Source of the DNA: Calycina herbarum
Lineage: Eukaryota > Ascomycota > Leotiomycetes > Helotiales > Pezizellaceae
Assembly: GCA_001414485.1 (NCBI GenBank)
Contig: LLEY01000049.1
Coordinates: forward strand, 310,001-374,000
Direction: 5' to 3'
DNA length: 64,000 bases
Shown: positions 1-64,000 of the stretch, piece after piece
Layout: each line of letters begins with the position of its first letter
How positions within the stretch are numbered: position 1 is the first letter of the stretch
Notes under the pieces: generated by a model
Seen by the model: the letters and a program-made list of their open reading frames with translations, nothing else
Database searches by the model: none
What the model was told of the DNA's origin: nothing
Program-made: the position numbers and the translations under genes

Positions 1-3000
1 TGATTTAAGTTTCCTGCATAAAATGTTGGAGGCGTGCCTTAATGGGGAGGAACTTTGTAGGTGGACATGTCTTCCTGATGTTGGAATTGACGTACGTCGT
101 GTTTCTTACGTAGCGCTTACCCTCCCTCCTGCAGGCCCATTGAATGTCAATAGTGGTTCGCTATGTACAAACACCAACATTCTTCAACCACCCCGTTATC
201 CTCTTGGTTTCTTTTCCCCAACGTTGGCGAGTTGGCTGGATTGCGTCAAAGCTGTCCCGTCCCGTCCACATTCTCAAAATGGCAAGGCACTTTCTTGTTT
301 CTTTTGCTCATGGGGTACATGTTGTATGTACATGATTCGCCAGCTGGGTGGTTGGTCTTTGGTTGAAACGACTCCAAAAGATTCCACCAACATGTACCAT
401 TTATCTCATGGCTACCTTGAGCCGGCCACCCTGGGATGTACTCTCGACCATTTGGACGGAATGGTTGCATGGTGTTGGTACCTGCTCTCCCTTTTGTTTG
501 GATAAAGGACGTACCACGTGGAATGATATTCATCCCATATCCAACTTGGTGGGTAAGGAACTACTGGTATTCTCATTAAGCCGGGCAGCTCTCGCTTCAT
601 TTTCTATCTTTAAATTCTCCATTTCTGTCTTTTCACTGGTTCTGCGCCTAGCGAACCAACATTCTGCTTATGGGTGTGCCACCCAATGAGTGCAATACAA
701 AGTACGTACCGTACTCTGTCTTATCCAACTCTTTCCTTTCTTGGGACCTCTCTCACTTCTACAATCCTGAGGACCGCGCCTCTTTTGGAAGCCCGGGGGG
801 GGGGGGGGGGGGGGGGATGTTAGTTTTAGAGTACGATGTAACAGCAGCACCGGTCACCGGTGGCCTCTTTTTGTTTTCCCATTTTTTTGCTTTTTGTGGG
901 GTATGGATAGGGGGGCAGTGATGTGCATGTATGTACCTGTACATAACATACATTTACTGAGGCTGGACATCTGCGTGACCTTGCCAGGATTTTATCTTGT
1001 TGTTTCTTTGTTTCATGCGTGTGATAGTAGGGGGTGTGGTGGGCGAGGGCATGGAGGCAGGGCAATGATGGCATGGTGTGTATGAATGAATGGTTGAGTC
1101 AATTGATATTAACGCCGTGGAGAGAGGTAACCGGAGGTGTCATGTCTATCTGCGTCTATTTTGTTTGGGAGGGAAGTGATTGTCGCGTGTTAGTGTGGTA
1201 GCTATGTTTGTGATCGTGATCGACTCGCACTTGTTTCTTCTTCCTGGCTTGTTGGAACGACTTTAATGGTGGGATTGATGCCTGTTTAGGTTATCGTCGA
1301 GTTATGGCGTAGTCAATATTCTGCTTTTCTTCAAGGGCGGGCTAGGCGTCGTGATCTTGGGAGTGTTCGAGTCGCACTTTCTCCAAGTAAATGATGTCGA
1401 GAGGCGTAGTGCTTGCGTGGCCTGTTCTAAGCAGATCAAGACAGGTAGTATTTAATTTTTAGTTGTCTCATTTGTGCCTTCGGTGTGATAGTAATCTTGG
1501 CTCAGCGAATTTGATTCGTGTTGTTGGAGCTTTTGCATATGTGCGATACATATCACAAATGTGCGAATCGTGCAGTTCCGGCATTACGGAATGTTCGGGA
1601 GTAAGGTTTCTTGAAGGAATGATGGCTTTCGATTGTTAGATAAGCTCAAGTCTTTCTGGTATTGCTCTGATTCATCATGCCGATCTTATTTAATAAAAAG
1701 TTGATTCAATGCGAGTCGATAGAGTAGCGCTTGACAGCAATTTGTCTAATCGAATAATGTAAAAGTGCCTATCAATCTCCTCTTCAAGACAAAGTAATCT
1801 AGTCAGATTCCTAGGATCCCAAATGTCTTAGAGGTTTATTCTTAGCCTCGGATCCCAGATCCCATCGGTGATATCAATCTGCGTAAAATCTCAAACCATA
1901 TCTCTAAATCCCGTAATTTTGCTAAGTCTCCAATCACAGCCTTATTTCAACGGGCTTACGAACTTAATTTCTCGACTATAACTGTCTTCGTAAAGCACTC
2001 CTATCGGAAGCTGGTATACAAAAGAAGAAACACACGCGAGATCTCCATACGCAAGATGGAAATGCACGACATATCGAATCAATTCCCCTGTCTCGTATGA
2101 TCAATCCCCATTTGTCTTCTCGTGTCACCGCCTATCTACTAAACAAAGGTTCCTTCTACATGACATCAATCCTCCAACTCAATTCCCCATGTTGTGCCCC
2201 ACGTATAATACCAGACAGGGCTTCTTCCCAGCCACGTCCAAAAAAACGTGAAGCAGACGTAAAAACCCTAAACCGATTTATTCCCTGAACGAAGTGTATT
2301 CAAGAAGCCTACCGGTCATCAGTAAGATATACGAACCATACGGTAATTTAGGCTTCTCTGGTAAATGCCGATCTGATGGCTTACCAAGATCTCCCAGTAG
2401 GCAGGGAGTAAGCTTATTAAGACGAGGAGATATCTCACGACGTAGACACCTCTGTTCTGTTTCCGATACCGATGATATCGGCAATGCCGTTCGTTCCTCT
2501 TTACCGTTACCTACGTAAAGCACCGAGTACGGTAAATTCCCCAGAAGAAGACTGATTCTCCACGTGCGAAGAGTAGGTTCGGCTCGGGAGCAGTGGGTTG
2601 TAGGTAGAACATCCTGCACAGCATCGGGAAAGAAATGGTATTTCCCACAGCCACGTTTTAAACAAGAAGAAATAAACGTAAAACGGTAAGCTCGGAAAAA
2701 TTAAAGTCTAGATTCTGACTTGCTGCGGAAGGATTTTGATTCTCAGGGTGCTGCAATTCACGAATAAGTGAGATACACAACTTCTCGGATAACGGTAAGC
2801 CAATCAAAAAGTGAGGTTCGTATGGTTCTGCGTTTCATCTTTCAACTTACCATTATAAGCTTATTAAGAGTATACGTACTTCCGAGTCTCAGCACCTTAT
2901 TATTTTTCACATTACCTATATAGGAGTGTAGATACGATGAAGAGCAAGATGTGATATTCGTTAATCCCACTCCCCTTCTTTTAATCAGGTAAAGTTGGCG

Positions 3001-5100
3001 AGATGATGTGAGATTTCGCACTCGGCCCTCTTGCTGTCTTGCGTCCGTTGTAAGAACTCTAACCTTCCATTTTACTCCTCTGAAGAAGAGAAATGCAAAA
3101 CAAAATACAATGTCATACTCGGTGTCCCAGGGAATTTGAAGGTGGCTCACTGGTGGCTGTTTCCCCATATATATCGATGCCGGAGTACCATACCATACCG
3201 TAGACGGCTGGTGACTGCTTCCCCATACATACGAAGCACGGTAAAGGAAATAATCAGTCAGCAAGCCATCCACTATCACAAAGATTCTTCAATGCCGTGT
3301 TCAACATCACCTTACCACACTTGACTTGGATTGAATTCGTATACCGTAGATCAGAATATGCCGTGTTGCTCACCGCGTTGCAAAAGATTCAACTCCGTAG
3401 GTTGCTTCGTTCCATCCCTCTCTCTTGGTCAATGCAAATCCACCAAGAACTACAAACCACATGGCAAGCGGTACTTCGAAGAGACATTCAAGTTTGCTGT
3501 GGGATACACCTATAGAGGTATCTTAATGCATCCCCACCTAGAACCAGAATTTTTTTTAGAAGTTCAAACCCAGATCGCACTTCCCAATCAAGGCTTCTAC
3601 TCTCCACTTCCATCTATTTCCATCTAGACTTCCAGACTCCCAGACTCCCAGACTTCCATCCAGACTCAACCCCACAGCCTACGCTTCGCTACCACCATCT
3701 CCACCCCACCCCCTCATCCCAAACACCCAAAACAGACAACCATTGACGAAAAAAATCCCCCCCCCGTTCAACTCTTACCCCTCTAGGCAACCCTCTCGTA
3801 AAACCGTTCACTAAATCCCCACACCTTGAAACCGCCCCCCTCCCCCCTAAAAAAAAATATGTCCACCAGCCACGCCATCTCTCCACATACATCATCCCCA
3901 CGCAAGCATCTCACCACATAAGCAAACTCCTACATTAAAAAACCCCCTCCCAAAGACACGAAATTCCACATCAAGTTAGAGCAACAAAAAAAAAGAAAAA
4001 AGGTCAAACGTACGGAGTACAGAGTACTCTCCATCCCACCCACCTCCTTAACACAAGACAAGCAATGTCAAGCCCTCTCACCACATAACTACATACATAC
4101 ATATATGTACATGAAAAATAAAATTAATATCCCAGAAAGAGCACGGTACGGTAAATCCCGTCCTCCCATGCTCCTACCTGCCTACCTAAAATCACCCAAA
4201 CAGCAAGACGCGAAGAAGACAAAAACAGTCCACGTCGAAAATAACATGTACAAAAAGTCAAGTCCAACGGGAATTCTCCACTCCACTCCACTCCACTCCC
4301 CATACCACCTACCCAGTGAGCCAGTATCCAGTTTAATAAGTGTCTCTCTACCCGGGAAAAAAAGAAGAAAGAAAAACGTGGTAGCACTATAAAATATGAC
4401 AGAAATTTTTCATCTCCTTGCCCCGCTCGGGCACTCCTTCACCCCTTGAATCTCGCTTCCGTAAACTGGGTATCATAAGTGAGAAAATCTCAGGATAACA
4501 TTTTGTGAAAGATTTTCACAAGTGAGAAAAACGAGGACTAATGTTATATAAATGTTTTTATTCATTTTTTTCGTTGTCATTGCGAAAGAAACTAGTAGAT
4601 GCAGCCCAACAAGCCGTGTCCTCTCCATCTAGCCCACCTGAAAACGATCAGAACAAAAGATCGGAAACCCTCCCACCCGAAGCAAATGAGAAGGGGAAAA
4701 AACGCCAATGCTAATGCAAATCCCGTCCCAAAAAAATACCTTCTCTTCATGCCCCCTCGCTCAGATAAAACCCCCAGTCGCTGCCATACAATGTTGCTAC
4801 AAGAAAAGAATCGCAAAAATAGCAAAGGCCCACCACCCCGGAAACAGAACTGGCAAATAAAAACAGTGGTATAATAACTCCTCCCTTCCCTAGAATGCCT
4901 CGCGGTCCCATGCCATGTAGTAGTAAACCTTTTTAAAAAACCCCGCCCAAAAGATCATTAGTGTTCATACAAGTTTTCCTCCCTCTTGAGAAAAGTATAT
5001 GTGTATGTGAAATATTTCGATCCATCCACAGCCCAGCCATTGTATATTTCTTGCCATGATTTATTGTTGCTCAATTGCAAAGGAATCCTGCGGTAAAAAT
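1..5100. other. gene-free stretch downstream of the WOPR gene
   Basis: I see no supportable gene here. Open frames are short, overlap on both strands and lack domain-like sequence or intron continuity. The stretch holds a run of 22 G at 795-816, pyrimidine-rich blocks around 3600-4450, and recurring short motifs built on ACGGTAA and GAGTACGG. There is also an imperfect duplication of about 30 bp near 3150 and 3210 around the words TTTCCCCATA and CTTCCCCATA. The 3' end and terminator of the minus-strand WOPR gene must lie at the right edge. Confidence 0.6.
795..816 (+). repeat. poly(G) tract, 22 nt
   Basis: This is an uninterrupted run of 22 guanines preceded by GCCC. It could form a G-quadruplex and is prone to slippage, so its exact length is uncertain in any assembly. 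No gene is nearby. Confidence 0.9.
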
Positions 5101-6597
5101 TTAGATGCAGAACTTTCGGTCAAGTACACGAATGGCTCGTTTGTCCTCACCAATGATGTTTAATTTGTCGTGTGGGATATCCTTGGGCTTCTGCTCCCCC
5201 TCGCGTGGCGGACTCTTGCTTCCTGCACGGCTGCTGTTGCTCTTGTTGTCTGACATGACGCTCACGGAATCGGTAGCGTGAACGAGATGTGAAATGCTTG
5301 GAATGCTTTGAGCTTGCGAGGTGCTGATACCGTTGGTGCCGTTGAGCTTTGGTGAGCCAGACTTGGGAGATTGTTGACCGTTCATTGATGTTGGAGTATT
5401 GGCTTGTGAGTTGGACTTTGTTTGTGGAGGTGTGGATTGTCTTGGACCACCGTTACCGTTGATTTGAACTGGTGGTAGTTCACCAGCGATGCGAGGATCA
5501 ATCATCCTCGCAGCTTGTAATGCGCCCTGTGCAATTTGTGCATGTTGTGCTTGTTGCTGAGCAACTATGGCTGCATGATCAGCACGAGGGCTACGATTAG
5601 GTGCATACATTTGCATTATATTTTGGGGTAATGTGTTTTGTGCAGTTGCTGTACTCATCGGTCTATGTTGTGGAGGTGGAAGTGAAGGATCTGAAACGTG
5701 TGGAGGCGGTCTATCAAATGCCGTCTGCTGATGGTGGTTCATAGGATGGTATGGCATGCCATTGAGGTGATGAGGGCTGTGCTGTTGGTGTTGTTGGTAT
5801 GGCGAAGTATGAGCAGATCCTGGAGGTGGAAGTGCCGAACCATACATTGGTTGCCCTGGGTATTGTGGGAATGGTGGTGTAGAGATTGGGGATGGGGGCC
5901 ATGCAGCATAACCAGGTGCAACTTGATAGGCGTATGGCTGTCCCCGGTGACCTGGAGAAGCTTGTAGGTGTTGTGGTTGTTGCATGTATGGGCTGTGCTG
6001 CTGCATTGGAACTCTGGTAACCGGTGGCCCTTGAGCCTCGTGTACCGTGGATTCTGGGTACATGCCCTTGACTGGAATGATATGTCGGAGTGCTGGATCA
6101 GTGGTTGGAAGTGGGAGTTCTGGGACACTTGACTGAGGGCGAGAGTAGTAACTGATGAGATGGAGATGTTCACCGGTGGAAGTGGTGATACTGAATGACT
6201 GCTTCATCAATCCATCCGGCTTGTATCTGTATCCGTCTGGTCCCTCTCCATCCATATCTTGATCCTCATCACTTCCTCTTCCACTATCTGGTGTCTTGCC
6301 TGTGGTTCGTCGAATGGGTGTTTGTGCGAATAAGCCTCCACCTCTCTTGCCCTCCATCTCTCGGTATGTCAAAAAGCTTCCAGACACTCTGCTTGCACTC
6401 CATGACTTTCCGTCCGTCCATCTTCTCATTCCTGCTTCTCTCTCGTCCCATACGAAGACTGATCCTGACTTGATTGACTGTCTTTCCTTTTCTGAAAGTC
6501 TTCGTTGCACTCTGGGTAATAGGCCGACACGACAAGCTTCGAATAGCTTGATTGCGTCTGCGGGCGTTCGAACTTGCCCGTGGTAAGTGTCCATCAT
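5101..6597 (-). CDS. SGE1: WOPR-domain transcription factor (Wor1/Ryp1/Sge1/Reg1 family)
   Basis: This is a single-exon gene of 498 aa. The first WOPR half spans about residues 3-90, with the family landmarks RTPADAIKLFEACR, LLPRVQRRLSEKER, SGSVFVWDEREAGMRRWTDG and SWSASRVSGSFLTYRE. The second half, about residues 120-156, contains GYRYKPDGLMKQSFS and LHLISYYSRP. An acidic Ser/Gly-rich linker separates the halves and carries RRTTG, which fits a PKA-type site. Residues 160-400 are Pro/Gln/His-rich and look disordered, and the C-terminus ends in RAIRVLDRKFCI. Proteins of this family bind DNA through the WOPR fold and act as master switches: white-opaque switching in Candida, yeast-phase growth in Histoplasma, and effector expression or conidiation in Fusarium and Botrytis. 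Two adjacent ATG codons at 6597 and 6594 make the start uncertain by one residue. The very long flanks suggest a long 5' leader and extended regulation. Confidence 0.95.
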   Translation of the reverse strand: MMDTYHGQVRTPADAIKLFEACRVGLLPRVQRRLSEKERQSIKSGSVFVWDEREAGMRRWTDGKSWSASRVSGSFLTYREMEGKRGGGLFAQTPIRRTTGKTPDSGRGSDEDQDMDGEGPDGYRYKPDGLMKQSFSITTSTGEHLHLISYYSRPQSSVPELPLPTTDPALRHIIPVKGMYPESTVHEAQGPPVTRVPMQQHSPYMQQPQHLQASPGHRGQPYAYQVAPGYAAWPPSPISTPPFPQYPGQPMYGSALPPPGSAHTSPYQQHQQHSPHHLNGMPYHPMNHHQQTAFDRPPPHVSDPSLPPPQHRPMSTATAQNTLPQNIMQMYAPNRSPRADHAAIVAQQQAQHAQIAQGALQAARMIDPRIAGELPPVQINGNGGPRQSTPPQTKSNSQANTPTSMNGQQSPKSGSPKLNGTNGISTSQAQSIPSISHLVHATDSVSVMSDNKSNSSRAGSKSPPREGEQKPKDIPHDKLNIIGEDKRAIRVLDRKFCI

Positions 6598-9500
6598 GAT
6601 GACGATGTGATAGTTGCTTCAATTGCTTGTTTTCTAAAGGCAGCTCAACTGCTCTCGTCTTGCTGGGCGAGGAAGCAGTGGCGGGCAAGGACTTTTAACC
6701 TTATAAAATTCCAGTGGATGCTGCAGGTATTACCGGCTTCTCCACTGTGGGTACGTGCTTGTCGCTGTCTCGAAATAGGGTTGAACGTATTGAGGGAGTT
6801 TGCTGATCGCCTGGAAATTGTTTCCGTCTGGGATAGAAGAGCACCCTTGGCCGTCAAAGAAAGCTTGTGCGTAGGTGGAAGGGAGGTTTTGGCGGTGCCG
6901 ACTTGCGGGAAGTGGAATGCGCAAGTCCTGTCGAGAGACTGAGACGTCTGGTGAGCGATCCTGGCCGCTTCAGACGAATGTTAGCAGAGAAATTCGGATG
7001 CGTGGCCTAGAGAGAAGGAAGAGTGGAGCGAGAGAATGATGTTCGGGAACATGAGACAGGATGAAGCAGAGCGTGACAGAAGCTTAAAGTAAACGGTCCC
7101 TCTTCGTGGTGGGCGTGCGTTCTTTGTATCTGGTTCAATTGATCTCCCACTAGGGTCCGGCACAATTTGAGAAGACCGACCGAGTGGGAGACGGATTGCT
7201 GCGCGTCGCCGTGTTTCTCAAGAAGAGGTTGAGGTAACTTTTCCACGACACTGAGTTTGGTATGCGAGGCGCGATGACCATGACGCAGGGCTTAGCGACC
7301 ATGGTAATTGATGCGATGCGCGCCCATGTCGGCGTGGGTGGACGAGACCACGCGTAAGAGAAAAGGGAAGAAAATACGTACCAGATATAACGGGTTATAT
7401 GTGAAGGCGAGAAGGGAGTTGCTTGATTTTTGGGTGCTATCCGTCCGATCTGAAAGGTTGGAGAGTGGTGTTGGTTGGGTGGGAGAGAGAAGTCGAGGTG
7501 GGAGAAGTAGTTGGTGATGAGGCGGGATGGGATTGGAATCTCGGTCCAGTCACGGGATAGTCGGCCTAGCTGGAATTTGATTTCCAGATATCTGGTTGAT
7601 GGCAAGGACGGCACTACGAGCTGAGACGGAGATGCGTCGACCGGTTTGAGAAAAAGCGGCTGCTGGAGTGGTAATCGAGTATCGACGTGTCGAAGTAGAG
7701 TACTATGTATGGTAAGTGGTGAGGATCGACGAGTAGTCCTGTCCGATGTTGAAGTCTCCTCCGAGTTGTAGAGGAGGTGAAAGATTACAAGTCCAGAAAG
7801 ACTTCAGACTTCAGACTTGGGGCTGTCGGGGTAGTAGTAGTAAAGGCTACCTACTCGGCATACGGCGTATTTTAAACAAGACCACGGCTCTGCTCTCTGC
7901 TCTGCTCTGCGGTGCAGTGCGGTGCGGTGCAATCCGGTCTTTCTTGGATCCTTGGACGGTTGGCTGGACGGGTTGGCTGGCATGGAATAAATCTTAGATT
8001 AGGTTTGCCCGGCAGGGATGGCAGAAGAGGTGGGCGAGGGCTTCACTGCACTAGTCTTTACTCGTTACGGAGCGGAGGGGAGGGGCTACAGTGCTTAGTA
8101 GCTCAGACTAGGTTACAGGGAGGCGGAGGGAGGGGGAGGGAGGGGAGGCAACAGGGACTTGCGCAGGACATGTGGAATACGCTCGCAATCCCGGGGGAAG
8201 AAATAATAAATAATCAATAATCAATAGCTTTTCTCTCGCTTGAGCCCTCCACCTCCTGCATCTTCCTTCTTGAGAAAAAGGGACATTGCATTGTTGGACA
8301 GCAGTCACAGTACAGTACCTACCGATTACATACTGCGTACATACCTGATACATTCACAACGGCCGTTGGAGAAAAGGCCTGCCCTACGCTCTGCTTCTGC
8401 TTCTGCTTCACACTAAATTCAAGGCAATGTAACCACACTTTCTCCCTCCATCTCTCCCATTCCAGCTCTCCAGCCTCCAACTCCACGTCCAAGGCAGTCA
8501 GTCAACCTATCGCCCCCGCCCCAGGCTGCTTCTCTGTCCCCAAGGGTCTTGAACAGTAGATTGATTGCATTCCGTGCCTGTCGGTACCGCCAGTGCAACC
8601 CTACACTACTTCAACAGGTACGTACTGTATCTCTCTCTTTTCCCAACTCTGATCCAACATGCACATGGTACCTCTACACAATTTCTACTTCATCCTACAG
8701 TTGGTCTTGGATTCCTTTCTGGGCTCTCGTTCATCCATTCTCGGCGCTTGTTGGCTCCTCTTGGCTCCGTTCTTGGAGTCTCTTGGTCAAGACGTACCGA
8801 AGATGAACTGACGCTTGGCTTTCCTGCCAAAACCAACACCAGCCGGGCCTTGCTCTTCTTCTTCAGTCAGCTGCTCTTCCTAGCTTCAGATATACCAAGT
8901 GATCAATAACAGTCACTTGCTCGTCATGCAACGCCCAAATGGCATACCGCTTCGTACACTTGGTGCGGAGGGACTAGCACTGTACCTTACAGTATACATG
9001 TAAGTTGGAACTTACGAAGGAGGTGGTACCGCATATCCCACATCTAAATGTCCCCATAAGGCAACTCAAACCACTCCCTCTTCCGGCCAAGCGCGGAATC
9101 CAAAGGGGCGAAGCGGATGCGTGGGACGGAGTTTGTATTCGTAAGCAGGTGGTGGGCGTTGTTGAATTTAGGATTCTAGGTACTGTGGATCCCGTTATGA
9201 GCTTATTTCAATCGCCCCAGCCAATGCCTCACATCTCAATACATCCACACCCCCTCCTCTCTAATCCGGGGTTTACGAAAGCCCCTCCCTTTTGTCACTC
9301 CTCGCTCGCCTAGGAGAAAACCAACATGCACGGGATGTCAATGTTTCCGCTTAAACTTCTAAGCCTCCATTTGTACGAAGTACCAACAGTCATGTAAAGT
9401 AAATTGACCTTCAACTGCGGTACGTACCAAAGCAGGACACACGAAGGAACGACGTCCCAGGACAGAGTCACATCCAATCCACTCTCCAACTTGGGATTCG

Positions 9501-12500
9501 GAGGGGGGTGGCTACGGGGTGGGACGAACCTCGAAAAAACAATCACTTACTTACTACTTACCAACATCCACTCTCCAACATGCCCCTCCAAAATAGCAGC
9601 ACATGATGTGCTTCAATTATCTCCAACGGGCCTCAATGCTGTTGGAGTTTCAAGGTCCCAGCCAACCGTAACCCCCCAACGCCCACCCAACCAACACCTC
9701 TTCTCCAACATGTAACCCAGCCATCAAGCAAACGCCCTCGCCCGCAGTTACATCAATCACAGTCAGATTCCGCATTTCAAGTCACATTTTCAGGGTAGAC
9801 ACCTTCCGCTCCCGCGTTGCAGAAATTCTCTGCATTTGCATCATTTCCAAAAATGAAAAGTTCCTGGGAAGCTGCAAACAAACACTTCCTCGAATGGGTT
9901 GGTTGTTGCAGGGCCGGTAGATGGGTATATGCGAAATCTACTTCCACATCCGGGAGGTGAGCGTCAAACAGAAGTTATAGGGGATTGGGCGGGGGGCGGA
10001 GGGGGGAATATTTCATCATTTACAACCAATCTCTGGATCTGGGATTAGAAAGATTCCAGAGAACGGGAAATCTTCGCCTAGAATGTAAGTCCCGCTTTCT
10101 GATTGAAGGCAAACGAAGCACTTGAGGGGCCTTGCGACGACGTAAGTAGTGAGCATTACTCCAGTCAAATTATCTAAGCATGAGAAGCTTCGGTTTCCTA
10201 TCTCCCCACCTACAATGGACAAAAAAAAAGGATGAGATCTTCGCCTCTCGCTCTCGCTCTCGACACACCCAAAATGTCATGATGAGTAAAGATGAATAAG
10301 TCCCGCTTTCTGATACGCACTCATCCGTCCGATTCCGTGGCATCTTTTTTTCTGACGACGCCTGTGGATCACTTCCCCATCTCACACAAAAGTCTTCTTT
10401 CCTTACCGGAAACTTGGAACGTCCTTGTCCCCTCCCCTTCGTCTCTTCTTTCTCTCCGAAGGCCCAGCGCAAGGCAAGGCAAGCTCTCTTTTCTCTCCGT
10501 TCAGATAACAGATAAAAAGTGTGGAGAACTTAGCTCCCAAACTCTCTTTCCGACACGCGCAGGGGGGGTGCCGTGGAGGGCATTACCGACGATCTTTCGT
10601 TGAAACAAAGTCAAAGTCTAAAATAGACCACCCCACCCTCCGAACCATTTAAACGGTTTGAAGATAAATACTTTATTGTTTCTTCGCAGCCTCTCATTCG
10701 TCACGAGGGAATTAAGATGGTCCCTACTGTGGAGAACAAGTGAACAACTCCACGAATGCTGTCCACTTGGTTTCGTCATCGAAAGGGTTCGCTCAAAGTG
10801 TAAAGTGGACGGAAGACGAAACCATCCATTTATGGAGAGTTCGCTTGTTGGATGGAGAATTGTGAAGACCGAGATTTTTTTTTTGGAAGGGAAGATTTGT
10901 TCGAGGTTGAAGGCGTCCCAGAGCCAGAGGATGACGAGTCGTCGGAGATCGTTGCGAGGGCGAGGGCTTCTAGAAGGGAGGGGGACGATGGGATGGGATG
11001 GATAACTCGGATATCACGGGTACGGTACTTCGGATAACCTTCTCAAAAAGTCTATGTATCCGAGCACCTCGGCAGATATCATTTACCCCACAACCTACCT
11101 TAAATATTCCATTTGATTTAGATTCCTTGGTCATCTCTTGACGAAGAAAATAAGAAAAAAATTCGAATCTGCTACGGTAGTGCAAATCTTACTCCTCTAC
11201 TTACAGCCTATCATGGATCTGAAACCTGAAGACCCGTCCATCCATCCATCCATCCATACACTTCGGCAATCAAGGTACATTGTACAACACCTCAACATCA
11301 TCATCACCCCAATTAATCCTTCGATCGGTGAACAAGGTAAGCAAGCAAGCGGCATTTGCATTCTCGCATCTCGCAACCTATGCTCCAAAACGGCATCTCA
11401 CTCGAAATGGGACTTCTTCCCTCACCAGCTGACAACTTTCCCCAAAATCTTCCCATCCAGTTTTTGTGTTGTCCTCTCCTCGTTGGGCGGCCGCCAGCTA
11501 GCTGCTGCACTGCAATACGCATAAAGACTTCCTCGGAAGGATTTCTTCATCCGTACAACATGCAAGAAAGTCCTTCACCGCACCCTCCTCATTCGTTGCA
11601 CGAGGTTGGAATTGCAATAAGCCGGGAATCGCAGCATTGAAATGGTTTTCCTTTGGCTGATTTTCTTCACCGTGGGCAAACACTTTTCTATCACGGGTAC
11701 CCGCGGTCAACGGACATCTCATCTCACCTCCAGTTCACCAAGGTGATATACAATCAATTCCTTCCTTCCTCCTCATCACAAGTCTCAATTCAATCCACAC
11801 ACACCCCTTCCATCACTATCTCCAACCATCAATATCTCATTCGCACAAAAGAAAGAAAAAAGTCAGTCTGCCACGAGCTCCTCCCCCACCAAAAAAGCGC
11901 CAAGTATACGTGGTGGGCGGGAGACCCTCCCAAAAAAGGAAAAAGTCCGGCACAAAATTTTAAGCATGATTTTAGACTTTGTTTGGCACCATGTTCACAG
12001 CCCGCACCACACATTTGGAGCCGTCGATCGGAATTCCCGGAGAAAATTCGCTCTCGGTTTCCTCTTTTAGTATCCTTGTCGTTGAGAAATATGCTCACTC
12101 AAAGGAAGGCTAGCTGGCTGTCTTGTCTATCTTCTCCATAATCTCACGGGATCATCAATCCAAAGATTTCAATTACCGATGTATAAGTTACATTGTCACA
12201 GGGTATCATTCTCTACTCGGTGTTTCGCCTTTGATCTACAACGTGGGATTGCAGGAGGGCATAGGCTGATGAATGGGATGGAATGGATTGCTATGCTGAC
12301 TACATCTCTCGCTCGCACGCACTGCGGAGAAGAACTTCCAAGTTTGGCACACAGAAATTATGAATGAGGAAATCAACGAGGCGAGGTGGTGATTGGTTGG
12401 TCCGTATGGGCCTTACCTTACGTATCGCATCTTGGCTGGGCCTTTTCGTACTTTCCTCTTTTATACTCAGGATGGCTTGACATATTCTTGAAGAGGAGTT

Positions 12501-15500
12501 AAGGAGAAGATTAATGGTGTTTGAGGGAGAGAGTACTAGCGCGAAATTTATTGTTCGGTCTGGTGGACTGGAGATTCGGCACTGAGTGGCCGTGGATAGA
12601 TAGATAAGTAGAGAGGGTGATAGACGAGACGAGATGAGAACAAGGCACGAGCGGGATGCTTAAAACCTTACTGCGCTTTAGGTTTTACGGAAGTATCCCA
12701 TTTCCCTGGTTTGGTTTGGGCATCCCAAGGAAATGTTCATTTTCAAAACGCCACCATATTTATTACTCCCCCCCCACGGGAACTAAATGTAAAATTTTGT
12801 ATAGCGCACCGCCCGTGCGATTACATTTAGTTAGAGCATTCCATCCTCCGCTCTTCTTGGCATTCCATTTCTAATTTTCTTCAGCCATGGATCAGCTGCG
12901 GTTAGGGGGGGGGGATCTTTGACGTTATTTCTTGCATTTACGAAGATCCCCTCTCTCTCTAAATTTAAATTCTGACATCTCCTTCTTCTATTTTCACGGA
13001 GAAACTTCCTCCATCCCGGTAATAACGAAAGAACGAATCAAAGGCCAGGACGCAGCAGGATTTGGGGGCCTGAATTACGATACTTATTTTGTACGAAAGT
13101 ACCAAGGTCTTGGATCCGACATGACCAATGAGAGGACGGTTTAGGAGTACGTATAGATTTTGTTCTCTCTGCGCCATGTCGGGATTTTCGGATTTTCGGG
13201 GAGTTTGCACCCCTGTGCGATGGAGCCAAGAGAATGCCAATTGTGGTTAAGAATTGTTACGTACAACCAGGCCTCTTCTTCCAAGCCGTCTTTCTGTCTC
13301 TGAAAAAGACCATCGGGCAATTCATCTATTTCCATGGTTTGAGATATTTTCCGTACATTGAAGATTTTCATTTGTCCTGTTTTAAATCTTCGTATTAATC
13401 TCTTCGACAAATGGAGATTATTTTCCGTCGGAGAGAGGCTGATTTGATGCTCCTATTTGATTAAATAGCTTCATACTTGGCACACCACCCCCGAAAGCTT
13501 GGCTTCCTTGGCTCTTTATGGTTTATTTGGCTCCAGCTTGGCGGGACACAACCGAGCTGATTGTCCGATTTCGTATCGGACGCCACCAAGGAAGCCACGT
13601 TGCGGTTAACCGGATAACGACCTGAGGAGATGAGAAATCAATCAAACAATTCTTGAGGATTGCTAGCACACGGTCTGGAATCAATATTCTTTCCAGTAGT
13701 GGCTTCTTCGCACCACTTTTGTGTTGTTCTGGATGGGATGGCTTGTTGTATGTAAGAACTTACAAAGAAGCGAGAATGAAGAGATGCCGTCGAACCTCTG
13801 GCTTGGAGGCCAAAATCCGCATCATCTTTTGGGGCTCATCTGCAAGAAGATGACTGATAATCCGGGGTTCAGAAGAAGGACGCTGATGTAATGACAAGGG
13901 GGATGGATTTCCTCCAATTATTCCCTCTCGGATCAACCAAGATTCTCTCTCACGAAAAAGGTCACAATCACAGCCTTGTGGCTTTCGTACTCCCCACCTG
14001 CTTGCTTATTTGAACGAAATGGTGTGCGACCAACATTCATTTTGAATTTATGCTTATTTCGATTGAGCGGCCGAAGAGGGTGTGCGATTCGCTGAGCGGG
14101 GAACCTACGAGCTCGTTACCGCTTTTTGGGTGTGGCTCGCTGCATCATTCAACCCCACGAACGAGACAGCGGACAGGACGTTTGATGCATGTGGCCCTAC
14201 CTTGGAGATCTTATTCTGCGAGTGTGACCGATTAGAATCCCCGATTAGGTGACACCCGGAAGATAGACAAGCAAGCAAGCAATCTGCTAGCTTCGCACCG
14301 CAGGCAGAGAAGGATTGAGTGACAAATCCTGGTGTTTTGTTTTAAGATGGGGATTTCCGTTTGAGTATATGGGGGCTGAAATGATGGCACCATCATTTGA
14401 TTGATTGATTGTGAGTCGCACTACTTTTTTGGCTTGCGACTTTTATGGGACGAATCTCTCGAAAGAGTTTCTCGAAAGAGTTTCTCGAAAGAGACACCGC
14501 ATCACGATTGAATTGCCGATTGTGAAATCGCCCGCTGTCTGACTGAGAATGAAGCCGAGAAGAATCGGATCATCAATCAGTCTTTCGTCGGACGCAAGTT
14601 CAAGATTGTCGGGCCTGAAAGATATGGATCGTTACACCTTTTTTGCCAATTGAATTAAGCAGCAAACGATCGGGTAAGTGCCGTTTAGTTTCCCTCGTGG
14701 CACGATTACACTACCTTGACTTGCTTCAAAACCCGGAGGTTACTACATGGTGGAGGCTGTTCGGTGTTCTAGAGTTATTCGTATCGTCAGTAGTGGCATC
14801 CTGTCGCAACCATCTCCCCTCTTTTACTTTCCGCTTCGAGTTTCTCTCTTCTCCCTTAGGGTCTCTGCTAAATACACGAAGGTAACATCCATCCATTTGC
14901 AGTATTGTTCTGCGAGATACTGGCCCCCATGAGGCAGTTGACGAGGCTGGCTCGCTGCAAGTTACGAGCAGCTGAGCGAGTCGCACAAGCAGGAGAGGTT
15001 GGAGGGAGTGGCACAAAAACGCTCCTCCCACCTCGTTCATCCCACAGTAAGGAAGATAAACTCGCTCGTATAGTTGAGGGTAAATGAAGCTTATTGCATA
15101 AGGTTTCTTCAGGAAATCGGTATTCCAGAGGCGCAAGACCAATCAAGCCCCCTCCCATACACATTACCTCAATCAAACTCAGACATTCGCTACGAGGAGC
15201 TCGAAGCAGATATTTACGCATCCTCATCTGCGATTCGCAAAGAGCGAATCGCACGTCGACGGGTCTCGTGGATTGTGGTTGGTTTCCTTCTCTATCAGAA
15301 TCCGATCGAGTGTGCGCAGAAGCGTCATCAACGTAGTAACAAGCTTAAATTTTGCAACATGGGTGCCAGTCTCCACACCTCTCATCCCCCCCTCTTTCTG
15401 TCCCTTTGACAACTCCACTGAGTCCACTCAAATGCCCGAGTGAGACAAGGGAGTTCCACGCTGCAGCTACGCTGGATCAACATCTCCACCCTCTCCCACT

Positions 15501-17595
15501 CTGCCAAGAGAGTGGACCGGGATGACGCGGCCCTTCACAATAATTATTTTTCGCTGTTCGCACCGAGAAAAACAGGTGCTTTTTGTGCCTTCTCAAAGGG
15601 GGCTTTAAGTTGGGACTGGGCGCGCTTGGCGGATGCTTGGACGGGGCTTGGCAGATTCTTGGGATGATCAGCAGTTTTCTGGTGTTTAGCGTGATACGCG
15701 GATGGGATGAGAGTGTCAATGAATTGTGGACGGGGTTTTATGGATTTGTATGGGATTGACTGATCGGTTGTGGAAATAGAAGATCTTCAAAAAAGAAAGT
15801 GAGAGGTCTCAGACGAGACAGCTTCTAAAAATGAAGAGGTAGATTTTCAGGTTTGTAATTGCTTATCTCCTCTCGTACAGTATGTAGCACTACATCAAAA
15901 TACAATAAGCCTGACGCTGAGGTAACCTAATAGCCTACCGATACGAATCCGAAAGGAGAATCCTCCTCTCTAAGGCTAAGCATCTATCGAAGTTTCATCT
16001 TGCACGAAACCCTATTCTAATTAAAATAGCTCACTTCGCAAACCAATAAAAACAAGCCTTCTCGTCTGGAATCAATGATATCACCCCCACATTCTTCAAC
16101 ATACCGAAGAAATAAGGAGCTCAATCAAACTCTAAATCCAAATACCACGAGATCTACAAACCAATAAATTCTCAAAGCGCCACAGCCTAAGCTTTGGCAA
16201 CAAAAGCAAAGGGAAAGTAAAACATGAACTGACATCTCGGGAAACCTTGTTAATAACCTTAAATAGACACGTGAGAAAGGGAGATGCTGTCAAAAAAAAA
16301 AGAAAATGAAGGATTCATATGTCTTGCATCATCCCTCCACGTCCCATCCCATGTTCCTCATCCCACGCTTCACACACACCTTTCCTCGGACTTTCGCACA
16401 AATCGCATGCCGCTACCTATCACCTATCGGTGACGGGGATGGGAAATATGAATAAGCGTTAATTCCATGGAGTTGTAAGATGAGATTCGTCAAGTCGTTT
16501 AGACTTACTTTTCTTTGCCATATTCATACTAGTAACCTATGAGAGGTGAGGGTGGCGTCGTAAAGGACGTGCGTGTGCTGTAGATCTATCGATAAGCATC
16601 ATCACATCTTCAGCGGCAGAGTATTTTTTAAGGCTGCATCGGAGGTTGAGGACTTTGCGATGTTGTTTGAGCGGCTCTGGAAATTTACCCGGTGATACGG
16701 AGTACTGGAAAAATGTGAGTTTTAGCTTTCTAGGACAACAAGTTCATTTCCCTGAGACTTGAACATTTAGGGGAGGAGGCTGCCTAGCGAGCGAAGTCAG
16801 GGTGCCAGAAGTCAGTTAGATGGCTGCTTGCAAAAAGCTACCTCAATAGGTAATGATTACACACAAGCATCCATTGGTTCCATTGTATATGAAACTCATT
16901 CAAATCTCTATCTACTTTGAAGTACATCTCGCCAATTCCCACCACTTCAAGAATGAGATCCTCTTCCCCAGTCATACAGAGTACGGTAAAGCAGGATAAG
17001 GGGCTTACTTCTCGCAATCCCTCGAAGCTGCTGATGTGAGATGGGGGGGGATCGTCCCGCCGGCATCTACCTTTGAATTGTAGGAGTGCAACGAATCACG
17101 CAAGGTTGGTCGTATGGATAAACGGTACGCACATGCTGCCTTATGGAGCCGCAGACGGAGCCGGAAACGCCATGTCTTGTTTTAATAATTGATTACGCAT
17201 GCGCGGTTAACGTACATGTAGCTATATATATATAAAGTTTGTACTCGGTGTCTGGGGTATCATGATGTTTGTCCTTGTTGGTTTTTCTTCCTCCTCACAC
17301 CCCTCCTTTTATTTCATTTGACGAAGGACCCGAGAGGTTGGGTTCGTTGCTGAATGTTTCTGTGGGCAGAAACATACGTTGAGAAGAAGATGTCGATGGT
17401 CTCGTTTGGATAAGTTGTCCGGTGTTGGTGATGATTTGCAATTATTCTCTTTCTTGAAAGTGTGTGTGTTTATTTGAGGCTGTTGGATTGCGGCCCCGAA
17501 AGCCTTGCTCATTCCTTTATTGTATTCTGGCTTGCGGCTATCTTTTTCGAGAAAGGACGCGCTAGTGCGTTGTACAAATTGTGAGATGATGTTTA
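6598..17595. promoter_or_regulatory. very long gene-free region upstream of the WOPR gene
   Basis: About 11 kb upstream of the WOPR start contains no convincing gene. It is rich in pyrimidine tracts, short palindromes and short tandem repeats, for example CCATC repeats near 11236 and TTCTGC repeats near 8393. Several 60-140 aa open frames overlap on both strands but show no domain, signal peptide or splice continuity, and I left them out. The likely content is promoter, a long leader with possible leader introns, and perhaps non-coding transcripts. That assignment is inferred from position and from what is known of WOR1-type loci. Confidence 0.45.
14457..14493 (+). promoter_or_regulatory. triplicated TTTCTCGAAAGAG array, resembling a heat-shock element
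   Basis: Three near-perfect head-to-tail copies of a 13-nt unit are visible. Each contains TTC-2nt-GAA, and the copies are separated by 5 nt. Heat-shock factor sites are built from alternating nGAAn/nTTCn boxes, so this fits a gapped element. The nearest gene start is far away, so the function is uncertain. Confidence 0.35.
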
Positions 17596-18309
17596 ATCGT
17601 CGGAGTCCCCGACCCACCCTTCCACCTACCACCTTCCTACCCACGGGGGGGTCGGTCTTTTTAATTAGTCGTACTTTTTAATTAGTTGTGCTGGATAAAT
17701 AGATAATGCTCTTCTGGGATATTAGACTTACTTTGAGGCTATTCACGAGTTATGGAAATTAGGTAGGAAATAAGACTCTACTAAATAATAAAGGATCTAC
17801 TTGATCTTCTATACTAAGTTCTTCTTCTTTATTATACTCTGTATCCTCTTTAAAGACCTTATTATATTTAATGTCTGGATCCTCTATAATAATTAACCTA
17901 TTTAAGTTAAAACCTCTCTCTCTTGTAATCTGTATCCTTGTCTCTAAAAGATTAGCCCTTCTCTTTCTAAGAAGAAGTTCGTTATATTCTTAAGTTTTTA
18001 GTTCTAGGAGATGTGGTAGTGGGGGTGGGCTTGAGGGTAAGAACTTAGTAAGTTCAAGGCATAGTAAAGACATAGTAGATTATAGAAAGAATATATAGAT
18101 AAAGAGCTATAAAATACCAAAGTTTTTAAGTAAAAAGCTTAAGAATTGACTAAGTTATTACTAGTAGTATAGATAGAGGTTCTTGAAGTTCACGATACTT
18201 TTGAAACATCTTGAACTGACGTCTGGTTTTGGCCCTGGATTTACTATTATCTGGCACGATTAATTAAAAAGACTGACCCCCCCGTGGATGGGTCGGGGAC
18301 TCCGACGAT
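17596..18309. mobile_element. degenerate Tc1/mariner-like MITE, TA target site
   Basis: The element is bounded by terminal inverted repeats. Both ends begin ATCGTCGGAGTCCCCGACC, and the repeat continues with CCACGGGGGGGTC and GTCTTTTTAATTA. TA dinucleotides directly flank both ends (17594-17595 and 18310-18311), as expected for Tc1/mariner insertion. The left repeat carries an extra piece of about 20 nt. The 600-nt interior is very AT-rich and has no transposase frame, which fits RIP or long decay. Confidence 0.8.
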
Positions 18310-20693
18310 TACTCCTTTCGTCGATGGATGGTAGTTTGTAGGAGCCTTGCTTACAAAAAGCCGCAAGTGTAGCTTGTGTTCTTCCGCTCATAGTCGCCTA
18401 GAAGACGTACGATTCGTTCAGCTATGTAGCATCTTGTCCTGTAGCATTTTGTCCAGTTCGGGTAATCAGTGTCCCAAGGAAAGATACAACCCTACATTTC
18501 CCAAAAACAGGTCTTTAGTGGTGTGAGCAAATTATTGAGTTGTCGGGTCCGATACTCCCAAACATGTCTTTTGTATTCGCACACAATCTGAAATTGTTGG
18601 TTGAAATACGAGAAATACGTGAAATTTACCATCCAACAATTCCAATGCCTTGGGTGGCCTTATTGGCGGCCCGCATGACACGCATGATCTCAAAATTTGT
18701 GTCTGGATTTCGGGTGGCGATGTTGGATACTGCAAGTTATGTGGGGAGAAAATCAGAAGTCAATATCCGGGGGTCATCATTCCCTGGAAATTCTCCTTGT
18801 TTAGAGCTGAGCTTGTTGGTATCTTCCTTCGGTGACCCTTTCTCTTGCGTCTAATCTGAGGGTCGAGATCCACCTTCTTGCTATTGTTCAACCAGTGGGT
18901 TGGGCTCATTGCCCTTTTTGAAAAAATTGAAGACCAAGAGACGTAGCTTTCCTGTCTCTGATTCGCGGTCTCTTGCCGTTCTAATTTCGCACTTGTTGTC
19001 AACACTGGACTCATACAAGCTCGGCTCCCGCCATTTTCCACTTCCAAAGTTACATCTAACTGACTCACCGCCTCTGCCAGAGCTCGTTTCATTGTCATCC
19101 CAAAAATCCAAAATTCACAATTCTCCAGTCTCTCCTTCAACCCGCCACTCACACCGAGTGGGGCACCAACAAGCTGTATCATATTACCCTTCTCACTGCA
19201 TCCATCCTTCAAACCCGTGAAGAAAATCCTTCGTTGGATAAAATCACTTTGTTATGGTGGGGTAGAGGGCGTCTAGACATACTACTCTAGTCTGACCAAC
19301 ATTTGTTCTGCACCAACAGATCCCGATACCAGGGATCATCATATGCATGCCATCTATAGTTTGTTAGGAAAAAATTACATCGCTTGCGAGACGAGGGAGT
19401 TTTTGGCATAATTCCTTGTTTACATATGGTAGTTTTCTAACCGCTTGGGATTCTTGCTGTTGGGTTTTATGAAGGGGGTTTGTTGGGTTGTGAATTTCAT
19501 TTAGGGTTAGAGGGCGCATGTACATATACGAACTGCAGGTGTTGTATAGTACTTTTATGTCATCTTATGTAGCAGGGTGGCTACGCTTTTGAGAATAGAG
19601 GAGGGTGTGCATGAAAAAGTGACTCGTCGAGCACCTACTGCCTGTTTCCATGCATTCTTCCTTTTAGTAAATTACCATGTTTGGGCTCAAAATCTACCCC
19701 TGTGATTAGTTTATCAAGGCATTTTTACTTTCTTTGAGACATGAAATAGCAATTTGTCAGTATTCTTGCCGTAATTGACAATTATGGGGAGTCCGAGTTT
19801 TATGAAGACAGCTTCTAGACTTCTGGCAGAAAAATAGGGGGTTAAGCGGAGTCTTCCACAGGGAATGCTTTTTAAATTCGATATACACTAAGATATGGGT
19901 AGTGGAGATGTTAAATCTCGGGTTGACTAGCTTTATTCCACCCTTTCCACCGTTCCTCTTCTTAAAACTGGGAGGAGCGTTGGCTCTCGGATTTTTGTGT
20001 ATATGGATCTGGCATAGTTTCTTCACAAATTGACCAAAACATACACTTCACAGCAAATACTTGATCTCTAAACCCCCCCTCCTTTTTTAATATATTTTTA
20101 GTTAACTGAATTGTTCTAGCTATTTCTCAAAAATATTCATAAATATTGATTGCTACATAGAGAAGTACTTAGTACTCTATACTTTCAGGAAAACTTTTTA
20201 ATTTCATTAGCTTAATTAACCCTAGAATAATGTAATTCAATAATTGAAATTGCTCGAATACTAGCTTGATAGTGTAAAGTGGTAAGTTGGTAACTTATAA
20301 GGGCCAATTTTATAACAAATCATATTAACTTGCACCTACTTTCGACATCACAAGAGACTCTGGTTTGGACTTGACTCGCAAGGCATAATGAACTCAAAGG
20401 TCGGTGTGGATAACAATTAAAGTAGTGGATGCGGAGGAAGACTATCTCCTTGCCAGCCGTGAAGTGAGCAAGCTAGCCATAGGATTTGCGTTCATAGTTG
20501 TGTGGCATGTTGTGACGTCTCTTGACCACGGTCCTTCCGAATGATTTTGGGAATTTTCATGAGCTCATTTTTTGTAAAATACAATCTGAAGCATATGTGT
20601 TATAAAACTCAAGTGCCCTCCGTGCACCCCTTTCCATCCCATTCAGCCTCATACCTAGCCCTTCCAAATTCTTCATCTCCCCCATCTCTTCTT
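18310..20693. other. mostly non-coding; one doubtful minus-strand open frame
   Basis: A minus-strand open frame at 18760-19212 (150 aa) has a fairly protein-like first half (residues near LKERLENCEFWIFGM). I recognise no family and see no clear continuation, so I do not call it a gene. The rest, especially 20040-20340, is AT-rich with no features I can support. Confidence 0.4.
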
Positions 20694-21020
20694 CTAAGCG
20701 ATGGGATCCGACTCTTCGTGAATCAACTTGGGGGCATTCCCATTCGCACGAATTGCCGCCACAATTAACATAATTGCAAGAACGATGGCGCAAGTGATCG
20801 AAACTACAAACAGGAAAAGCTTGTATATTGCAGTCCTCTCATACTTGTCAAGACGAAAGCGATGTTGTGACTGGGTCTTATTGGCGTTGAAATATGGTGG
20901 AGGTGCATCATACGATAGTGTATTGAGTGGTATTTCGTGGAAAGCTTCTGTGGCGGAGTGTTTTTGATTTTCTAGGTCGTGCCAAGCTGTATTTTTGGAG
21001 TTTGTTGTGTGGGAGGACAT
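20694..21020 (-). CDS. small single-pass membrane protein with PPPY motif (paralogue A)
   Basis: The protein has 108 aa. I start it at the ATG at 21020, because the tandem paralogue has the same start context (TCAAAATGTC) and aligns from MSS onward. A cytosolic-looking N-terminal half contains TAWHDLE, AFHEIPLNTLS and DAPPPYF. A transmembrane segment of about 24 residues follows (KLFLFVVSITCAIVLAIMLIV), then a short hydrophilic tail of about 18 residues. There is no signal peptide, so the likely topology is a type II or tail-anchored protein. PPxY motifs bind WW domains such as those of Nedd4/Rsp5 ubiquitin ligases, so an adaptor role is possible; this is inference. It may be co-regulated with the next three small genes on the same strand. 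Confidence 0.7.
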   Translation of the reverse strand: MSSHTTNSKNTAWHDLENQKHSATEAFHEIPLNTLSYDAPPPYFNANKTQSQHRFRLDKYERTAIYKLFLFVVSITCAIVLAIMLIVAAIRANGNAPKLIHEESDPIA

Positions 21021-21371
21021 TTTGAAATTGTAGACTGTTGAAGTAGATGAATTTTGGTGGGCGAGAGTGGAAGTTGGGGTTGTAAGCTTGAGGTAGAGTA
21101 TGAAAGGGAGATCTAAAGTTAGGACCTGAATAATCAAGAGGCGGCATTGAGTGGTTTGAGATCATGTTAATGTAATCCCTATCAAGTAGTCAAGTGAATA
21201 ATTTTCGGGCTTTCACAGCTTTCTAGAAACCTCCTAGTCGCTTATTGGTTGGAATGAGTTGTTATGATTGTTCTATTTCCTCGAGTCACCCAGTTCCGTC
21301 GATATCTTTTGTGACTAGAAACTCGATCAGCATGAAGCAAACTTCATCAGACAGGACCTAAATACATAAAT

Positions 21372-21704
21372 TTAGTGGTGACAAAATTCCTTTTGAATTG
21401 GGCCTCCGGAGGCTACTCTTCCGTGCTTCCTCATTACCCATCCTACTGCCATGATGATAATTAACACCGCCAACACCGAAACGCATAAGATTCCGGCAAG
21501 AATCCGTTTGCGTGCGGGCATTCGTGTTTCTTTCTTGACTATCGTCACGGTATCGTTTTCGGGAATCCTTCTGATCTGGGCTTTATGAGCTTCCAGATAC
21601 GGTGGTGGAGGTGGATCGTTTGATATTGAGTTGAGTGGTGCTTCATGAAAACCCTCCGGGTCCGGCCAGGCGGTTTTTTCAGATTTGGTCCAGTAGGATG
21701 ACAT
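21372..21704 (-). CDS. small single-pass membrane protein with PPPPPY motif (paralogue B)
   Basis: The protein has 110 aa and is a diverged tandem copy of the gene at 20694-21020. Shared elements in the same order are the MSS start, TAWxDxE, FHEAPLNSIS and then DPPPPPYLEAHK. A basic stretch (KKETRMPARKR) precedes a transmembrane segment (ILAGILCVSVLAVLIIIMAV) and a tail with a WVMRKHGR positive patch. The positive charges flank the membrane on both sides, so orientation is unclear. The proline-tyrosine motif is preserved although most other positions changed, which suggests that it is the selected part. The family is unknown to me. Confidence 0.7.
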   Translation of the reverse strand: MSSYWTKSEKTAWPDPEGFHEAPLNSISNDPPPPPYLEAHKAQIRRIPENDTVTIVKKETRMPARKRILAGILCVSVLAVLIIIMAVGWVMRKHGRVASGGPIQKEFCHH

Positions 21705-22193
21705 TTTGAGATTGTGAACTGTCAGATTTTTGTAATAGAACCTTGGCGATCGAGTGTCGAGGGAAGAGTTTTGTGGGTTTGAAGTGCTTATAACGCGTGG
21801 AAGCTTGCTTTAGAACAATATGAAAGGAGGCATGCAGTAATCAAACGAGAAATACATGCGAGAGTTGGGTAGATGGATGCAAAAGAGATCTCCTATCAGT
21901 CTAAAATCTTCTCAGAAGCCCGTTATTATGCTGGGCAAGTTGCAATAAGTATTCCTCTTGCTTGATACGTCATTTATTTCTATCAAAGTCGTTTAAAACT
22001 GGTAAATCCAGGCAGCTATAAATATTCATCAATCACCATGGATTGTTTAAGCACACTAGAGGAACAATCATAAACCTTTCAACTTGATTCCAATTATAAT
22101 TAAGCCCCGAAATGTTCATGAGTACTGCATCACGTCTTTGGGACGTTAAAGCATCTAAATACTAGTCATATATTGATTGAAATAGACCTTATA

Positions 22194-22454
22194 TCATATA
22201 AATACTCCAGCCCCCAACAAAACACGAAAGAAGAATCTAACCAATACCATAAGGAGCAGATATGCCAGAAAGTTTGCGACATAATGTACTGGGTCAGACC
22301 TTGAGGTGACTGTCATCTCATGGGCAAAATCATTTGTACCAGTCGGAAGTGCTTCTCTCGGCATGGGGCATGTCGAGTACATCGCTTGCGATGCTAAGGC
22401 GGCCATCATGAGAAGAGTGGTGATAGAGAGGAGCCGAAGAGGTGAAAAACGCAT
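22194..22454 (-). CDS. small protein with signal peptide and C-terminal hydrophobic anchor
   Basis: This 86-aa protein starts at the first ATG of the open frame. A cleavable-type signal (SPLRLLSITTLLMMAALASQA) would leave about 60 residues. The mature part has one Cys near its start and a polar middle. It ends in a long hydrophobic stretch (FLAYLLLMVLVRFFFRVLL) that runs almost to the C-terminus, which suggests a membrane-bound product. I recognise no domain. It could also be a short secreted polypeptide with an amphipathic end. The size and arrangement resemble its neighbours, but I see no clear sequence homology with them. Confidence 0.5.
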   Translation of the reverse strand: MRFSPLRLLSITTLLMMAALASQAMYSTCPMPREALPTGTNDFAHEMTVTSRSDPVHYVANFLAYLLLMVLVRFFFRVLLGAGVFI

Positions 22455-22826
22455 CCCGGCGCTGTGAGGTATGCTTCCAGAGTTCCCTAGCTTTGTAAAC
22501 GCGTTTCGAAATGCGTACTTCCTCTAGATTATAAGTTCTTGAAGCGATGGTTGCAAGAATGAGGAGCGAAGAGTGACGATATTTTAAAGGATGCTGAGTT
22601 CTCAATCATCACTGAATCACTGTTTCTAAAATGATAATCACATGGTAACGATAAGTCACAGGAGCTCAAAATACAAATGAATAAGCCTATATTTAGTCTC
22701 TGTCCAGCAGAGACTGACTGTTCTTCCCTAGTGATATTGTCCTTCATGGCGTAATTCAGAGGAAACGACGACGAGCGACCTAAATCCGTTAGCAAATCCA
22801 ACTTTGATACAAGAACCAGAGCTTAC

Positions 22827-23105
22827 TTAGTGATTTTTGTGACAAAAACAAACAGCAAGCAATGCTAGAACCATCAAACCAACAACAACTCCAACAACGG
22901 TGTAAATAATAGTCCTCTGTGCACTAAGCTGTCTCGGAACTAAAATGCCGTGGCCATGTTTGTTGGATGGAGATGGGTAATCGTTGTAATGATTTGGGTC
23001 TTTGGAGAGGACATCCCGGATATCTTGAAGAGGAGTTGGTGCGGACAAAACGATACTGAATATCACCGAAACAATGATTAAGGAGAGCAAGTATGTGGGC
23101 TTCAT
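22827..23105 (-). CDS. small type I membrane protein
   Basis: The 92-aa protein has a strong signal peptide (MKPTYLLSLIIVSVIFSIV, cleavage likely after LSA). A short luminal or extracellular segment rich in Asp, Pro, Tyr and His follows, then a transmembrane segment (TIIYTVVGVVVGLMVLALLA) and a very short Cys/Lys-rich tail (VCFCHKNH). The family is unknown. It is the most upstream of four small membrane-protein genes on the minus strand between 20.7 and 23.1 kb. Confidence 0.6.
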   Translation of the reverse strand: MKPTYLLSLIIVSVIFSIVLSAPTPLQDIRDVLSKDPNHYNDYPSPSNKHGHGILVPRQLSAQRTIIYTVVGVVVGLMVLALLAVCFCHKNH

Positions 23106-23563
23106 GTTGGATGGTTGCAGATATGCGAATTTCTTTGCGTGTCGTATTTTGACTTTTCTTTTCTGTGTATCTTGAGTTGGGTCGTTGGACTTGAGAGGAG
23201 GTTTATGGAACTTGGACGGCGAACTTAGTTTACTAGTTGTGCCCCGAATTTGTATATCGGAGTTCTTGGATGTTGGACGTTAATGTTCGCCCCCGAAAAC
23301 AAGAAATTAACATTACGTAGTTCGATAATAGGCGAGCTTTGAGAAATTGAATCATAGCATCATAATAACTAAGTTCCACATATGATGGATTCACAGTCTG
23401 GTAACTTTTACAAATATTAACAAACGTTAAGTGACTTGTCGTCCAAGAAGGTGCAGCGATGTTTGAGGACGCGGTGATTCACTATCAATAAGATTCGAGT
23501 TAAGTTTCAGTCAAATGAGTCGCCAATACCAAATTCTCGTTAAGACATAGTCATGTGACTTTA

Positions 23564-23660
23564 AAAGCGGCAGTAAATACTTCGGGTTCGCACCATGCCT
23601 AACCTAGTTTATTATCCCAAGTAAATTGTTTTAAAATTAACCTAGAATAATTAACATGAA
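23564..23660 (+). repeat. copy of the dispersed TTGTTCC-type repeat family
   Basis: It begins AAGCGGCAGTAAATAC and ends in a piece like TTAACCTAGAATAATTAA. The same opening word recurs near 55309 on this strand and near 59140 and 62125 on the other strand. The copy is probably truncated and lies directly before the NLR-repeat relic. Confidence 0.5.
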
Positions 23661-24263
23661 AATTGGAGCTGGAGATGACATACTAAGCTTGATCCTTCGG
23701 AACACAAGCGTGAAATTTGAGATTACAGAAGCGGTTGTAGTTACATGTTGTCGCAACATGCATCGCGGAGAAAATCTAATGCGACTTCTTCTGGATTCAT
23801 GGGAAGATAGTCTCCCAGTTACTGAGAAGGTTGTTTCAGCAGCGGCTGAGAATCAAAACACAAGTGTGAGGAAAGGGGATTTACAAATCACTGCAAACGT
23901 ACTAGAATCGGCAGCCACTAATTCGTACGGTATACACATGTTTGACTTGATTCGTCGAGAAAGAGGGAAGTTTGCCATTGGTAAGGAAATGGTTGTAGCT
24001 GCAGCGCGGAATCGTCTCTCTGGATTGGGTTCATTGGAGTATTTTGTTGGATTTATTGCTGATGAAATCCCTATCACGGAGAAAACTCTCATCGCAGCTG
24101 CTGGAAACCAGGATGAAGAAGTGATTGAGTACTTCTGAAGAGACACCGAAAAGGGGAAGGAGTGTCAATTACAGAACAATTGATTGAAATGGCGTCGAGA
24201 AATGAGCAATACGATGAACGATTAATAAAATTGCTCCGACAAGGTCATTCCATTATATACTAG
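23656..24263 (+). pseudogene. relic of an NLR-type repeat protein, frameshifted
   Basis: The first open part (23656-24135) codes for five or so degenerate repeats of about 33 aa. Each contains a core like ITEAVVVTCCRN, VTEKVVSAAAENQ, GKEMVVAAARN or ITEKTLIAAAGNQ. After TGA at 24136-24138 the next repeat (VSITEQLIEMASRNEQ) continues in another frame to TAG at 24261-24263, so a frameshift lies near 24135. Such repeats occur at the C-termini of fungal NACHT/ankyrin incompatibility proteins. The NTPase and N-terminal effector domains are absent, so this is a 3' fragment of a once larger gene. Confidence 0.7.
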
Positions 24264-24737
24264 ATTCAATGAAGCCTTTGCATTTGTCCATTGCAACTGC
24301 CCCAGCCAACCGTGTTTGTAGGAGGGGTGAGCATTTGTTAGTGAATACTTAATTTCTCATTACCCGAGAATATCACAAATTATTACTAGGGGATCTAACT
24401 TTCTCATTCTTCAAGACCTTCTGGAACAATAATTTTCATTATCTTTAGCTTTGAGTTGTAGACCGGTGATCCAGAACTCAATGACGAAATTTGCTTCTTC
24501 GATCAGTTAATAACCATCCTCAGGGTCTACGGCCAGCATGATAAACCCTTGGATATATATATATGTTGGTTGTATTCATACATCATCGCTTTTCAAGACC
24601 ATCACTCTGAAACATCCTCGAGCAGCATTGGAGTAGGAGGGAACGGGATCTAACCCGATAAGGTCGTTCCTCCGAAGCTCCAGGGGGGAAAAGAGAACGA
24701 CCTCAGTGATACACCATCCTAATAAAGCGAGGATTAC

Positions 24738-24869
24738 GAAGTCAGAAAGGGCTACGTGGCCAAAGACCTATCAGATAAAGATATCGATGAGATAAACGAT
24801 GCTGGTTCTCACATTGCCAAAACAGTCTTCCGTCTAACAAAGTACGGTTCAAGATTCACACTTGTATAG
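24738..24869 (+). pseudogene. unidentified relic coding fragment 1
   Basis: A 43-residue open stretch with protein-like composition (GYVAKDLSDKDIDEINDAG, then HIAKTVFRLTKYG) ends in TAG and has no start codon or recognisable donor. I do not know the family. Together with the fragment at 25146-25245 it suggests remains of one decayed gene. Confidence 0.35.
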
Positions 24870-25145
24870 ACAGGCTATGAAACGATTATTTCCGAAGGAA
24901 TAGCTGGATACTATCTGAAAGGAAGAGTTTCGTATAATTGAAGTGAAAGTGGGTGTTTACAATCCTTTCTATTAAACTTAAGAGAAAAGTTAAAATACTT
25001 CCTAGCGAGTAAGGTAAAAGTAAGCTAATGAGTTGCGGGTAAGCCACAGCCCACTCGCTAACTCGGAAACTCTCACATAACAAGAATATCAAGTATCCTT
25101 ATCTCAATCGGGGTACTGAGATGACCAATCACGAACCCAAAGTAA

Positions 25146-25245
25146 TTCGGACCAAACTTCACTGCCAACTACGAGAAGGCCTTGGCTGGAAATTCAGATG
25201 CACCATTCAATGTCCACGTTCCCATCTACAATCAGCATGGAATGT
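25146..25245 (+). pseudogene. unidentified relic coding fragment 2
   Basis: The open stretch reads FTANYEKALAGNS and then APFNVHVPIYNQHGM, and runs into a GTAAG that looks like an intron donor. It is preceded by a stop codon and no start is visible. It may belong with fragment 1. The family is unknown. Confidence 0.35.
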
Positions 25246-25635
25246 GTAAGTCTAATCAAATGAAAGAATCATGAGCAACATCATTCAGTAAGTCTATATA
25301 GACATGCCTGTTTCTCGGTAAATTTTGACCGTGATTATATATTTTTGAATATCATGCGCAACGTTACACATCGATCATCTGCCGAGAACAGCTTCCGTTT
25401 CCACGAACGAACGAGTAGATGATTAAGAATTACTTATTCAAATCCTTCCGATAGAAAGAAAGGTAGTATGAATTGTTATTTCTAACCTTCTACTACGTCA
25501 CTTTAGCTATTGTATAAAGACTTTATAATAATTCAAAGAATTTATAAAACTTTATTATAGAGTAAAAAGCTATATTTCTTTGTATTTAGAACTATAACTA
25601 TATAGAGACTAAATATCTATATTATTTAGCTTTAG

Positions 25636-25950
25636 AGTAAGTATGTTTAATTCTTTCTATTCCTCTTAAAGACTCGGAAAATAGGTTTATATAATAAAAC
25701 ATTCGATAAAAACGAGATATATATATCTTTTAGTATTAGCGTAAGTATCTTTGATTCTTTCATTTCTTCAAGGAACTTGGGAAACATAATTATATAAAGA
25801 AATATCAAATTAAAACTAGAGATATATTCCTTTTAGCTTTTTAGTAAGTATCTTTAATTCTCTATATTTCTCTACCGAACTCAGGAAACGAAATTATATA
25901 TAGAAATATCAAATGAAAACTAAATAATACGATTTTATTAAACGTCGTAA
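25636..25950. repeat. degenerate tandem repeat array, left flank of the JmjC-like gene
   Basis: At least three copies, beginning with GTAAGTAT at about 25636, 25741 and 25844, give a period of 103-105 bp. Shared words include GGAACTTGGGAAACATAATT and GAAATATCAAATTAAAAC. The region is extremely AT-rich, as expected after RIP. It resembles the array on the other side of the gene at 28410-29160. Confidence 0.65.
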
Positions 25951-26715
25951 GTTTATTTACAAGTTTTATAATTTTTAAAAGGTTAGAATAAGATAATTGA
26001 ACATAGAATCATCAGATGAAAAGTTCAAGAAGTCGAATTCTCTTAAAACTTTCCTTTTTGTAAATTCGTGTATTCCTGTAAATTATTTTAAATAATTAGA
26101 ACAATAAAGTTCGTTAAATAAGCATACAATTATGCGAAATGAGCTATTGTCGTAAACCCATTTGAATTTCACAGATTTGCGAACTGTGAGGTATAATTAC
26201 GAAACTACGGACGACGGCCCTCTTTCGCATGTCAATAGCATGATTTTCAAAACTCATCACAATATACTGAGACCTCAGATCAATGGAAAATAATAGCTAC
26301 AGTACGTCGCAAGCTCTACTCGTCTATTGAATAAAATCTCAATTGTTGCTGTCCAGCGGCTGCTATTGTCGCTTAGCATTGTCCCCTCGCTTACCCCTTT
26401 TTCAACCGCACCAGCCTTGCGAGCCACACCCCAACAATACTTTGACCACAATCATCAAGTGAGCGATTCTTGTCAACTGACCGTACAATAGCAATCTGCG
26501 CTTCTTATTGTTTGTCCAGCAAAGAGAAAGTTATATCAATCCCAGGCTTTCTCCCAAAAATATTTCTTCTCACCTTGGTTTCAACTTTCTTTTCAAATTG
26601 GCTGTCTAAATTGAAATCAATTTTCTTTCTTGTCGCTGGCGACTCTTTTGAAATCCTTCTCTTCACACCATTATAATTTCATACCACCCACCACCCACCA
26701 CCCACTACCTTCACG

Positions 26716-28217
26716 ATGCCACCAATGAAAATTCAACTCGAGATATCTCTCGATGGATCGAAAATGGCCGGCTCATTTCAACCTGTCAAGAATCCAGCCG
26801 CCAATCCTCCAAATTCTGTTACTGGTATCATCGATACCATGGAAGGCTTTGACGACGATACAATCAACGCCTTGAAGCGAATGGAGTTACATACCATCGA
26901 GAAGATTCCTCGCCGAGTTCAAGAACTCTGGGACAATTCCACCACCACCGCACCTCGCCTCCTTCCCGCAGAGCGTTGCTGGACCAGCCCACCACCCACC
27001 ACCTCCTCAGTCGTTCTTGCAACCCTCGATCTACTTAGGGACCCTTCTCTCAAACAACCGACGGCATACCACCGAGGGGAGAGGGCAGCAGCAAACTTCG
27101 ACCGAAAAACCGCTGTGGCTCAATTGATCGAACCAGATGGAGCTTCGCCTTGCGTTCTCATTGGCTTCAAACTCGACCTCATTCCGGACGAGATGCTAAA
27201 GTGCCCATTGGACCTTTCCACATCAGTGGAACCATACCTGGAGAGCGGCCACCAACTTCTCTTGACCCCCAAACTGTCCCAGTCAGATTTGCATATCGGT
27301 TAGTGAATCCACCCCCCTTTCCATACCTCGGCACCATCACAAAGCTTTGATAACTCTCCCAAACTCCTTGACAAACAATTTCTAACAACTTCACAGACGC
27401 AGCAGACGCAGCAGACGGTCTCTCCCTCCCTCTCGGCACCTGCACGAAAATCTGGCTTCTCTTCCCACCAACCGCCAAGAACCTCGCTCTCCTCGCCAAA
27501 GAGGAAGGTCGTCGCTCGAAACTCCAGCGAATTGGACACCTCCTTGAAGGAGGCCTCATCCTCTCCACCACCTCCGCCACCGCCATTTACCTTCCCGTCG
27601 GCTGCATCCACGGTGTTTTCACGACTTCCGGTGGCTTCCTCAACGCTCTCGATTTCATCACCCCCGACAGCATGAGAACCTACTCCGCCCTCTTCCAATC
27701 CAAAATCGATAGGAAGAACAACTCCTTCGGTGAGGAGTGTTTAAATTGGTTCATGGAGAGTGTGGAGCTGGGCCTGGATGGACAGCACGAGGGAGAGGCT
27801 TTGAGAGCTTGGGTTGAGGCTGGGGAGCGGGTGCGGGAGTTTGGGAAGGGGAATGCGCGGTGGAGGAAGAAGGCTATGGCGGTCTGGGATGACTTTTTGC
27901 ATAGAGGGGAGGCTCGGGGAATGGTTTGTCCTTGTGGACAACCACATGATGGTGGTATCGTGGAGCACTTCCGCGTTGAGCATTTGTGGAAGAAGGGACC
28001 ACGTGAAAAAAAAGAGAAGGAATCGGAGCCGGAGCCAGAACCAGTGGTCGAGGCTGAACCAGAAGCAGAGCCAGAGCCAGCACCACGACCAAATGAGAGG
28101 GGGGGAAGGAAGAGGGGACGTGAGGAGGTGGAGGAACAAGAGGCAGTGGAAGAGGAGGAACTTGGCCCCAGACGGTCAAAGAGGGCGAAACGCCCAAATT
28201 TATCTAGAAGTGCTTGA
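26716..28217 (+). CDS. JmjC-like nuclear protein with zinc-binding-like tail
   Basis: The gene has two exons, 26716-27298 and 27397-28217 (intron GTTAGT...CACAG, 98 nt), giving 467 aa in a continuous frame. The middle resembles the JmjC cupin as found in fungal repeat-rich regions: LGTCTKIWLLFPPT, then EGGLILSTTSATAIYLPVG-CIHGVFTTSGGFLNALDF, with the distal metal-ligand His in GCIHGVF. The usual first ligand pair (HxD/E) is not visible, so catalytic activity is doubtful. The tail has CPCGQPHDGGIVEHFRVEH, a Cys/His pattern like a zinc finger, then a Glu-Pro repeat region and basic clusters (RRSKRAKRP) that fit a nuclear localisation signal. Tandem-repeat arrays flank the gene on both sides. 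Confidence 0.7.
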
Positions 28218-28409
28218 GAAGACCTGGTGTCCAGCTTGAGAAATGAAACAATCTTGACTGCTGAAAACTAAGAAATATGCTTGTGATATACTCTGTCAAA
28301 TTTTTCACTCCTAATTTCCCCTTTCTTTTAGAAGAAAATACTCATTTGAAAGAACTTACTGTTATTACAAAATCTAAGTAGGTACTTTTAAGTGTTGATT
28401 GTCAAGTTA

Positions 28410-29160
28410 GTAAGTTCGATCATTGAAAATTTGCTAAGTAGATAAGACAATTAAGAACTCCAAAGGATTTTACGTGAATGAGAATATCTCAAAAGAGATA
28501 TACTATTACAAGTATCGCCGTAAGTACGTTCAGTCTTTGAAAATATGCGAACTAGGTGACATAATTTAGAACTTCAAAGTCTTTTACACTAATAGGAGTC
28601 TCTCTCTAAGAGATATTTTACAACAATAGTAGTAAGTACGTTCAATTTTTGAAAATCTGCGGAATAGAGAAGACAATTTAGATCTACAAAGTGCCTTGCG
28701 ACGATGAAAATATTACAAAAGCGCTTTCCCACTTCAAGTATTAGTGCAAGTCCGTTCTTTTATTGAAAATTTACAAAGTATATAAGAGAATCTAGAAATT
28801 CAAAGCATCTTACGACGACAATAATATTAAGAAAGAAGTCTTTTACTTCAAGTGTTATTGTAAGAATTCTCGTTTTAACTCAAATGTATAAACTAGAAAG
28901 GAAATTTGAGAAAATCTCAGGTTACTTACGACGATAATAATCCTGTAAAAGAAGCTATTTCCTTTGAAGTGTTGTCGTAAGAATACTCGTTCAACTCAAA
29001 TATACAAGCTGTTCAGAAGGTTCTGGAATCTGCGTATATACTTACAGCTATCGTAAATGAAAATTTTCCACTTCATATATACCCGTGAGAAGACTCAATT
29101 AACACAAAAATACGAACTGGGAAGAATATAAAAAACTCTACGTGTACTTGCGATGATGGG
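28410..29160. repeat. degenerate tandem repeat array, right flank of the JmjC-like gene
   Basis: Six or more copies begin at about 28410, 28520, 28632, 28744, 28860 and 28977, with a period of 110-117 bp. Copies share CGTAAGTACGTTCA, TTGAAAAT, GCGAACTAGGTGACATAATT and CTTACGACGA. Divergence is high and mostly C/G to T/A, as RIP would cause. Confidence 0.7.
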
Positions 29161-31471
29161 GGGATTCTTGGGGAGGAAGACTGGTGTCCTGAACGATCGT
29201 GTAGAAACGGGTGTTGTAGTTTCGTAGTGTTCTGGAAAGGAGTGCAGGCTCAATATAGGCTGCCGTCAAAAGAAATGACCTGAATGATGTGACTAGAGGG
29301 CGGTTGACAATGGCGGTTGTTGAACATTGTGAGCTGATCGGGTGCTGGAAAAAGGGGAGATAGCTTCGCTGCAGCAGAACATAATAGCTGGGATATCCGA
29401 AAGTGTGTTGTTGGATTGTATTATTACTGAAGAATGCTCGTTCATTACAAATCTACAAACTGTGTGGTAGAATTAAAGAATAGCCAATTATAATCTTTTT
29501 TACCGTCTCTTCCCCTCTCGCTTTCTCCATTTCTTTTAAAACGAAATGTTAACCTAAATTAATTGTAATATCTCTCTCATCGCAACTCTATCTTGTCAAA
29601 CTCCCTTTCCCTATTTTTACAGGAGAATTCTTTTTTCCAAAGGAATTTACTGAATTTTCAAAAATACTACTCGTTGAAATAGCTCTTTATACTCAATTTC
29701 CATATTTTATTAGTTTGGAAGTTTTTGCGACCGGGGTTTTGCTACACGGAGCTGACTTTTCAGTGATACGCTGCAAAAGGAATGACCAGACACAGGATTG
29801 AAAAACTTATAAAAGCCCAAGACGAGGCACCTTCTTTAAGGCTACCATCTTCAGAAGTAGATACTTTATGCCCTCAAAGGGAGAGGGGGATATTCGCTTG
29901 CCATTTTCATCCAAGTTCATCAACCAAAAGACTTAGTGTGGCAGAACCACTCTTCTTAATTAAACCAACTGGTCCAAATAGCTTTGCCTTCCCAAATTTG
30001 ACCGCTGACTCTAATTAGAACAGTTTGTGGGGGAAAGTCTTGGACTTGTTCTTCGCAGAGGGCTTTCCCTGGAGCTGGTTGGTCATCGTAGCGATGCCTC
30101 AAAGGAGGAGTACAAATACGGAGACATAGCTACTGTCTGGCTTGATGACAATTCCTTAGACTCGTATGAGCTACATGTTGTCGAGAGGAGACAACAGAAC
30201 AGTTAAACATCTTCACCCCCACCTCACCTCCAACCTTTGCTCGTAACCCAGATCCAACAGCTCGAGTTTCGTCCCATCCCACAGTCCTCTTACACCTTCT
30301 TTAATATTCCGCCTCCATATACCAAAGTCGCTTCCTTGCGTCCAATTCTCCATGCGATGGAAGATCAACTGGAACACCTCATTGCGATCGGGCTGAGCGA
30401 TATCTCAAACTCCAGGACACTCCTCCAATTCCTCCAACTCCTCCCTCTCCTCTCGCATATTTACATACACCCAAACTGTTCGATTACATCATAGATCTTC
30501 CCAAAAACCCTCATATCGAGACCCGAAAACGTAATTCATCTCTCAATCCCCACTCCAAGACCCATCCAAAACCCACTCGCGCTAGGTTGAAACTCAACAG
30601 ACCGGCAGAAGCCACAACCCCCTACGAGCAACATCCAAACACCAGGAGAATCTACGAACAATACGATCCCCCGATAAGATTTCCGAAAAACCGACCTTCT
30701 CAGAAGCATCATAGATCCCACCAGCCAACCTCAACTAAATTCCACCATGCCCATCCCATCTCGCAACAAAAAACTCCCATCATTCTCCATGCTTTCCCTA
30801 AGGCTCTTGTTGACATTACCAGATTTTCCTCTCCTCATATCTTGACATGGTCATGAATTCCAAAGGCTTAATCTCACATCCTTTCATCATGGGAAGGGAA
30901 GTTCAGCGACCGGGACAGCAAGTAGTCAGCCATGGAGCTTGCGAAGGCTGTTGAAATGACGCGGAAGAAAACACTCTCCCCTCGCCTCTCTTCAAACCAT
31001 GGAAAAGAAACTCCCAATCAACACCAACCCAACCAACCACAACAACCAAACACTCACATCCCCAACCAAAAAAGAGAAAGAAAGAAAACACAAACCTCAC
31101 AAAGAATAGTGATTATAATTAAAACTACCGCAATCAAGGTAACCCTATTTACAAGAGTGACCCAGCCAAGAATCCACATCTTTCCATTCCCTGTCATCCC
31201 CACTACGCATGCCCCTATACCTGACTTCCGCCAACCCCCCCCCAAAGCTCAACGCTACCATGCAAACAAGCCAAACAAGCCAAACAAGCCAAACAAATAC
31301 CCAAGCACCATCACCAATGCTCCCGCCCAACTATACCAAAAGCCGCTATAGCATTAAAGAAGAAAACCCATCGCCTATGAGCAAAAATGAAAAAAATGAA
31401 AAAGAGCAGAGAAACGCCATATCATGTATGCATGCCCACACCAGAACGCGAGTTATAAAAGCAAGAACCCC
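29161..31471. other. no gene supported
   Basis: Short open frames at 29782-30018, 30237-30494 and 30587-31351 lack domain-like sequence. A CAAACAAGC-type short tandem repeat lies at about 31262-31298. The right end includes the 3' region of the minus-strand Gag1-like gene. Confidence 0.5.
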
Positions 31472-33182
31472 TCAAACAGGAGGTCTAATAGCCTCCCCAC
31501 CACCCTCTGCATGTACATTTTCAGCACTCCCATTCGAATGCCCATTCCCATTCGCTTTATCCGCCACCGGACTACCAGGCGGCGTCCCCCCCTCCTTCCC
31601 CAAACTCATCAACCTCTGCAATCCCCTCCGAATCCCCCCAGGACTAGCAGGTTCCTTCCCATCTTTATCCTTATCCAACCCAAAGAGCCCCGCAACACTC
31701 AACTTCCTCAATTTCTTCTTGGGCTTGGGTACTTCGATCGGTCCCCCAGCTGCTTTGGGGGGCCACTCATTATCTCGTTTCCACCCGTGAACACAGCTCC
31801 GTATCACATCCTGCAAATTCATCGGACAGCTGGGCGTCAATTGCTGAAGGATCACTTTGTCGTAGATAGTATTATAAGCTTCGGGCGTGATGCTCGCCCG
31901 CATCGCGTTGGTGGGAGGTAATATCGGTGGCGCAACAGGAACCTCGGTATCAGAATCCTCCCATTCATCTTCCTCGTTTTCGAGAGCTGTAGAACTACCC
32001 CCATCCTCGGTGGACACAGAGCTTCTCTTTTCCGGAATTGGATTGTGACGATGTTTTCGACGGGCTCCGGTCCATGCATCTCGCCGTTCTGTGTAACAAC
32101 GTACACCATCGTTCCAAACAATCTCCTCCTTATTCCGACTCTTGCGTCGCCGTTTTCGGTCTCGGAGTGTCTTTTGGATGGTTTCTCCTACGTTGTCTGG
32201 GGTTTCGAAGCGGAAGGGGCTGGTTTTTGGTTTTGAGGTTGTGCCTGCTAGGAATTTGGAGGCGGGTTCGGGGTCGCTTTCACTTGCGTTGCTTAACCAT
32301 TCGTCTCTTTCTTGCCAATGTTCCTCAATGGTTTGCGGAGAATCCAATTCCCCGTTCGCAGCTTCTCCATTGGTAGGTTCCCCATTTGTGTGTTCTTCCG
32401 TCACTACACCTGGTTCCAATTCTTGTGTGGTATCAGGAGAGCTTGAATCCTCCACCCGTGGCCATTCCCACTTCCAATCATCCTTCACCCTCTCCAACAA
32501 GTATTTTTTCACCGCCTCCTTCTGCTTGGCTCGATCTCGACTCGTTAGGTCTGCTTCGTAATTGGTGATTGCTGTGGTATTTGCCAGACTTTTTCGTCTA
32601 TGAGCAGCGGTACCTGCGCCAGCTTTGAAAAACATGTGTGTGCTTGGAGCGGGGGGGTGCGAGGTATCACTGGCGCCGTGATGGAAGTGAAAGATATTCG
32701 AGAGGGGAGGATGGTGGCGAGGACGTTCGGTGGTAGAGGGAGAGGTAGGAGGAGCTGGGGTCTTGGAGGTAGGGTCTGTTGTGTGTGGTGTGATGTCGGC
32801 GTGGTCTTTGGTCGACTGTACTGCTTCTGTAGAAATTGAATTGTTAATTGTGTTCCTCGGTTGAAGTGAACATTCCTGTGGTGAAGAGAAGAAAGGGGAG
32901 CAATGGCTCGCGTGTCTTACCTGGGAGTTTGGCTCTCATCGTCACACTCTGGGAAGTTGCTGCTGTTAGGCGCTGTGATGTTGCGGTAGCAGTAGCAGTC
33001 GCTTCCCCACTCCTACCTTCTAGAGCTGCTGGTGCTGCTGGTGCTGCCTCTTCTACTCTGAGCTGGTTCTCGTGATTCTGGTTTTGCTGCGGGGAAGTAG
33101 CTCGAGCAGGGGAGGCTTGAAGCACCGCATTTCCTGTCGGCATTGACAAGGTGATCAAGGGAGGACTGACAGCAGTAGCCAT
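31472..33182 (-). CDS. Gag1-like clamp-domain protein (formerly DUF4050)
   Basis: The gene has two exons, 33182-32921 and 32826-31472 (intron GTAAGA...CTACAG, 94 nt), giving 538 aa in one frame. Exon 1 is Ala/Thr/Pro-rich and low in complexity. The conserved part starts near KKYLLERVKDDWKWEWP and continues through KRRRKSRNKEEIVW-DGVRCYTERRDAWTGA to EAYNTIYDKVILQQLTPSCP and LQDVIRSCVHGWKRDNEWPP. This arrangement is typical of the fungal Gag1/DUF4050 family, whose members are poorly characterised. The C-terminus is basic (KPKKKLRKLS) and then Gly/Asn/Ser-rich. The tract between the conserved blocks is acidic and probably phosphorylated. Confidence 0.8.
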
Positions 33183-35156
33183 GACTTGACTTCTGTTCCA
33201 GTAGCACTCGCACTTGCCTGGTCGCTCGTGGTGACCGAGGTGAACTGCTTGCAGACGGGATGTAAGGTAAGTATTGAAGTATTGCTGCTCGTGTGCCGTT
33301 GCCCGCCACTAACATTCCCGATCGAATACCGATTGGTGAGACCGAGTTGTCGTACCAGTAAGCTTAAGTACAAGGTTATTGATTATCCAAAATATATTCC
33401 ATACTCCATAGCCGTGAGCGACGAGAGGAGAAGGGAATCTCGACTGAGGATATCGTCGCTGTTGATAAGAGTCAAACTACACGAGACTTTCCAAGCTGCG
33501 GGGTCATGAGCCACTTTTGGTGGCTTGAAGAATTGTGGCTATTCCCACTCTGTGATTTTTCTTTACGATATAATCCCTGTCAATGATCGGGAGATGCAAT
33601 TAATACCCCGGAAAGAAAAAGCACGATATTTAATATCACCCGTTTCTGGAGAGGATGAGAAGCTTAAGATGTTTTGTTTCAAGATTATGGAATTCCATAT
33701 ATCTTGAATGCGGCGTCGAATAGCCGCTTGCAGAACGCCTCATGTGCACGGAAGACGGCTGCTTCCGTGGTCGGGATCAAGCTTTACGCCATGCGAGTGA
33801 GAGGCGAGGAACTGTAGACTATTTATTTGAGAACTGTAAATAATCCAACTTCGTACCTGCCTACCTCTCTCGTCGTTCCAAATTTCTAGCGCTCTAGCGC
33901 AATAGTTCAAGGTAATTATTCTACTTCTTTAAGAACAATGTTGTTCCATTTACCCAACCAGCTAGGTTAGGGTTTTGGAACAACAAGAACGAGGTACATA
34001 GTGCCGAGAAGAAGTCCAAGTATCATTCCCTCTCTTTCAGAATTTACTTTGGGAAATTGTCTGCCATTTAATTCCATTTTGTTCCAAGTTTACAGAAGGT
34101 ATACGACACGAAGTCGAGAGTGCTCGCTCCTTTCTTCTCAACTCTGAAGTCATCTTAACGGATCGCTCCTCCCTCCACTCACGACTTCAAGCTCCCCCTC
34201 AACAGGTTTCCGCATATCCAAGTAGAAATAAAAAGTTCAACAACATGGGCAACAAAAAGAGAAAGTAATTGTAAATGATGCTCAATAACAGAATTGAACT
34301 AATGACTCTTCCCTACCCTAAGGTACAACGACACCTTCCCAAGGGGGCGACATATTTCCCTGGGCTATTAACCTAGAGTCGAGAAGCCTCGGTGGCGGGA
34401 GAAGGGAATAACAAAGGTTATTATAACATCGTATTTGGGGGAAGGGTTTTACTACTAGACTAATTAAGCTTGTGTAGTTATTGTTTTGATTGAGTAGAGG
34501 TGTTCTTATTTCTAAAGGGGGTATGTGGGGTTGGTATTTATCGGGGGTTTTAGCGAGTTTCTTCAGATGAATCCGTAAATGGTTCTAGGTACTATACACG
34601 CAAGTAAAACGAAATTGTACCAACCCTTCTGAAATAATCGACGCAATTACCCGAACTGTTTTGGATAATTGAAATCAATTGTGCTAATAGTTTAGAACAA
34701 TTGAAGATACAGGGTTTCGTTACTTGAGTCTCTTCGAACAACTGAGTTCAATACACAAGGCTTTCAATTCCAAGAACTTCTTACGAGAGTAGGATCGCAC
34801 TTAGAACTATAAATAGTAAACAAGACTTGCATATTTTGTTTCTAAATATTCCCTTGTTACAAAGTTTCCCGTGAAATCGACATCGCAAGTAAAGAAACAA
34901 CCGGAATCTCGGAAAGACGAAATGAAACTCTACCACTAAAAGCGACCGACAATAAGAAAAGAATAATAATCCCTCAAACCCCTTTCCAAATCACTAAGCG
35001 AGAATCCTTCTCCAGATCACAAATTCGGCTTCGTTCGCCAATTCCATGCTGCCAACTTTTCCGAGAGATAGAAACATAGGCTTTCTGAAAACACATCTTA
35101 CTCAACACTTCCTGTTACGAGACCTTCTAGACTCCGTTCCGTAAAGTTAAGTGTGC
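33183..35156. other. intergenic; copies of the dispersed repeat family
   Basis: No gene is supported. At 33830-34000 lies a copy of the dispersed family (ACTGTAAATA, then CGTACCTGCCTACC and CGTTCCAAATTTCTAG), with a near palindrome running from TTGTTCCATTTACCCAACC to GGTTAGGGTTTTGGAACAA at 33951-33995. At 34560-34720 are AT-rich pieces of similar type. A box B-like word on the minus strand near 34300 does not fold into a credible tRNA. Confidence 0.5.
33951..33995. repeat. short inverted-repeat element with TTGTTCC ends
   Basis: Two arms of about 19 nt, with ends TTGTTCC and GGAACAA, are separated by about 6 nt (AGCTAG). It matches the end sequence of other copies in the window at about 52389, 58998 and 49290. 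It is probably a minimal MITE or a solo terminus pair. Confidence 0.6.
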
Positions 35157-37312
35157 CTAGTCATCTCCAAAATCATCATCGTCACCACCAAAACTCCCTT
35201 CATCATCTTCGCCCGTATTATCATCTTCGCCCGTATTATCGTCTTCGCCCGTATTATCGTCTGGCGTGTCTTGATCTGGGTCATCCGGTGTGGTGCCTTG
35301 ATCTGGGTCATCTGGCGTGGTGCCTTGATCTGGATCGTCTGGTGTGGTGCCTTGATCTGGATCATCTGGCGTGGTACCTTGGTCCGGATCGTCTGGCGTG
35401 GTGCCTTGATCTGGGTCATCTGGAGTTTCATCTGGCGTCCCATTCCCATTGCAATCCGGGTCGCTCTCATCACACTCTGTTCCTCCACTCCCATTGCAAT
35501 CTGGGTCGCTCTCATCACACTGTGGTCCTCCAGCTCCTCCACTGTGCGTGATATTGGAATTAGTATCGCCCTTTCTATAAGTATTCTCAAGGAAAATGAG
35601 GAGAAAACAGCGTTATAACAGGGGGAAGTGAGTTGTGTAAGTGTTTTCAATCCTCACGAAACAACGGGAAAGAGGAAAAGAAAGACTCGGAGAACACTAA
35701 CCAACTTGGGTCCTCAGGGTTTTCATCACAGTCTACTGGCCCATTTCCAGAACAGGAAGCGTCCTCGGGGTCTTCATCGCAGTCGCCGGGGGTGTTTTGG
35801 CCTGCAACAGATTAGCATAAGTTTTCCTCGTTGACTCAGGAGCCGGGGGCAGTAAGTAAGGAAAAAACCTTCTCCCCACCACTAAGAATAGGAGTTCAAA
35901 AAGGAGAATTAAAGAGAAAAGCTGCATACAAGAAGGGTCGCTTGGGTTCTCATCACAATCTACCGTTCCGCTCCCTCCACAAGAAGGATCAGTTGAACTC
36001 CCATCATCTGGGCAACCCGTTCCACTTCCTAAGCAAGACTCATCATCGGGGTTTTGGCTGCAGTCAACGGGGGAGCAAGACGGATCCTCGGGGTTCTGGC
36101 TGCAGTCAACGGGATTGCAGGAAGGGTCGTTGGGATTTTGGCTACAGTCCACGGGATTGCAAGAAGTGTCGTTGGGATTTTGGCTACAGTCCACGGGATT
36201 GCAAGAAGGGTCGTTGGGATTTTGGCTACAGTCCACGGGATTGCAAGAAGGGTCGTTGGGATTTTGGCTGCAGTCCACAGGATTGCAAGAAGGGTCGTTG
36301 GGATTTTGGCTACAGTCCACGGGATTGCAAGACGGATCATTCGGATTCGCTTGACAATCAGGCGTATTTTGGCATGATGGATCCTCTGGGTTCGCTTGGC
36401 AATCTGGCTTTCCGCTATTTTGACACGAGGGATCATTTGGGTCACACTTCGGTGGGTTTCCTTTACCTCCAGACCCAGGAGAACCGCTACCGGGTTTAGA
36501 GCCCGAGCCTGAAGAGCCACCCGAACTAGGGGGTGCTTTTGGTGGTTGACCCTTAGGCGGTTGAGGTGTTGTCTTAGGAGGAACGGTATTTGGTGGTTGA
36601 GTGTTAGATGGCCGCGGTGGTGTCTTAGGAGGGACGTTATTTGGTGGTTGAGGTGGACCGCTTGGTGGTTGCGGTGGTGTTTTAGGATTAGCGTTATTTG
36701 GTGGTTGAGGTTGGCCATTAGGTGGTTGAGGCGACGTCTGAGGAGGACCGTTATTTGGTGGTTGACCGTTAGCTGGTTGAAGTGGTGTATTAGGGGGGGC
36801 TGCTCCGTTGTTTGAAGGAGGCGGAGTTGATTTGGGAGCAGTATTGCTAGTCGAAGTCGAAGGCGGAGTGGGAAGAGGAAGGATCTTCAAACCTAAAGAT
36901 GGGGAGTCAGTATTTGCCTACCAAAAAATGGCTCGGGATTCGGCACAAGATAAACGCTGGGGTTCAGGTATGATTCAAGAGAAAGAAAGTGGGAGAACGG
37001 TGTCCCCATTACCTACAAGTTCCATTCTTCCCACCAATGGCATGGCAATAAACAGGGAAAGCTTGATCACAACAGAAAAGGCTTGTGCTCGAATCACAAT
37101 GAGCTATTCATCATCATCAGTTTATTTCTTATTATTTTAGAGTTCCTTCAACCTTCGTTTCTCGGAAGTATTGAAGGTCAGGAATGATACATACCACCAA
37201 AAGTAGCGCAATTAGCCGCAGCACGATTGATAAAGCCATTGTAGGTGGGCGCAGAAAGGACTGTTGAGCCCGTCGCCAAGATTGCGAGAGCAAGGGAGTT
37301 GGTGAGTATCAT
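35157..37312 (-). CDS. secreted repeat protein with three different repeat blocks
   Basis: The gene has four exons, 37312-37195, 36892-35930, 35801-35702 and 35541-35157, with phases that fit at every junction, giving 521 aa. Exon 1 codes for a signal peptide (MILTNSLALAILATGSTVLS, cleavage near A-PTYNG). Exon 2 has a Pro/Asn/Gln-rich block (PPNNGPPQ-like units) and then seven 14-aa repeats of the type NPVDCSQNPNDPSC. Related CDENPEDPSC units continue into exon 3. Exon 4 holds CDESDPDCNG units, six copies of TPDDPDQ with GT spacers, and a DDNTGE triplet, and ends in an acidic tail. The regular Cys spacing suggests disulfide-bonded or Ca-binding loops in the wall or matrix. No GPI signal is visible. 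The function is unknown. Intron 1 (302 nt) is long for this window and could hide another exon. Confidence 0.8.
36075..36345 (-). repeat. 42-bp coding minisatellite (14-aa repeat)
   Basis: This is a tandem array of about seven 42-bp units inside exon 2 of the secreted repeat protein, coding for NPVDCSQNPNDPSC and variants. The units are nearly identical at the DNA level, so copy number is likely to vary between strains. Confidence 0.85.
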
Positions 37313-39399
37313 TATGAACTCAGAGTTACAACGAGAAGGGAGTGTCTGTGAACTTAGAGTTCAAATGATATGGGAGTGTCGAAGAAGAAGATGATGAGGA
37401 TGAAAAGAAACAGGAAGAATGAGAGAAGAAAGAAGAAGTTATGCACTTCCCTCTCTCATCTTGTCCTTCTCTCAATATTGTCTTCGATCCACAGCCCCGA
37501 AATTCAATATACAACATCAGGCAGATATCCAATTGTCAAACAGTAAGCAGAGGTCATTCTCAAAGTTATCCGAGACCTTTGACATTACACTTCGGCGCTG
37601 AATGTATGAGTTCGAGTCATCGTTCTGCGTGCACCTTTGCGAAGAGTGTGCTAGAAGTTCTGGAACAATTGACTTCATTGCCCTAGAAAAATTGGGATAA
37701 TGAAGAGGAACGAGTTTTCAATATCCCAAATCGTTTGCATAATTAATTTCCTTTTACTCAAAACGACGAGCGAAACGCTGAAACGAGGAGACATCCTCAA
37801 TGAAAAACATGATAAAAAGCATGAGTGTCATACACGAACTTCCAATTCTAGATCCCCCCTCCAGTAGATGTGACGTGACGTTGAACCACGGTTCACTCGC
37901 CCATTCCACAAGCGAAGCCACGATTCTAGATCGCAAAACAATGTGATCTGGTACCTGAAAGCTTAGCCCCTCGATCAACCAGAGAAAAAGCCCAACGTCT
38001 AGATCCCGGTGTACAGCATGACTTGTACAAGTGCTTATTTTGAGCCGTGGAACAGAACTATCGGTACCTGAATGTCGCCGTCATAGCTTGTAAGGCGAAT
38101 TCAACGATATCTGTCGTAAAATTGGCCGCTACATACTGTATCGGAGAATTACCCCAGATTTTAAGGATCAATTCCGGAGCACAACATGGGTTGTGCGAGT
38201 GCTTGTTCGGAGGGAATACATGAAAGGTACGAGATACGGAGGTACTCTCAGTGCCGAATTTGTCAAACCAAGATCTGATAATGAAATGCTTGTTCGGATG
38301 GAGTACAAGACGGGTACATATAACTTTCAGGGCTGAACTCGTCATACAATCATTTGATAATGAAATGCTTGAAGGGGATCTCGGTCTGCAAATCGGAAGA
38401 CTATTTTGTGCAGCAATAAACGGACTCTTCGCAGATGGTAACATGGTCAAAAAAAGAAGAAATAATCGATGTATTTTGGGGCAGGATGGGTATGACGATG
38501 ATCGATGAAAGGAGATTGGATCGAAGAAGACAAAGTGCGGCTGAAAAGAAGAAGAAAGACTGAGGACAACCGCTATCGATATACGAAATGAGGGGAAATT
38601 AATCCGAAAACTGTGGTTAGTGAAGCGTGGCTGACTACCACTCTGCTTGTCTAAACTCGTTGTTCCAACCTTTTGGAGCCACTCAACGTAATTGTCCTAA
38701 AAGCCTGGAATAATTAATCCGAAAAGATTGAATAACGAGTGATTAGCTCCTCCATCAAGAGGCAGTTGAGGAGAAAGTCACCCTTGACCGCTCTTCTTGT
38801 ACAACACCACTACTCAGGTAAACCAATTGCAACCACATCTCAATACAGCCACAATGTTGTTACTCTGTGATTGGCGCCTCAGGTACTCTGTGAGGCTGAC
38901 TTTGTTGCCTTTTCGGGATCATGAAAATCGCTGTTGAGTGACGGCAAGTGTCACATTTAGTGTATCTCTTGCACAAGGGACAGCTATTACTTTTATAGAA
39001 AATAGTAGATTAAATTTCAAAACAAAACTAAGTCGCAAACAGAGATCCAATTCCAATTCAAAACGAAGATCCAAAATCCCGAAGATCAATATCCAAAGTC
39101 AAGGGAAGAAGAACAAGGCAGAAACATAGTGTCGTTACTGATTGTAGAGTAATCATTTTCCTCGAAAAAAATAAATAACAAATGAAAGACATTTTAGGAT
39201 TGCAAGCAAACCCAAGAAAAGAATTAAAACCCAGTACAGGGTTATTGGTATCTCCTCGCAGAGTTAGCATACTATTTCCCAAGGAAGGATAGCTGCCGCA
39301 GCTCGACGGTGGTGTAGAAGTGTAGAAGTGAAGAACTCCCTGGGCTGACAGCAAGACCCCGCCTTTTGCAACCGCATTTTGCAACAATGCTTAACATGT
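37313..39399. other. intergenic with a local direct duplication
   Basis: No gene is supported. At 38190-38370 two direct copies of about 100 bp carry AAATGCTTGTTCGGATGGA or AGTGCTTGTTCGGAGGGAA, followed by TACAAGACGGGTACATA-like and TCTGATAATGAAATGCTTG-like words; a weaker third copy lies near 38020. At 38640-38720 is another member of the dispersed TTGTTCC family. Confidence 0.45.
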
Positions 39400-40676
39400 T
39401 ATTGATTGCGATTTGGCCAACAATACCTGGAATGAAACTGTAGAGAAGACGGATCCAAGGAAATACCGCAATCGAGGCAAGTGGTGCGAGTATCTCGTGG
39501 TGCAACTTGGTATGCGTTGCATTCTGGGTGCTCGTCTTAACGATGCTTCATGAGGTCCTTCTCCCTGAAATAACCTTTTCTCCCCACACGAGAGCAGCCT
39601 TGTATGTCGCAAGGAAACGGGCACTCATTGTGTACATCACGCATGTGCTTGGTATATGCGGAACGAGATGGAAACAGTTTGTTGTCATCCTGTTGCTTCC
39701 TCGGCATCCTGTTGAACGACTCATCCCGATATTGAGGGCATTCGGGATAAGAGCACACCGGAAATGAGTATTTCAAGATATTTTTGCTTTCGATATCGTG
39801 ATGATGGCAATTCCGCATATGCTGGAGGAGGTGATCGCGACGCCTGAAACCATCCGATCCGCGATGAAGTCTGCAGAAAAAACACGGGTACTTGGGTTCT
39901 TCATCACTAAATTTTCAAGACATCGATTAAGAACATCTAGCCTGGAAAATGACGCACCGCAATCGCAAGCGTATGGTTGGTGCTGTTGTTCCTTAGCATG
40001 GCGAAGAAGATCTGCTTTGGAAGATAAGCTTAATCTGCATTCGATGCAGTCAAATAGTGTTGATGTGAGGCAACGTCCATGGCCGGAGACATGGGGTCGT
40101 TTTTCGTGAGAATTGCGCTCTTTGTGGTCAATGAATAGTTTATCACATCTGGATACAGAACAAGAGAACACAGGATGACCCTCTATTTTGGCATGAGCAA
40201 ATAGACTCTTGTTGACACTCCAGCCACTGAAACCTTTCAAAAGAGCACCGCAAATTAAACATATTTCAGTGTGTCTATTTGTACGTTAGCCAAATCAACA
40301 GTGAAAGTATGGGTAACATACGTATAGTCTCTTCCGGCAGCTGGAGCTGGAATTTGATCTTCATGAAAGACCTGAGCATGCTCGCTGTGGTGTGCAACGC
40401 CCAAAGAAGGATTCATAGCCAAGCCGCCTTCTGAATCCCATAAGCGATCGTGCGACCTGACACCCTTTTTGTTAGCAAGTGCTAAAAAAAAACTCACCCG
40501 CCAAGATCCATCCCGTCCTCCACAGGAGGCAGGATTGGATCAGAGCTGGTATTGAAATCCAAGAATGATTGGTCCTCCGGGGTGATGATCCAATCGTCGA
40601 TATTGATGGTTGAGAGGCTCCGACATGGTGGTGGGCAGGGCAGCGAGGAAGTTGATGAAGATTTTCGTGGGGAAAA
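39400..40676 (-). pseudogene. C2H2 zinc-finger protein gene with frameshift and premature stop
   Basis: Coding blocks are 40676?-40498, 40456-40322 and 40274-39400, joined by 41-nt and 47-nt introns with GCTAAC branch points and matching phases. The blocks encode STINIDDWIITPEDQSFLD, then an intact finger (CLICGALLKG, with two His at FAHAKIEGH) and several further C2H2 or related fingers (CSVSRCDKLFIDH; CIECRLSLSSKADLLRHAK; CDCGASFSRLDVL). Near 39908-39916 the frame shifts by one base in a short A/T run. The new frame carries PCFFCRLHRG and CSYPECPQYRD up to TAA at 39537-39539. After that stop the same frame stays open (ECNAYQVAPRDTRTTCLDCG) to 39400. No upstream ATG fits. The lesions indicate a decaying gene or assembly errors. 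Confidence 0.7.
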
Positions 40677-41205
40677 CTAGTGATGGTATGCGTATTTTGC
40701 AGCGGAAGGTAATTTATCTCGAGCCCTAGAAAATCCAACGCTGGAATAAGATGCCAGTTCTGATGGTGTGTTGCGGCTGGGCAATAATCCTTGTGAAAGG
40801 GTGTTGTCAACGCCCTCTTTTGGTGGTGATGCTGTTTCCTTGAGTGAGGCGAACTAGCGAAGCGGAACTGCTGTCTCAGAGGAGCCAATAGGACTTCCCC
40901 CGTAAACTTGGTTACACACACCAATAAGGCTGGAAAGCAGAGGAAAAAATAGCAATAGGACGTCAAAAAGATACTCGGGACGGAGAAAACTTCCGTATTG
41001 GTTCCTTTGGAAAAAATGACCTAAGCTCGAGAACAAACCACAAAAATAGGTTAAATTTTCTGCTCTCTTACTCCCACGAGAGCTCAGTTTCAGGGATTGC
41101 TCAAGCCTTGAGATTTGACTGCGAAAAACGGAAAGCGACAATACTAAGAATAAGTAGCGGAATTAAATATCATATTATTTCTTTATAACTCGCGTAACCC
41201 AGACA

Positions 41206-42335
41206 TCACCTAGCCCCAGCTCTAACCCCACCAGGAAAACTCCTTGCACTGAGTAGAACCCCCTTGACACCTCGAATGCCAGCCTTAACCCTAGCAATTT
41301 CATCATCCTCCTTGGGTGTGGTAGTAGTTCCATAACCATTATTGTACCCATAAACCGGTGGCACATAAGCAATCCCATCAAGATACTCCCTCAAAACACC
41401 AATTGTAGTCTCCAACTCTGTCGTATTTTCGCCTTCACCGTTGCTATCTGATATCAAGCCTCGTATTGATTTCGTCAAGGATGTCAAGCTAGTACTTTGA
41501 TATTCGAGGGGAGAGGGTTGAAGTGGGGTCGTTGGTCGACTGCGGGGTGGTGAGGTTTGAACTCCGATGTCTCGGTGGAAGAGTTCGGTTGGATCTCCAG
41601 CTTCGGAATCTTCCTCTTGCTTTTCTATTCTGTCGTTTGATATCTCTTCTGGAATTTCAGATACCACACCTTCTAACTTCTGTATCAACTTGGAGAGATT
41701 CGTCGACGCGGTAGAGGCGAGAGAGAGGCGGGAAGCGGTTAGATTGGCTACCATGGGTGCCACAAGGTATGTTGATGTGCCATATAGGAGCAGAGAGAGG
41801 GAGGAGAATAGGTACAGTGTCGTTAAAAGGCGGGGTTTCGTTATTAGTGGAGTAGGGTGTGCTGGCGTCGTGAGGAATTCGGGATACGTTATGATGGGAG
41901 GTTGTGAGGGGGTTGAATTGGTATAATTCGTTGAAGATGGAGGAGTATATGTTTGAGAACTTGAAGACTGAACTGGTGTTTCGTGGATCTGTAATTGAAT
42001 GAGTATTTGGTTTGAAATTCGGAAAATGGGGATATTACTGCTTCCGCTACTGGTGTTGTAGTGCTGCTAGCTTCAAGATTCCTCGATACGCCTAGCAACT
42101 CTTGTATATCCTCGCTCTCCAGTCCTTTGCTTTCCAGAAAAGCGATCTTCTTGTCCGTTGAAGCATCCTTCACTTCGTCCTCCTCTAGGAATTTCCTCGC
42201 CCTGGCCAGGACTGTTTCTCGATTTGGCTTGGGTTCCTCAGCTGGCTTGTCGTCTCGTTGCAAGGGCTTTTGTGCTGGATCCAACTGCCATGAAGGCACA
42301 CCTGCCTTCTTTTCTCCCGCATCCGAGTCGCTCAT
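41206..42335 (-). CDS. PEX14: Pex14-family peroxisomal docking protein
   Basis: The gene has two exons, 42335-42039 and 41988-41206 (intron 50 nt, GTAATA...TTACAG, phase 0), giving 359 aa. The N-terminal Pex14 domain is clear at about residues 35-80: NRETVLARARKFLEEDEV, DKKIAFLESKGLESEDIQEL and LGVSRN. A Ser/Thr/Pro linker follows, and then the hydrophobic segment TLYLFSSLSLLLYGTSTYLV. A predicted coiled coil (STNLSKLIQKLEGVVSEI) and a low-complexity tail end the protein. Pex14 docks the cargo-loaded receptors Pex5 and Pex7 at the peroxisome membrane. A Pex14-like fungal peroxin such as Pex33 is a possible alternative. I chose MSDSD rather than an upstream in-frame ATG because it places the domain at the usual distance. 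Confidence 0.85.
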
Positions 42336-42777
42336 GGTGAAGAATTGTGTGGTTGACAAGAGATAGATGGGCGCAACTTTCCTCGTGGTTGTGATCGGCT
42401 CCAAGAGAGCCCCAAGCCGAGGCAAAATAGTTCGCTTATGTAAAGAGCAAGCGAGTTCATGATTGGCTTAGAGTTTGACTACCACAGTTTCCTCGCCGAT
42501 TTGGGTCCGGGAAATAGGGTCACGGCTAGCATCATCGTTCTTTCCCTAAATTCACATTACGCACATTTCATTTCCAGCCCTGTCTTACTTTACGATTGCT
42601 TTCCTATTCGCTTTATTCAATTTCCTTGTTTTAAATATATCAACGATCCCTTCACCACCACCTCTCACCACCGCCCAATTTGTGTTACGTGACGGTCACC
42701 CATTTCTCTCTCCCTGCGAATCATAAGCATCAGCCTCTGCATCTACCGCCGCCCCTTCTCCGCAATTGGGATATATC

Positions 42778-43125
42778 ATGTCGAGCAAAGGAGAACGAGC
42801 CAGTAAGAAGATGAGGAGATTGAGTACAGATTCGGAGGGGTCGGACGACCAAGGGGGGTACGATTGGGTGCAATCCAAGGGGAAAACGGCTCCAGCTCCA
42901 GCTCCAATCCCAACACCGACTCCCGTAGCAAAGGCCAAGCAGACGTAAGTAAACTTTTAATGTTTTCATATCGTTATTCTCTTCCTTTTAAATCGCTTTT
43001 CGAGCTTGTTTTGTGCCGTATTATTTGGCGTGGAAATTCGTGGGAACTATTGTCCCAGTATCGAGATGTTGAGAATAAAGCATGTTGGAGAATATGGATG
43101 AATGCAACCTCGTTACGGAAGAATT
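42778..43125 (+). CDS. possible small nuclear-type protein, 3' end uncertain
   Basis: Exon 1 (42778-42944, 55 codons) begins MSSKGERASKKMRRLSTDSE, continues with DDQGGYDWVQSKGK and a Pro/Ala stretch, and ends at a good GTAAGT donor. If the acceptor is the CCCAG near 43060, the frame closes at a TGA soon after, giving about 70 aa. Other acceptors are possible. Exon 1 has strongly coding-like composition with a basic and acidic start, but I recognise no family. It lies divergent to PEX14 and just upstream of IES2. Confidence 0.35.
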
Positions 43126-43540
43126 CAAGTACGAAGTCAGCATGTGTGTTGGTTGGACAAAGTTGACAAGCAAGGCGCCGCGAATGGTTGAGCAGCTGAA
43201 TGGTGATGGAAGCGCGGAGAAGGCAAGCACCAATATCATTCTTCGCCAAGCGCTGCTTCCTCCTCGTCACCTCATTAATTGCGAGCGCGAGGAAAGGTGG
43301 TGAACTGGCCTTGTCTCGTTTGCTGTCTTAACCTCGCAGCCGCGTCAACGAGCGCGCATCACAGTTTTTTGTTATCATCCCAGAAGGGAAGGCTGGGCTG
43401 TGCAACTACCCGTGGCCTGGCGTCATCTTTGAATCGCAACTCATACTTCCTTCTTTGTCCGCTTGTCAACGTCGCAATTCTTTTTCTTCCCCCAACACCG
43501 ATTTCTTGCAAACCGACCAGCACCCATAACAACTTTCGTC

Positions 43541-44858
43541 ATGTCAGCTCGTCGTAGTCAGCGTTCCGCAGCCGTCAAGGCCAAAGAAGCAATTACTGAT
43601 AATGCCTTGTACGATAGAGCGTCATCGCGATCGGGTCGCAAGGCGTCTGAAAATATCTCTAGTGCGACCGTTTCACGTGGAAGTCTAACAGTCAAACTTT
43701 CATCTAGTAAATTGCGAGAAGCCACTCGATCAAGTCCATTGGCCCAGTCAGTCAGCATTGCAAGGAAGGAGGGACTTTCTGGTGCCGAGATCATCCAGGA
43801 CAAGAGAACCAGAAATGTTCGAAAGAGCTATGTCCTGGAATCTGATAGCGAAGAAGATGAGGATGAAGAGATGGAGGATCTTGGAGACGAGGACGCTGAA
43901 GGCGAAGACGAAGAGATTGAGGATGAGGACATGGATGCTGAGGATGATGGGTTGGGCGACGAAGACGCCGAGGGTGATATCGATATGGATGCCCCACCTC
44001 CACCACCAGTTATCAAAATTTCCAGAGCGCAAAACGGAAAACAAACCATTACCGCCAAGCCAGGTCCAAAACTCAACAACAAGACTGTTGAGCAAAAAGA
44101 AATTGCAGCCGGTAGCGACGACGATGAGGAATTGAGCGAATTGGATAGTGAGATTGGAGAAGAGGTTGATGAGGAAGAAGCTATGCAAACAGGCAATGAA
44201 GAAGACGCGGAGGGAGAAGACGAAGAGGTTGAAGCCGAAGAAGACGAAGAACTCGATAGCGATGACGAAACTCCAGGCGATGGTAGTCGTGCTTCAACTC
44301 CTGATCTCACCAAATTGACCAAGAGACAACGAGCAAGAATTGAGGAGAGCGGAAGTGGCCATTTATTGTCCTTGCCCGATGGTAAGCCTTACCAACATAT
44401 TTCAAGTTTCCCTCAACTGACCAATTTTACAGAAGTTCAAGTCAAGAAGCATTTGACGGCTGAAGAGCACGCCATGCGAAGAGCAGAGATGGCGCGTCGA
44501 CGAAAGAATCTCAGTGAGAAACGCAATGAAGAGGAGAAGGTATGTTCGCACTCCATCCTGCAATTGATTTTATATTAATCCTATTTAGATGGAAACCATC
44601 AACAAACTTCTCAAGAAGCAAGCCCCCAAAACAAACGCCCGTCGTCGAGATTTCAACGGAAATGGTGATGCGACACCCAATGGCGAGCCCCAGAAAGCAA
44701 ATCCGCTATTTGTTAGATGGGTCAGCAATAAGGATGGCAATCGAATCGGTGTTCCTGGGGAGTGGTTGGAGGCTCCAAGCGGAGGATTGTTTAGTGGTGC
44801 TGCTAAAGCTGATGGTGGTTTGGGGATGGGAGGGAAGCTTATCCAGGAGGTTTCCTAG
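43541..44858 (+). CDS. IES2: INO80 complex subunit Ies2 (PAPA-1-like)
   Basis: The gene has three exons, 43541-44381, 44433-44539 and 44589-44858, giving 405 aa. The N-terminus is basic and Ser/Arg-rich (MSARRSQRSAAVKAKEA). A long acidic Glu/Asp tract follows (about residues 108-260). The PAPA-1-like region bridges exon 2: EVQVKKHLTAEEHAMRRAEM and ARRRKNLSEKRNEEEK, then METINKLLKKQAPKTNARRR. The conserved C-terminus has NPLFVRWVSNKDGNRIGVP. Ies2 activates the INO80 chromatin-remodelling ATPase in the nucleus. Confidence 0.88.
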
Positions 44859-46221
44859 GTCGATGATTGGAGGGGGCTTGGAAGATGATACGAAATGAAA
44901 TTTGTGGTCGAACTGCGGTGTTTCTGGGAACGGGTTTGTATTTTAAGGTATGTCCAAAAGCAAACATCGAAATAGAGTGGTCAGGAGTTTGCCGGATGCT
45001 CAATGGTTCTCATGTTTTCGAGTTCTTCATGGCGATTTCGCCCTGACATTTATAGGTAATAAAACTCGTGTTTCTTTCGAGTACATCTGCTCTACCTAAC
45101 CATTCATTGAGACAATCTCATTTTACAACCTTTTAAAATTATACTAACCTACAGAATTCCAGGGATTTCCTAATTCGTCAATTGAAAAATCGCTTACATG
45201 GGTCCAAAGCTGTCCAAATTGAACTCCACTCAATTCTGTCTAGTTGTTTATTCTAAGGTCGTACCACTTTCCAGGCTGCTCGCTCAGGCATCGGTAGCTT
45301 ATTACAGCACGCCACCACTTTGCCCCTATAGCAAGCTTGCTTACTTGTACGTGCGATATAATAGCGCATGCCGAACTTCAAAGTGCGTGCTGATTTTCTA
45401 CTCTATAGGATATTCCATGACCTTCTGCATCTACAACCATCGTGTATAAATTTGTTTGAGAAGAGAATAGTTAACAAGAGACAATAGCGTGCTGTTCACA
45501 TGCACTTTGGATTTACATTATAGCTGACGAACTTCTTCCAGCGTGCAACTGAAATGGTATCACTCATTCTCTTTTAGGGCAGGATCTTATAAATGATATA
45601 ATAGGAACGGGACTTCCGAGATTAGGACATTGCTCTACGTACATCTACCTGGTATTGTTCGAGAAGGTTTAGAAGAATGAAAAACTCGGCTTCCTAATTC
45701 TCCCAAATACTCCCGAACAATGGTCTTCGCAGATCAAAAGTACAAGTAAGCTTAGGCGGAACATGACTGAGCTTCTGACTCACAAGACATACCGGAGACT
45801 TTCATCTATCATGGTCAGTTAATTCATTCACTTCTATCATTATATCCTACATGGCGTAGAGGTCTTCCAAGGCGGGTATAGAGCTCCGTTTCCAGCTACC
45901 CAGAGGAGGGAAGACGTCTAAATAGAAGTTAGATGACTCTTTTGTGAGTCAACCCCCAGTAGTGAATACTTGAACCAGTTTCAATTCCTTCCATTCGGTT
46001 CGTAAAACTAGTACCAATAGCAATTTCTACTAATTTCCGTAAACCGCCGATAACAAGGAATTATGTGCCTTATGACTAGCTAGACCCGAGTATTTGGAAC
46101 CGACTATTATGACGCACGACATCAGACATCAACTTGTTTAAATATCTACCACCTCCTTCAACTCATCTCCAACTCTTCATATAATTCATCTCTTTTGTTC
46201 GTCTCCACACCCAAACCAAAA
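44859..46221. other. intergenic, no feature supported
   Basis: The stretch contains the 3' region of IES2 and the promoter of the RVT gene. The short open frame at 45198-45449 has no support. Confidence 0.5.
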
Positions 46222-49026
46222 ATGCTGGCCTCTGGTCGAGCCGGCCGGCGGGTATGCACAACCCGTCTTCGACGCCCTGGTTTCTCAAAGACGGCCAGTC
46301 TTAAGAAACCCATCGCGGCTCAATACCAAATCAGACTCGCCTCCATGGGCTCTACTTCCACCCTTTTATCTCAAACTCTCGCTTCCGTCACCAATATCAA
46401 ACTCTCTGAACTCACGAAACGACGCACCAATTTCGAGCTGTGGAAGAGCAAATTATTTCGAGCTGTGGAAGATGAACCCGATCAAGTGAAGAAATTGCAA
46501 CTGTTGGTTGATTCATGCAGTGGTGAATTAACGCCAAAGGTGCGGGGTTTTCTGGAAGGGGCAAAGGTTGACCCAAGTGTTTCGACTGAGGTAATGAAGA
46601 GCTGGCAAGGCGAACTTGAGGAACAGATCAAAATCCAATCCGAACAATACAAGTACGCAGGCTTACACGGGGAGTTGATCAAAGAATGGCTGGCGGAGGA
46701 GGGAGCTTCGAAAAAGCGACGGTACGACACGATGAAGGAAGCTGAACGCGAACAACTTCGGGAGCAACGCCAAACTTGGGAATCATACGCTTTTACCCCT
46801 CGAGACACCGATACGGCTGCGATCAAGGATTTCCTGAAGAAATTGTTCAACAAGGAATTTATCCTCCAGGAGGCTTACAAGAAGATTGTCAAGTCTACAC
46901 GTGATTTTGAAGCCAAATTTAACGGGGAAGAATTGAACGAGAAGTCAATGAAATGGATCATCGAGGGAATGTTGAGATTAGACTCCGAAATGTTCACGGC
47001 TGAGAAACGCGAGATACTGAAGACTTTCTTGCATAATAAGGCTGCTCTAGTGGAGCTTGCTGATGTTTTGAACATGAAACTCAAGTGGTTGGATACATTT
47101 GAGTGGCATTCTGAAGATATGCTGGTTGAGCAGTGTCGAAAACTGAGTGGCAAGTATCGGTTTTTCCAAGATGAGGTAAGTCAAAGTTTGGCAATCAATC
47201 ATCTCGAATGTCTTCTTTTCGAATACGGACAGGCGCACAAACGCTAATCTCTCCCGGTAGGAACTCTTGCAATCCATTCTTGTGTATTGGATTGGCGTAA
47301 AATGGTCAGCCCATTTTAAAACGACACTTCGGGGCTTTCGTTCAAGTTTTTAGGTTTGGAAGCCGTCTACCAAACCAATTAGTGCAGGTGATCGACAATG
47401 TCGAGAGGACTTCTTAGGTGAAGTCTATTCTCAGATAGGCAACACAGTCGAAGACCACCGAGACACCCATTTTCTTAACGACATCTTCCTCGCACAATTG
47501 CAAAGCTCGGAAACTCCACAAACCGACACATACAGCTCGGAATCAGATACGAATATTAATAAAATGTCGTCGCAAAATACGCTACATCACCTCCTCCACG
47601 TACTAGCCGCTGAGATTATCTTGAAGAAGAAACAGGGCGGTGATTTATCAGTGGTTCGAAGTGATTTCCGCTGGTTCGGTCCTTCTTTGCCGCACTCCAC
47701 GATGTTTGCTGTTCTTTCCTTTCTTGGTGTGTCAGATCGATGGGTCAACATATTCCGTCGAATACTAGAGGCGCCCATCAAGTTTGCAGAAGATGGACCG
47801 GATGGAAAAGTGCAGATCAGAAAGCGAGGTATTCCTATTGGGGGTCCACTTGGTGTTATGTTAGGAGAGATGCCCTTGTTCTGTTTGGATTTTGCTTTCA
47901 ATCAAATCACCGATGGCGCGCGACTCTATCGTCTCTACGATGACTTTTGGTTTTGGGGTGATGAGCAAAGTTGTGTTGAAGGGTGGAAAGTGGTGTCTGA
48001 TTTTACGAAGCTGACAGGTTTGGAAATCAATGAAGATAAGACAGGAAGTGTGACGATTGGAGGATCTACATGGAAAATAGTGAACAAGGGATTGCCTTCT
48101 GGAGATGTTAAATGGGGATTTCTCAAGCTTGATTCCGTCACTGGAAAATTTGTCATCGATCCAGAGAGTGTGGATCAACATATCGAGCATCTCCGTGGTC
48201 AGCTTGCTAGTTGCGAATCGGTGTTTGAGTGGATTCGTACTTGGAATATTTATGGGGTCCGGTTCTTCTCCAACAACTTTGGGCCGCCGGCACATGCATT
48301 TGGGTAAGTTGTTCTGCTCTTTTTTTGATTTCGGGGCAATCAACGAGTTGTTGGAGAATATTTGGAATGTGTTCTTTTCCAAGTGTTCTCGAACATCATG
48401 GTTGTAACTAATGGGAAGGTTGGCTTGCCGTTCTAAAACTTGACAACTAACAATTCTAACATAGAAAATCCCACGTCGATGCCATGATTGAGACTTTTGG
48501 TCACATCCAAAGAAAGGCCTTCTCTTCAACTGGAGGAAGTGTAACATCCACTCTAAGAGAGATGTTGCACAAACGATTTGGCACCCAAGAGATTCTGGAT
48601 GGCTATTTATATTTTCCCATGTCAGATGGTGGACTTGGAGTGAACAACCCAATCCCCCCATTGCTAAGCATCCGCAAAATGATCAACGATCCTTCGGCAC
48701 TTGTCCAAAATGCATTGGACAAAGAAAAGCATGCTTATAGTGCTGCAAAGAAAATATACGAGATCAAAAAGAGGAAAAGCAGTTGGATTCCGACGCAGTT
48801 TATGTCCTTCGAGGAGTTCTCACGGTACCGTGAACGGACATTTAGGCCTCTAGGTGATGTTTACAAAGAATTGACTGTGGTCCCCTCTGCCGAGTTCAAG
48901 AGCTACGATATGTATCGCTCGAACATGAAGAAACGCTTTGGTGGTTTGGATATTGTACCCAAGGGGATGCTGCCTACAGGAATGATAAATATGTTTAGGA
49001 AGAGCAGGTTTCAATGGAAGGAGTGA
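46222..49026 (+). CDS. RVT: cellular reverse-transcriptase-related protein (RVT) with in-frame TAG
   Basis: Exons are 46222-47175, 47261-48303 and 48465-49026 (introns GTAAGT...GGTAG and GTAAGT...CATAG), with matching phases, giving 852 codons plus stop. The first 350 residues are helical and charged, as in the single-copy rvt genes of fungi. The polymerase part shows SDFRWFGPSLPHSTM (probable motif A), RKRGIPIGGPLGVMLGEM, and the catalytic box YRLYDDFWFWG. The C-terminal thumb-like region contains KRFGTQEILDGYLYFP-GGLGVNNP. RVTs are domesticated, non-mobile reverse transcriptases whose cellular role is unclear. TAG at 47351-47353 interrupts the frame. Either it is removed by a 57-nt in-frame intron (47297-47353, GTAAAA...TTTAG), or it is a true nonsense codon. 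That intron would delete VKWSAHFKTTLRGF, which looks conserved, and lacks a good branch point. Confidence 0.85.
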
Positions 49027-49542
49027 ATGGTCATGGGAGGATTGTGTGAGTATGGACTGAAAATGTGCAGCTTAAATGCGGACTTGTATTTGGATATTTA
49101 AACATCTCCCTTCAAGAAATAAATAACTTCTCCCCTCAAATACTCGTTTATTGGTTTGGTTATTGAGCTAGCGATAGATCATAAAAGCAGCGGTTGATTA
49201 CTCTCGTTGTTGGGCATGCTTAGAGAAACTTAAGCGATTCTCTGAAAGGTTTAAAATAATTTGGAAAATTAACCTAAATACTTGGGACAACCATCTTTGA
49301 ATGTTCGTGGATAGCTGAACAGTGTCATGTTGTACAATAGTTGTGGTGTCTATCGTTAAAATAGATCAGTTGGGATGACGAGGACAATGACAGGGAAAAA
49401 AATCAATTTCGCATGAATTTATAATCCAATTAAAGGAATATTCTCCGTCCACATTGCTATCGGTTGCTAAATTTGAACTTCTTACTAAGAAGCGGACTAT
49501 CGAATGAGATGGCGAATACAGCTTACTATAGAACTATTGTCA
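49027..49542. other. intergenic, piece of the dispersed repeat
   Basis: No gene is supported. At about 49262-49296 the words AAATTAACCTAAATACTTGG and GGACAACC match, in reverse, the end of the TTGTTCC family. Confidence 0.45.
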
Positions 49543-49796
49543 GCGGCGGGGATGTGGGGACGGAAAAACGGTCCTATTTTGTTCCGCTGCCTCACTCTAC
49601 TAAAATATAACTAAAAGTTCTGAGGAAAACATAAAAAAAATTCTAGAATAAACGAGTAATTGATGATAGAATAAACTACCATCTATCTTAATTATCATGT
49701 TACGGTTTTATTTCCAATTTAAGACTACTCGAGTACTTTTCGAGGGAACAAAGTACTAAGTAGGGCCATTTTTCCGTCCCCGCATAGCTTCGCCGC
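49543..49796. mobile_element. MITE-like inverted-repeat element
   Basis: Imperfect terminal inverted repeats of about 30 bp begin GCGGCG and share GGGGACGGAAAAA at both ends. The interior of about 190 bp is AT-rich and non-coding. It lies about 300 bp upstream of the secreted-protein gene. No target-site duplication is certain. Confidence 0.6.
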
Positions 49797-50109
49797 AGAC
49801 CTGTCGCCGCATGCTGGCTTCGCCGCACGTATTCGAAAATATCTGGGGTCCGGAATCATTTTCTTCCTATTTGGGATATCACCGCGTGCCATTTTGGTCG
49901 TCCACCATCATAGAAAGAGAACCAAACCAGGGAAATACGAGATGTGCGTCTACATTCAGCCTATTGATAAAAGTAGAACACATCACATATAAAAGCACAC
50001 TCAATTCCAGTGCACTTTTCCCATCACAGATAGTTTATTCATCTAATCATCTCATTACAACAGAATACTACAGAACTAAAGTAATTCTTAATACCAACCA
50101 CCCGCAAAA

Positions 50110-50726
50110 ATGGCTGCCATGTCAAAATCAATCCTCTCCTTCCTCCTCCTTACTGCAGCCACTACTGCTTCGCCTGTCGCTCCTCGTGCCGATACCGTCT
50201 TCAGTCTTACCGACATTGTTTTCAACTGGTCTGACACTTACTCTGCCCCCCCCCACATCTCTGTCTACGCCAGCGACATCTCCTTCATCTTAACCAACGA
50301 AGCCATTTCTCGCACAACCAACTGCCATGATATGTAACTTCACACCCCATCGATGATTCCAAAATAACATTACTAATTCTACTCTATAGTTGTAAGCACC
50401 GGCAACCTCCCAGCAGACGTTTTCTTCAACGGACAAACAAATTATATCTGTGACGGAGGAGTGTCCGCCTTCAGATTCACAAATGGAGTTAATGGAGACA
50501 TTTTTACTGTCTCGGATGATACGTAAGTACTTTCTCTTCCACTTCCAATTTTTCGGACATGATTTCTGACTTTCGGGATAGTAATGCTCCAGGAACTTTC
50601 ACAGCAACTGCTGATTTGAGTTGTATGGAGACTGTGACTAACAACCCGGACTGGCCAGCTACTTCTCCCTACAAGGTTGAGAGGCATGTTTGTACCCAGG
50701 CTGAGTTGCTTATTTCCGCTGCCTAA
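50110..50726 (+). CDS. small secreted protein, AA1-like (Alt a 1-like) candidate
   Basis: Three exons, 50110-50333, 50397-50522 and 50582-50726, give 164 aa. I chose the second possible AG (50395-50396) for intron 1 because it alone keeps the frame. The signal peptide is SKSILSFLLLTAATTASP. The mature part has four Cys (TTNCHD, YICDGG, DLSCME, HVCTQ) and beta-strand-like stretches (FTNGVNGDIFTVSDD, GTFTATADL). Order and spacing resemble the beta-barrel AA1/Alt a 1 family of small secreted fungal proteins, some of which act at the plant surface. That family call is tentative. There is an alternative ATG two codons downstream of the first. Confidence 0.65.
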
Positions 50727-51640
50727 GTAGCGAGTTTTGCAGCCGAGTGGGATGGAGAGGGTTCCGTTGTATAAAGAGGATTCAGGAATTTGATAAGCTT
50801 ATGAGTTTTACCTTCATCTGCCTCTGTAATTCAACAGATCATACAACGCCAATGCTATGTTGACGGTTTCGAAAGATATGATAATTGTAGCAATTGGTGT
50901 AGAATTGTCTGAGACAATTAAAGCTGTTGTCGGGAAACCCAGAAGAAGTAGAAACTCAGCCTCGTATCTCATAATCTCATAATAAGAAATAGAAGTAATT
51001 GTTAGTATATAGTAAGTACTTATACTAGTACTAAATAAGACTAGTTCGATCAACGATATCTGGCGGTTTAGACTTTAAAACTGCTGTGTTTTAGACTTAA
51101 AACTAGACTTTAAAACTACCGTGTTTTAGACTTAAAACTGTCTTAGTTTAATGCGAAAATAAATACTAGTATTAGACTAGTATACTAGTTATAGCTTATA
51201 GAGCTATATATATATAGAGAGAGAGAGAGTAGATATTTTCTTAGTTTTATTCAAGTTAATTCTTATTTAAAAGCATAGTAAAATTTACGAAATCCGTCGG
51301 CCGTTTATCGCACGCAAACGCGGCTAAAGGTACTGATTATATAAGACTAACTCATATATGATGTGAGAAGTACTTCTACTAGGTTATAATACTTTAATTT
51401 GTTTGACGCGTTCTAAAACATCGTAGCGTAAGATACCGGCATTGTGCTAGAGATGGCGCGATCAACAAGAGTGACGCAGGAACGAAGATGGCGGGTTATC
51501 ACGTGAGCCACTACCCTATCTTTATTTCCTCTAAACATCTACTAAAACAAATTATTATCATATTTGGTATTGCTCTAAACGTAATTAGCCTCAACTCTAT
51601 ACTAATAAATATTTCAATCTTCAGTTATACCTTCTGTAGC
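50727..51640. other. AT-rich intergenic stretch with short tandem duplication
   Basis: No gene is supported. At about 51070-51145 a unit of about 40 bp with GACTTTAAAACT and GTGTTTTAGACTTAAAACT occurs twice. TATATATATA and (GA)n repeats follow near 51205-51230. Confidence 0.5.
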
Positions 51641-51645
51641 GATTG

Positions 51646-51992
51646 TGTTACGGCGCTGGTCCGTAACCTGGAAGAATACACGTGACAGCACGTGACCTCG
51701 GTAATCACCTCGGGATGTGTAGATCCATGACGAGAGCCATGACGAGAACCATGGCGAGATCTCAGCTCCTTATAGCTATGACGAAAGCTATGGCGAGATC
51801 TCAGCTATACGTGCTTCTGGCTCTTTGTAGCTCGTACGAGATTTCAGCTCCTTACAGCTTATGCTTACTCAGCAACCACTTTCCTCTGGGTATATAACCC
51901 GCGTTGCCTTCGTAGATAGAACTGTAGCTTTAAATTCTCGTATTTACACACATATACTCTTGTGCCTTTGCCATCAGTTGTGGTTCGTGACA
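51646..51992. mobile_element. solo LTR with 5-bp target-site duplication
   Basis: The sequence begins TGTTACGGCG and ends CGTGACA, with GATTG directly before (51641-51645) and directly after (51993-51997). The 347-bp size, the TG...CA ends and an internal TATATAA near 51889 fit an LTR of a Ty3/gypsy-type or related element left after recombination between two LTRs. Inside are short direct repeats of ATGACGAGAGCC and ATGGCGAGATCTCAGCT type. Confidence 0.8.
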
Positions 51993-51997
51993 GATTG

Positions 51998-52745
51998 TTC
52001 CTTAAAAATGTAAATATACTACTAGATGTGGCTCGCTTCCGGTTACCTGAACCTGAAGAAGTCTTTTGTAGGTTGAAAGTCGAAGCACTATGTTACTCAA
52101 GTACAATATTAGCGACACCTAAAGTGCCAGGCAACTTGTCACTGTAAAGCACCCCAAATTTTGACTGAAACTCTGGTAGCGTGCCTGGCATTAAAAAGAG
52201 CAGAGTATAGTAATCTATAGGCTCTATAAATGCAATACATCAAACAATAAATCTAAATAGGTGTTGTGTTAAGAAGTTGTAATACTCCTTCAAAGGTGGT
52301 ATGTACATGCCCGCAAATAATCATGCGTGAACTGATGCCCAAATAATCGATTCCAAATAAATAACCGAAATTCCCGGTACCATTTTTGAACTTGATTGTT
52401 CCAAAACACCTGGGTTAATAGTCCTTTATTGTTCCAAGTGCGCAGGATAACCTAAGTGAAACTACTCAAGAAAGTGGGATCATCGAGGGCTAGGTAGTTG
52501 ACATTCGCTAGAGTCTTGGCGTATCCGATGAGACAAAGGATGAGTATCAACAGCAGAGATAAGTAGTATGGAGAAGGTCAAAATAATTCTCGATTTGGAA
52601 GAAATTAAGAATATTGAATGAAAGACTATCAACCCTATCCTGCCAAAAACCCCAAAATCAGATAATAATAATTCTCGACTCGCCAACAACCATTCCACTT
52701 CACACAACCCTCATAGTAGCAACCACAGATACCATCGTTGATTTC
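51998..52745. other. intergenic; dispersed repeat copy at about 52389-52450
   Basis: No gene is supported. The copy reads TTGTTCCAAAACACCTGGG and then TTAATAG, matching the end of the element at 58998 in the same orientation. Confidence 0.45.
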
Positions 52746-53263
52746 TTATGTTGCTATTTCGACATTAAAGTCATCGAAATAGATTGATCCTCCGGTTGGT
52801 GCTGTGCCGCAGTCTAACTCGGCTCTGAGAAGGGCTCCACCTAGGGCGGTGTAGTCGGCTCCTCTGTTGAATATGAATGTGCCAACGGTCTGTTGCCAAC
52901 CTCCTAGATTGATGGTTGCAGAATCGGTAGTTGCCATCAAATCAGCGAAGTGTATGCCGTCGTTCAAATTTGTGCCACCAAGATAATAGACCACGGTACA
53001 GTCGGTGCTGTCGACACCATCATTCTTCGTCCACTAATTTTTTTATTTAGCTGAGCTCGGGTCAATAAGCGGTTAGTTACTTACGACAGAAAGTGTGTAA
53101 TCGGTATCTGAACAGACTTGGACACCAGGTTGCTCGAATCTTGCGGCTGTGGTTCCTGTGCCCAAGAAAGTGGTTTGGGCGGATTGTTGCCCAGTGTGTG
53201 GAGAGCTGACGCCTCCGTCCAATGCAAAGTCGTAGGCAATACCAGTAGAAGAGCCCGCAACCA
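52746..53263 (-). other. C-terminal domain exons of the micro-exon gene
   Basis: Exon 53263-53085 (frame VAGSSTGIAYDFALDGG, then ARFEQPGVQVCSDTDYTLSV) and exon 53033-52746 (WTKNDGVDSTDCTVVYYLGG, then INLGGWQQTVGTFIF and SIYFDDFNVEIAT, stop) are joined in phase 0 over a 51-nt intron. The pattern (YTLSV, then FDDFNVE at the end) resembles carbohydrate-binding, galactose-binding-like beta-sandwich domains. The link between this part and the last collagen exon (53537-53543) is not resolved: phases differ by one, so another exon in 53264-53536 is probable. Confidence 0.65.
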
Positions 53264-56200
53264 CTAATTATACCCCTCCGGTGATTGTCGACGACTTTTG
53301 GCATCCCTGCATTGCAATATATGTGGATTCTTTTGGTGGGACACGTCATTCGTGCCACGATACGCTACTTGAGTAACAAAGATAACTCTAGAACTCGTAT
53401 ACCGATAAATCACCATATATCGCGCTGCGTATCAATCGATGCCCAAATCCGTTCGAGAGCACTGGAAGACGATAAACCACCACCGAGAGTGAGGGGTTGA
53501 AAAGGGGGATTGGGGTTAAGATGAAAAGTCGCATACGTGGCACCTAAACAAGTTTAGCTTCAATCGTTTGGAAATGAAGGGAGGGCTCAAACCTTGCGAA
53601 CCCTGTGGGCCTAAAGAGGAACGAATTAGTACGGCGTGAAGATTATAAACAGAGCGAGATCCCACCTGGATCGCCAGCCTAAGAGAAGAGAAGTCAGTAA
53701 CAGTTCCTAAAGAAAATCAGGCTGCGCTGAGAAAAGACTCAGCCGCAATTGCCGCAATGTGTAATAAATATGAACGCAACGACTCGGGCGCATATGTGAA
53801 AGCAACTGTTGGAATATGGGCCAGATTCCAAGAACTCCAGTGGAGCGTGATGTCTGATCGCTCGTCATCGCTAGGCGTAAGAGTTATGAGCTTTCCTCCG
53901 AAGAGAAGCCGATAATTCATCTCTCAAATCTCCTCAAAACTCTCGTATACTAGTTGTTACTGTCTTGGAAATTTTTGCGGAAGACGTAGAGCCACGACTG
54001 AAACTGTTTTGGTTGCAGACCAGAGGATTACAGCAGAAGCCAAGTGATCCCACATTTGAAGCGGACAGCGAACTGTGTACCAGCTCGTTTCCACAGTGAT
54101 TCAAATCTCTGGGGCTGGAAACTGGAAGAAAGTGGGTAAATATCGACCCTTACATCCACGTGATTATCACGTGTATGTCAAAGTAACCTCTGCAACACAG
54201 CGCCGCCGAATCAAAAGAACTCATCGGATGACGGTGAGTTCAATGAGTACCAGAGCTGTTTGCTCAATTGAGGTTGAAAGCGGATTGACTTCGTGAGACT
54301 CGGGACAGTCGCATCACGTGTCTGTGAGAAACGAGTCTCTCCCGCTCTGAGACGACACCACTGCACTGAAGTTGTGATTGGAACGGCTCATGAGAAGATC
54401 ATGCGAGCAGTTCAGTAACAATACTAAACGTGCCCCGTGAGATTTGTTGCTCGCGTCATGCCTCTTACGATGTCCCGCTCACCCGTGGAGTGAAAGCAGT
54501 GACCAAAATAAGAACGAAGAGGATGGTGCATGGAATATATTCGTGACTTACAGGCCCACTATCTCATGTTAGCACAACGTTCCACTCTAAATGAAAGACG
54601 CAAGATAGAACGCTTTCCTAACAATCTCAAATAGAACCTCGAGAATTCGGCACTTGAGCTTTGAAGAAGGGAAAGGGAAAAGACGTATTGGAGGAAGAGA
54701 TTGGGATACTAACGTCGCTCCAGTGCTTCCAGTACTTCCTAACATGTCTGTAAGTAAGCTAGTTTCAACATCCAAAAGAATGATCCAAGGTTGGAGGTGC
54801 CTTGGAACAAATCAAATGGCACGGGGATTGCTTGCCAGTTTGGCCCTGTTAAATCAGCCAGTAAGCATTCGAAGGAAGATTCCAGAGAATAGAAAAAAAC
54901 GGTAACGTCCTCTCAACTATTATTTCAAAAAGAGGGACGTGGGGGAGGGAAAGGGAATTACACACCTGGGCTCCGGTCGCGCGTGCAAAGAAAGTCAGCA
55001 ATTGCAAGAGCTAAAGGAGAGCAAGCAACTCATCTGCTAGGCCGGACGGTCCGGTATTTCCTATCAAAGTGTCATGTCAGTCCATATTTCTAGAAATTCG
55101 AAACTATCGAGCATTCTTCCGCGGATCATTTTCGCCTTGATTTCAAAAATTTGGGACAATTGAATATTATAGGAGAAGTCTAGCACCATGAGGGATAATT
55201 TCTTGAGTGCCCTATGCCAAACTCGGATATCTCCAGTTGCTGGAAAGTCTCGCGGACAGCTCGGAGCTTGTAAATGGCTGCGAGCCTCAGCTCGTGATGG
55301 ACAATCAAAGCGGCAGTAAATATTTCAGGTTCCAGGCTCGTACTTTCCTAGCCAGTCCATTTTGTTCCAACTTTCTAGGATAATTCTTTGCTACTATCCG
55401 ACAAAGTTGGAAAAATTTAAAATATCAGCCCAGATCTTTCGAACAATGATTTTGATTGTCCGACATCCTCTGAGTTAAGAAAAAGGATAAGAAGGGTGAA
55501 AGAACAAGAGATCTTTATTGCCGCAAGTGTTGTCCACCATGGACTATCCAAAAGAACGGAACATGGTGTGAAGTGATTGTCCACCGCGCGTAGCAGTACG
55601 AATAGTACACCCGAGCCCCGGAATCGGATGTTGGCTTGTTTTCGTCTTTGGATAACCTTCAGAAGAATGACTAGGAGAGAGCACATACCGGTATTTCCCT
55701 AATAACAAAGGCGTTAGTAAACATACTTCCTGTAGAACGGAGAGTTGACAGAAAACATGAATCCATCCAGGGGTCTCACCTTTACTCAAGCCGGTCCTGA
55801 GGCGTGTCAGTTGCCAAATCAGTAGTCTATCAGCTCTTTGGTTCAAACCCTGCAACGAGTTAGTGTGCTTTTTCCTCGTGAGGGGATGGGAGGGAGGCGA
55901 GAGCGTTAGCACCCCGCTCGGCAGTCGAGATCATAGAATCGAGGAAAAGCACTCATACTTGGGATCCCGTGGGGCCTAATCGCGAGTAAGTAGCTGTAAA
56001 TACGTAGGAAGAGTTGAATAAAATCTACCCGTCAAGCCTTGTGTTCTGTTGAATGTATGTAAGTATACTCCCCAGGAAATAGAAATTGTGTTTCTTCTTA
56101 CCCAGTCAAACCAGTAGAACTATGAAACGGTGGCGTCAGTGATCCTCTTGAAGGGCTGTAGATGAAGCCACGTACCCCGTCGCACTGTCATAAAACGTGT

Positions 56201-59200
56201 ATGTTAGCGATTGTCGTGAATATTTGCAGAGACGGCTACGTACCCAGTCAAACCTTCACAGAATAATTAGCTAGGTTAGTAGATCACTAAGGGTTGGTTT
56301 CACTTTCCCTGGGGCCCTAATTGAGTTTAGCTTAGCACATATGGACAATCAGATTGTGTGGAAGTCTACCTGTTACACTATTTCGTAATGTCAGCCTCTT
56401 TACGTGAGTATAGAAGGAGTCCACTCACCCCTGTGCACCTAATCACACTCAAATTAGACCTGTTATGATCGGTAGTCAACGAGAGATCAATCACCTTGGG
56501 AGCCTATACAAAATCAGCTCAGCAATTTCAACAAAGCTACCACAGAACGACAAACCCTAGTAAAAGTTAGCTTCGTTTCTTATACTTGAACAGAGAACAA
56601 CGAGGAGAAGTATCGGAGTGCGATAACTCAGATGGGGTGCGTAAGCTGGCCATATAGGGTACAGTTTCACCATAGTGCGAAGCAAAGTCGGAGAATTAAG
56701 GATTTGTTCCTTTGTTTAACCTAAATCGTTCGCACAATTGTAAACTTGACACAAGCTACATGTAATGAGTGGTAGATTGAGTGCCAGCTCAGGCAGCGAG
56801 ACGGTTTCGAGACCCCCCTGGTGGAGGGAGCGTTTGGGGGAGAGCATCACATCTTCCCACCCACGTGGCAGAGGAAAAGGGGATTACTCACTTGCGCGCC
56901 AGTGTCGCCTTTAACCTTGATTAAGAAGCTTGAAGTCAGTAACAGTCTTTATGAAAGACAATTCGGAGTTGTAAGGAATATTCCAGGAAAATTGGTGCAT
57001 AACACCACAACTCGGAAATAGTCCTAATATCGTTGGATATTGTGCTTACACCACTACCTATAATCAGCAAAGCGTTCTTCATGGAGCAGTAGGTGCTTGA
57101 AGAATAGTCGATTTTTCAAGCAGCCCAAAATTGAAACCGGTGAGTGGAAATCTTAATTCTTACGTGTCGCCTAAAGATTGTTAGCATTTTCCGGGTGACA
57201 TGGGAAAGAAAATGCCTGCCTTTTACGCCTTGAAGTCCCTAAAATGCAGAGGTTAAGTTAGCTTCAATGCTTCAATGCTAGATGGCGGAATTAAGAGGAG
57301 GGATGTTCTCAGATGGGGAACGCTCCAAAAAATCAAACCCAGTGTAGTAAGTAGTAGATTGTCGACAACATAAAAACAATAGTGGGACTTATGCCGTGTG
57401 AGTAAATAGCAGAACTCTCAATTTTGATTCCGTGTATAGAAGTAAAGTCGTGGAGAAGGTGTAAGTCGTTTGGCGAGGGGGCGCGATGTCGCGGCCAAGT
57501 TGCTAAGACACTTGTAAATGGTGTCAACATTCATACTACTGACCACACCGAGGTTTCGCATATGAGCTTATTGGTATAGCATTTTCGTGGCGGCTATGTT
57601 CATTGAAGTCGAAATGCCGCTTCTGTCGATTTGCTTGGACGAGCGATAGCCACGAAAGCCTCCACCCGCCCATGCTACCTCTGGACAAGAATAAAGTAAG
57701 AACATGGGACTTCAACTTGCCTGTGCTCCTGTAGAGGTATTAATTGTAGCTCATTATCACAGCCGCATGATTCCCCACCTTGCTGTCCTGTTAAGCCCTG
57801 GGAACCTCCAAGAAGTCAGTATTTATGGTTTCCAAATGGATTTACAAAGGCGACCAGAAGTCTTGCAGCATCATGTGCGACCGCCAATCGGAGAATATCC
57901 CGTAGCAACAAGCTCCAGTGTCTTTGGTACTAAAGCAATGATGACTTAGGGAATGGAAGTCTTCAGCTGGGATTCTTCTCGATGGTGAGCAGAACATCGC
58001 CGCACCATAGCCCATGGACGTCAATTGCCATTTTAATCCGATGGCTGCAAGACTTCCGGACACGGCTTCTTGGGGGTTTGAGCTCACCGGTTGCCCCATT
58101 GCTTCCCTAAAACAAGTAGTCGGTATCGTTCTTGTAGACTTGAGATGAGGCAGGGCTTTCTAGCTTACTTGAGGTCTAAGATATTCTTTTAGAACGGTGA
58201 ATTTATCAGCAGATATCAATATCGAGACTTACCCGGCAGGTCCAGTGGCTGTGCGAGATTTCAAAGTCAGTTTTCATTCAGTCGGAGTAGGAATAGAATT
58301 GTTTGAGGGGGACATGAAGTCTGAACCCTCCTAAAACAACCCGGGAATCGGACTCACATCCCGTGGAACCTATTGATATGTCAGTGTTTCATTCTTATCG
58401 ATCAGACAGTCAAACAAGTGAAACTGAAAATCTGAGCAGTTGACTGTCAATGGAGGATGTCTTTATATAAGCCACCGCGGTCACTTCAATGCCTGCTCAT
58501 GATAGGACAATTACTTTTCCAACGAGAGAGCTAGCAAGTTATCCGCTCCAAAACTCAATGTCAGGTTCGTTCTCCGTCTCTGGCCTTGCGACGTGATTGT
58601 GACGACTCGAGCAAGAGCATCAAAACTGAACACCGCACAGCATCGGAGACTCGGTACCATCGAATGGATGTCCTGATTGACATCACATCACGTATAATGA
58701 TCTTGGACAATGTGGTTTGAGCTTCGGTGACAAAGATCGTCTGTAGCGTGTTGGTGTATGCCGTCTATCACGACCGCTCCTCAATCACATCTAGGAGAAT
58801 TGAATCATGTGAAAGGTACCAGGTAATCAAGTGATGCACACCCTGATTATCTCGATTCTTTTCACGCCTTCAATTTGATTGTCGTAAACATCCTTGAAGA
58901 CATTGAGGGGGAAGTCTTGGCTTGGCGGAGGTCACCAGAACTCGGCCCGACGTGCTCCCGGCTTGTAGCAACCTGATATCACCCCAAGATACTTTACAAC
59001 AATTACTGTTCCAAAATACCTGGGTTAATGTGTGAAATTGTTTCGAAAGTTTGGGGTAATTACTTGAATTACCCTAAATAGTCGGAACAACCAGCTCGGA
59101 TAGGCAGGTACAAACCGCGAGTATTTACTCCCGCTTTCTCGCAGAGAGAATTCCTCAAGAATTCCTGAACTATCTCAAAGCCATACGAAGATGAAAACTG

Positions 59201-61376
59201 CTGGCTCCTATGCATCTCTGCAACAGTCCAAATACGAGTATCTGTTCTCCGAAATGGATGTGGACTGTCATGGAATTGCCGAGAGACGACGCCACCGAAG
59301 CTTTCTTGATAATTTGTTGGAATATACAAAGAGATGGTATCCGCACCTGTATCGCCCTTTGGCCCACTCTAGTGCATGCTTTCTTACCTTTCTTTGGAGG
59401 AAAATCCGCCAGAATTTTGGGAGTTTTCGTAGGCACCCAAAATGGGAATTTTGGGAGTGCGCGTATAGAGGACGTACGTATTTCCCTACAACCAACATGT
59501 TAGTCTGTGTTCAACTTGTGAGATAGTGATGCAAAGGAGGTGAGGGCTTTCGACATCCTCCCGGCTGCTGAGATCATGCAAAAGTTAAAAAATGCTGTCT
59601 ACCTGAGGGCCGGTTTGACTATCATCACTTTGTCAGCGTCTTCATGCAAGTATGGATAGAATAATTCTCCTCACCCAGTCGATCGTAGAATCAGTCAGAA
59701 GGATTTGTTCTTGCAGTAAAGCGGATCTGGCGGGGATGGGTTGGGACGAGTAGTCCTTTACGCCATCCCCGACGCGAGGTATTTTTTACCTGTGCTTCCT
59801 ACACCCTAAATTAGCTTCTCATGGGTATATAACAGCGCAGAGTCGAGCACCTGTAGCTCCCTGTTGTCTGCAGATGGTATATTAGCCTCGCTGTACAAAC
59901 AGACAACGTCGAAAACGTCGAAAGCTCACCCCGCTGGACTTGAGAACCGTCAGCTTGACATGCAGACACATAGATAACGTGGATTTTACCCCTAGAAGAA
60001 CATGGAGTTAGTTTTGCCATATCCAGAATTATGCCTGACTGGTAAACGGGGATGTGTTGGAAAATGGAGTTATGTGAGAAGGAAACAATCTCCAATCCCC
60101 CCAAATAACCATTAATAGGGAAAAGAACTTGCAGTATCGCCTTGGGGCCCTATCAAAGTCTCGTTAGTCAACACTGCCACCCTGCCATCACAGAGACGCT
60201 ACCTTGAACTCCTATCTAGATGGTTAGCCTATTCTACCTCTATAAACAGTCCTGGGTACATGCCCTGAGCTCCGTTCACTCCACTATCCATACAGTTAGC
60301 TTCAGCATGTTCATACAACCAGCCAGGAGTATTTATCTTACGCTGGGCCCTGATCCCCGGTGTCCTGAGAAGGAATAAGCCAAGATAACTAGATATTGAC
60401 TGGGCTTTTTCCTTACGCCTTTCACGCCTTGACTTCCAGCGTCACCATCAAATAATCAGCCACAACCCCTAGACAGCGGGAGATCCTTCCAAACCTTTGT
60501 CCCCTTTGCTGTAAAGATCTCTGAGTCAGCAATGCCGTTTGTAAAAAGTTCAGTGTTTGTCAAGAGCGAAGCAGACGAAGGGAAAACACGTACTTCCCCT
60601 TGGATCCAGTCGCCTGTCAAAAACACACCATCAGTATTACATGAAAACCTCGCTGTATCGAATTTACCCACCCCGGGATCTTTCAGCACTTGTCAGCAAC
60701 ATTCCTCGCCACAATTCTCTCGCATATTGTCATTCTGGTTAGAAGATAGAAGCGGACAGGAGGGCTCACATCCGTCAACGCCCGATTTTCCAGGTGGCCC
60801 AACAGCTCCACCCAATTGATAAATGTTCAGTCTTTGTGTTCCACCACAAACTTGAGCTCAGTTACCCCTGCAAGAGGTGGCACAATCCCCAGCAGGCATA
60901 ACCATACTTCCGGAACGAATAGCGTTACCACAGTAGCACTAAATATACCATGTGAGCATTAACTTATAAGCGACGTGCGAAAGACTTCAGAACAATCATA
61001 TGTAATAAACATGAGAAACTTGATTTCGGAATATCTCTACCCTTCTCAGGCGCAATTATGCGGAAGATTTTCGAGTAATAGTAGAGGGATCACAAAAGTA
61101 AGAAGAAATCTCTTACATCGCCCCATTCTCGACACCCATAACGGTGTATCCTTGACATTGCGTGGCGCAAATTTCGAGAGTAAGCGAGTTGCTGCTGTAA
61201 AGCTTTCCTTGGAGTGCTCTGGTGGAAGCACTATCAGAATAACATCCTTCTGTCGTGAACGAGTAAACTGTGTTTCCCGCTGGATTAGGAACCGGGGATC
61301 CGTTGGCTAACGTCGATAAGCCAAGCAGGCGGTAGGCCGCCGTCCAAAAGAGTGTGGGGGGTTGCATGATTCGCAT
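52746..61376 (-). CDS. WSC / collagen-like protein encoded by about 46 micro-exons
   Basis: This is an 8.6-kb gene. Exon 1 (61376-61117) gives a signal peptide (PPTLFWTAAYRLLGLSTLA) and the first half of a WSC domain (TEGCYSDS, LTLEICATQCQGYTVMGVE). The next exon (60938-60770) gives CYCGNAIRSGSMVMPAGDC, then CGGTQRLNIYQLGG and the first Gly-X-Y triplets. About 46 exons of 1-27 nt follow, almost all with acceptor AG and donor GT or GC, many with CTRAC-type branch points. Their joined frame stays in Gly-X-Y register through about 65 triplets rich in Thr, Gln, Ser, Pro and Ala. Two last exons (53263-53085 and 53033-52746) code for a beta-sandwich-like domain. The product should be a secreted, possibly trimeric, wall-associated protein. 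Doubts are TGA codons at 60858-60860 and 55786-55788, a one-base phase mismatch at three junctions, and a few damaged splice sites, so a decaying gene is possible. Confidence 0.8.
53537..55060 (-). other. collagen micro-exons, block 3 (8 exons)
   Basis: In order: 55034-55060 (27 nt, AT donor), 54966-54982 (17, AC acceptor), 54836-54845 (10, GC donor), 54714-54738 (25), 54551-54557 (7), 53666-53678 (13), 53593-53610 (18), 53537-53543 (7). The product, in pieces, is NTG PSG LAG ATG AQG QTG, then STG STG ATG PAG DPG, then PQG SQG AT. The intron between 54966-54982 and 55034-55060 is 51 nt with a GCTGAC branch point. Confidence 0.75.
55061..55688. repeat. repeat-bearing insertion in an intron of the micro-exon gene
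   Basis: This intron is 628 nt, while most others are near 50 nt. It contains AAGCGGCAGTAAATATTTC at about 55309, TTTTGTTCCAACTTTCTAGG at about 55361 and TTGGGACAATTG near 55150, all pieces of the dispersed family. Confidence 0.55.
55689..58369 (-). other. collagen micro-exons, block 2 (23 exons)
   Basis: In order: 58358-58369 (12 nt), 58233-58248 (16), 58169-58175 (7), 58088-58106 (19), 57779-57805 (27), 57721-57728 (8, GC donor), 57220-57238 (19, GC donor), 57164-57170 (7), 57052-57053 (2), 56892-56908 (17), 56556 (1), 56495-56503 (9), 56429-56438 (10), 56370-56377 (8), 56308-56316 (9, donor GA), 56244-56253 (10), 56176-56184 (9), 56102-56119 (18), 56029-56037 (9), 55959-55975 (17), 55849 (1), 55780-55796 (17, contains TGA where GGA is expected), 55689-55698 (10). 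An extra C in the CCCC run at the start of exon 55959-55975 would explain a one-base register slip there. Confidence 0.7.
58370..59346. repeat. repeat-bearing insertion in an intron of the micro-exon gene
   Basis: The intron is 977 nt. At 59007-59098 lies an inverted-repeat element running from TGTTCCAAAATACCTGGG to CCCTAAATAGTCGGAACA (about 90 bp). Immediately beyond it are CAGGTACAAACCGCGAG and TATTTACTCCCGCTTTCTCG, which match other family members in reverse. Confidence 0.65.
59347..60680 (-). other. collagen micro-exons, block 1 (15 exons)
   Basis: In transcript order: 60673-60680 (8 nt), 60594-60613 (20), 60417-60432 (16), 60342-60364 (23), 60264-60283 (20, GC donor), 60203-60211 (9), 60133-60149 (17, GC donor), 59990-59991 (2), 59930-59938 (9), 59851-59867 (17), 59790-59798 (9), 59675-59684 (10, preceded by AC, not AG), 59604-59619 (16), 59477-59484 (8), 59347-59366 (20). 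The product, in pieces, is YPG ATG SKG NQG VKG DTG, then DQG PAG VNG AQG VQG PQG, then DTG PAG QQG ATG STG STG, then QTG PQG NTG PKG DTG. Confidence 0.75.
60770..61376 (-). other. exons 1-2 of the micro-exon gene: signal peptide, WSC domain, first collagen triplets
   Basis: Exon 1 is 61376-61117 (260 nt) and ends GCG-AT before GTAAGA. Exon 2 is 60938-60770. WSC spacing demands one more base between them: a single G between GAGAAG and GTAGAG in the intron would supply it, or the junction is broken. After SCRGN an in-frame TGA (60858-60860) stands where Ser or Ala is usual, and WSC homology continues on both sides. Exon 2 ends ...GGA-T, which the next 8-nt exon completes. Confidence 0.7.
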
Positions 61377-63565
61377 TTGATAATCAATGAAAGTAAAAGA
61401 ATTAAAGAAAAAAATCGCGGTGACGGAGCAAAGGGCAGGTCCAGGATTGTGGTCTTTAAATGGCAGCAAATCTCGGGAGTTTTGGGGAGGCAAAAATGGT
61501 GAGATGGAATGTGGGTTGGAATGTGGGTTGGAATGTATAAATTGACGATGATGAAACGTTTCATACTCACGAATTGATTGGCTTGGAGAAGGTATCCAGG
61601 ATAAGCTTCTTTGGTCGCCAATAATTCCCTAAGAAAGATAAACTTGCTCTAAAAATTGTAAATGTCAGACACCAAAACGCGATAAATTCCAATAACCCGT
61701 GGGAAAAGGACGCTGGAAAGGCGTTGCACAGAAAAGCTCCGTGATCATCCCAGGCCAGGGAGTTGGATCCGTTGACTGCTAAGATGTTCTAGCCACGTGC
61801 AGATGAAACCCAACGACCTGTTCAACAAACCATGCCAATCGGTCTACAGTGAAGAAAAGCGGGGGCAATTATCCATAATGGGGAAATGCGCACAAAAATC
61901 AGAAGGTCCGTACTGAAATTAGTTTTTGGTCTTGTCCGCCCTCCTTCACAGCGGAAAGTAAAAGCGTCTGAAGGTCGTACCTGACTACCTCTCCTGAACA
62001 CTTAGGAAATTCAAGAACATTGACCTGAGCTTTTAGAACAATTTCACTGGTTCTAAAGTATTTGGGGTATTGTTAGAACTTACTAGAAAATTGGAACGAC
62101 GAGGTTTTTTTACTGCCGCTTTGGTTGTCCGCACGAGCGCTCGTCAGGTATGTTATGCCATCATTCCGCCATGAAAATGCGATCTCTCGATCCGTAAAAA
62201 GCTTACATAATTGAATAGAATAAATTTTAACTTGTAACAGATAGAAATCATGAGGATTGCAAGCTTTTTACAATTGCTTGAAAAACAAACATCTCCTGAT
62301 CAAGTGGCTCATATGGTGGTTTCTCCTATCGGAATATGACAAAAAACAAACTATTTCGCTTTAGAAGTTAAATGCTGAAATGGAAACTCATGTCAGATTC
62401 GTGATATTTATATAAGCCCTTTCAAACCGTTCAATTGCTCCTGGGTTCTGTTAATACGAGATGACTTGCCAGTGGCCGTGGGGGAATTTATGTTAGAAAG
62501 CTGCTCAAGTCAAACTTTACAGGAGATCAGACTTCCAATCACTTCTAAAACTGTCAAGTGACAAGTGTTGTAGATGATTTGCCATTTTTTAGTCGTTCCA
62601 AGTCTCCCAAATTTGCTTGTCCTCCCCTCACCACGCACCAAAGTCTTGGCTACGAGTTCACGCAACACCTTCTGAGCTTCAATAGGCTGAGTAAAGATCT
62701 CTTGTTACTAATTAATAAGTTAGAAAGTTACCAACCGAAATTGTTCAATATGCAACATTCAATCTCGCTTAATTCACCCCCGGCAAAAATTATCTCTTTC
62801 CATTATTCACTAAGCAAGCTCTTATCATTTGTATCGCGGATACCTTCAACCACTTCCAACCTCCAAATTATTCCATTGGCTCGGTCTTCATCCACGTGAC
62901 CGCGCTAGCGACGCCACCACAATGAAGAAAATATTCTGCTTCGCAAACCCTCCTCGCTCCTTTTCTCTAAACCTTGACCACCTCCTCTCTCTCCATTTCT
63001 CCGCCCCCTTTCCCCACCCCTACCTCCTAAGCTTCTATCTTGGACGCCGCCAACGCTACTCCAGGATTCTGTCATACTAGTCATCTCCTTGGGAAGACAC
63101 AACGTCACCACATACGGTGGGTGATTGCGGGCGCATGATTGAATGCTTCCCTCGCCAGCTCGAGCAACGAACTCATCAACGAGCCAAACGACAACCGCAG
63201 GAGGAAAGGCGGGAAACGGAACGTTTGTAGGAGTTATTTGCATGTATCAATTCAGTCTATAATTCTTCCGCCCACCTCACCACTCGTTCTGATGGCAGAT
63301 TACAACGCAATTTGACATACTAACAACTTGTTCAGACAAACCTCGACTTGGAATCTTTTCTCACATCAATTCACCAAGCCTCCAGATTACCCCACTCGGC
63401 TCTGAACGCTAATCGCCACAATTGTGTCTCATCCTCTTTTCTGGTTTTACTGCGACGTCCTATCGAACTACATCACTCTCAGTACAACTCACCCTCACAG
63501 TCCATCCAATCACACAAGGCTCCAAGTCGACTTCTACATCTTCAACTGCCAGAAGTGCAATTCAT
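61377..63565. other. promoter region and dispersed repeat copy
   Basis: This is the upstream region of the micro-exon gene. At about 61970-62130 are family words (CGTACCTGACTACCTCTC, AATTGGAACGACGAGG, ACTGCCGCTTTGG). Open frames at 62558-62899 and 62905-63243 have no supporting features. Confidence 0.45.
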
Positions 63566-63770
63566 ATGGATCCATCGCCCTCCTTCCTCGAACCTCGGTT
63601 TTCACGTCCTGCTCAAACTAGTATTCACTTCAGGGGTCAAAAAAATGGAGTCTTTCCACTTATCATTAATCAATTGCTAACAACGTTCTGCAGGTGATGT
63701 TGTCGAGGATTTACGTACTGGTGATTTCCCATCTCGTGTATCAAGAGATATACGACCATTGACAATCTGA
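63566..63770 (+). CDS. small spliced open frame, possibly a leader uORF
   Basis: Exons 63566-63635 and 63694-63770 (58-nt intron with GCTAAC branch point and CTGCAG acceptor) give 48 aa: MDPSPSFLEPRFSRPAQTS, then GDVVEDLRTGDFPSRVSRD and IRPLTI-stop. Composition is protein-like, but I recognise no family. It may be an upstream open frame, or the start of a larger gene whose main part lies beyond the window. Confidence 0.35.
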
Positions 63771-63916
63771 GTTTGAACTCATCGACAGGCCCACACGCAC
63801 ACCTACACTTCTTCAACGACTAATAGTGCGATCTCACCTCACCACTTCTCCTGGTCGTTCTTCTTTTCACAATATCCTCGGCTGCTCGGGTTGGGTCGTG
63901 GGCCACTTAGGCCGAT

Positions 63917-64000
63917 CTCCGTCACATACTGGTGCTGCAAGATGGTTGCAGGAGAAAGGGCACTACCAAGAATCTTCTCCGTCACTTACTGGTGCTGCAA
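63917..64000 (+). repeat. 60-bp direct repeat at the window edge
   Basis: CTCCGTCAC(A/T)TACTGGTGCTGCAA occurs at 63918-63940 and again exactly 60 bp later at 63978-64000. The 60-bp period (20 codons) suggests a coding repeat that continues past the end of the window. Confidence 0.6.

Follow-up and report, generated by a model that had tools for sequence, protein, structure and literature searches.

A fungal collagen-like gene with a Gly-X-Y stalk predicted from about 40 micro-exons, and its diverged paralog

Introduction

In the 64,000-nucleotide stretch of DNA analysed here (the window), short pieces able to encode Gly-X-Y triplets are scattered along the minus strand, which raises the question of whether they are the micro-exons of a single collagen-like gene, as an earlier note had proposed, and, if so, whether that gene can still yield its protein. 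The Gly-X-Y array of predicted micro-exons is real. From the sequence, the locus is very probably a collagen-like gene of a fungus, in which a stalk predicted from about 40 micro-exons lies between a WSC domain in front and a carbohydrate-binding-like domain at the back; the window copy, which has an in-frame TGA, is likely a recently damaged sister of the contig C311 copy, the predicted frame of which is open. The two flanking domains, the C311 paralog, the cassette duplications within it, and the TGA and phase jump of the window copy are all new relative to the earlier note.

Results

The array was sought with a splice-aware dynamic programme, which rewards a GG at 9-nt intervals with GT-AG introns spliced out and leaves the X and Y residues unscored. 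On the minus strand from 52700 to 61400, the resulting Gly-X-Y chain scored 123.9, or 116.7 with stops forbidden. In the same gene, control periods of 5-17 other than 9 reached 29.4 at best and period 18, a harmonic of 9, gave 54.6, while the best of 15 other dinucleotides in place of GG scored 23.5 and the antisense of the array 10.2. The remainder of the window, taken as 22 overlapping tiles on both strands, yielded at most 18.4, and 200 dinucleotide shuffles of the array averaged 9.6 (maximum 16.1). Permuting the letters inside each chosen exon gave no more than 31.1, and permuting the order of the exon-intron cassettes (200 shuffles) lowered the score from 129.6 to a mean of 50.3 and a maximum of 75.9, which makes the exon-to-exon register a signal in its own right. 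Among 30 genome loci searched on both strands, scores above 18 outside the two genes came only from one G-rich stretch (28.0) and two repeats of low complexity that scored 31.8 and 36.5; each of these occurs in two loci, and both had entered the set via the collagen profile. The two other hits of that profile in the genome search, C143 and C19, were rejected as low-complexity stretches below the cut-off.

The unscored positions are collagen-like as well: 98 of the 110 X/Y residues in the window chain belong to the set PAKEDSTQN, compared to 43% of intron codons (p=1e-23), a baseline which forbidding stops raises slightly. The GT-only chain contains 55 of 55 uninterrupted Gly-X-Y triplets, in a search that rewards GG, and a 67-aa piece matches Pfam Collagen (PF01391) with 45.5 bits (cut-off 27.2), a score that is partly circular because the chain was picked for GG.

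The predicted gene runs from an ATG at 61376 to a TAA stop at 52748-52746. A canonical, stop-free chain of 42 predicted array exons (568 nt, 63 triplets) joins the WSC domain in frame to the carbohydrate-binding-like domain, and no stop codon interrupts it between WSC exon 2 and the terminal stop at the end of the last domain. The earlier note had counted about 46 exons holding the glycine register through about 65 triplets. The register claim is borne out, both by the 63 triplets and by the cassette-order permutation, and the total agrees with the 42 array exons plus the flanking exons; the identity of the individual exons is less secure, as 16 of the 42 are model-dependent. Depending upon the model, the array comprises 36 to 42 exons. 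The union over six model variants is 52, and 26 exons are common to all six, 25 of which are ≤30 nt; in the canonical chain, 41 of 42 are predicted to be ≤36 nt. Weak donors include GTTTGG, GTAGCG and GTGCTC, and the best chain with stops allowed contains a TGA. By our own count, the model places 45 introns in about 1.47 kb of coding sequence, or about 31 per kb. Just 7 of the 34 internal exons are symmetric (multiples of 3), which departs from the symmetric or uniform-phase exons of micro-exon genes. The predicted parts are listed below, array exons belonging to the canonical chain unless otherwise stated.

61117..61376 (-): exon 1; ATG, a signal peptide likely (judged by eye), first WSC half; WSC part 59% identical to paralog
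61041..61041 (-): possible 1-nt exon (AG/G/GT) that would settle the exon 1/2 phase; weak, summed site score -1.6, best of 6 candidates listed
60770..60938 (-): exon 2; second WSC half and first Gly-X-Y triplets; CYCGN...CGG..RLNIYQLGG aligned to paralog; array part from 60809 in all six models
60858..60860 (-): in-frame TGA inside the WSC domain; sense codon at the aligned paralog column
60672..60679 (-): array exon, 8 nt, all six models
60594..60613 (-): array exon, 20 nt, all six models
60495..60508 (-): array exon, 14 nt, model-dependent
60417..60427 (-): array exon, 11 nt, model-dependent
60342..60364 (-): array exon, 23 nt, all six models
60264..60283 (-): array exon, 20 nt, GC donor, model-dependent
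60203..60211 (-): array exon, 9 nt, model-dependent
60133..60149 (-): array exon, 17 nt, GC donor, model-dependent
59990..59991 (-): array exon, 2 nt, model-dependent
59930..59938 (-): array exon, 9 nt, model-dependent
59851..59867 (-): array exon, 17 nt, model-dependent
59790..59798 (-): array exon, 9 nt, model-dependent
59675..59684 (-): candidate 10-nt exon, acceptor AC not AG (possible decay); only in the model allowing non-canonical sites
59603..59618 (-): candidate 16-nt exon; two alternative chains (one allowing non-canonical sites), absent from canonical chain
59478..59485 (-): array exon, 8 nt, register varying by model; canonical and two alternative chains
59347..59366 (-): candidate 20-nt exon, weak acceptor; two alternative chains, absent from canonical chain
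59073..59073 (-): 1-nt exon, doubtful because it lies inside the following repeat
59007..59137 (-): dispersed repeat of about 130 bp, within a 977-nt intron of two alternative chains; at least 41 further genome matches, 72-81% identity
58358..58369 (-): array exon, 12 nt, all six models
58233..58248 (-): array exon, 16 nt, all six models
58169..58175 (-): array exon, 7 nt, all six models
58088..58106 (-): array exon, 19 nt, all six models
57779..57805 (-): array exon, 27 nt, all six models
57721..57728 (-): array exon, 8 nt, GC donor, model-dependent
57220..57238 (-): array exon, 19 nt, GC donor, model-dependent
57164..57170 (-): array exon, 7 nt, all six models
57050..57053 (-): array exon, 4 nt, all six models
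56892..56915 (-): array exon, 24 nt, all six models
56556..56556 (-): array exon, 1 nt, all six models
56495..56503 (-): array exon, 9 nt, all six models
56429..56438 (-): array exon, 10 nt, all six models
56370..56377 (-): array exon, 8 nt, all six models
56308..56316 (-): candidate 9-nt exon, donor GA not GT, skippable in frame; only in the model allowing non-canonical sites
56244..56253 (-): array exon, 10 nt, all six models
56176..56184 (-): array exon, 9 nt, all six models
56102..56119 (-): array exon, 18 nt, all six models
56029..56045 (-): array exon, 17 nt, all six models
55959..55975 (-): array exon, 17 nt, all six models
55780..55796 (-): candidate 17-nt exon carrying a TGA where a Gly codon is due; can be skipped without loss of frame together with a 1-nt exon at 55849; best chain with stops allowed
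55689..55698 (-): array exon, 10 nt, all six models
55030..55060 (-): array exon of either 13 or 31 nt with an uncertain 3' end; canonical and one alternative chain
54962..54965 (-): array exon, 4 nt, uncertain; alternative 54970-54966 in another chain
54836..54845 (-): array exon, 10 nt, GC donor, model-dependent
54714..54738 (-): array exon, 25 nt, all six models
54552..54558 (-): array exon, 7 nt, all six models
53666..53678 (-): array exon, 13 nt, all six models
53593..53610 (-): last array exon, 18 nt; all six models with one extra base
53414..53461 (-): predicted 48-nt exon, start of end domain (VLSNGFG...); canonical chain, weak sites, in-frame join
53085..53263 (-): exon of end domain (YDF..PHTGQQSA); aligned to paralog and C338, tblastn
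52746..53033 (-): last exon, end domain, stop TAA; intron position common to paralog and C338 gene (by eye)

At the front of the gene, exon 1 and part of exon 2 match WSC PF01822 with 57.5 bits (cut-off 27.8), the domain in this copy being interrupted by the TGA. The end domain scores 16.2 bits against CBM_4_9 (PF02018), below the cut-off of 25.9. Identity to the paralog is 59% in the WSC domain and 42% in the end domain, though nearly all DNA similarity has been lost. With the TGA at 60860-60858 and the phase jump between exons 1 and 2, the frame of the window copy is not open from start to stop. This copy may therefore be a pseudogene, and with a stop in its first domain the full protein is likely no longer made from it, although a lone TGA could be an assembly error. 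The region 53260-53460 was first read as a TAA preceding a truncated end domain; that reading was rejected, as GT-AG introns (some with weak sites) place the TAA within an intron, and it is thus excluded from the tally of damage.

The strongest alternative, to which we would give somewhat less than an even chance, is that the window copy is active, the TGA being an assembly or strain error, the 1-nt exon settling the phase, and a full protein arising from about 46 exons. This would agree with the canonical stop-free chain from WSC exon 2 onward, with the retention of domain identity despite near-total DNA divergence and with the precedent of a 1-nt exon reported in a fungal gene (PMC12940212). 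However, the TGA sits in a conserved domain, the candidate 1-nt exon scores just -1.6, and there are candidate exons with broken sites as well as another with a TGA at a Gly position. Damage to the window copy is the reading we favor.

The diverged paralog, at C311:108576-103658 on the minus strand, shares this architecture. Its 34 predicted exons form an open start-to-stop frame of 548 aa without a stop, with a register score of 194.9 (shuffles maximally 15.5) and 74 of 74 uninterrupted Gly-X-Y triplets, again in a search that rewards GG. Pfam scores are 135.3 bits for Collagen (partly circular, as above), 72.4 for WSC and 27.7 for CBM_4_9, and 125 of 148 X/Y residues fall within PAKEDSTQN versus 43% of intron codons (p=2e-25). 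Retention of 31 of the 33 introns would disrupt the frame or introduce a stop; the predicted density is about 20 introns per kb (33 in 1.65 kb of coding sequence). One exon has an AT acceptor. The paralog also carries tandem cassette duplications, among them a 185-bp unit in 2.1 copies; three duplicated exon-intron cassette pairs are 85, 78 and 71% identical. Across these three pairs, Gly codon positions 1-2 are altered at 0 of 36 sites versus 46 of 230 in introns (p=0.0013), the 0/36 being partly circular since the chain was picked for GG.

Of the 27 internal paralog exons, 15 are multiples of 3 and 14 are multiples of 9, and one exon pair, the first member of which has a bad acceptor, totals 27 nt. 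The multiples of 9 and this exon pair would suit a regulated inclusion or skipping of 9-nt exons to alter stalk length. We consider this unlikely, as only 4 of the 34 internal window exons are multiples of 9 and skipping would mostly disrupt the register there.

It is less probable still that a single mobile intron, an introner, invaded a repeat-coding exon and gave rise to the introns by copying itself. A G stands before 18 of the 28 paralog donors and after 26 of the 28 paralog acceptors, as insertion at AG/G would leave; the window has 20 of 35 for each, although the search itself partly imposes the G that follows an acceptor. Compared within and between both loci, window introns exhibit no mutual similarity, the matches among paralog introns are between tandem cassette copies, and the one dispersed repeat tested sits within a single long intron. 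Lastly, it is scarcely credible that exons of 1-30 nt and degenerate sites simply let any GG-rich stretch thread: exon choice does differ by model (52 in union, 26 shared) and single exons may still be affected, but for the array as a whole this is refuted by the far lower scores of all period, dinucleotide, tile, shuffle, within-exon and cassette-order controls and by the collagen-like X/Y residues, which were unscored.

Among relatives, an annotated protein of Amylocarpus encephaloides (BJ875DRAFT_440423) has the collagen and end domain, lacks the WSC domain and has an unlikely start; it looks like a truncated gene model, which fits the earlier note's contention that gene finders miss such genes. 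Its AlphaFold model is poor (mean pLDDT 39.9, strands only). The C338 gene and HYFRA_00002762 of Hymenoscyphus fraxineus have the same end domain as the window gene, with the same intron position in C338 (by eye), whereas they encode a Ser/Thr-rich stalk in place of the collagen; a register search of the C338 locus found no micro-exon array. Protein searches with the end domain scored inside the full-length protein gave 0 matches among 174 candidates, a three-member end-domain alignment gave five among 1864, and the WSC search gave 3 among 107, with no collagen in their listed Pfam domains. A PDB sequence search returned a single antibody match (E 0.061), taken as chance.

Discussion

The ordered glycine register over the cassettes, the collagen-like X/Y residues, a paralog of the same design and the tandem duplication of its cassettes are all directly observed, and the proposed collagen-like micro-exon array is upheld by the register controls, the unscored X/Y composition and the open predicted frame of the paralog. 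Several features of the system can be proposed on this basis. Firstly, splice sites would be paired across the short introns (intron definition), in which case exon size would have no lower bound. Secondly, the product is predicted to be secreted, to trimerise via its stalk and to bind glycans of the cell wall, the host or a substrate. Thirdly, the arrays may have expanded by duplication of cassettes in which introns are combined with exons of roughly 9k nt (multiples of 9). A broader proposal, which we hold at roughly even odds, is that the Helotiales possess a hidden family of secreted glycan-binding collagens, with stalks assembled by splicing of 30 to >40 micro-exons as small as 1-2 nt. 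No denser series of spliced micro-exons would then be known in fungi, and it would be possible because the spliceosome pairs sites across 50-nt introns. Like satellite DNA, such arrays would expand through duplication of cassettes of an intron and a 9-nt exon, and they would die by single splice-site loss, as both copies here would illustrate.

Searches of the open-access literature listed no description of a fungal micro-exon collagen gene. According to a 2024 paper, functional micro-exons had previously been undescribed in filamentous fungi (PMC11121469). The highest genome mean intron density in one fungal survey is 4.5 per kb (PMC8476143), compared to the predicted densities of about 20 and 31 per kb in the paralog and window gene. 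If the predicted splicing holds, these genes test the smallest size and the number of exons that an intron-defining spliceosome can manage, glycine every 9 nt serves as a ruler verifying exon boundaries without RNA, and gene finders probably under-count fungal collagens.

Collagen-like proteins (PF01391) include fungal MCL1 and the animal fibrillar collagens. As in the window gene and its paralog, glycine occupies every third residue and the stalk lies between other domains; the WSC and carbohydrate-binding-like ends distinguish the present genes from MCL1 and the fibrillar collagens. Animal collagen exons, 45-108 nt long, often open on an intact Gly codon and have lengths divisible by 9. The paralog exons often resemble them in both opening codon and length, whereas exons here are mostly 1-30 nt and those of the window are mostly not multiples of 9. 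The micro-exon genes (MEGs) of schistosomes and the bicycle genes of aphids similarly have serial micro-exons and products thought to be secreted, and were overlooked by standard annotation or search. However, their proteins differ in their domains and are probably unrelated, and the genes described here have short fungal introns, a strict 9-nt repeat code and, in the window, exons that are not mainly symmetric. Bicycle genes average about 17 exons and one megacycle gene has >100 micro-exons (PMC9168663). In fungi, tiny exons between canonical sites like those found here include a 20-nt exon of Trichoderma Xlr2 (PMC11121469), a 1-nt exon in Fusarium CYP621A and one of 8 nt in a Phanerochaete P450 (PMC12940212). 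As far as the available portions of these two papers describe, such genes have one or few micro-exons each, compared to the dozens in series predicted here.

Glycine register and exon chain of the window gene

The collagen-like gene lies on the minus strand of the window within the limits given by the earlier note, its ATG starting at 61376 and its TAA finishing at 52746. A predicted array of Gly-X-Y exons sits between a WSC domain at the front and a carbohydrate-binding-like domain at the back. To score its register, a dynamic programme selected the best chain of exons of at least 1 nt and GT-AG introns of 42-1300 nt, rewarding G at bases 1 and 2 of each 9 and nothing else, with splice sites weighed by a hand-set general ascomycete consensus. 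The locus scored 123.9, or 116.7 with stops forbidden. Control periods of 5-17 reached at most 29.4 (the harmonic period 18 gave 54.6), the 15 other dinucleotides in place of GG at most 23.5, the opposite strand 10.2, and the remainder of the window, in 22 overlapping tiles, at most 18.4. Dinucleotide shuffles of the array peaked at 16.1 and letter shuffles within exons at 31.1 (n=200 each). With a splice model trained solely on the paralog described below, the window scored 117.2 and controls at most 25.6. Among 30 fetched loci, scanned on both strands outside the two genes, scores exceeded 18 at two low-complexity repeats (31.8 and 36.5) and one G-rich stretch (28.0).

The central argument of the earlier note, that glycine register is handed across exon boundaries, is borne out by shuffling the order of cassettes (intron plus micro-exon units), which leaves each cassette intact and breaks only the exon-to-exon hand-over: 200 shuffles gave a mean of 50.3 and a maximum of 75.9 vs 129.6 for the real order, which is somewhat favoured since the cassettes were chosen on it. 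A stop-free chain of 42 predicted exons with canonical sites (GT or GC to AG) connects the WSC exon to the end domain. Adding exon 1 and the three exons of the end domain reproduces the earlier count of about 46, although only 26 array exons, 25 of them 30 nt or less, are common to all six model variants and the others are model-dependent. A model-dependent 1-nt exon at 59073 falls within a dispersed repeat and is doubtful; two alternative chains take another path through that stretch. The repeat (about 130 bp, 59007-59137, minus strand) sits within a long array intron and matches at least 41 further places in the genome at 72-81% identity. Splice sites are weak at the first two end-domain junctions.

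End-domain exons of the window gene
53461-53414, minus strand, end-domain exon, joins in frame
53263-53085, minus strand, end-domain exon, joins in frame
53033-52746, minus strand, end-domain exon, joins in frame

A paralog with the same plan

Searching the genome (68.8 Mb in 379 contigs, the window lying within contig C324) with the WSC part led to contig C311 at 60% identity, where the match adjoins the sole one of three collagen-profile hits above cut-off in an exon-by-exon genome search. The C311 model consists of 34 exons and encodes 548 aa without a stop, beginning with what is, by eye, a probable signal peptide and matching the WSC (72.4 bits), collagen (135.3 bits) and CBM_4_9 (27.7 bits) profiles. 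Retention would break the frame or bring in a stop for 31 of the 33 introns. In the model, 23 of the 33 measure 47-66 nt, a size range suggesting that splicing would be intron-defined. The array register scores 194.9 vs at most 15.5 in shuffles. The paralog's array exons, at 8-117 nt, are larger than those of the window copy, and internal array exons are multiples of 9 in 14/27 cases vs 4/34. Two Gly-X-Y pieces of 10 nt (with an AT acceptor) and 17 nt, at 5424-5335 of the fetched C311 locus L015, total 27 nt and could thus both be skipped in frame. The two genes share nearly no DNA similarity (one 41-nt match), yet their proteins are 59% identical in the WSC part and 42% in the end domain, which marks them as old duplicates.

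X and Y residues went unscored in the register search. One of P, A, K, E, D, S, T, Q or N nevertheless occupies 98 of 110 X and Y places in the window gene (GT-only chain) and 125 of 148 in the paralog, vs 43% of intron codons (p about 1e-23 and 2e-25, respectively, with a fair baseline slightly higher since stops were forbidden in the chain). At Y, the window copy favours Thr (23/55 triplets) and Gln (13/55), and the paralog Asp, Pro, Gln and Asn, so the chemistry of the two stalks differs. Sugars on Thr at Y could stabilise a triple helix, and the product would be secreted, with a stalk that trimerises and ends that bind glycans.

A third gene of this genome, on contig C338 (L021 7490-8467, plus strand), carries the same end domain, with a shared intron position, behind a Ser/Thr-rich stalk; a register search of the fetched locus found no micro-exon array. 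A profile of the three end domains retrieved five proteins. P0004 is a fragment matching the C311 gene at 91% and reads through the same intron; in P0007, a 79% relative, the frame by eye extends beyond the domain at that intron position. Two others, Hymenoscyphus fraxineus HYFRA_00002762 and P0008, seem to be closer relatives of the C338 gene. Amylocarpus encephaloides BJ875DRAFT_440423 joins about 22 collagen triplets (one without Gly) to the end domain and, at E 0.01, lacks a WSC match; this absence and an unlikely start would fit a gene model from which small exons had been omitted. The relatives retrieved suggest that the genome belongs to Helotiales.

Origin and integrity of the array

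The paralog contains a 185-bp intron-plus-exon unit in 2.1 copies and additional matching cassette pairs, including one at 78% and one at 71%, and the array may have grown through such duplication. Across three cassette pairs, Gly codon positions 1-2 are changed at 0/36 sites, vs 46/230 in introns (p=0.0013) and 16/69 at X/Y positions 1-2 (p=0.001), which agrees with selection on glycine, although the count is partly circular because the chain was picked for GG.

In the window copy, the second WSC exon contains an in-frame TGA at 60860-60858; the paralog reads a sense codon at this place. Exons 1 and 2 are out of phase unless separated by an extra exon of 1 nt (or 3k+1 nt), the best of six candidates being 1 nt at 61041 with a weak score. 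Allowing single wrong splice-site bases adds a 10-nt exon (AC acceptor) and a 9-nt exon (GA donor) to the chain, and allowing stops adds an exon with TGA at a Gly place; one paralog exon is likewise non-canonical (AT acceptor). The main rival reading is that the gene is active and the TGA an assembly error. Likely, the window copy was damaged recently, and its array may be decaying through loss of single sites. Comparison within and between the two loci found no mutual similarity among the array introns of the window gene, and thus gives no support to a single mobile intron having invaded the array.

Other features of the window

5101-6618, minus strand, Gti1/Pac2 family gene (E 4e-43)
35157-36917, minus strand, two repeat-rich frames with units DCSQNPNDPSCNPV and TTPDDPDQG, without a Pfam match
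43433-44578, plus strand, PAPA-1-like region (E 6.7e-8), perhaps part of a chromatin-remodelling complex as one of its subunits
46084-49026, plus strand, three adjacent open frames, possibly one intron-containing gene or a retroelement; the middle one (47354-48307) weakly matches reverse transcriptase RVT_1 (20.4 bits, below the cut-off of 29.6), and the outer two have no Pfam hit at E 0.01

Comparison with known systems

Serial micro-exon genes occur in schistosomes. They are also described, in the available text of PMC9168663, from aphids. The available text of PMC8476143 reports a bias toward intron loss in filamentous ascomycetes, and 4.5 introns per kb in the densest fungal genome of its survey. 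The earlier note knew of no fungal gene with such a density of micro-exons, and our search of the open-access literature likewise found no description of a fungal micro-exon collagen. The fungal micro-exons described in the available text of PMC11121469 and PMC12940212 number one or few per gene, whereas the array of the window gene has 42 predicted exons.
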